Position numbers and translations under genes: made by a program. From the IMG/VR virus record IMGVR_UViG_3300001533_002218, positions 1 through 28,220 of that record: DNA of 28,220 nucleotides. The stretch is one strand, 5' to 3'. Below, piece after piece: positions 1 to 28,220 of the stretch. Below the pieces are notes generated by a model. The model did not search any database, was not told where the DNA came from, and was given only the letters and a program-made list of their open reading frames with translations. The DNA is from a virus. The first letter of the stretch is position 1. Every line of letters begins with the position of its first letter.

Positions 1-190
1 CGAGCGGCACGTGCCAGCGCTGATGAAACGCGCAGTCCACCAGCCGGTCGTTTTCCGTACCGTCGCCGCCGGCGACCGGCGGATCCGCCGTCGTGGTGTC
101 GATCGAGTAATCCACGCCCGATAGCGTCACCTCTGCGCACACCTCGGCACAGGATTCAGGCTTTTGGCAGCAGCAGGGATAGGCGGGCAT
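1..190 (-). CDS. Cys-rich hypothetical tail-region protein, 3' end outside window
   Basis: This partial reading frame starts at the ATG at 190 and runs off the left edge after 63 codons. It was too short for a long-ORF search but follows the tail genes in the same direction. The N-terminus is Cys-rich, beginning MPAYPCCCQKPESC, with more Cys at residues 18 and 53, which suggests metal binding or disulphides. It lies downstream of the heptamer hairpin at 197-305. I do not recognise the family. Position suggests a tail or tail-tip protein, which is inference only. Its full length cannot be seen. Confidence 0.5.
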   Translation of the reverse strand, partial: MPAYPCCCQKPESCAEVCAEVTLSGVDYSIDTTTADPPVAGGDGTENDRLVDCAFHQRWHVPL

Positions 191-196
191 GGAAGA

Positions 197-305
197 TTAG
201 TTGTTAGTTGTTAGTTGTTAGTTGTTAGTTGTTAGTGGACGCGCTGCCGCAGCCGGTTACGTGGCCGGCAGGACTAGCAACTAGCAACTAGCAACTAACA
301 ACTAA
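197..305. repeat. Inverted heptamer array (large hairpin)
   Basis: The left arm (197-235) is TTAG followed by five TTGTTAG units. The right arm (274-305) is the reverse complement of TTAG-TTGTTAG followed by three TTGCTAG units. The arms face each other across a 38-base GC-rich spacer, which itself holds a small GCCGG/CCGGC hairpin (252-256 with 265-269). The stop codon of the upstream gene (302-304) lies inside the right arm, and the next gene starts 6 bases beyond the left arm. In RNA the arms would form a stem of about 32 base pairs. It could act as an attenuator, a processing site or a non-autonomous element. Confidence 0.85.
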
Positions 306-886
306 GTTTTGCAGGCGGTTTGGAGGCTGTCCCATTCGGCGGTGGTCTGGTTCCAGTCGGCGCGGGCGAGGCCGTCTTCGTCGCCTTCGTGGGTGAATTT
401 GTTGTTGATGGTCATCGGCTGGGCCGGGTCCTGGTCGACGATGATGGCGCCCTCGGGCTGGAGCACGTCGACGGCGTCGATCGTGAAGGTTTCGTCGGTC
501 GTCTCCAGGTCGGCGGTCAGTTCGCCGCGGATGGCCGTCGCGTGCGGGGTGAGCCAGTCGATTTCCCAGCGGCCGCGCCGCCATACCGCCTCGCCGCGGC
601 TGCCCTGGTCGTGCGGCGAAGTGTACTGGTCCGTGGCGCGCCCGCGGTAGACGCCGCGGGCGTCGGTGACCTCGAAGACGGCCGACGAATCGGTAATGGG
701 GTCGTCGTCGTCGTCGAGCGGATACGCCTCGACCGTCTCGCCGGGCGTGAGGGCTTCTTTCAGCTCGAACCGTCGGACGGTGCCTGCGCGGGCGTCTTTG
801 GCCAGGTCCAGGAACGTATTGAACGTCGTGGCCGCGATGCGGATGGGTTTTCGCGGTTTCGCTCGCCGTAGAGGATCGCCGGCCAT
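302..886 (-). CDS. Hypothetical virion-associated protein
   Basis: A 194-residue soluble protein with no signal peptide or membrane segment. The N-terminus is basic (residues 1-20). The middle holds an acidic DDDDDP stretch, then a WRRGRWEIDWLTPHA segment of the kind found in beta-rich phage structural proteins. The stop codon is inside the right arm of the heptamer hairpin. The start lies one base past the stop of the upstream tail gene, so it is part of the late operon. I do not recognise a named family. A distal tail or tail-fibre accessory role is inferred only from its place after the tape measure. Confidence 0.65.
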   Translation of the reverse strand: MAGDPLRRAKPRKPIRIAATTFNTFLDLAKDARAGTVRRFELKEALTPGETVEAYPLDDDDDPITDSSAVFEVTDARGVYRGRATDQYTSPHDQGSRGEAVWRRGRWEIDWLTPHATAIRGELTADLETTDETFTIDAVDVLQPEGAIIVDQDPAQPMTINNKFTHEGDEDGLARADWNQTTAEWDSLQTACKT

Positions 887-887
887 G

Positions 888-1685
888 TCATTCCCCGATG
901 CCCAGGTCGAGGAAATCGTCTGTGTCGTACACCTTTTCCACGTACACGGCGGTGGGTACGTTGTCGCTGTCGTACTTGCACCACAAATAATCCCAGCCTT
1001 TTTTGGTGATGCCGGTGAAGTCGCCGACTGTCAGGTCGGCGGCGTTTTGGCTGGCAGCAAATTCGAAGGCCAGTTCCCAAATCGCTTCCCCGGTCTCATC
1101 CCATCCCTGTGTGGCGCCGCGGGCGCCCTGAAACAGGATCTCTTCGGCCTCGAAGCCGCGCCAGGAGGCGTTGTTCACTTTGCCGGTCAGACGGAAGAGG
1201 GCCGCCTTGTAGGCTGCCGTCACCAGCTCGCCAGACACACGGTAGGTTTCGGACCACGTGTAGACCGGGCTCGTAATATCCACGCCTTCGACGCCGTTTT
1301 CCGTGACGGCGATCGCGCCTTTGTGGTCGGTGGCGCTCTCGGGGTAGCGGCCCCGTGTGGATTTGCTTTGGGTGGTGTGGTGGGTTCCGCCCCCGGTGGA
1401 GAATTGCCAGTCGCCCCAATCGGGATCGGGCACCGCGCTGGAGTACTCGACCGAGCATTCCCAAGCGTCGCCCGAGCCTTGGGGGTCGATCTTGTACCGT
1501 TGGGGCCGGAGGATGCGGCCGGTGACTTCCAGGATCGTGGCCGGCGCGGTCGCGCTGAGCAGCGCCTTGACCGCGTCGGGGTCCGTCAGGTTGTCGATAT
1601 GCCACACGCGCGTTTGCGTGGAGGCGTCCCGGGTGATTTCGCCCCCGCGGGAGTTCGGTGCTTCGCGGATGATGATCGTGGGCAT
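888..1685 (-). CDS. Putative distal tail protein
   Basis: A 265-residue soluble protein read immediately after the tape measure: the tape-measure stop and this start overlap as TAATG. In siphoviruses this slot is usually taken by distal tail, baseplate hub or minor tail proteins, so that role is inferred from order. The sequence contains beta-rich, aromatic and acidic segments (for example GWDYLWCKYDSDN near residue 225) and no transmembrane segment. I cannot assign a named family by eye. The next gene follows after one base, indicating translational coupling. Confidence 0.6.
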   Translation of the reverse strand: MPTIIIREAPNSRGGEITRDASTQTRVWHIDNLTDPDAVKALLSATAPATILEVTGRILRPQRYKIDPQGSGDAWECSVEYSSAVPDPDWGDWQFSTGGGTHHTTQSKSTRGRYPESATDHKGAIAVTENGVEGVDITSPVYTWSETYRVSGELVTAAYKAALFRLTGKVNNASWRGFEAEEILFQGARGATQGWDETGEAIWELAFEFAASQNAADLTVGDFTGITKKGWDYLWCKYDSDNVPTAVYVEKVYDTDDFLDLGIGE

Positions 1686-2923
1686 TATTCGAAGGCCGGC
1701 TGGGCGAATTTGTCGATGAGGAGCTTCGTGTTCCGTGCGGTCTGTTCGGTCGCGTCGGCGGTCCGCCGCGCGTCGTCGGTGGCGCCCATGCCGGCCACGG
1801 CGGCGGCCGAGAAGGTGCCGCGCACGGAGCCGGAGCTTTCACGCCAGGCGTTGGGATCGGTTTCCGGCAGGTCGGGGCCCGCGGTCAGGTCGGCGGTTGT
1901 GAGCCGTGCGGCATCGCCGGCGGTGCGGGCTTCCCCCAGGGCGGCTTCCCACTCGGCGCGGGCGGCGGCCAGGTCGGCCGCCGCGCCCCGGCTGGCCTCG
2001 CGCTGCATGGCGTCCAGGGCGGCCATGGTGCCGGCCTGGTCGGCGCCGATCGCTTCGACGGCGGCGCGGCTTTCGGCGTCGATTTGGCTCCGCCGGCCGG
2101 CGGCGTTCGTGTTGCGAGTTTTCTGTCTGCGCTGGTAGTCTTCCTCGACGATGGCCTGCACTTGGGCCGGATCCACGTCTTGGGCCTTGGCGATGATCCA
2201 GGCAAACCCGTGCGCGATGCTTGTGCTGGCCCGGTCCCATGCGGACATGAGCCCATTCGTGAAGTCGTTCCAGAGGTGCTTGAGTGTGGCGGTCCCCTCG
2301 GCCCACATGACTCGCAGGCCGTTCCAGACTTCGGTAAAGACCCGCGCGGTCTCGAAGCGGAAGTCGTTCCACATGCGAGTGAGGTATTGCGTCCCCTCGA
2401 GCCAGGCGACCTTCAGACCGGTCCAGAGCACTTTGGCGGCGAGCTGAAAATCTCCGGCGGCCAAGGCGTCTTTGATGCCTTGCAGGCTGGCGGTAAAGAC
2501 TTCCGTTAGCGGCGCGATGGCGTCCATTAGGTTCTGGAAGACGGCCCGGATCCCGCCGGCGGAATAGACGGCGTACGCGACCAGGCCGGCCAGGCCGGCG
2601 ACGACCAGGCCCACCGGGCTCACCAGCAACAAAAAGGCCATTTTCACGAGCCCCAGCGCGGCGGCCAGGGTTGTGGCGACGGTCCCCGCGGCCGAGAGCG
2701 TCATGCCGATCGCGACCAGGCCGGCCCCGGCGGCCACGGTCCCCGCGGCCACGGCGGCGACGGTGGTGATGAGGGTCGAGTTCACGCGGGCCCAGTCGAT
2801 GGCGGTCGTGACCAGTGGTGCCAACCGGTTGAACAGGTCGGTCAGTGCGGGCGCCAGTGCGGCGCCGATCTGCGTCCACAAGCGGCCGCTTACCTTCGTC
2901 ATGCGGGTCCAGGCGTCGGTCAA
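1685..2923 (-). CDS. Tail tape measure protein, C-terminal part (second frame)
   Basis: 412 residues, opening with a TTG that overlaps the TGA of the preceding frame (TTGA). Residues about 50-125 are a run of strongly hydrophobic Ala/Gly/Val/Leu helices, typical of tape-measure proteins. Then come repeated Trp-centred helices (LWTGLKVAWLEGTQYLTRMW and two related copies at about 165-225) and a long Ala/Glu/Arg coiled-coil region (about 260-345). Tape-measure proteins set tail length and enter the host envelope during DNA injection. The first residues, LTDAWTRM, read like the middle of a domain rather than a natural N-terminus. I therefore take this as the remainder of the protein beginning at 3534, separated by a frameshift or small deletion. 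Reinitiation at the TTG is the alternative, but no good Shine-Dalgarno sequence precedes it. Confidence 0.75.
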   Translation of the reverse strand: MTDAWTRMTKVSGRLWTQIGAALAPALTDLFNRLAPLVTTAIDWARVNSTLITTVAAVAAGTVAAGAGLVAIGMTLSAAGTVATTLAAALGLVKMAFLLLVSPVGLVVAGLAGLVAYAVYSAGGIRAVFQNLMDAIAPLTEVFTASLQGIKDALAAGDFQLAAKVLWTGLKVAWLEGTQYLTRMWNDFRFETARVFTEVWNGLRVMWAEGTATLKHLWNDFTNGLMSAWDRASTSIAHGFAWIIAKAQDVDPAQVQAIVEEDYQRRQKTRNTNAAGRRSQIDAESRAAVEAIGADQAGTMAALDAMQREASRGAAADLAAARAEWEAALGEARTAGDAARLTTADLTAGPDLPETDPNAWRESSGSVRGTFSAAAVAGMGATDDARRTADATEQTARNTKLLIDKFAQPAFE

Positions 2924-3534
2924 GGCGGCGGCGGCAGCCTTTTCGCCTCTTCCATGGCGGCTTCCAGGCCTTGGGCGCCTTGGGAGAGCATAGGCAAGAG
3001 CGAGGTTCCCGCGCGGCCGAACAGCACGGATGCCAGGGCGGCTTTTTCGGTGTTGTTGGTCATTGCGGCCAGGCCGGCGGCCGTTTCCATGAACAGGGCT
3101 TCGGTCGTCTTGAGGTCGCCGCCGGCGTCTTGCACGTCGATTCCCAGGCGGCCAAACGCGGCGGCCGCGGCCTTCGATCCCCCGGCCGCGTCGTAGGCGC
3201 TGCGCTGCAGCCGGCGGATTCTGGTTTCCATTCCTTTTAGGTCGGTTCCCCCGAGTTCGGCGGCGCGGGCCAGGGCGGACACGAACTCGGCCGAGGCGCC
3301 GATTCGTTTGCTCATTTTGTCGATTTCGTCGCCCGTTTTGGCAAAGCCGCGGGCGGCGGCCAACAGCGGCGTCAGGGCGGCGGAGCCGGCCGCGGCCACG
3401 GCCAGGCCCATTTTCGTGACGCTGGCGCCCCAGTTCTTGAGCTTCTTGCCGGCCGCGGAAAGAGCCCGGCTGAGCGGGTTGTTGTCCCCGTGCAGCTCGA
3501 CCCAGGCTTTTCCAGCTCGTACACCAGCGGCCAT
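2920..3534 (-). CDS. Tail tape measure protein, N-terminal part
   Basis: 204 residues matching the conserved N-terminal region of the phage minor tail/tape-measure family (PhageMin_Tail, TIGR01760-like). It has a basic N-terminus, a hydrophobic Ala/Gly helix (about 40-62), then KTGDEIDKMSKRIG, FVSALARAAELGG and KAALASVLFGRAG, a segment order I recognise from that family. It ends abruptly in KRLPPPP and a stop. Moving back one base at the AAA of GCG-AAA-AGG would give EEAKKAAAALTDAW and continue into the next frame. The combined length of about 616 residues would be modest for a tape measure. Start: ATG at 3534, one base after the chaperone-extension stop. Confidence 0.75.
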   Translation of the reverse strand: MAAGVRAGKAWVELHGDNNPLSRALSAAGKKLKNWGASVTKMGLAVAAAGSAALTPLLAAARGFAKTGDEIDKMSKRIGASAEFVSALARAAELGGTDLKGMETRIRRLQRSAYDAAGGSKAAAAAFGRLGIDVQDAGGDLKTTEALFMETAAGLAAMTNNTEKAALASVLFGRAGTSLLPMLSQGAQGLEAAMEEAKRLPPPP

Positions 3535-3535
3535 G

Positions 3536-3808
3536 TTAGAAATTTAGGAGCCCGTGTAGCTCGGTGGGTGTGACCCGTTCGGTCGGTTCCCGATCGGGGG
3601 GGCAGGGATGGAAGTCGATAGGGGATTTTGCGGGCGAGTTCTTGCCGCGGAGCATGTTGTGGATTTTGGCGATGACGGCGGCCGTGTGGTTCCAGTCGTA
3701 TTGGATGCGGAAGCGGGCCATTGCGGCCAGTTCCCGCATGGTGAACGGGTCCGGATTCAGCCGGAGGATGGCGGCGTATTCGGCGACGACGGTCCAGGCG
3801 TCGGCATC
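3536..3808 (-). CDS. Shifted-frame extension of the tail assembly chaperone (GT-like), no start of its own
   Basis: About 90 residues of protein-like sequence in the -1 frame relative to the gene at 3757-4275, starting near DADAWTVVAEYAAI and including LRLNPDPFTMRELAAMARF, DWNHTAAVIAKIH and a Pro-rich DFHP segment. I see no ATG, GTG or TTG near its beginning in this frame. An internal ATG at 3739 would cut off conserved-looking residues and has no Shine-Dalgarno sequence. In lambda and many siphoviruses the gene before the tape measure makes a frameshifted GT product, and this position fits that exactly. The slip site is unclear: a T-TTT-TTC heptamer exists at 3985-3979, but using it would insert a long Arg-rich shadow stretch. 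A disrupting indel is the alternative. Confidence 0.6.
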   Translation of the reverse strand, partial: DADAWTVVAEYAAILRLNPDPFTMRELAAMARFRIQYDWNHTAAVIAKIHNMLRGKNSPAKSPIDFHPCPPDREPTERVTPTELHGLLNF

Positions 3809-4275
3809 GCGCGGCGGATGGCTGCTCTCGCTTGATCCACTTTCCTCGCCAGGGCCTCGTCGATCGCTGCGTCGATGGCCGGATCGTCCAGGGCCGACCG
3901 GTTCGCGGCGATTTCGGCCTCGATGACGGCGTTCGACCTGGTCAGCAGCCGGGCGGCGTCCTGCCGGCCGGCGTCGAGGAAAAAATCCGTCAGCCCGGCC
4001 CAGAGGGCGGCCCGAGCGGCGCCGGCGGCTTTGCCGTCGAGCCGGCCGGCGAAGTCTTCGTCGCTGACTCCGAGGGCGTCGGCGTCGGGCTTTACCAGCG
4101 CGAACACCACGTCGAGCACGGTGGCCAGGTCGTGGAGGCGTTGGATCGTGGGCGGCTGGCCGGCTTCGAGGTTCAGCAGGTCCAGGTCCAGGAGGCTCCG
4201 CACGCGTTTCGCGGCGCCGATGGTGATGGCAATGGGCCACGTGTGGCCGGTCGTGTCCGTGAAGCTATGGGGCAT
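3757..4275 (-). CDS. Putative tail assembly chaperone (G-like)
   Basis: 172 residues, mostly helical and acidic, beginning MPHSFTDTTGHTWPIAITIG and continuing with a Leu-rich region (RSLLDLDLLNLEAG), a segment about a cofactor-free helical core, and DEDFAGRLDG. This pattern fits tail tube-associated chaperones that sit between the tail tube and tape-measure genes. The C-terminus (PTPGPSSPNTPPSSG) is low-complexity and looks like read-out after the natural end. A second frame carrying a plausible T domain overlaps it. The start at 4275 is preceded by three GTGTCAG heptamers. The chaperone assignment rests on position and the overlapping frame. Confidence 0.6.
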   Translation of the reverse strand: MPHSFTDTTGHTWPIAITIGAAKRVRSLLDLDLLNLEAGQPPTIQRLHDLATVLDVVFALVKPDADALGVSDEDFAGRLDGKAAGAARAALWAGLTDFFLDAGRQDAARLLTRSNAVIEAEIAANRSALDDPAIDAAIDEALARKVDQARAAIRRAMPTPGPSSPNTPPSSG

Positions 4276-4280
4276 TTTAG

Positions 4281-4301
4281 GTGTCAGGTGTCAGGTGTCA
4301 G
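4281..4301. repeat. GTGTCAG heptamer array, three units
   Basis: Three perfect GTGTCAG units preceded by TTTTAG, lying 5 bases upstream of the chaperone start codon and between two late genes. Related arrays in the same orientation occur at 22499-22519, 24721-24741 and 28167-28194. Confidence 0.9.
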
Positions 4302-4332
4302 GGAGCGATTGAAAAGCCCGGGGCGGCCGTTG

Positions 4333-4944
4333 TCAGGCGATTTCGGAGTCTTGGAGGAAACCGAGGGTCACAGTCACGGCAGCGGCGGCGTACACGTCCA
4401 GGGTGGCCATGTCGCCCAGCGAGGCGAAGGGCGACGTTGTGCCGTCCGTGTTCAACCATACCGCGTGTGCGTCGGCGAACACATCGACGAGCACCGAGGC
4501 GGCATCGTCCCGGAACACCAGGAGGGCGTTGGAGGTCGCCATGCCGGCCGCGAAGGCGACGATCTGGTCCGCGTCGAGCCGCAGGTCGTAGCGGGACCTG
4601 GGGCAGGCGGCCATAACCGTTCCGGACGCCGGCAGGGTGTCGCCCTGGCCGATGTTGTCGTTGTGGACCGTGACGGTGGTCCCGTCGACGGCTTCGACTT
4701 CCAGTTCCACGCGGCGCCCGCCGGTCCAAAACACGCCGATGATGTCCCCGGCCTCGACCGTGGGCGTGGCGTCGTATTCGAACGTGTGGAGGTCGTCGTA
4801 GGGGTTCAGACCGCCGTAGGTGCACGCCTCGGGTGTAGCGGACGGGTATTGGCCGCCTTCCTGGGCGATGCCGGTCAACGTCTGTTGGCTCGCGATCGAC
4901 AAGCCGGCAATGGAGCCGACGAAGGAAATGGTTGCAGTGGGCAT
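4333..4944 (-). CDS. Hypothetical virion protein
   Basis: A 203-residue protein with beta-rich composition, many Thr/Val/Ala residues, and no signal or membrane segment. Notable segments are VFWTGGRRVELEVEAVDG (about 71-88), which reads like a beta-barrel or Ig-like strand pair, and a C-terminal VDVYAAAAVTVTLGFLQ-like strand. It lies directly after the tail tube gene with a spacing of about 50 bases and a weak CGGAAT ribosome site. Tail decoration or minor tail protein is the inferred role. I do not recognise a named family. Confidence 0.65.
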   Translation of the reverse strand: MPTATISFVGSIAGLSIASQQTLTGIAQEGGQYPSATPEACTYGGLNPYDDLHTFEYDATPTVEAGDIIGVFWTGGRRVELEVEAVDGTTVTVHNDNIGQGDTLPASGTVMAACPRSRYDLRLDADQIVAFAAGMATSNALLVFRDDAASVLVDVFADAHAVWLNTDGTTSPFASLGDMATLDVYAAAAVTVTLGFLQDSEIA

Positions 4945-4994
4945 GGTAGGATTCCGATGTGTGGTTTCGGGTTAGTGGCGTTGGGGGTAAACGA

Positions 4995-5402
4995 CTAGAC
5001 CCACTGCGGGCTTCGCAGGTCGGTGTTGATCTCAAAAGTGCACGCCATGGTCAGGTCGCCTTCGACCGGTTCGGCCCGTTCAAACTTGGTGACTTCGTAG
5101 TCTGCGGTGAAGCCATGGCCCTGGTCGTCCAGCGCGGCCAGTGCGATGGGCGTGTCGTTCATGTAGGCGTTCTTGATCGCCGTGAAGCCGGCATCGGTCG
5201 GGTCGTAGAGGATTCCCACGTCCAGGGCCAGGTTTTTGGTCGTGGTCTTTTTTCCCTTCCATTTCACGCCGCGTCGCACGCGGTCGATCGTCTCCTTGTC
5301 GGCCGAGACCGTCACGTCCTGGACGTTTTGGAGCACCGTGGCCGGGCTGGTGTTGACGGTTCCGTATTTCAGGACAGCGTCGAGGCCTACGCAAAAGCTC
5401 AT
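4995..5402 (-). CDS. Phage tail tube (major tail) protein
   Basis: 135 residues with the look of a siphovirus tail tube subunit. It opens with a short N-terminal arm, then strands such as VQDVTVSADKETIDRV, a Lys-rich loop (WKGKKTTTKN) and LALDVGILYDPTD, with a C-terminal strand MACTFEINTDL. Tail tube proteins polymerise into stacked hexameric rings around the tape measure. Gene order (tail completion genes before, chaperone and tape measure after) supports the call. A strong AAGGAA Shine-Dalgarno sequence sits 7 bases before the ATG, as expected for an abundant virion protein. No other candidate for the tube protein is seen. Confidence 0.7.
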   Translation of the reverse strand: MSFCVGLDAVLKYGTVNTSPATVLQNVQDVTVSADKETIDRVRRGVKWKGKKTTTKNLALDVGILYDPTDAGFTAIKNAYMNDTPIALAALDDQGHGFTADYEVTKFERAEPVEGDLTMACTFEINTDLRSPQWV

Positions 5403-5413
5403 GGGAAGATTCC

Positions 5414-5806
5414 TTATTTGAGGGTAGCGGCCCAGAACTTCGGGAGCCGTGGCCGGAGGGATTCGAGGGCGGGGGCCATGAACGGGCGGCGGTCGTATTG
5501 GCGTCCCCGGTACCGGCCCCCGAATTCGTGGGCGGAGCCAGCGGCGCCGACGAATTGGGCGGCCGGGCCGATGATGGCGGACCGGTCGGTCGCTTCGAAC
5601 AGGATCGATTGTTTCAGCCGCCCACGCCGTGTGTGCGGTGGTTGCCCGGGCCGGCTGGCACGTTTCCCGCGGCGGATCGATCGGCGGGCGAGTTGTCGCA
5701 GTGCGGCCGCGCCGTGTCGGATGCCGGTAATCCGGGCCTGGTGGGCGGCCTTGCGCACGCGGTCGGGCCGGTACTGGATACGGGTTTTGACGGTGACGCG
5801 GGTCAT
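5414..5806 (-). CDS. HK97 gp10-like tail completion / head-tail joining protein
   Basis: 130 residues, very basic, with the arrangement typical of HK97 gp10-family neck proteins. A long Arg-rich helix (about 10-45, AARQLARRSIRRGKR type) is followed by PGQPPHTRRGRLKQSILFEA, then AIIGPAAQFVGAAGSAHEFGG, and RPFMAPALE near the C-terminus. The GRLKxSI, HEFGG and RPFM-PAL segments are the usual landmarks. The protein would attach the tail to the filled head. The start overlaps the preceding gene by 4 bases (ATGA). Confidence 0.75.
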   Translation of the reverse strand: MTRVTVKTRIQYRPDRVRKAAHQARITGIRHGAAALRQLARRSIRRGKRASRPGQPPHTRRGRLKQSILFEATDRSAIIGPAAQFVGAAGSAHEFGGRYRGRQYDRRPFMAPALESLRPRLPKFWAATLK

Positions 5807-6234
5807 GCGTGGTTCGTGGTGTATTGCACGTGAAACAGGCCCAAAAACACGCCTTGGGCTTTGAAATGTTCCGGGGAGGGGGCCGCGATAAGCTCTTGGG
5901 AGCGCCAGCGGGCCGTGGGATAGCCGGCCAGGCGGGCGCCGCGCAGGGTGGTTCGCAGGGTGGTTAGGGTCTCAAGCAGATTTGGGACTTCGGATTCTTC
6001 CTCTCCGGCCGGCGCCACCAGGGCCACGGACACGCGCCCGGTGCTGGTGGTGACGTTGCGGGCGATGGGTGTTTCGCTTAGGGGGCCTTCGCCTTCTTGG
6101 TAGGCCGGCGAAACCACAATTCGCGCCGCTTCCAGCGTGGCCAGTTCGGCGTTGGGGTCGTAGCTTACGGCGGCGGGCAGGGCGGTGGTGTTCAGGTGCG
6201 TGGCGACGGCGCGGAGTAAGGTGTCTAGGTTCAT
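5803..6234 (-). CDS. Putative tail terminator / neck protein
   Basis: 143 residues, soluble, beginning MNLDTLLRAVATHLN. It occupies the slot between the connector genes and the gp10-like/tail tube genes, where lambda gpU-like or minor capsid tail-terminator proteins are encoded. The visible layout is an N-terminal helix, a strand region (AARIVVSPAYQEGEG, then TGRVSVALVAPAG), a helix with LLETLTTLRTTLRG, and a C-terminal GVFLGLFHVQYTT strand, compatible with the alpha/beta terminator fold. ATGA overlap with the next gene shows coupling. The function is inferred from order and fold-like pattern, not from a motif. Confidence 0.55.
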   Translation of the reverse strand: MNLDTLLRAVATHLNTTALPAAVSYDPNAELATLEAARIVVSPAYQEGEGPLSETPIARNVTTSTGRVSVALVAPAGEEESEVPNLLETLTTLRTTLRGARLAGYPTARWRSQELIAAPSPEHFKAQGVFLGLFHVQYTTNHA

Positions 6235-6239
6235 GGCGA

Positions 6240-6449
6240 TCAGGTCTGAATCAAAGTGGCCAAAAAACCGCCTGCCAAGCCTCCCAAAAAGCCGGAGCCG
6301 GCCATGAATCCCAAAAGGGTTGCGAATCGCAGTTCGAGTTGCCAGACGCGCTTGCCGAGGTCGCCTACCGGGCAGTCGCGTTTGTGTTCGGCCAGTGCGG
6401 TGCGGGCCGCTTCCAGCGCCACTTCTCGCAGGTACCGGTCGAGCGGCAC
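6240..6449 (-). CDS. Small membrane protein of the head-tail region
   Basis: 69 residues from a GTG start at 6449, which lies one base after the upstream stop (TAA-C-GTG) with an AGGT just before it. An ATG at 6497 would add 16 residues but overlap the upstream gene by 47 bases and lacks a ribosome site. The N-terminal half is an amphipathic helix ending in EHKRDCPVGDLGKRVWQLE. The C-terminal half is one Gly-rich membrane segment (about residues 43-67, LLGFMAGSGFLGGLAGGF). Similar one-helix proteins occur in head-tail regions of many phages, and a holin-like role is possible but unproven. Confidence 0.6.
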   Translation of the reverse strand: MPLDRYLREVALEAARTALAEHKRDCPVGDLGKRVWQLELRFATLLGFMAGSGFLGGLAGGFLATLIQT

Positions 6450-6450
6450 G

Positions 6451-7104
6451 TTAACCTGGCCGGCGTTTAGTGTGGATTCGCAGTCGGGTCTTGGCATGGT
6501 CGCAGTGGCGGAAGGGGGTTTCGCCGGCCGGGTGTCGGACCTCGTACGTTTCGCCGGCGGCGTCTTGAATCGTGTCGCCTGTTTGTGGGGTGATGGTGGC
6601 TTCGTCGAGGGTCAGGTCTGCGGCTTGGACGAGCCAATCGGCGGAGTTTTCAACGATCGCGACCCCCGTGGGGTCTAAGGTTTCCCCCTCGGACCGGCCG
6701 CGTACGGCGGGGACCAGGTCGATGGCCTGGTCCCCGCGGCGGTAGCCGGTGCCCGGATTCGTCGCCCTGACGCGGACGTACCGGTCGCAGTCGGTGGGCA
6801 GGCGGAAACGGGCGGTGTCGGCATCGGCGCCGGTGCCGTCGCCTGTCTGGACAAGCACCTCCCTGGCGATCGTGCGGAGGCCCGAGAACTCGGCGTCGGG
6901 CGCGCACTGCACGTCGTATTTCATGGTGTCGCCGCTGCCGAGTTGGGCGTTGGTGAGCGCGGGAGCGGTGATCAGTAGTTCGCACGGCGCGAGGAACTGG
7001 CCGCTGGACGGGATGTTCAAATCCAGGCCGGCGGTGTGGATCGGGCCGACCGTGGGGGGCAGGGCCTTCGACACGGAAAAGCCGGCGTCTTTTACGCGGT
7101 ACAT
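6451..7104 (-). CDS. Head decoration-like domain fused to connector-like domain
   Basis: 217 residues. Residues 1-130 look like a small Bbp16/Ig-like head accessory protein that usually follows a major capsid gene (for example LGSGDTMKYDVQCAPDAEF and CDRYVRVRATNPG). Residues about 150-217 look like a separate head-tail connector: ENSADWLVQAADLTL, then TPQTGDTIQDAAGETYEV, and RTHTK-like KTRLRIHTKRRPG at the end. The joining linker (PAVRGRSEGETLDPTG) is short and shows no second start. The fusion may be real or the product of an internal deletion joining two genes. A clear AAGGAA ribosome site lies 8 bases before the ATG. Confidence 0.6.
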   Translation of the reverse strand: MYRVKDAGFSVSKALPPTVGPIHTAGLDLNIPSSGQFLAPCELLITAPALTNAQLGSGDTMKYDVQCAPDAEFSGLRTIAREVLVQTGDGTGADADTARFRLPTDCDRYVRVRATNPGTGYRRGDQAIDLVPAVRGRSEGETLDPTGVAIVENSADWLVQAADLTLDEATITPQTGDTIQDAAGETYEVRHPAGETPFRHCDHAKTRLRIHTKRRPG

Positions 7105-7206
7105 GGGGCGGTTCCTTCGAGAGAGAAAATGGATTGGCGGTAAGGGCGGGCGGCTGGGACCGGGCGAAAAGATGAGGCCGCGCGGCCCCAGCCGTGTTGG
7201 GGGCTA

Positions 7207-8127
7207 TCAGAGCGTGAGGGTTTCGGTGTCAACAATCGCGTCGGACACTTCGATCGGCACGCCAAACGATTCGGTCGGGATCGGGGCCGGCGCCCCGGTC
7301 GCGTTCGTGGCTGTCCGGCTCTTGCGGAGCTGTTCGAGCGAGCGGCGGGACATATAGGCCACGTCGGGCACCACGCCGGCCGGGAACTTGCTGAGGGCCT
7401 CGGCGATCAGGTCGTCGGTCAGGGTCCGGTCGGCGTCGGCGGTGATCTTCTTGATCCTGCCCAGGTGCTGGATGTTGTGCACCCCCACGCCCACTCGCGC
7501 GAGCAGGTCTTGGACGTAGCCGGTGAGCGGGTTTCCGGAATCGTCGTGGATCGTTTCGGTTCGGACGTCGGACACGGCGATTTCGCCGCCCTGGCCGAGG
7601 CACCAACTGACGCCGTTCAGGCCCCACTTGACCAGCCAGAGGCTGGAAGCGGTGGCGTCGGTGGTTCCGCCGGCGTCGACCGCCATGGCCGCGGCGATCG
7701 AATCCACGAGCCCCGGGCAGCCCTTGGCATCGCCAAAGGTGGCGTTTCGGCCGTAGTAGAAGCATTTGGCGATGGTCTGCATGGCTCCTTCCAGGAGCCC
7801 CAGCGCTTCCATCGCGATGAACGCTTCAGCGCCTTCTTCGCTGGCGTCGGCGACGGCCTTGTCGCACTCCCAAATGGGGTTGATGATCATCGCCTCAACT
7901 AGGCGATTGATGTACGTGCTCTTGACCGCGGCGGTGCCTTCGTTGGCATCGCGGAAGGCAACGGTGGGGACCGAGGTCCGGACCTTCGTCTTGTAGTTGA
8001 GCCCTCGAATCGTGCGCCAAAAGCCGCCGCGAATTTCTGGGTGGGTCTGCATCGCCTCTTCGATCAGGCCGGTTGCGGAGTCGGAGCCGTTGATCGTCGC
8101 GATGTCCAAGAGGGTGGGGCGGGACAT
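7207..8127 (-). CDS. Major capsid protein
   Basis: 306 residues, following the prohead protease/scaffold and preceding the head accessory gene, the standard place for the major head subunit. The sequence is that of a HK97-fold capsid protein of the Bbp17/GP48-like type: an N-terminal arm (RPTLLDIATIN), the segment RTSVPTVAFRDANEG, a long helix region with EALGLLEGAMQTIAKCFYYG, the loop DAKGCPGLVDSIAAAM, a central SSLWLVKWG strand, and a C-terminal P-domain-like end with VPDVAYMSRRSLEQLRKSR. An AAGGAA Shine-Dalgarno sequence at the usual distance suggests high expression. Fold assignment is by pattern and context. Confidence 0.8.
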   Translation of the reverse strand: MSRPTLLDIATINGSDSATGLIEEAMQTHPEIRGGFWRTIRGLNYKTKVRTSVPTVAFRDANEGTAAVKSTYINRLVEAMIINPIWECDKAVADASEEGAEAFIAMEALGLLEGAMQTIAKCFYYGRNATFGDAKGCPGLVDSIAAAMAVDAGGTTDATASSLWLVKWGLNGVSWCLGQGGEIAVSDVRTETIHDDSGNPLTGYVQDLLARVGVGVHNIQHLGRIKKITADADRTLTDDLIAEALSKFPAGVVPDVAYMSRRSLEQLRKSRTATNATGAPAPIPTESFGVPIEVSDAIVDTETLTL

Positions 8128-8217
8128 GGTAGTAGTTCCTTGTCGGGGAAAAGGTGGGTCGTGTGGAAAAGCCGCCGGGCGGCGGGATCGGGCGGGAAGT
8201 GAAAAGGAAGGGTCGGG

Positions 8218-9285
8218 TCAGTTTTTGCCGGCGAATCGCAGGCCCAGCGCGAAGTTCGCCAGGCGTTCAGGCAGCGCGTTGCGGAGTTGCTTGGCATCGC
8301 GGCCGGAGCGGGTTCGCTGCTGGGACTTGGGCTCGCCGTCCTGGAACTCAACGGGCTCCACGTCGCCCAACCGGTCGCCGATGGCTGCGAGGCGGTCACG
8401 GAGGGACTGGTTTTCCTCGGCCAGTTCGCGGGTGTACTCGGCCCGGGCCTGGTCGAGGCTCAGCCCGCGCGTGAAATACTTCGGCCCGCGTTCGTCGCCA
8501 AACTCGGCGACGAATACGGCGCCTTCGGCGGCTCGCTGGGCGGCGGGATCGGCGGGCGGGTCTGCGGCCGATGCCTCGGACTCGGGCGTCTCGGGCTCCT
8601 CGTCAACGATTTTCGGTTCGGGCGCCGGTTTGTCGGTTTCCGCCTCGGCGGCGGGCGGCGGGTCCTCTGCAGCGCCGCCTGTTTCGGCGTCGGGATCCTC
8701 CGCCGCGTCTTCCGGCGGGGTGAAGCGGGCCAGGTGCGGGTTCGCCGCGCAAAACTCGGTGAGCGTGTGCTTGTCGTAGCCGTGGGGGCAGATAGCCACG
8801 CCGCGGAGGTTCCACTGGCGGAACACCAGCAGCGGGCCGGCCATTTCACGGCCGTTTACGATGGCCGTGGCGTTTCGCTGCACGAACTCGGTGACCAGGC
8901 CGTCCAAGTCGAAGGCAATCGACGCTTCGTAGGGGACGCCGCCCTGGTGGTCGGAGTAGATTTGCTTGGCCCGTTCCGAGGTCAGAAGCAGCTTGCCATC
9001 GGCCCACAGCCCGCCGTCGCGATGCTCGAACGTGTCGAGGTAGCCGAGGATTTGCTCATTGTCGTGCACGTAATCCAAGGCGAGCTTTTCCTTGTGCGTC
9101 TGCATCCCGTCGAGGTCATGGACACACAAGCCCCAATACCAGTGATCGAGCGGCTCCGGGCTGCGCGCGAGGATGTGCACAGCTACGGAGTCGGCCTTGT
9201 CGCCGGCCTTTAGCTCGCACGGCGCGGCGAAACGGCGGGCATGTTCGGGGATGCGGGCGGGATCGAGGTCAATCGTCTTCGGCAT
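8218..9285 (-). CDS. Prohead protease fused to a scaffold-like C-terminal region
   Basis: 355 residues. Residues about 35-170 read as a caudoviral prohead protease: DYVHDNEQILGYLD (His74 as catalytic candidate) and VPYEASIAFDLDG (Ser122 as nucleophile candidate), then WNLRGVAICPHG. Residues about 185-255 form a long Glu/Pro/Ala-rich acidic linker. Residues about 275-310 are a coiled coil (AEYTRELAEENQSLRDRL), followed by a basic C-terminus. A protease followed by acidic coiled-coil sequence is the known design of a self-cleaving protease-scaffold that is removed during capsid maturation. Strong AAGGAG ribosome site 8 bases upstream. It overlaps the portal gene by 17 bases. Confidence 0.75.
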   Translation of the reverse strand: MPKTIDLDPARIPEHARRFAAPCELKAGDKADSVAVHILARSPEPLDHWYWGLCVHDLDGMQTHKEKLALDYVHDNEQILGYLDTFEHRDGGLWADGKLLLTSERAKQIYSDHQGGVPYEASIAFDLDGLVTEFVQRNATAIVNGREMAGPLLVFRQWNLRGVAICPHGYDKHTLTEFCAANPHLARFTPPEDAAEDPDAETGGAAEDPPPAAEAETDKPAPEPKIVDEEPETPESEASAADPPADPAAQRAAEGAVFVAEFGDERGPKYFTRGLSLDQARAEYTRELAEENQSLRDRLAAIGDRLGDVEPVEFQDGEPKSQQRTRSGRDAKQLRNALPERLANFALGLRFAGKN

Positions 9286-10663
9286 GGGGGGGCTCCTTGG
9301 AAGGCGTGTTGGCGGGGATGGGCGGCAAGGCGTTCAGCTTAGTGCGCGCCTCACGCAGCTCATCGAGAATGTCGTCAAAATCGATCTGCCGCTTCTTGCA
9401 GACGCGCTGGGGGCTGTTCAGCCCGGCGTTGATCGCCTCGATATCGGCGTTGACCTCCTGCGCCGGGTTAATCCAGGCCATTCCGTTCGGGATCCATTCC
9501 CAGAGGACGTCGTCGAGGGTCCAGCCTCGCGGCAGCGTGATTTCGCCGTTGAGGACGCCGATCAGCAGTCGCCAATAGGTCAGGCGGTCGAGCAGCTCGC
9601 GGACATCGGCCTGCTTGTCTCGGCAGGCCATTTCATACAGGATGACCGCGCCGCGGGCGCCGCTGAAATTGGTCCGCGATTCATCGAAATAAATCATTGG
9701 GATATCCAACGCCTTGAGGGCGACGGATATCATGAGGCCGGTGTAGTTCTGGAACTCGGCGGCCGGCTGTTTGCTTTCCAGAAATTCAGCCTTGTCGTCT
9801 TGATCGAGATCGAGCTGAAACGGGCCCTTTCCGAAGTCGACCGTGGCGGCGCTCTTGTCCTCGGCGCCGGTCGCGTCGTCAGTTGTGGTTACGTCGCCTA
9901 CCGCCTCGTCGTCGGCGCGGTAGAGGGCCAGCCCGAACAGCTGGGTGATTTTGGCTTTGGCCAGTGCGTAGTCAAAGCACTCGTAGGTGTCGCGCAGCCG
10001 GTTGATCGCCGCGGCGAGCGGTGAGATACCTCGTGTTTGGTCGAATCGGTCGAAGTAGGCGAAGTGTTCGCAGTGTTGGGCGGAGATTTCCCGGTCGAAC
10101 GTGAATCCGTTGCCGGCGGTGCGTTTGTGGACCGCGTAGCCCAAATGTCGGCCGTTCTTGGCGGTGCGGACTCCGTGGGTGTACTCGCCGCGGTTGGGCC
10201 CGAGTGGGTCTCGGATGCGATCGCCCTCGATGGGCGCCACGAGTCCAGACCGCAGTCTCTGCAAGACGATGTCCCCGTCGACCACGCGCCGGGCCTCGGC
10301 AAGGCGCATGGCACGCCGCAGGCTGTGGCGGCCGGAGGCGTCAAAGTGGCCGGGCAGCCCCCATCGCCAGACGAACGTTTCCAGGACCTTATCGAACGCG
10401 GCATCGCCGGTGTGGGCTTCAAAGCTGTGGGAGGCGACGAAGTTCAGATGCAATCGGATCGCCCACGCGGCCACCTCGAAGTTACGCTGGAGGTCTCGCG
10501 TGCTGGAGACGACTTTGCGCCGGCGGTCGGCGGGCAGGGCGGCGTCCTCGGATTGCAAAATCACTCGGCGCGAGCGCCGGCGGTTGCTCGTTTCGGCGGC
10601 GTCGTATGCCCACGCCGCGTCGCGGCGGAGGGCCGATCGTGCTGTGGCGAGGGGGGCGGGCAT
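9269..10663 (-). CDS. Portal protein, lambda gpB-type
   Basis: 464 residues, the usual size of a lambda-family portal. Landmarks include RDLQRNFEVAAWAIRLHLNFV (about 60-80), LAEARRVVDGDIVLQRL, GDRIRDP, ISPLAAAINRLRDTYECFDY and YALAKAKITQLFGLALY, then RTNFSGARGAVILYEMACR and LTYWRLLIGVLNGEI near the C-terminus. These match the order of segments in PF05136. Twelve copies form the ring through which DNA enters the head. The start overlaps the stop of the gpW-like gene as TAATG. Position between terminase/gpW and the prohead protease is canonical. Confidence 0.9.
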   Translation of the reverse strand: MPAPLATARSALRRDAAWAYDAAETSNRRRSRRVILQSEDAALPADRRRKVVSSTRDLQRNFEVAAWAIRLHLNFVASHSFEAHTGDAAFDKVLETFVWRWGLPGHFDASGRHSLRRAMRLAEARRVVDGDIVLQRLRSGLVAPIEGDRIRDPLGPNRGEYTHGVRTAKNGRHLGYAVHKRTAGNGFTFDREISAQHCEHFAYFDRFDQTRGISPLAAAINRLRDTYECFDYALAKAKITQLFGLALYRADDEAVGDVTTTDDATGAEDKSAATVDFGKGPFQLDLDQDDKAEFLESKQPAAEFQNYTGLMISVALKALDIPMIYFDESRTNFSGARGAVILYEMACRDKQADVRELLDRLTYWRLLIGVLNGEITLPRGWTLDDVLWEWIPNGMAWINPAQEVNADIEAINAGLNSPQRVCKKRQIDFDDILDELREARTKLNALPPIPANTPSKEPPHAEDD

Positions 10664-10869
10664 TAGGAGTCGGGGAGTTGGATCGAGGCGATGCGCGGGC
10701 GTTTGCGTTCCTGGCGGCCGTCTCGCGAACGCCAGTAGTCGATCGCCTGGAGCATTTCGGTGGGCCCGCGGTATTGGATGGTTTGTCCGTCGCAGGACAC
10801 GGACGCGATGCCGGCGCCTTCGGTGAGAGCGGATTCGAGTTCTGCGACGATCTCGGCGGGCGTGGCCAT
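10663..10869 (-). CDS. gpW-like head-tail joining protein
   Basis: 68 residues, starting MATPAEIVAELESALTEG, then SVSCDGQTIQYRG and MLQAIDYWRSRD. The length, the helix-hairpin-helix pattern and the place directly before a lambda-type portal gene match lambda gpW, which seals packaged heads and forms part of the tail attachment site. The gene was identified inside a longer open frame; the ATG at 10869 is chosen because the added upstream sequence is not protein-like. The 58 bases before it are locally AT-rich (TAAATATAGATTC on the plus strand), out of character for this genome and possibly a weak promoter. Confidence 0.75.
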   Translation of the reverse strand: MATPAEIVAELESALTEGAGIASVSCDGQTIQYRGPTEMLQAIDYWRSRDGRQERKRPRIASIQLPDS

Positions 10870-10927
10870 GCGCCTAGTGTGGCACGATTCCCTGGGCCCA
10901 AGCGAGGGCGTAAATATAGATTCACAA

Positions 10928-11209
10928 TTAATTTTCTGCGGTGGCCAGCACGCCCGTATCGGGCTGGTATTCGTAGGAACGATCGATTCGCACCTGGCCG
11001 CAGGTCGCGCAGCTCGTCCAGCGGCGCACGATTTCGGTGTACGGTTCGCCGCCAGGGGTCCATCCGCTGTGCGGTGTGCGTTTGGTTTGCGTGATGGGCC
11101 CGCGTTCGGTGGACCCACACACCTTGCACCGCGTAGGGGTCGCAGTGACCACGTCGCGAGGTTTTGTCTTGGCCCCCTTGGGGCGGCCGGGCTTCATTTT
11201 GTCGCTCAT
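10928..11209 (-). CDS. Small Cys4 zinc-binding protein
   Basis: 93 residues. The N-terminus is basic with an AT-hook-like GRPKGAKTK (residues 8-16). Cys28-x2-Cys31 and Cys67-x2-Cys70 form a four-cysteine zinc ribbon, with RCKVCGSTERGP and TSCATCGQVRID as the two halves. Such proteins near terminase genes could be DNA-binding packaging or transcription factors, which is inference. The gene overlaps the large terminase gene by 4 bases (ATGA) and ends before a short AT-rich gap. I do not recognise a named family. Confidence 0.7.
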   Translation of the reverse strand: MSDKMKPGRPKGAKTKPRDVVTATPTRCKVCGSTERGPITQTKRTPHSGWTPGGEPYTEIVRRWTSCATCGQVRIDRSYEYQPDTGVLATAEN

Positions 11210-13230
11210 AGATAACGAACCTTTCTCCGTTTGGGCTTAGTGGTGGCGCCGGGAAGTCCGGCCGGCCTCGCGCCTTTGACGGCGGCGGCCACGAAGGCCA
11301 AGATTAGCGCGTCCCCAAAGTGGTTGTCGCGGTTGGGGCGCAGTTGCCATTCATCGAGGGTCCGGCCTCGGGCCGAGACGCGCAGCGGGTATTCCGCCGC
11401 GTAATGGTCGGCCAACAAGCGGAGGTCGCCGGTTGGCAGTTGCAGCGCGCCGGGGTCGCCCGGCGCCGTGCTGAGCGAGCGGGCTACGATCGATTTCCAG
11501 GCGTTGGCGTCGAACTGGATTTGGCGTTTGCTGCGCTTTTCCGGCTTGGCCGAGCGCCAATAGTGGCCGGTCTGGTCGCCTGGGTGGCGCTTGTACTCAG
11601 AAAGCGGTTTATTGATCGCCTTCACGGGCAGGCCCTTGCTCGCGATGACCGCGCCGGGGGCGGTGCATTGGGCGATTGCTAGCTCGACCGCGTCGGGCTT
11701 GTAGCCGCAGTCAGCCAGTATGAGGTCCAACCGGAGTGGCGTGCCGTCGAGGTCCCACGTTTTGTTGAGGAGCGAATTGAATAGGTCGGTCAGTCCGGCG
11801 ACGATCGCCCCCTCCTTGGCGCGCCCGGGGTATTTGCGGGCCAGTGTACGCGTGGCGTCCGAAAGCGTAAAGTAGTCGCGCTTCTGATCGGGCCAGGTGC
11901 CCCAGTCGACCAGGCCGGCGTCGAGCCGGTCATTGCTGGCCAGCACGTGCCAATACAACACCTGGTCATGCACGTCGACGCCGGCGGTGAGCCGGGACAC
12001 GGCCGGCGTCAGAACGGGTACTTCTCTGCGAGCGAAAGCGCCCGCCGGGCGCTCGAGGATGCCCTTGGCGGTTAGCACCTCGGCGCCGTCGGTCGAGTCG
12101 ATCGGGTCGTTTTGGTACTCGGCGGCATGGGCGGCCGGGTTTCGCAGCCGTAGATTCCAGTGCAGTTGGATCGCCGAGTGGCAGCCCTGCTTGTAATCGG
12201 GCCAGGTCACTGCGGATCCGGCGTCCATCTCGGACTGGTGAGCCAGGTAAAAGGCATCGGCGACGGCCCCATCACCACCCGCGGCCAGGTTCTCGGTTCG
12301 CAGCCGAGAGTATTCCGCCCATAGGGATTCGTTGGCGGGCCAGGACAGGACGGCGGGCGTACGCTGACCGTGCCATTCGGGCTTGGCCTTGTGGTCGAGG
12401 TATCGGCTGGCCAGGTCGTCGGGCCGAATCACGGTGCACGGCATGGCCGCGGCGATGGCTTGGCCCGGTCCGGCCAGGTTGAGGATCGCCCCTTCGATCA
12501 CGTCGCAGCGGGCCTGGGTCTGCGCGGGGCTGCGGGCGCTTTCGTCCGTTTGGGGGTCGTCCAAAATCACGAACGACGGCCGAAGTGTGCGGCCGTCTGG
12601 GGTGGTGTGCGCCATGCCGCGGATTTGGCCGGTGATGCCGGCGACGCGCACGGTGGCGCCGGCTGCCCGGGAGCCGGGGATACTCGGGAGCGTGATGCTG
12701 TAGGCAGTCCATTGCAGGGCGGTCGAGCGGCCGCGGTAGAGTTGGCCGTGGGCGCGCTGCGAGATGCCTTGGAGCTTGTAGATTGGATAGCAGATTTCGG
12801 GAAAATCCTCCAACAGTTTCGGGTTGTGTTGGAGGCTGACTTTTATCGAGGTCAATAGCTGCGCCCCGCCATCTTCGTCTGCGCCGATCGCGGCCACGAA
12901 GGGCCGCCGGCCGGTAGCGAGAGCCCACAGGGCGGTGAGCCAAGAGAGCGTGGTTTTCGCGTACCCGCGCGGCATCGCCAGCGCGAACAGCCCGCCGGCG
13001 GACACCGCGCGCGTCAGCCGGTCGATCGCCGCGAAATGGCAGGAGCCAAACGGCAGGAAACAGGTATCGGGGAAATAGAGGCGGGCAAACGCGGCGAGGT
13101 CCCGGACCGCCTCGGCCCGGCGGGCCGGGTCTCGGATGGGCGGGATCGGACCGATGTCCCGCCCTTCGGCCGAGAGACTGCGCTGGCGGGCGGCAGTGGC
13201 GGATTTGTGGGCGTCATAGCGGCGGGGCAT
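11206..13230 (-). CDS. terL: Terminase large subunit, GpA-like
   Basis: 674 residues, close to the length of lambda GpA. The ATPase domain shows a Walker A variant MPRGYAKTT (residues 86-94) and a Walker B VILDDPQTDE (221-230). The nuclease domain shows AGVDVHD (about 435) as the first acidic site, ILADCGYKPD (about 530) and a C-terminal NHFGDALILAF (about 645), as in RNase H-fold terminase nucleases. It packages phage DNA into proheads through the portal and cuts concatemers. The gene overlaps the preceding small-subunit candidate by 17 bases. Its start, MPRRYDAHKSATAARQ, is the natural N-terminus. Confidence 0.92.
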   Translation of the reverse strand: MPRRYDAHKSATAARQRSLSAEGRDIGPIPPIRDPARRAEAVRDLAAFARLYFPDTCFLPFGSCHFAAIDRLTRAVSAGGLFALAMPRGYAKTTLSWLTALWALATGRRPFVAAIGADEDGGAQLLTSIKVSLQHNPKLLEDFPEICYPIYKLQGISQRAHGQLYRGRSTALQWTAYSITLPSIPGSRAAGATVRVAGITGQIRGMAHTTPDGRTLRPSFVILDDPQTDESARSPAQTQARCDVIEGAILNLAGPGQAIAAAMPCTVIRPDDLASRYLDHKAKPEWHGQRTPAVLSWPANESLWAEYSRLRTENLAAGGDGAVADAFYLAHQSEMDAGSAVTWPDYKQGCHSAIQLHWNLRLRNPAAHAAEYQNDPIDSTDGAEVLTAKGILERPAGAFARREVPVLTPAVSRLTAGVDVHDQVLYWHVLASNDRLDAGLVDWGTWPDQKRDYFTLSDATRTLARKYPGRAKEGAIVAGLTDLFNSLLNKTWDLDGTPLRLDLILADCGYKPDAVELAIAQCTAPGAVIASKGLPVKAINKPLSEYKRHPGDQTGHYWRSAKPEKRSKRQIQFDANAWKSIVARSLSTAPGDPGALQLPTGDLRLLADHYAAEYPLRVSARGRTLDEWQLRPNRDNHFGDALILAFVAAAVKGARPAGLPGATTKPKRRKVRYL

Positions 13231-13771
13231 TGCGTGTGTCGATCAGTTCGGCCGCGGCCATGCGGGCGAGTTCGTCGAGGGGCAGGTCTTGAAATGCGGG
13301 ATAGGCCCGTCGCAGGTGAGCGGCGGCCCGGCCCGCGTCGTCTGGCGGGTCGGGATGGGCCGGATCGGCGGCCGCGGCCCCGGCGCCGATCGGCGCGGGG
13401 GCCCCCAGGTCCAGGAGCCGGTTTAATTCGCGTTGCACCCCCAGGGCGGTTTTGCAGTCCTGTATTTGGATCGACCGGCGATACAGGTTATTCAACCGCG
13501 CGATGGCCCGCCCCAGTTCGCGCGTCCGGTCGAATCCGGCGGCCAGGGCCAGGCGACGTTGCGCCTCGGCGATGGCTGCTTCTGCGGCCTTCGCGGTCAG
13601 GCCCATTTTGTCGCTGGTCAGCGCCTTGGTCACTTCGTTGTGGGATTCCAGGGCCAATAGCAGCGCGATTGTCTGGTCGACGATCTCGGCGGCCACCGCG
13701 GCTACTTTGGCGCGCGGCGGCGATGGTTTCCGTTTGGCGGTTTTCTTCTTGGTGGTTTTGTTTGTGGCCAT
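13214..13771 (-). CDS. Putative terminase small subunit
   Basis: 185 residues, assigned from its place directly before the large subunit. The N-terminus is very Lys-rich (KTTKKKTAKRKP, residues 5-16), followed by a long helical region with ALLLALESHNEVTK, AAEAAIAEAQRRLALAAGF and LGRAIARLNNLYRR, compatible with a DNA-binding, oligomerising subunit. A Pro/Ala-rich linker (about 125-145) leads to a short C-terminal helix that could contact the large subunit. No specific motif proves the call. It starts adjacent to the stop of the PLD-phosphoribosyltransferase gene. Confidence 0.55.
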   Translation of the reverse strand: MATNKTTKKKTAKRKPSPPRAKVAAVAAEIVDQTIALLLALESHNEVTKALTSDKMGLTAKAAEAAIAEAQRRLALAAGFDRTRELGRAIARLNNLYRRSIQIQDCKTALGVQRELNRLLDLGAPAPIGAGAAAADPAHPDPPDDAGRAAAHLRRAYPAFQDLPLDELARMAAAELIDTRNAPPL

Positions 13772-14977
13772 TTAGCAGCCGGCGTAAGCGAATCCCCAGG
13801 CGGTAATGCCAGCGGCCCGTAAGGCGGCCAGACTGAGCCGCATTGTGTTTCCGGACGTTACCGCGTCGTCGATGACGATCGCTGCCGGAACGGCCGCGGT
13901 TACGGTATAGTCCGTTTGGTCAAGCGAGGCTTTGGGGTGGTGTCGGGTCTTGGTGTCAGTCCGGTCGAGAAGCTCGGCAAACGGCACGGCGAGCAGTGCG
14001 GCGACGGCCGCGGCCAGTTCCGCGGCGGCGTAGGGAGCCGGCCAACTTGCGCCCTGCGGCGGGCAGGTCACGACGGCGCCGGAGGGGAGCACGGGCTGCC
14101 ATTGGCGGATCAGCGCGGCGAGTTCGGCGGCGAAGCGTGCGAGGTCGATCGAGTCGCGTGCGTCCTTCCACTTGAAAAGGGCCGCCCGGGCGCCGGCGTC
14201 AGAATGGACGCAATAGACGCCCAGGCCGGCCCGGCGCTGGTGTTTGCCGGCGGTGGTGCGTTTTGCCGGCGTGGCCGAGTGGTCTAGGTCGGCTTCGGGC
14301 GGAATCTTTCGCAGCATTTCGGCGAACCAGTCGCGGTAGAACGTCCAGACGGTGCGGTCGTTCGTCCAGTCGTATTGTTCGGCCCGCGGGTTTCCGGTCA
14401 GGTTGGCCGATCCCGTGATGACGTGGTAGTTTTGCCCGTGGTTCAGGAGAAGAATCTTCGCATGGTTGCGGAACGCTCGGTATTGACCGCCCCGGTCGCG
14501 TATGCCGATCAACAGGCGGGCATAGGTAGCGGTTTCGCGCCGCTTGAAGTACAGCCCGGTTAGGAAGTGGACCTGACCGATTTTTCCGCCGTCCCACAAT
14601 TCCAGAAGCTCTGTTACGGTGGTTGCGTTCAGCGTCCAGGTCGAGCAATACAGGCTATCCGTCCGCGGCAGCCAGTTTGTTAGGATCAGCGGAACCCACG
14701 TCCAATAGTCCCACTTCGCCGCCGAGAGGATATGCAGCGTTTCGCCCGGCTCCGGCGGTGTGCGGATCACGTCGGCTAGGGTTTCCCGTTGGGCAAGGCG
14801 GGCGAAGCGGTGTTTGGCCCGGCGGCGCAGGGCTCGGGCGTCGGGCATCCGGTCGGATTCCAAAGCGGTGTCCTCGGGGTTTCCGAGGAGGTCGTCCAGC
14901 AGCCAATCGGGGGCAGAAACGTCGGGAAATGTGTCGGGCATGGGCCGGTAAGTAGGGTGCAGGCCGTCCGGTTTCAT
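13772..14977 (-). CDS. Phospholipase D-like nuclease half fused to ComF-like phosphoribosyltransferase
   Basis: 401 residues with two recognisable parts. Residues about 80-225 are a PLD-superfamily domain: strand YCSTWTLNATT, then HxK at His172/Lys174 (NHAKILLLN), GSANLTGN (189-196) and a Glu at 200. Only one HxK motif is present, so activity would need a dimer, and the usual Asp after HxKx4 is Asn179. Residues about 285-401 resemble a ComF-type phosphoribosyltransferase, with CPPQGASWPAPYAAAELAAA and the PRPP-binding loop IDDAVTSGNT (369-378). It sits between the SNase-like gene and terminase. I know of no described function for this pairing. DNA end-processing, nucleotide salvage or an anti-defence role are possibilities. 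Confidence 0.75.
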   Translation of the reverse strand: MKPDGLHPTYRPMPDTFPDVSAPDWLLDDLLGNPEDTALESDRMPDARALRRRAKHRFARLAQRETLADVIRTPPEPGETLHILSAAKWDYWTWVPLILTNWLPRTDSLYCSTWTLNATTVTELLELWDGGKIGQVHFLTGLYFKRRETATYARLLIGIRDRGGQYRAFRNHAKILLLNHGQNYHVITGSANLTGNPRAEQYDWTNDRTVWTFYRDWFAEMLRKIPPEADLDHSATPAKRTTAGKHQRRAGLGVYCVHSDAGARAALFKWKDARDSIDLARFAAELAALIRQWQPVLPSGAVVTCPPQGASWPAPYAAAELAAAVAALLAVPFAELLDRTDTKTRHHPKASLDQTDYTVTAAVPAAIVIDDAVTSGNTMRLSLAALRAAGITAWGFAYAGC

Positions 14978-15088
14978 AGGTTCGCATGCGCGGGGAAAGA
15001 AAGTCAGTCTGGGAACGCGATACTTTCCGTCGAGGGCTTCCGGGGAAAGTCCGGGAAGGACCCGCGGCGTTTTTTTGTCGGGAGGTTT

Positions 15089-15454
15089 TCAGTTTTGGGG
15101 CGAATCCCCGGAAACGGGCTCAGCGTGGCCGTGGGCGATGAGCAGGTCGGAGAGGTCGGTTGTACCGCAAAACACGCGGCCGACCAGTAGGGGGCGGCCC
15201 CATCGTGCCAGCAGATCTTGCATTGTCGTTTGTAGGGGGGACCAGACGGTCAACGTCAGGTGCGCGTTCGCCTCCAGCCAGGCTTCCAGCCAGGCCTCGG
15301 CGTCTCGGCCGGCTGGTGTGGCAGGGCTTGGCGACCGCACACCGGCCAGGTCCACCCGCACACGGCGCCCCTCGATCACCAACACGATCTGATCGGCTCG
15401 CGTCAGGTGGGACCACGCGGCGGGCATCGCTAGACCGTGTGGCGGCGCAATCAC
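15089..15454 (-). CDS. Degenerate staphylococcal-nuclease-like (SNase) protein
   Basis: 121 residues from a GTG start that overlaps the stop of the 40-residue peptide (GTGA). The fold pattern is that of SNase: IVLVIEGRRVRVDLAGVRSP, GRDAEAWLEAWLEA, then WGRPLLVGRVFC, and DLSDLLIAHGHAEP, the usual C-terminal helix with a Gly-x-Ala end. The acidic calcium/catalytic positions of active SNase (an Asp in the second strand and a Glu after the PE loop) are not evident. It may therefore be a DNA-binding or inactivated relative. It lies in the cassette between the protease and the PLD-phosphoribosyltransferase gene. Confidence 0.6.
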   Translation of the reverse strand: MIAPPHGLAMPAAWSHLTRADQIVLVIEGRRVRVDLAGVRSPSPATPAGRDAEAWLEAWLEANAHLTLTVWSPLQTTMQDLLARWGRPLLVGRVFCGTTDLSDLLIAHGHAEPVSGDSPQN

Positions 15455-15573
15455 GATCTCAGCTTTTCCAGCCGGGCATCCAGCCGATTAAGGCGGCGGA
15501 ACATGCAGCGTATGCGGCACTTCACGAGCCGGATGCGGAGCATCAGCCAGCGTCGGTACAGGCGTGTGAACAT
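15451..15573 (-). CDS. 40-residue basic Arg-rich peptide
   Basis: A short frame starting ATG at 15573, three bases after the stop of the protease gene, and ending in a GTGA overlap with the SNase-like gene. The product, starting MFTRLYRRWLMLRIRL, has about a third Arg/Lys, regularly spaced hydrophobic residues and two Cys, giving an amphipathic helix. Tight packing with both neighbours argues that it is translated. Roles such as a membrane-active or nucleic-acid-binding peptide are guesses. Confidence 0.5.
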   Translation of the reverse strand: MFTRLYRRWLMLRIRLVKCRIRCMFRRLNRLDARLEKLRS

Positions 15574-15576
15574 CGG

Positions 15577-16914
15577 CTAGGGGCTCCCGGCGGGTTTGAC
15601 GTCGTCAATCACCTCGTCAACTTCGGTGCGTTCCGGTGCGGTAATGCGGCTGTGGACGTAGCTAAACCCCAGACGGACGGCGGCTGCAACTACGAATTTC
15701 AGCAGCACGGCGAAGATGCCCCTCACGCCGAAGAAGCCGGCCAGCAAAGCCGCAACGCCGCCGGCGGTCCAGGCGGCCATTTCCGGCCCGGTCAGAGACG
15801 CCCCGGCGCCCGACCAATCGCCCTGGACGGCGGCCCCGCCGGCGGCGCCTAGCGAATTTAGCGGCAAGTTGTCCCGAATGGCGTCCTGCCTTTTCGCCTC
15901 CGCTTGTTCCGCGTGCCGTTTTTCGATGCGGTCGAGCGATTCGCCAATTTTTCCAAGCGAATCGGCGATCGGCGTCAGGTCGATCGACAGCGCGTCGAGC
16001 GGATGGTACTGGCGTGACGGCGGGGGGCCCTGCCCCTGTTGCGGTTGCGGTGGAGGCAGGATGCCCAGTCCACCCCCGGGCATCGACGGAAACACGCCGC
16101 CGCCCCCGAAGGCGCCGCTGTTTGGCGGTGGCTGTGTCTGGGGCAGCGGACAGCCCTCCGGCCCGCATTGTTGTCCCTGTTGGAAGCCGTCTTGGTATTG
16201 CCTGCGTTGGACGCCAGGCAGAGGGAGCTGGTAGCGAAACTGTTGGACCGGGCACTGCGGCATTTGGACCACGGCCGTGTGGGCCAGCGTGCGTTGTGTG
16301 GCGGAGCCGTAGACGCGATAGACGTGGCTGACTGGCACGGCCAGGCCGTGGATGGCCGTGCCGTTCGGCCGGTCGAGACGTTGGGCGTTGATCACGCCGA
16401 CGATGCGGCCGGCGGTGTTGAACAGCGCCGAGCCGCTTCGCCCGTTCGCCGGCGGCGGTTGGTAGGCGATGCGGCCGTCGTCGTAGCCGAGTACGTGGCC
16501 CTCGAATCCGGTGGGCCAGTTTCCGCCGGGACAGCCGACGCTTCCGATGGTCTCGCCAGGCCGCAACACGGTCTCGGGCGGTGCGAGCGGGATCACCTCG
16601 GGCAGCACGCCGCCTAGCTCCGACGCGGGCACGCTTAGGACGGCCAGGTCGGTGTCGCTATCGGCCCAGATCGTGGTGCCAGGCACTTTTCGGCTTGCGT
16701 GGCCGTCTTTCCAGAACTCCACGTCGACGGCTCGCCTTGTGGCGACGTGAGCGTTGGTTACCAAGAAGATGCGGCCGGCGGACACTTCAAACACGGTCCC
16801 AGAGCCCATGGCGCCGCCCACGGTCAGGCGGGCGGTGGCAGAATGTTGGGTAGCCGCGGCGGGAGAGCAGAGCGCGAGCAGGATGGGCAGCAGCAGCATC
16901 AGGCGGGGTTTCAT
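15577..16914 (-). CDS. Secreted, membrane-anchored trypsin-like serine protease
   Basis: 445 residues from ATG 16914, chosen because MKPRLMLLLPILLALCSPAAA is a textbook signal peptide, while an upstream ATG would add an unrelated Arg/Pro-rich stretch. A chymotrypsin/DegP-like domain follows, with triad candidates His56 (LVTNAHVATR), Asp89 (DSDTDLAVL) and Ser160 (NGRSGSALF). Residues about 215-300 are Gln/Pro/Gly-rich, then a coiled-coil segment (DSLGKIGESLDRIEKRHAEQ) and a hydrophobic C-terminal anchor (about 380-415). Such a protease in the envelope could act in lysis, virion release, surface remodelling or superinfection exclusion. It is unusual beside packaging genes. A GAGG precedes the start. 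Confidence 0.8.
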   Translation of the reverse strand: MKPRLMLLLPILLALCSPAAATQHSATARLTVGGAMGSGTVFEVSAGRIFLVTNAHVATRRAVDVEFWKDGHASRKVPGTTIWADSDTDLAVLSVPASELGGVLPEVIPLAPPETVLRPGETIGSVGCPGGNWPTGFEGHVLGYDDGRIAYQPPPANGRSGSALFNTAGRIVGVINAQRLDRPNGTAIHGLAVPVSHVYRVYGSATQRTLAHTAVVQMPQCPVQQFRYQLPLPGVQRRQYQDGFQQGQQCGPEGCPLPQTQPPPNSGAFGGGGVFPSMPGGGLGILPPPQPQQGQGPPPSRQYHPLDALSIDLTPIADSLGKIGESLDRIEKRHAEQAEAKRQDAIRDNLPLNSLGAAGGAAVQGDWSGAGASLTGPEMAAWTAGGVAALLAGFFGVRGIFAVLLKFVVAAAVRLGFSYVHSRITAPERTEVDEVIDDVKPAGSP

Positions 16915-17115
16915 GGCGGCGGGCCTCGGAAGAGGGCGGGGCCGGCCGGCCCGCGGGCGCGAAGAGATGCAGGCCGGCCGGCGACTCGGCGGCGTGGACG
17001 ATTCTATTCTGCGCGGCCGCGGCTCAAGAAACAACCCGAAAATACCCCGCTGGCGGTGGGGCGTGGTCTGGAAGGCGGCTAGGCGGGCCGTGGCCGGGCT
17101 TATCGCGGCAAGGTC
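16915..17115. other. Non-coding gap before the protease gene
   Basis: The longest gap in the window, about 200 bases. It contains a locally AT-rich pocket (around 17010-17045) in otherwise GC-rich DNA. On the minus strand a TTGAGC is followed 15 bases later by TAGAAT, a weak promoter-like pair with short spacing. No hairpin-plus-T terminator, RNA gene or repeat was recognised. A promoter for the cassette and late genes could lie here. Confidence 0.35.
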
Positions 17116-17652
17116 TTAGGGGTCGGCCGGCGTCGTTTGCGTGGCGCCGTCGGCGTCCTTCGGGGCCGGTTTTTCGTCGGTCCACGTTCTCTCGCCGGCG
17201 GCGATGAGTGCGCGGATTTTGCAGGCCCTGCACGGCCAGATGGCCAGGGGTGCCCGGCATATCGGGCAGCGGGTCGGCTCCGTGACGTAGCGTTCCCCTT
17301 TTCGCAGCGCGTGCTTCGATCCCAGGAAGTTTTCTCCCTCCAGGATGCGGGCCACGGTGGCGACGGGTCGGTGCATCGCCTTTGCGACGGCGGCCAGGTC
17401 GAGGCCCTGGGCCAGCAACCGGGCGATGCGGGCCAGGTCGGAGGCGTCGGTGTGGCTGGCGGACCGCGGCGCCGATCGGCGCGGTGTGGCCGCGTGTGCG
17501 CGGCAGGTGTCGGGCGGGTGCGCGCCGACGATCAGCCGGATCACCCACTCCGCCAACTTAAACTCGGCAGCCAGGTCGGCGGTGGCCGCCCCGGCGTGGG
17601 CGCGGCCGGCGATTTCGTAGGCCAGGTTTTCGGTAATCTCAGGCCGAGGCAT
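17116..17652 (-). CDS. HTH plus zinc-ribbon regulatory protein
   Basis: 178 residues from ATG 17652, four bases after the stop of the glycosyltransferase gene; the longer open frame upstream overlaps that gene and is not protein-like. Residues about 10-45 and 70-105 each look like helix-turn-helix regions (ADLAAEFKLAEWVIRLIVG and DLAAVAKAMHRPVATVARI). A four-cysteine cluster, Cys129-x2-Cys132 and Cys141-x2-Cys144, sits in TRCPICRAPLAIWPCRACK, a zinc ribbon of a kind I associate with planctomycete proteins. It could be a late-gene or middle-gene regulator, standing just before the gap at 16915-17115. Confidence 0.65.
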   Translation of the reverse strand: MPRPEITENLAYEIAGRAHAGAATADLAAEFKLAEWVIRLIVGAHPPDTCRAHAATPRRSAPRSASHTDASDLARIARLLAQGLDLAAVAKAMHRPVATVARILEGENFLGSKHALRKGERYVTEPTRCPICRAPLAIWPCRACKIRALIAAGERTWTDEKPAPKDADGATQTTPADP

Positions 17653-17656
17653 AGGC

Positions 17657-18604
17657 TCAAATGCAGGGGCCCCAACCGGGCCGGCGGGATCGGGCGGGCG
17701 TCGGTACGCGTGGAGTTTGCGGGGCGGGCGCGTGGCGCGCGGGCGTGTGGCGCGCGGCGTCCAGGGCTTGGGCGATGACACGCACAATGTCGCGCGGGTC
17801 GAAAAGGCTGGCTGCGTGGGTGGCGACGGCCATCCGGTCCAGTCTCGCCGCGCGGTCCCACGCGGCGAGAATGGTGAGGCGGGCAAAGCCGTCGACCAGC
17901 ACGCCGTTGCGGCCGTCGACAATCCACGGCGCCCCTCGCGACACGCCCACGGCCGGGCAGCCGCACAGCAGAATCTCGGCCAGGGCCAGCGGTCCGCGGT
18001 CATTATCGGAGAGGTAGAGCGCCGCGCGGCATTCCCGCGCCGCGTCCAGCAGCTCGGGGCGTTTGTAGTGGCCATAGACCAGCAGCCGGCAGTTGTGGGT
18101 TCCGAAGGCGCGTCCCAGCAGCCCCAATCGTTCCACTAGGCCGGTTTTGGCGAAGATCAGAAGATCGCGCGAACAGGCCGCGGCGTCGGTTTGCGGCGTG
18201 GGCGCCGGGTCGATCGGATAGGGCCACACGACGAGCCGCGTCTTCGACCCGTTTGGCATTTGGCTGGCGATCAGGTCCCGATACCACTCGGATTCGGTGA
18301 ACGACAGCCGGCAGCTCTCGGCGGCGACCAACTGGCGTTCGTGCGAGAACCGGCATGGCCGGCTGGCGTCGTGGAAAAGTATATTGGGGCCGATCACGAA
18401 CGGCCGGCCCTCGCTGGCGCACGCACACGCGGCGGCTGCGTCGAGCCAGCACCAGAACCAGGGCATTTCGTGGCGCTGGAGGGTGCCCCCGATTTTGAGC
18501 CACGGCGGTGCGTAGGCGCGCAGCGCTCGCTGCAGCGCGTATTGGCCGTTGAACGGGCCGGAGCTGGTCGCGGCGTTCACCTCCCGTATCAGTCGGACGA
18601 TCAT
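17657..18604 (-). CDS. Glycosyltransferase, GT4/GT-B type
   Basis: 315 residues. The ATG at 18604 overlaps the upstream stop (ATGA). An earlier ATG two codons away is possible, and the long upstream extension of the frame is a shadow. The C-terminal half has the GT4 nucleotide-sugar site pattern: AALYLSDNDRGPLALAEILL, then GCPAVGVSRGAPWIVDGRNG, where the Glu and the G-x-P-V signature are visible. The N-terminal half includes FVIGPNILFHDASRP and a conserved WPYPID. Last gene of the six-gene glycan block. The acceptor cannot be told from sequence. Confidence 0.75.
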   Translation of the reverse strand: MIVRLIREVNAATSSGPFNGQYALQRALRAYAPPWLKIGGTLQRHEMPWFWCWLDAAAACACASEGRPFVIGPNILFHDASRPCRFSHERQLVAAESCRLSFTESEWYRDLIASQMPNGSKTRLVVWPYPIDPAPTPQTDAAACSRDLLIFAKTGLVERLGLLGRAFGTHNCRLLVYGHYKRPELLDAARECRAALYLSDNDRGPLALAEILLCGCPAVGVSRGAPWIVDGRNGVLVDGFARLTILAAWDRAARLDRMAVATHAASLFDPRDIVRVIAQALDAARHTPARHAPAPQTPRVPTPARSRRPGWGPCI

Positions 18605-19269
18605 GGACATATGGCGTTTGTGGGAAGTGTGGGCAGCCAATCGTCGCCGACGTAATCGGCGGCGATCATGGCGGCGTTGTCGGCGCGGCTGTCGAGCGTG
18701 CTCTGAAACCGGCCGCGATGGTCGACCAGGCTGGGGCGATGGCACCAGGCCTCGAGGCCGGCGGTTTCGGCCGCGGCTCCGAGCACGCGGTCGCCATTCC
18801 AGTCCGGCCGGCGGTCGTGAATATCCAGCATGATCGGCAGCAGTCGCTGGAGTGAGGCCGCGGGAAACAGGACGCATTGCGTCCCCGCGAAGCAATCGTT
18901 GGGGATCAGGCGCCCAAAACATCGCAGGCCGTCCACCGGATGCGCCGCGACCCAGTCACGCGAGCCGCGGCTGCAGAACAGCGTGGCGAAGGCCAGTCCG
19001 TCGCGGTGCGGTGCGAGTGTGTCGAGCAGGGGTTGGAGGTACGGGCCCAGTCCGGCGGGCACGGCGATGTCGTCTTCGCACAGAAGCAGCCAATCGCCAG
19101 TCTTCGGCAACAGAGCGCCGAGAGCGCGCAGATAGGCCGCGGCGTGGCCGGCGCGGCGCTGGTCTCGGTACACGGCTACCATCGGGAAGCCGGCCCACGT
19201 CAGGCTGCGCAGCGTGGCGACGAACAGGTTTTGGCGAGAAAGGTCGGTCAGGATGGCAACGGTCAGCAT
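18601..19269 (-). CDS. Small GT-A-like glycosyltransferase
   Basis: 222 residues from ATG 19269 (the longer frame adds unrelated Arg-rich residues). It begins MLTVAILTDLSRQN, with a Rossmann-like first strand, and has DWLLLCEDDIAVP (59-71), whose EDD is a DxD-type metal/nucleotide-sugar motif as in GT25 and related families. Later segments are FCSRGSRDWV, CFAGTQCVLFPAASL and DWNGDRVLGAAAE. The call as a glycosyltransferase is good; the family is less certain. It overlaps the upstream cytidylyltransferase gene by 7 bases and the downstream GT4 gene by 4, so it is tightly coupled within the glycan block. Confidence 0.65.
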   Translation of the reverse strand: MLTVAILTDLSRQNLFVATLRSLTWAGFPMVAVYRDQRRAGHAAAYLRALGALLPKTGDWLLLCEDDIAVPAGLGPYLQPLLDTLAPHRDGLAFATLFCSRGSRDWVAAHPVDGLRCFGRLIPNDCFAGTQCVLFPAASLQRLLPIMLDIHDRRPDWNGDRVLGAAAETAGLEAWCHRPSLVDHRGRFQSTLDSRADNAAMIAADYVGDDWLPTLPTNAICP

Positions 19270-19931
19270 CTGGTAGCGTCTCGGTGGTTCGCGTAGAGGA
19301 GTTGTGCGGCGAGGAAGTCGTCTATGGTGTCGATGTCGGCTTCCGGCCCGCGCCATTCGTGGAAGCACGGCCGGGCGCCGAACACGTACCGGCAGCGGCG
19401 GGCGGCTTCTCGGTCGACGATTTGCGCCGAGAAGTTGTGGGTCCAGAGCGGCGGCAGCGCCTGGCTGGTCAGGTGCCAGGGCCCGAATCCGTGGTTCACC
19501 GGCCGGCCAAAGCCGTCCAGCACAAAGGCTCTCAGGCGGCGCACGACCAACAGCGAATCATAGGCCGCGTGGTCCAGTTGGTTCCAGTCAGCGACCAGGT
19601 CGGCAAACCCGTTGAAAAATGGATCCGTGACGCTGGTCCACAGCAGTTCATCCTCCCCGGGAATAACGGAGAAAATAGCGTCGATGACCTCATCGAAGGG
19701 CGTGTCATTGTGGGTCAGCCGTTTATCGCGAGCGAGGAAGTGAAACCCGTATTTTTCGGCGATGGATTCCACGGCCGGCGATTCGGACGATACGAACACG
19801 TCGTGCGGAGCAAACACGTCCAGCAATTGTTCGGCCCGGATGTCGAAGAGGCTTTTGTCTCTCCAGAACGGCCGCAGATTCTTGTTTGGGACGCGCTCGG
19901 AGTTCGTTTTGAGCGGGATGACGACTTTCAT
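19263..19931 (-). CDS. CMP-sugar synthetase-like cytidylyltransferase
   Basis: 222 residues. The N-terminus MKVVIPLKTNSERVPNKNL carries the nucleotide-binding signature of the CMP-KDO / CMP-N-acylneuraminate synthetase family (NeuA/KdsB type), with Arg and Lys at the expected places in the loop. Further family-like segments are VFVSSESPAVESIAEKYGF and ELLWTSVTDPFFN. Its product would be a CMP-activated sugar for a neighbouring transferase, most obviously the GT42/DUF115-like protein encoded immediately upstream. ATGA overlap with that gene supports a shared role. The exact sugar is unknown. Confidence 0.8.
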   Translation of the reverse strand: MKVVIPLKTNSERVPNKNLRPFWRDKSLFDIRAEQLLDVFAPHDVFVSSESPAVESIAEKYGFHFLARDKRLTHNDTPFDEVIDAIFSVIPGEDELLWTSVTDPFFNGFADLVADWNQLDHAAYDSLLVVRRLRAFVLDGFGRPVNHGFGPWHLTSQALPPLWTHNFSAQIVDREAARRCRYVFGARPCFHEWRGPEADIDTIDDFLAAQLLYANHRDATRC

Positions 19932-20623
19932 TGGACGGCCGCGGTTACGGTCATGCGTGGAATCGCGGGCGAAAGGTACGATTGGGTCGATGTCCCGGAC
20001 AGCAGTTCCAGCCGGAAGTCAAGCGAGCGGAGCCATTCGTAATAGTCTCCACTCGCGTCGATGGTGGCCGCCGTTTCCCACGAATACAGTTCGATCGGGT
20101 TGGGCGGTTCGATGGCGTGTCGGTAGAAATTCGCCTCCGGCGGCCCCAGGTCCCAGCCGACGACGATCAGCCGGCGGATGCCAAAATGGATGGCCAGCGG
20201 CACAACCATTTCGAACATGATGCCCGGTCCCCATTGCCGGTCGAATTGGGTGTCGATGAGCGACCGTTCCCAGTCTCGCGTGACGACCAGCGATTCTTCC
20301 TTCCGGCCGCAACCTCGCTTCTCGAAGTGGAAGTCCACGCCAGGCAGGGGCGCATGGGCGGCCCAGTTCGACGAAAAGACCATCGTGTTGCGCCCGTACG
20401 TGTAGGGCTGCAAATGGACGGGGTTTAGGATGTGGTAATCGGCCCCTGGATACCGCAAGAGGGCCTGCTTGACGGCGAAGACGACGCGGCCATGGCACAG
20501 CCGGGCCAGGTCGGCCTCGGTCAGGTCGGCCAGGGAGGGCCCCGTGGCGAGGGCGACGGCCGTGGCCCCTTCCCCCTCGTGGCAGTTCCGCAGTTCAAAA
20601 AACAGTTCGGCGGCCGTCATCAT
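19928..20623 (-). CDS. GT42/DUF115-like glycosyltransferase
   Basis: 231 residues from ATG 20623, two bases past the upstream stop; an ATG one codon later is equally possible. Landmarks are VALATGPSLADL (GPS at 28-30) and GPGIMFEMVVPLAIHFG running into RLIVVGWDLG (150-160). This matches the layout of CST-I-type sialyltransferases (GNGPSL, then the SGVYMCAVAIALG-like helix and SGID strand) and the related DUF115/MAF flagellin-glycosylation proteins. Being adjacent to a CMP-sugar synthetase makes a CMP-sugar donor likely. The acceptor is unknown. Confidence 0.6.
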   Translation of the reverse strand: MMTAAELFFELRNCHEGEGATAVALATGPSLADLTEADLARLCHGRVVFAVKQALLRYPGADYHILNPVHLQPYTYGRNTMVFSSNWAAHAPLPGVDFHFEKRGCGRKEESLVVTRDWERSLIDTQFDRQWGPGIMFEMVVPLAIHFGIRRLIVVGWDLGPPEANFYRHAIEPPNPIELYSWETAATIDASGDYYEWLRSLDFRLELLSGTSTQSYLSPAIPRMTVTAAVQ

Positions 20624-20625
20624 GG

Positions 20626-21369
20626 TCAGAACATCCTCGGGTGGACGGTGGGTAAAATCACGGGCGAGGTCAGGTCGATGGCGGCGGGCGGTTTCGCCGC
20701 CCATTTCTTCCCCGCGGTCAAGAGGGTGTCGCAAGGTGGGGCGGCCAGGTGGTCGTAGCCGCGCGGCCCCAGGCCGGACACGTGGCGATCGCCGCTCGAC
20801 GTGCCCCAGCGAAAAACATAGAACGGCCGGAAACCCAGGGCGATCGGGTCCGCCTCGACGGCCAGGATGCGTTCGAATCGAGCGGCCAGGCCCCGGTCCT
20901 CGCCGTTGTTGGCCTCCGGCGGGTAGCCGCCCGCGGCGAGAAACAGGGACCGGCGGTAGGCCCAGCCGCCGTGGAAGAGTCCGCCGGTGGCGTGCTGGCG
21001 GAGCGTACCGTCAGGGTTGGGATGCAGGACGACGGACGGCCGGGACCATGCCGCGTCTTCAAGGGCGGCGGCGCTTGCCCGCAAGGCCCACGGCAGATAA
21101 AGGTCATCGTCGTCCCAGACGGCGATGGCGTCCACGTCGTGGGAGACGAGGGCGGCGGCCGCGTTGCGTTTGCGGGCCAGGGTGGCGAAGCGGGATCGCG
21201 TCGAAACCAGTCGCCAGCCAGGCCCTCGGTGGGCGCCGTATTGGCCCGCGTCATCCAGGATCACCAGTTCTCGTAATTCCCGCGGGTAATCCTGCTGTTC
21301 GAAGCAGTGAATCATTTCGCCCAGTTGTTTCGGGCGCCGGTAGGTACAGCAAACGGCAGCGATTTTCAT
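20626..21369 (-). CDS. Family 2 glycosyltransferase
   Basis: 247 residues, GT-A fold. It starts with MKIAAVCCTYRRPKQL (strand then the TYxRP loop typical of GT2), has ELVILDDAG at 36-42, AVWDDDDLYLPW with the DxD metal site at 86-89, and GGWAYRRSLFLAAGGYP with NNGEDRGLAARFE (about 145-175), the usual acceptor-side helix and ED motif. The enzyme would transfer a sugar from a nucleotide-sugar to an unknown acceptor. The start overlaps the stop of the preceding GT4 gene by 4 bases (ATGA). Confidence 0.85.
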   Translation of the reverse strand: MKIAAVCCTYRRPKQLGEMIHCFEQQDYPRELRELVILDDAGQYGAHRGPGWRLVSTRSRFATLARKRNAAAALVSHDVDAIAVWDDDDLYLPWALRASAAALEDAAWSRPSVVLHPNPDGTLRQHATGGLFHGGWAYRRSLFLAAGGYPPEANNGEDRGLAARFERILAVEADPIALGFRPFYVFRWGTSSGDRHVSGLGPRGYDHLAAPPCDTLLTAGKKWAAKPPAAIDLTSPVILPTVHPRMF

Positions 21370-22496
21370 GAATTTTCAAATTCGGATTCGGATTTGGATT
21401 CGGATAGGTCCTTAAAGAGGGCCAGCCAGCCGGCCCCGATTACCTCGGGGTCGGTCAGTTTGAGCATGGCGAAATGAGCGGCGTTGGCGATGGCGTGGCG
21501 GAGGGCGGAAAAGTGGAGGAGCGCGTCGAGCCGGTCCACGGCGTCCGCGGGCGAGTCGACCAGAAACCCATTGTGCGCGTCCTGAAGCATTTCTTTCCAG
21601 CCCCCTCGGTGGTCGGCGACGATCGGCACGCCGGCGGCCATGGCCTCCAGTCCCACGCGGGGCCAGTTTTCGGCCGGCCCGGCCGGGTCGGTCATCTGGA
21701 CCAAGGCATGCAGGTTCGGGAGCAGTTCGCCGGCGGTCAGGGAGCCAGGCGGGTACACGCGGGCCCATTGCGGCGGCGGGCCGCATTTTCGCTCCGCGTC
21801 GGCGCTCCAACCCAAAACGTGGGCCTCGATCGGATGCCTGCGGTGGAGCATTGCGAACGTTTCCCAGAGGTCGGCGGGGAACTTCTCTTTGTGCGGCCGG
21901 CTGATGCGACCGACGTGGTACGGTTCGCCCGCGCGCGGCGTGGGCGCCGGGTGGTACGGAAACGGGCCGGGAAAGTCGCCCCAGTCGAAGGCGCCGCGGA
22001 TCAGGTGGCGATGGCTAACCGGCACACCGACCGCGTCCAGGTCGGCAGCCAGGGCGTCCATTTGGAACAGGCTCTGGAAGACGTAGCGGTCGAACGGGCC
22101 ATGGTCGAGTGCCGTCCGTCGCTCGGACGGCCACGCGAAGCACATACAGGGCACGTACACCAACCGGCAGTCGAGGGCCCGGAAGTGTTTGACCGCTGCG
22201 ACAAAACGGGTATTGCAGAAGCTCACTACGATTGAGCCGGCCAGGCCTTTTACGCGGCCGAGTAAGCTCGGGTCGGGGCAGCTTTCGATCCGGCAACCGA
22301 TCTTTGCCAGTCGCAGGACCCAGCGGCCGTAATCCGGTTGGTCGGCGCCCCAGGTCGGCACAATCGTCACATTGAGGCCGATCCGCCGCCACAGTTTGAC
22401 CGTATGCCAGATTTCGGTGTTCGCCCCGCCGACGTTGCCGGGAAAGCCGGCCAGGAAAATCCGGGAGTTGGGAGTTGGGAGTTGGGAGCTGGGCAT
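21366..22496 (-). CDS. Glycosyltransferase, GT4 type, with repeat-encoded ends
   Basis: 376 residues, GT-B fold. Residues 13-24 (FLAGFPGNVGGA) are the N-terminal nucleotide-loop region, and ENWPRVGLEAMAAGVPIVADHRG (about 293-315) is the GT4 donor-site signature. Both ends are encoded by simple repeats: residues 2-10 come from the GGGAGTT heptamers at 22463-22490, and the C-terminal SESKSESEFENS comes from ATTCGG hexamers at 21380-21403. First gene of the glycan block. The acceptor is unknown. Confidence 0.85.
   Translation of the reverse strand: MPSSQLPTPNSRIFLAGFPGNVGGANTEIWHTVKLWRRIGLNVTIVPTWGADQPDYGRWVLRLAKIGCRIESCPDPSLLGRVKGLAGSIVVSFCNTRFVAAVKHFRALDCRLVYVPCMCFAWPSERRTALDHGPFDRYVFQSLFQMDALAADLDAVGVPVSHRHLIRGAFDWGDFPGPFPYHPAPTPRAGEPYHVGRISRPHKEKFPADLWETFAMLHRRHPIEAHVLGWSADAERKCGPPPQWARVYPPGSLTAGELLPNLHALVQMTDPAGPAENWPRVGLEAMAAGVPIVADHRGGWKEMLQDAHNGFLVDSPADAVDRLDALLHFSALRHAIANAAHFAMLKLTDPEVIGAGWLALFKDLSESKSESEFENS
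21380..21403. repeat. ATTCGG hexamer array encoding a protein C-terminus
   Basis: Four hexamer units (ATTCGG, ATTCGG, ATTTGG, ATTCGG) in the last codons of the glycosyltransferase gene. Translated on the minus strand they give the Ser/Glu/Lys tail. The next gene starts 11 bases away. Confidence 0.85.
22463..22490. repeat. GGGAGTT heptamer array at a gene start
   Basis: Three GGGAGTT units plus one GGGAGCT, ending 3 bases short of the start codon at 22494-22496. They encode residues 3-11 of the glycosyltransferase, so the array has been absorbed into, or has created, the N-terminus. Confidence 0.9.
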
Positions 22497-22498
22497 AG

Positions 22499-22519
22499 GG
22501 GTCAGGTCTCAGGTGTCAA
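22499..22519. repeat. Degenerate GTGTCAG heptamer array at a stop codon
   Basis: Units GGGTCAG, GTCTCAG and GTGTCAA. The stop codon of the HD phosphohydrolase gene (22509-22511) lies within it, and the last three sense codons (Val-Asp-Thr) are repeat-derived. The array lies between that gene and the glycosyltransferase start. Confidence 0.8.
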
Positions 22520-23156
22520 CGGTTCCTAGCAGGTTAAGAGCAAACGCGACGAACGTATCGCGGATTTCGGTTTCGGTCGGTAGGGGCGTGTTGTCGCAGG
22601 TCCGCAGGCCAAACGGGTCCATTGCAGCGGCCAGTTTCTCGCGTTGGGCTACAGTACACTCGCCAAAGAAAAACGTGGCTTCGCGGATACATGCTTCGGT
22701 GTCGAGGCGGTCGACAATGAGCCGGGCGTACCGCTGCACGACGCCGCCTTCGTAGGTGTCGGGCGGCGGTGTGTCGGCCCACAAGTTGTAGCGGGCTGCG
22801 ATGACCCGGAACGCAGCCGCCTCCACCTCATGGTAGCGGGCTTCGGGAACTTTTTTGCGGTTTTCGTTTTCCCATACCAGCCGGGTTTTGAGCGGGCTGG
22901 GAATGTCGCCCAGCCAGGCTTCCGGGGCGTCGTGAAAGAGGGCAATCCGTTGCACCACTGCCGGTTGGCCTTCGGTTTTTGCGGCCTCGGCCACGGCCAT
23001 GCAGTGTTCCGCCACGGTGTAGGGGGTTGTTGCGGCGAACCGGTAGCGGCGGGCCAGACGGATCGCGATTTCCTCCAGCTCGCAGTCTTCGGCGCGGAGC
23101 TGCCACGGGTGCATAAGTTCGCCGTCGCAGCGGTAGAGGTGTCGGTCGAGTTGCAT
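22509..23156 (-). CDS. HD-domain phosphohydrolase (YfbR-like nucleotidase)
   Basis: 215 residues. The HD metal site is clear: His51 (AEHCMAVAE), His75-Asp76 (LFHDAPEAWLGDIPSPLK) and a third metal Asp at about 149 (LIVDRLDTEA). The PEAWLGDIPSPLK segment is typical of phage and YfbR-type nucleotidases acting on deoxynucleotides. It may trim the dNTP pool during replication. It precedes the glycan genes and follows a small hypothetical gene by one base. A DatZ-type dATPase of base-Z phages is a related alternative, but no PurZ partner is present in the window. Confidence 0.8.
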   Translation of the reverse strand: MQLDRHLYRCDGELMHPWQLRAEDCELEEIAIRLARRYRFAATTPYTVAEHCMAVAEAAKTEGQPAVVQRIALFHDAPEAWLGDIPSPLKTRLVWENENRKKVPEARYHEVEAAAFRVIAARYNLWADTPPPDTYEGGVVQRYARLIVDRLDTEACIREATFFFGECTVAQREKLAAAMDPFGLRTCDNTPLPTETEIRDTFVAFALNLLGTVDT

Positions 23157-23157
23157 G

Positions 23158-23307
23158 TCAGCAGCTTTCCCCGCGGCGGGCGCGGCCGCGGTAGTAAGGG
23201 GTCAGCCGGCCGCCCTCGTTCAGCACCCGAAGCACCCAGGCGGGTGAACGATGCACTCGTCGTAGCAGTTCCACCCGTGCAATGTGCGCGTTGTCGGCCA
23301 TGGTCAT
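23158..23307 (-). CDS. Small basic hypothetical protein
   Basis: 49 residues from ATG 23307, which overlaps the SEC-C gene stop (ATGA); the longer frame upstream is a shadow of that gene. The sequence, starting [20 protein letters not shown], has a possible helix-turn-helix (residues 7-30: [20 protein letters not shown]) that resembles a short DNA-binding motif and a basic, Arg-rich end. Position in the early operon is compatible with a small regulator. I do not recognise a family. Confidence 0.55.
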
Positions 23308-23519
23308 TCGGCGAATCGTGTGTCCAAAGGGTTTCCTAAACAGCACTTTTTGAACTTTTTCCCGCTACCACACGGGCAGGGGTCGTTCCGGCTGATCCGT
23401 TTGCGGATCGTTTGCTTGGGCGTTGGGGGAAGGACCATCGGCCGGTAGGCCGTTTGCAGGGCCGCCGGCAGCTTCTGGATTTCGGAAAACGGGCGAAACG
23501 TTCCATCGTTGATGTTCAT
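23304..23519 (-). CDS. SEC-C zinc-motif protein
   Basis: 71 residues. Residues 44-60 ([17 protein letters not shown]) are a complete SEC-C motif, with Cys48, Cys50, Cys59 and Cys60 as the zinc ligands, the same motif as at the C-terminus of SecA. The N-terminal 40 residues are a Pro-rich, otherwise unremarkable extension. Stand-alone SEC-C proteins bind zinc and often mediate protein contacts; what this one contacts is unknown. It overlaps both neighbours by 4 bases. Confidence 0.85.
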
Positions 23520-23752
23520 GGCAGGTCATCCAGTAGTGGGAGTGGGCGGCTTTTGTCTGGCGACGGGCGTGCATAACGGCCGGTGCCGAGTTGGCGGTGG
23601 ATTTCGTCCAGCCGGATTTTGTAGGGGTGGTATTGCCGCAGTCCGAACGGGTAGGCCGCGCGCAGTTCGGCCCGCAGCCGCTTCGGATCGTCGCGACCCA
23701 CGCGGGCGATCACCTCGGCGATGATGTCGCGGCAGTGGTCTCGCCAGGTCAT
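23516..23752 (-). CDS. Conserved phage hypothetical protein next to the initiator
   Basis: 78 residues from ATG 23752, overlapping the initiator gene stop by 4 bases; the longer frame upstream is a shadow. The sequence [19 protein letters not shown], then [13 protein letters not shown] and [16 protein letters not shown], is of a type I recall as a frequent small phage gene without known function. It is helical and basic. Its placement directly after the initiator hints at a role in replication, by inference. Confidence 0.65.
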
Positions 23753-24714
23753 GGGGCGCCCCCTCGCTGCAAAAGCTCCCGGGGCAGGTTCACTCGCGCG
23801 AGCAGCTCGCGGAGCTGGCGCCGGGCCTCCCGGCGCTCGTCGTCGGTCTCGGCCGGCTCGCCGGCAACACGTTCCCACGCCTGGTACGCCGCGGCGGCCT
23901 GGAAGAATCGCACGGGGTCGAGCCGCTCGCCTCGCAGCGGCCGCGCCCGGGCGGCCGACAGCAGCCACCGCGCGCCCAGCTCGGTCCCCAGGGCCAGCCA
24001 GGCACACCGCAGAAAAAGCAGCCGGGCGGCGGGCTCGGGCCGGGGAGGTTTTCGGGAAGCGTGCATCGCGGACCACGCTTGTCTGGCCAGCTCCTTGACC
24101 GCCGCCGGTTCCGGGTTGTTGTTGGTAGATAAATCTAAATCAACAACAACAACTGGCGCGCGCGCGGATATAGATGCCTGGCCGGGCGGGAACGAATCTG
24201 AACAGGCCCGAACAGAACCCGAACAAACCCGAACAGGCCCGAACGAACCCCGAACAGATCCGAACGGTTCCGAACACGCGGGGCGCGGTAGCCCCGTCTC
24301 GGCAGCGGCCGGGCGCTCGGGTGACCGGCGGCGGGGGAGGCAGACGTGGCCCCAGTCGTCGGTTGGCGCTTGTGGTACGGCATCGCTGTCGTGTGTTTCG
24401 AGTTCGCACAGTGCGGCCACAAACAGGCAATAACAGCCGCTTGCTCGCGCCAGCAAATCGGCCTCGGCCAGCGCGCGCATCCCGCCGTGTAGCGTGCTCA
24501 GTGGGATTCCGCTCCGGCGGGCCAGTTCGCGGAACTTCCCGCCGGCCACGGCGTACAGCCGTTCTCCCTCGGCCGTACGCTGTGGGTGCCCGGCTTCGAG
24601 CATCCACCGCGCCACCCGCCGGGCTGCGGCCGGCAGCCCGGCGGCCTCGATCGCCGCGGCATACGCCTCGTCGCGCGTCGCAAGGGCTCCGAGCGGTAGG
24701 GGAAGCTGGTGCAT
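23749..24714 (-). CDS. Winged-helix replication-initiator-like protein with origin-like DNA inside
   Basis: 321 residues. Residues about 30-100 look like a winged helix (helices ARRVARWMLEAG, GGKFRELARRSG, then STLHGGMRALAEADLL and a wing). Residues 149-176 are the translation of the phased GAAC repeats and look low-complexity (SVRGSFGPVRVCSGSVR). Residues 186-200 come from the AT-rich segment. The C-terminal part (about 200-321) is helical and ends with a coiled coil. The domain order, N-terminal DNA binding then repeats then AT-rich DNA within one gene, is that of the lambda O protein gene. Direct proof of initiator function is lacking. The start follows a heptamer array. Confidence 0.6.
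   Translation of the reverse strand: MHQLPLPLGALATRDEAYAAAIEAAGLPAAARRVARWMLEAGHPQRTAEGERLYAVAGGKFRELARRSGIPLSTLHGGMRALAEADLLARASGCYCLFVAALCELETHDSDAVPQAPTDDWGHVCLPRRRSPERPAAAETGLPRPACSEPFGSVRGSFGPVRVCSGSVRACSDSFPPGQASISARAPVVVVDLDLSTNNNPEPAAVKELARQAWSAMHASRKPPRPEPAARLLFLRCAWLALGTELGARWLLSAARARPLRGERLDPVRFFQAAAAYQAWERVAGEPAETDDERREARRQLRELLARVNLPRELLQRGGAP
24114..24275. other. Candidate replication origin inside the initiator-like gene
   Basis: In the sense of the gene, nine GAAC-containing units come first (24275 to 24190), then a GC-alternating GCGCGCGCGC run, then an AT-rich element (24155 to 24115) with an inverted repeat of GTTGTTGTTG (24115-24124) and CAACAACAAC (24141-24150) around AGATAAATCT. 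AT content here is far above the surroundings. Iterons beside an AT-rich unwinding element within the initiator gene is the known lambda layout. Not proven. Confidence 0.55.
24190..24275. repeat. Nine phased GAAC iteron-like units
   Basis: GAAC occurs at 24190, 24200, 24210, 24221, 24231, 24241, 24252, 24262 and 24272, with spacings of 10, 10, 11, 10, 10, 11, 10 and 10 bases, close to one helical turn. Most units read CCGAACA or CCGAACG. The period is not a multiple of three, so it is a DNA-level rather than a peptide-level repeat. Confidence 0.85.
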
Positions 24715-24720
24715 GCTTAG

Positions 24721-24741
24721 GTGTCAGGTGCTAGGTGTCAG
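24721..24741. repeat. GTGTCAG heptamer array at a stop codon
   Basis: Units GTGTCAG, GTGCTAG, GTGTCAG, preceded by CTTAG. The stop codon of the gene at 24731-25024 is in the middle unit, and its last two residues are repeat-encoded. The initiator-like gene starts 7 bases downstream on the minus strand. Confidence 0.85.
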
Positions 24742-25024
24742 CCGTATCTTCGGGGTCGACGTAGTGCGGCAGCGCCGGCTCGCGCGAGGGCAGGGCCACC
24801 ATCGATAGCGGCCGGATTCGCAGGGCCGCGGCCGCGCCGCGGGCGGCCTCCTCGGTGCAGGGCGTTACGCGGAAGATGGACGTCGTGCCCAGCAATTTCT
24901 CGAACGCAGGTTGGCCGGCCGTTTCAGGCACCTCCACCACCCGCCCAGCGTACTGGCTGTGCCCTATCACTTCGACGATTGCCCAAAGGTCTTGCGGACC
25001 GTCTCTTTCGGTCGTTTCGCTCAT
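24731..25024 (-). CDS. Conserved phage hypothetical protein
   Basis: 97 residues from ATG 25024, chosen because AAGGAA lies 6 bases upstream and the longer frame translates the CACGAA repeat region into low-complexity residues. It starts MSETTERDGPQDLWAIVEV, then IGHSQYAGRVVEVPE and FEKLLGTTSIFRVTPCTEE, a segment order I have seen in small phage proteins of unknown function. It is soluble and beta-rich. Upstream lies a short CACGAA array and downstream the stop is within a GTGTCAG array. Confidence 0.65.
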   Translation of the reverse strand: MSETTERDGPQDLWAIVEVIGHSQYAGRVVEVPETAGQPAFEKLLGTTSIFRVTPCTEEAARGAAAALRIRPLSMVALPSREPALPHYVDPEDTADT

Positions 25025-25030
25025 AGAGTT

Positions 25031-25057
25031 CCTTTCGTGTCCTTCGTGTCTTTCGTG
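25031..25057. repeat. CACGAA-type short tandem repeat in a gene leader
   Basis: On the minus strand it reads CACGAAAGA, CACGAAGGA, CACGAAAGG, three near-identical nonamers. The last unit supplies the Shine-Dalgarno sequence of the gene starting at 25024. This is a kind of interspersed repeat found in several environmental bacteria. Confidence 0.8.
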
Positions 25058-25058
25058 G

Positions 25059-25307
25059 TTAAAACAATCTCGGCTTGCACAGTTCGGCGAGCAGCTTGTC
25101 AACTTTCGCTTCCGCCCGTTTGGATACAGTCAGGGCCTCCGTGGATCGCGTTTCGACAAAATGGCGAGTTCGCTTTGCGGCAGTTCGCACGCGCGATGCG
25201 GGGCCTCGCCTGTGAATCTCTCGATCGGAAAACGTGGGTGAAAGCTCGCCCGGCCCCCATTGTTGCACGCGGATTCGAGCGATGTGTCCGAAAGGCTGCG
25301 AGGTCAT
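25059..25307 (-). CDS. Small basic hypothetical protein
   Basis: 82 residues from ATG 25307, overlapping the preceding stop by 4 bases (ATGA); the longer frame upstream is a shadow. It is basic throughout, with RVRTAAKRTRHFVE (about 39-52) and a C-terminal helix rich in Lys/Glu (SKRAEAKVDKLLAEL). I do not recognise a family. Support for it being real is mainly the coupled start; the gap to the next gene's leader is small. Confidence 0.45.
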   Translation of the reverse strand: MTSQPFGHIARIRVQQWGPGELSPTFSDREIHRRGPASRVRTAAKRTRHFVETRSTEALTVSKRAEAKVDKLLAELCKPRLF

Positions 25308-25528
25308 AGCGGCTCGATCTCCCTCCAGCCCATGGCGGCGGCTCGCGCGTCCAGGTCGGCCTGGGCTTCTTCCCGCGTGTCGCGCAGGGGCAGGTGTTTT
25401 GAGGTCAGCCGTTTCGACCCGCCCGAAGGTTTTCGATAGCATGTCATCCACACTTGCCCCCCGCTAATCCCGTCCGAAACCATCAGCATCCGGCCATGGT
25501 CGTCAATGTAGGCTTTGGGGTTATTCAT
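25304..25528 (-). CDS. Small hypothetical protein
   Basis: 74 residues from ATG 25528, which overlaps the methyltransferase stop (ATGA); the longer frame upstream is a shadow of that gene. The first part (MNNPKAYIDDHGRMLMVSD, then GQVWMTCYRKPSG) reads as a small beta-sheet domain, the end (TREEAQADLDARAAAMGW) as a helix. The alpha/beta pattern with a DARAAAMGWREI end suggests a small folded protein. The family is unknown. Coupled on both sides by ATGA overlaps. Confidence 0.6.
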   Translation of the reverse strand: MNNPKAYIDDHGRMLMVSDGISGGQVWMTCYRKPSGGSKRLTSKHLPLRDTREEAQADLDARAAAMGWREIEPL

Positions 25529-26871
25529 GTCGCCTCCGCGATCGTCCGACACAGCGCTTCGGCTACGGGCGGGCACACGGCGTTGCCCACCTGGCGCACC
25601 TGCTCGGCTTTCGTGCCGTGTAAGTAGTAGCCGGGGGGAAACCCCTGCGCGGCGGCCAGTTCGTCCACGCCGAGCATCCGGAGGCCGATGTCCACAACAC
25701 TCAGCTCCCGCATGGTTTGCAGCAACGACACCATCGCCAGCCCAAACCGGTCTTTCGCGGTGACCGTGTCGAGCGGCTCGCTCACCGCCTGGCAGCCGCC
25801 GGTCCCGTAGTATTTCGCCACAAACGGCAGTACGACCGAGCCGGCCCCCTGGCCCGTCACTGTCGGCAGAGGGGTGTCGATCGAATGCGATCGAGGATGC
25901 TGTCCGTCTCGCTCGCCGAAGTGTGGCACCAAATACGGCGTCACCACGCCGAACCGGTTTTGCGTATCGAGCGTCCGCAGCGGCTCGCTGGGCGAGTGGC
26001 AACGATGGTCGCTACCATGGCCGTTGTACTTGGCCAGGAACGGCGTGCACAGCGCATGGTGGGCCCCGCTGGTGCAGACCGTGCTGAGCGGCTCGCCTAG
26101 GGACAGGCCATCCTGATTGTTGCGCAGGGCTACGACGAACGGCTCGACAAACTTCCGTAGCCCCGCCTCAATCCGTTTGAGCGTATTGTCGGCCAGGGGC
26201 CGCTTGCGGCTAAAGATCGACGGGCATGGCCGGCTCCAGTCGATAATCTCCGCAGCCGCGCGCCATCGGCCGGCGTGGGTCGCCTCTGGCCACGGGATAT
26301 CCTGTTTCGCCGAGCCCCGCCGCGCGAGAATGAACAGCCGATGCCGCCGCGTCGGCGCTCCGAAGTCCGCGGCGTTTAGTACCTGGTGATCCACCTGGTA
26401 GCCGATCGCCTCAAGTGCCTTGATCCACGCCCGGAACGTTTCGCCTTTGCGCGTTTTCACCGGTCGGCCTTTCTCGTCGATCGGACCCCAGTCGCGGAAC
26501 TCGCGAACGTTTTCGATCAAAAGCCACTTCGGCCGCTTGGCCTCGGCCCACACGCATACGTGCCACGGCGTAGCCCGCTTCTGGTCGTCGATCGGCCGCC
26601 CGCCCCGTGCGATACTGTGATGGGTGCACTCCGGGGAGGCCAGCAGTAGATCGAACTCGGGCAGGGTCTTATCGTGCCGGGGGTCGATGTCGTCGATCCG
26701 CGCGCAGATATGGCGCGTGCCAGGGTGGTTGCGCTCGTGGGTGAACACCGCGGTCCGCCAGTGGTTCACCGCCAGCAGCACGTCCACGCCGGCGGCCACC
26801 GCCCCGGTCGTAAACCCGCCCGCACCGCAAAACAGGTCGGCCGCAGTGAGGGATTGGATGGTTTTACCCAT
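25525..26871 (-). CDS. C5-cytosine DNA methyltransferase (SPEC-type motif IV)
   Basis: 448 residues. Motif I is ADLFCGAGGFTTG (11-23). Motif IV is ASPECTHHS (79-87), with Cys82 as nucleophile and the usual PPC replaced by SPEC. Motif VI is IENVREF (119-125), motif VIII is APTRRHRLFI (172-181), and motif X includes QVGNAVCPPVAEAL near the C-terminus. The region about 255-385 holds four related segments (EPLSTV, EPLRTLDTQNRFGVV, TPLPTVTG, EPLDTVTAKDRFGLA), each followed by a PFLAKY-like strand, likely the target-recognition region. It could protect phage DNA from host restriction. It overlaps csrA by 8 bases. Confidence 0.92.
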   Translation of the reverse strand: MGKTIQSLTAADLFCGAGGFTTGAVAAGVDVLLAVNHWRTAVFTHERNHPGTRHICARIDDIDPRHDKTLPEFDLLLASPECTHHSIARGGRPIDDQKRATPWHVCVWAEAKRPKWLLIENVREFRDWGPIDEKGRPVKTRKGETFRAWIKALEAIGYQVDHQVLNAADFGAPTRRHRLFILARRGSAKQDIPWPEATHAGRWRAAAEIIDWSRPCPSIFSRKRPLADNTLKRIEAGLRKFVEPFVVALRNNQDGLSLGEPLSTVCTSGAHHALCTPFLAKYNGHGSDHRCHSPSEPLRTLDTQNRFGVVTPYLVPHFGERDGQHPRSHSIDTPLPTVTGQGAGSVVLPFVAKYYGTGGCQAVSEPLDTVTAKDRFGLAMVSLLQTMRELSVVDIGLRMLGVDELAAAQGFPPGYYLHGTKAEQVRQVGNAVCPPVAEALCRTIAEAT

Positions 26872-27052
26872 CGGTTACCTCTTCCGTCTTGCCGCGGTCG
26901 ACCAGCTCGCCGCGTAGGATGGGAATGTCGCGCCGGGCGCTAAACCCCAGACGGACGGTGTCGCCGCAAATGTCGACGACGCACACTTCGATCTTGTCCG
27001 GCCCGTCGTCGATCAGGATTCGTTCGTTTTGCTTCCTTGACAGCAGCAGCAT
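26864..27052 (-). CDS. csrA: CsrA/RsmA RNA-binding translational regulator
   Basis: 62 residues, almost exactly the usual CsrA length. MLLLSRKQNERILI matches the N-terminal strand with the RNA-contact residues Leu4 and Arg6, and GDTVRLGFSARRDIPILRGEL matches the core, with the conserved Arg in the VxR-type turn before GEL (equivalent to R44). CsrA dimers bind GGA motifs in mRNA leaders and block or stimulate translation. It is coupled to the methyltransferase gene. A CsrA-site-like motif overlaps its own ribosome site, suggesting autoregulation. Confidence 0.92.
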   Translation of the reverse strand: MLLLSRKQNERILIDDGPDKIEVCVVDICGDTVRLGFSARRDIPILRGELVDRGKTEEVTDG

Positions 27053-27060
27053 TTGCAGTT

Positions 27061-27068
27061 CCTCCGTG
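27061..27068 (-). promoter_or_regulatory. csrA ribosome binding site and CsrA-site-like motif
   Basis: The minus strand reads CACGGAGG, followed by AACTGCAA and then ATG. CACGGAGG fits the core CsrA-binding consensus CANGGANG at every defined base, and its GGAGG is the Shine-Dalgarno sequence 8 bases before the csrA start. Bound CsrA would block ribosome access, as in known autoregulation. Confidence 0.6.
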
Positions 27069-27081
27069 ACAAAAGTGGTGT

Positions 27082-27984
27082 TCAGACCTTTCGCCGGCCT
27101 TGCCGCGATGGCGTTTCACATGGGGCCCCGCTTTCCGCCGCACGGCGGCTAGGGGCCCGTCTACGGTAGTCGTGATTATCCCGCGAAGATGGCCACACCG
27201 AGGCCGCCCAGCGCGGGCCCTTCGCCGCGGCCGCGTGGCTCTCGGCCGTGCGTCTCAGGCAGTGCCATTTCTGCCGCCGGCCGGCCGGCAAACCGGCCCG
27301 GGCCAGAATGCGGTCCCAGTGGACGTAGCTTTGCCGTTTTCCGAACGGGAACGGCCAGAGGCGTTCTCGGTCGACGCCGGCGGCGGCTTGCAAGACGGCC
27401 AGGGAATGGGTGAGCGGATAGATTCTGCCCCGTTTCGTCTTGGTGTTTCTGGCCGGAACGGTCCAGGTACCCGCGGCTAGGTTTACGTCCGCGGCCTTCG
27501 CTTTCCAGAGTTCGCCGAAGCGGGCGGCTGTGTCGTAGACCAACAGCACGCCGAGTTCCCAGCATAGGCCCGCGGGCAGGTCGCCCCAGGACCCCGGCTC
27601 GTCGCCGGCAGCGTGGAGCAACCGGTTGAACTCGTCGAGCGTCCAGGCGTTTGGCGGTTCCTCGCCCGGGTCGAAGCGTTTGACGCGCCAGGGCGGGGGC
27701 ACCAGCTTCTGTTCGGCCGCCTCGCCCCAGAGCGAGAGCAACTGCCCGCGTTTGGTGTTGACGGTCGCCGCCGCCAGGTCCTCGGCCAGGTCGTCCATCC
27801 AGTCGTGCACCGTCGCCCGCTCGAGGTCGGCGATCGTGGCCGGCCGCTCGTACTCCTCGGCGAACCAGGCCGCGAACTGGCGGGCGGCGATGCCCAGTTG
27901 GGCAAAGGAGTCGGCCCCGAGCGTGTGGGATCGTTTGTATTCGGGGAGTAGGGCGAGGAGCGAATCGGAAGGTGCAAGCGTCAT
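27082..27984 (-). CDS. Tyrosine recombinase (integrase) with anomalous C-terminus
   Basis: 300 residues from ATG 27984, chosen for a GGAG 9 bases upstream; a start at 28065 would add 27 residues of no obvious domain. A SAM-like DNA-binding domain (about 8-92) precedes a catalytic domain with Arg155 (DTAARFGELW), a Lys at 182-184 (NTKTKRGRIYPL) and His241-x2-Arg244 (WHCLRRTAESH). Where Gly-His is expected about 24 residues later the frame reads Trp-Pro. The -1-shifted alternative frame reads CGHLRGIITTT at the same place. Tyr273 is a possible nucleophile in the annotated frame. The gene may be frameshifted near its end. Gene position at the end of the early region fits lysogeny control. Confidence 0.7.
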   Translation of the reverse strand: MTLAPSDSLLALLPEYKRSHTLGADSFAQLGIAARQFAAWFAEEYERPATIADLERATVHDWMDDLAEDLAAATVNTKRGQLLSLWGEAAEQKLVPPPWRVKRFDPGEEPPNAWTLDEFNRLLHAAGDEPGSWGDLPAGLCWELGVLLVYDTAARFGELWKAKAADVNLAAGTWTVPARNTKTKRGRIYPLTHSLAVLQAAAGVDRERLWPFPFGKRQSYVHWDRILARAGLPAGRRQKWHCLRRTAESHAAAAKGPRWAASVWPSSRDNHDYRRRAPSRRAAESGAPCETPSRQGRRKV

Positions 27985-28065
27985 GGCGGCGTGCTCCGTA
28001 AGCGCGGCCCTCGTGGCAGGTCCATCGCGCGTAGGAGCCGCATTGGCCGAGGGCCCGAAGTCCAT

Positions 28066-28220
28066 GGGCCACGAAAACGTAGCCCGCTAAAATTTTCGAC
28101 AGTTCCTTCCGACACATCCGTTCTCTCCCCGCGGGCATCCAGCGTGCCCGGCTCGCAGTGAATTAGGTGTCAGGTGTCAGGTTTCAGGTGTCAGGGTTTC
28201 GGTGGCAGGGCGGCCGCGTA
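28066..28220. other. Upstream region of the integrase, mostly non-coding
   Basis: The last 155 bases hold no convincing gene. A locally AT-rich pocket (CTAAAATTTTCG, 28088-28099) lies at the left, and the GTGTCAG array at the right. A GTG-start frame of 44 codons ends in an ATGA overlap with the integrase start but has no recognisable content. Confidence 0.4.
28167..28194. repeat. GTGTCAG heptamer array, four units
   Basis: GTGTCAG, GTGTCAG, GTTTCAG, GTGTCAG, preceded by ATTAG. Same orientation and same TTAG lead as the arrays at 4281 and 24721. Confidence 0.9.

Follow-up and report, generated by a model that had tools for sequence, protein, structure and literature searches.

A predicted NucT-like nuclease fused to a ComF-like phosphoribosyltransferase domain beside the terminase genes of a phage

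Introduction

What use could a phage have for a polypeptide that joins a single-motif phospholipase D (PLD)-type nuclease to a phosphoribosyltransferase (PRTase) and is encoded next to its terminase genes? The question is raised by a 28,220-nucleotide stretch of viral DNA (the window, positions 1 to 28,220 of the IMG/VR record IMGVR_UViG_3300001533_002218), in which an earlier note, made from the sequence alone, had described such a protein and suggested end processing, nucleotide salvage or interference with host defense as its function. Both domain types are already known, and their fusion is apparently undescribed: searches of the open-licence literature on ‘NucT-like nuclease’ in phages, and on PLD, PRTase and RecQ combined, returned nothing relevant.

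Results

An intact gene encoding two separately predicted domains

The gene is an intact open reading frame on the minus strand (ATG at 14977, stop at 13772-13774), the plus-strand reading being closed. The AlphaFold model of the full protein consists of two confident domains joined by a disordered linker.

13772-14977, minus strand: fusion gene, NucT-like PLD nuclease plus ComF-like PRTase, intact ORF of 401 amino acids
14312-14845, minus strand: PLD nuclease domain, residues 45-222, mostly pLDDT >90 (PHROG 20533/16945; Foldseek match to Nuc, 1byr)
14255-14302, minus strand: linker, residues 226-241, pLDDT <50
13775-14245, minus strand: ComF-like PRTase domain, residues 245-401, without the zinc ribbon (PF00156; Foldseek match to 7p0h; hhalign)

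The overall pTM is low (0.53), so that the relative placement of the two domains is not predicted; the C-terminal half modeled alone yields a confident separate fold (pLDDT 87.5, pTM 0.86). The two-domain reading of the earlier note is borne out by these predicted folds and by profile searches, which assign the N-terminal half to PHROGs 20533 and 16945 and the C-terminal half to PF00156. Every residue number given there was correct (His172, Lys174, GSAN 189-192, Asn179 and IDDAVTSGNT 369-378).

The nuclease half

Judged by its sequence, the N-terminal half is a member of a widespread, usually stand-alone phage nuclease family. It matches PHROG 20533 (E=2e-13) and PHROG 16945, annotated ‘endonuclease’ (E=4e-10), and, in a Pfam search with the whole protein, only PLDc_2, weakly; Foldseek matched the N-terminal domain to Salmonella Nuc (1byr, E=1e-5) as well as to the SauUSI and BfiI nucleases. 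Both the PLD fold and the HxK/GSxN catalytic motif of the Nuc/NucT nucleases are present, and H172, K174, S190, N192, N196, P197 and E200 are invariant across 58 aligned homologs of this half.

14456-14464, minus strand: HxK motif (H172, K174), invariant in the 58 homologs
14402-14413, minus strand: GSAN, residues 189-192, with S190 and N192 invariant in the 58 homologs
14378-14392, minus strand: N196-P197-x-x-E200 family motif with an invariant Glu, likewise in the 58 homologs

We presume that E200 may be the equivalent of the active-site Glu of Salmonella Nuc. The earlier note had remarked that the HxK motif lacks its trailing Asp, and indeed Asn179 takes the place of the Asp of HxK(x)4D; this is not, however, an oddity of the window protein, given that only 4 of the 58 homologs have Asp at position 179. 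For the same reason, the phage family as a whole departs from strict NucT. The notion that a degenerate HxK marks an inactive nuclease was rejected because the absence of the Asp is common to the whole family.

Annotations of the stand-alone relatives, of about 200-240 residues, read ‘NucT-like nuclease’ or ‘endonuclease’ in phages of Gordonia, Arthrobacter and Bacteroides and ‘hypothetical’ in those of Flavobacterium. A NucT relative was also observed in a Methanoregulaceae archaeon MAG (L168, 5466-6233), possibly in a provirus or a contaminant contig.

The terminase neighborhood

Immediately downstream of the fusion gene lie two terminase genes.

13214-13771, minus strand: probable small terminase subunit (TerS), its ATG directly abutting the fusion stop (TAAATG)
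11206-13230, minus strand: large terminase subunit (TerL) with a GpA-type nuclease domain (PF20454, E=6e-12; PHROG 38, E=8e-32)

The TerS label follows from the position next to TerL, the PHROG search having produced no significant match. Throughout loci L147-L160, the nuclease gene, fused or not, is always followed directly by a homolog of the window TerS and, where the contig permits, by homologs of TerL, portal, protease and capsid genes. Most of the genome-contig relatives in this clade have the same order, with no TerS match in L168 and L172. Among the more distant members, terminase genes of another type come next, namely, both TerS and TerL in L077 and L128, TerS in L091 and L112, and TerL in L086, the TerL beside the nuclease gene belonging to PHROG 9 in L077, L128 and L086; in L047 and L034, the gene that follows belongs to a family without an assigned function. 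The nuclease gene also adjoins terminase genes in Arthrobacter and Gordonia phages, and its adjacency to the terminase is thus a feature of diverse phages. For the remaining fusions, the distance from the stop to the following start codon is between about -11 and +31 bases.

The position directly ahead of the terminase, on which the earlier note had built its functional suggestions, is therefore real, but it is not specific to the fusion because stand-alone nucleases occupy the same slot: the terminase link belongs to the nuclease half rather than to the fusion. Sequence, predicted fold and gene order jointly identify a terminase-linked NucT-like PLD endonuclease. The gene order itself is evidence of an association with the terminase, not of the candidate role in packaging.

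The closest relative and the likely host

The closest relative of the window, L161, comes from a Phycisphaerae MAG; it has 77% identity and shares the gene order but lacks the PRTase, and the DNA similarity between the two stops where the nuclease domain ends and picks up again in TerS. Other close relatives were found in Planctomycetales and Thermoguttaceae MAGs, which makes a planctomycete the likely host of the window virus. Between its TerS and TerL homologs, L161 contains a DNA-methyltransferase-like ORF (approximately 9180-9920, TDPPYSSGG) that is absent from the window, and a trypsin-like protease is encoded upstream of the nuclease both in L161 and in the window (15580-17034, minus strand; PF13365, E=1e-15).

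The remainder of the window encodes, on the minus strand, a glycan-type gene cluster (17660-22496) that could decorate the virion or the host surface, with a group 1 glycosyltransferase (21369-22496, E=3e-11), a second, weak match at 17660-18922, a GT2 glycosyltransferase (20629-21369, E=1e-5), a cytidylyltransferase (19266-19931, E=9e-9) and a weakly matching MptE-like protein (19931-20734). On the same strand, there are genes for a CsrA homolog (26867-27052; PF02599, E=4e-17), also matched in L147 (608-907), a C-5 cytosine DNA methylase (25528-26871; PF00145, E=3e-45), an HD-domain protein near YfbR-like 5'-deoxynucleotidases (22512-23156; PF12917, E=2e-5, just under the cut-off), a SEC-C motif mini-protein (23307-23519; PF02810, E=6e-11) and a small protein (15092-15454) that by eye looks like a staphylococcal-type nuclease, Pfam giving no support.

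The ComF-like PRTase half

PF00156 was detected in the window protein at E=4e-4 over the full length and at E=5e-5 with the C-terminal half alone, and is matched by the C-terminal halves of all five fused homologs. The recognizable elements of this half are as follows.

14039-14062, minus strand: PPQGASWP, residues 306-313, likely the pyrophosphate-loop region; PPQG shared without exception by the five fusions whose PRPP loop is intact
13916-13963, minus strand: flexible-loop region, R339-Q354 (RxDxKxxHxxxASLxQ), largely kept in four fusions and deleted in L139
13844-13873, minus strand: PRPP loop, IDDAVTSGNT, residues 369-378; D370, D371, S375, G376 and T378 invariant in the five fusions

The first sequence searches with the C-terminal half alone, against viral contigs, phage records and the PDB, produced no lead, and its scan of genome contigs found no relative. 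Foldseek comparison of the predicted fold with the whole PDB placed Helicobacter pylori ComF first (7p0h, E=8e-5; runner-up, 2.5e-3). A profile of the fusions was run over 392 genomes from the phylum of the Phycisphaerae MAG, and 15 C-half loci (L187-L201) were read: 14 have the ComF layout, a Cys-rich ribbon followed by a PRTase, and the remaining one, L190, is cut by the contig end. All five planctomycete ComF proteins compared with TIGR00201 match it, with E-values between 2e-8 and 2e-18, without reaching the curated cut-off. The fused C-terminal halves align with eight planctomycete ComF proteins in hhalign at E=2e-15, with 31% identity over 95 columns, whereas the N-half control reached a probability of 0.2%. 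Fold, profile alignment and the PRPP loop (DDxxTxGxT of ComF, here IDDAVTSGNT) agree on a type I PRTase of ComF kind, in line with the ComF-like label proposed earlier. The assignment is a distant one: TIGR00201 matched neither the window C-half nor those of four fusions at E<=1, and the CxxC pair or N-terminal Cys zinc finger found in the cellular ComF proteins that we read is absent from the fused C-halves. We therefore call the phage domains ComF-like rather than ComF. PyrR, the nearest PRTase in a PDB sequence-profile search (E ~1e-3), was set aside because the fold, host-genome and profile-profile comparisons favor ComF.

Recurrence and exchange of the C-terminal module

The earlier note had called for a survey of other phages, allowing that the fusion might be confined to this record and due to a sequencing error that joined two genes. 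Four distinct IMG/VR contigs, L069, L085, L139 and L158, encode intact fusions with an intact PRPP loop, and PF00156 was found independently in four of the fusion-bearing records, in one of them above the curated cut-off. Because intact fusions recur in independent contigs, we reject an artifact. L108 has the same kind of N-terminal half with a decayed C-terminal extension from which the PRPP loop is lost, and L081, almost a copy of it, is truncated by the end of its contig. Fusions are nevertheless the minority among the well over 100 contigs surveyed, most of which have no C-terminal extension; another pattern scan, of the window's clade, revealed no new PRTase fusion, and the whole-protein IMG/VR scan and the plasmid tblastn search gave no lead.

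On the tree built from 60 nuclease domains, the fusions occupy scattered positions: at least 5 changes are required, 3 of them imposed by well-supported branches, and the window forms a pair with L161, which is unfused. The identities of the two halves conflict, L085 and L158 sharing 42% in the N-half and 66% in the C-half, as against 62% and 36%, respectively, for L069 and L139. The tree counts alone cannot separate gain from loss, and it is this conflict that points to transfer of the C-terminal module. The tree and the identities combined mark the PRTase as an optional, apparently swappable C-terminal module that moved between phages within a fixed slot, the domain having been, by this evidence, gained or transferred more than once. 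In L016 (1501-2610) and L203 (2698-3720), the same type of nuclease is fused to a P-loop domain (AAA_33-like, GLPGSGKST, sub-threshold), a second alternative C-terminal module, which in L016 lies just upstream of the terminase.

When the window, L069, L085 and L158 are compared pairwise, the C-terminal half has a pN well under its pS (0.24 against 0.56 in the L085-L158 pair, for example), whereas the two are about equal for L108; with dS nearly saturated, the difference can be read only as a rough indication of purifying selection. Retention of the module is uneven, L139 having lost its flexible loop and L108 its PRPP loop. These patterns bear on the rather doubtful alternative that the PRTase half is a passenger, kept for dimerization, stability or expression coupling and devoid of a ligand-dependent role, such that the nuclease alone matters. 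A passenger would sit well with stand-alone nucleases being the rule and fusions few, with the sister L161 having no PRTase domain, and with the losses in L139 and L108, but not with the invariance of the PRPP-loop residues in five fusions, the depressed pN in four, or the repeated gain or transfer.

Discussion

The explanation that we favor, tentatively and with somewhat less than even confidence, is that the protein is a packaging-linked ssDNA-type endonuclease carrying an optional nucleotide- or ssDNA-binding module, probably derived from ComF. Like other single-motif PLD nucleases, the enzyme would probably be dimeric; NucT of H. pylori is an endonuclease that prefers ssDNA and forms a dimer in the crystal (PMC5714352). 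It would trim or nick ssDNA gaps, flaps or branches of phage DNA that has been replicated and is being packaged by the terminase. A nuclease can act as a packaging helper, as illustrated by the HNH protein gp74 of HK97, which promotes cos cleavage (PMC9410871). Fold and profile comparison suggest that the PRTase came from a cellular ComF, most likely that of a planctomycete host, with subsequent loss of the zinc ribbon; the donor and the direction of gain or loss are a candidate reading, not a proven one. ComFC binds PRPP, nucleotides and ssDNA, its physiological ligand not being known (PMC9005727), and the phage domain would most likely bind PRPP or nucleotides and/or ssDNA, tuning or targeting the nuclease rather than making nucleotides. 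Against this explanation stands the sister phage L161, which does without the PRTase domain.

A more specific version, which we consider quite improbable, would make the ComF-like domain a functional enzyme or a sensor of PRPP, acting on DNA ends at the packaging motor or gating their cutting. For phage PRTases, the synthesis or sensing of a nucleotide upon DNA entry has been proposed, and their role has been called enigmatic (PMC5512222). If this version is true, it would link the nucleotide state of the cell to genome packaging and hint at the use of PRPP by ComF itself in DNA uptake.

The relationship of the PRTase to defense proteins raises the unlikely alternative that it mimics or antagonizes PRTase effectors, such as the RecQ-PRTase PsyrT and ShosT, or that the protein functions in defense itself, with the nuclease as the effector. 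The C-terminal half matches the PRTase region of PsyrT (L069, E=7e-7) and resembles ShosT in fold (8zvc, 8zvd); ShosTA consists of a PRTase toxin and a DprA-like antitoxin (PMC11878078), and phage PRTase domains have been linked to conflict (PMC5512222). Yet the gene belongs to a packaging operon in which TerS comes directly after it, a DprA-like partner was not noticed, and ComF ranks well above ShosT in the fold comparison. The full-length alignment with ShosT might suggest a shared two-domain layout; because the C-half alone aligns to ShosT too, we claim no likeness of the N-half.

Very unlikely, in our estimate, is nucleotide salvage, whereby the nuclease would degrade host DNA and the PRTase rebuild nucleotides from bases and PRPP, despite the PRPP-loop motif, the YfbR-like HD protein elsewhere in the window and the implication of H. 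pylori NucT in purine salvage (PMC5714352). Nucleases release nucleotides or oligonucleotides rather than free bases, L139 has no flexible loop, the gene lies among packaging genes, and the best relatives, ComF proteins, are not known as salvage enzymes. Sequence cannot settle the choice between end processing, salvage and counter-defense, but the context is most compatible with end or branch processing during packaging and least with salvage.

The ligand and role of the ComF PRTase are still open questions (PMC9005727), and in this phage a ComF-like domain and an ssDNA-type nuclease are parts of one polypeptide, encoded in a fixed slot beside the packaging genes. The window and L161 form a natural matched pair with and without the PRTase, in which an effect of PRPP or nucleotides on cutting would be simple to test. 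The NucT-like family is widespread and, judging from the literature searched, apparently unstudied, and it is a candidate component of the packaging machinery.

Comparison with known systems

The phage NucT-like proteins of PHROGs 20533 and 16945 (Gordonia BetterKatz, Arthrobacter RedFox, Flavobacterium 6H and Bacteroides BT-TP2) share with the fusion the PLD domain, the motif, the size of the N-half and a location near terminase or portal genes, but are stand-alone, without the PRTase. The single HxK...GSxN PLD nuclease fold is also common to H. pylori NucT and Salmonella Nuc, from which the fusion differs by the missing HxK(x)4D Asp, the added PRTase and the phage packaging context. ComF/ComFC (7p0h, TIGR00201) is the best fold match of the C-half and has, like it, the PRPP loop and a conserved Arg that starts the flexible loop, whereas the C-half lacks the zinc finger and the TIGR00201 match, is placed behind a nuclease and is phage-borne. 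The PRTase domains of PsyrT/RqlH and ShosT are related to the C-half as well; however, PsyrT and RqlH contain a RecQ-type helicase where the fusion has a PLD domain, the PADLOC match being limited to the PRTase part, and the DprA-like partner of the ShosT system has no counterpart found for the fusion. The PRTase-containing phage polyvalent proteins, as here, include a ComFC-related PRTase in a multidomain phage protein, although those described are mainly MuF-type fusions, with no mention of a NucT fusion in the section consulted (PMC5512222). Finally, although the HNH packaging endonuclease gp74 of HK97 has an unrelated fold, and a packaging role of the NucT family is a candidate only, gp74 is likewise encoded by a nuclease gene in the packaging region.
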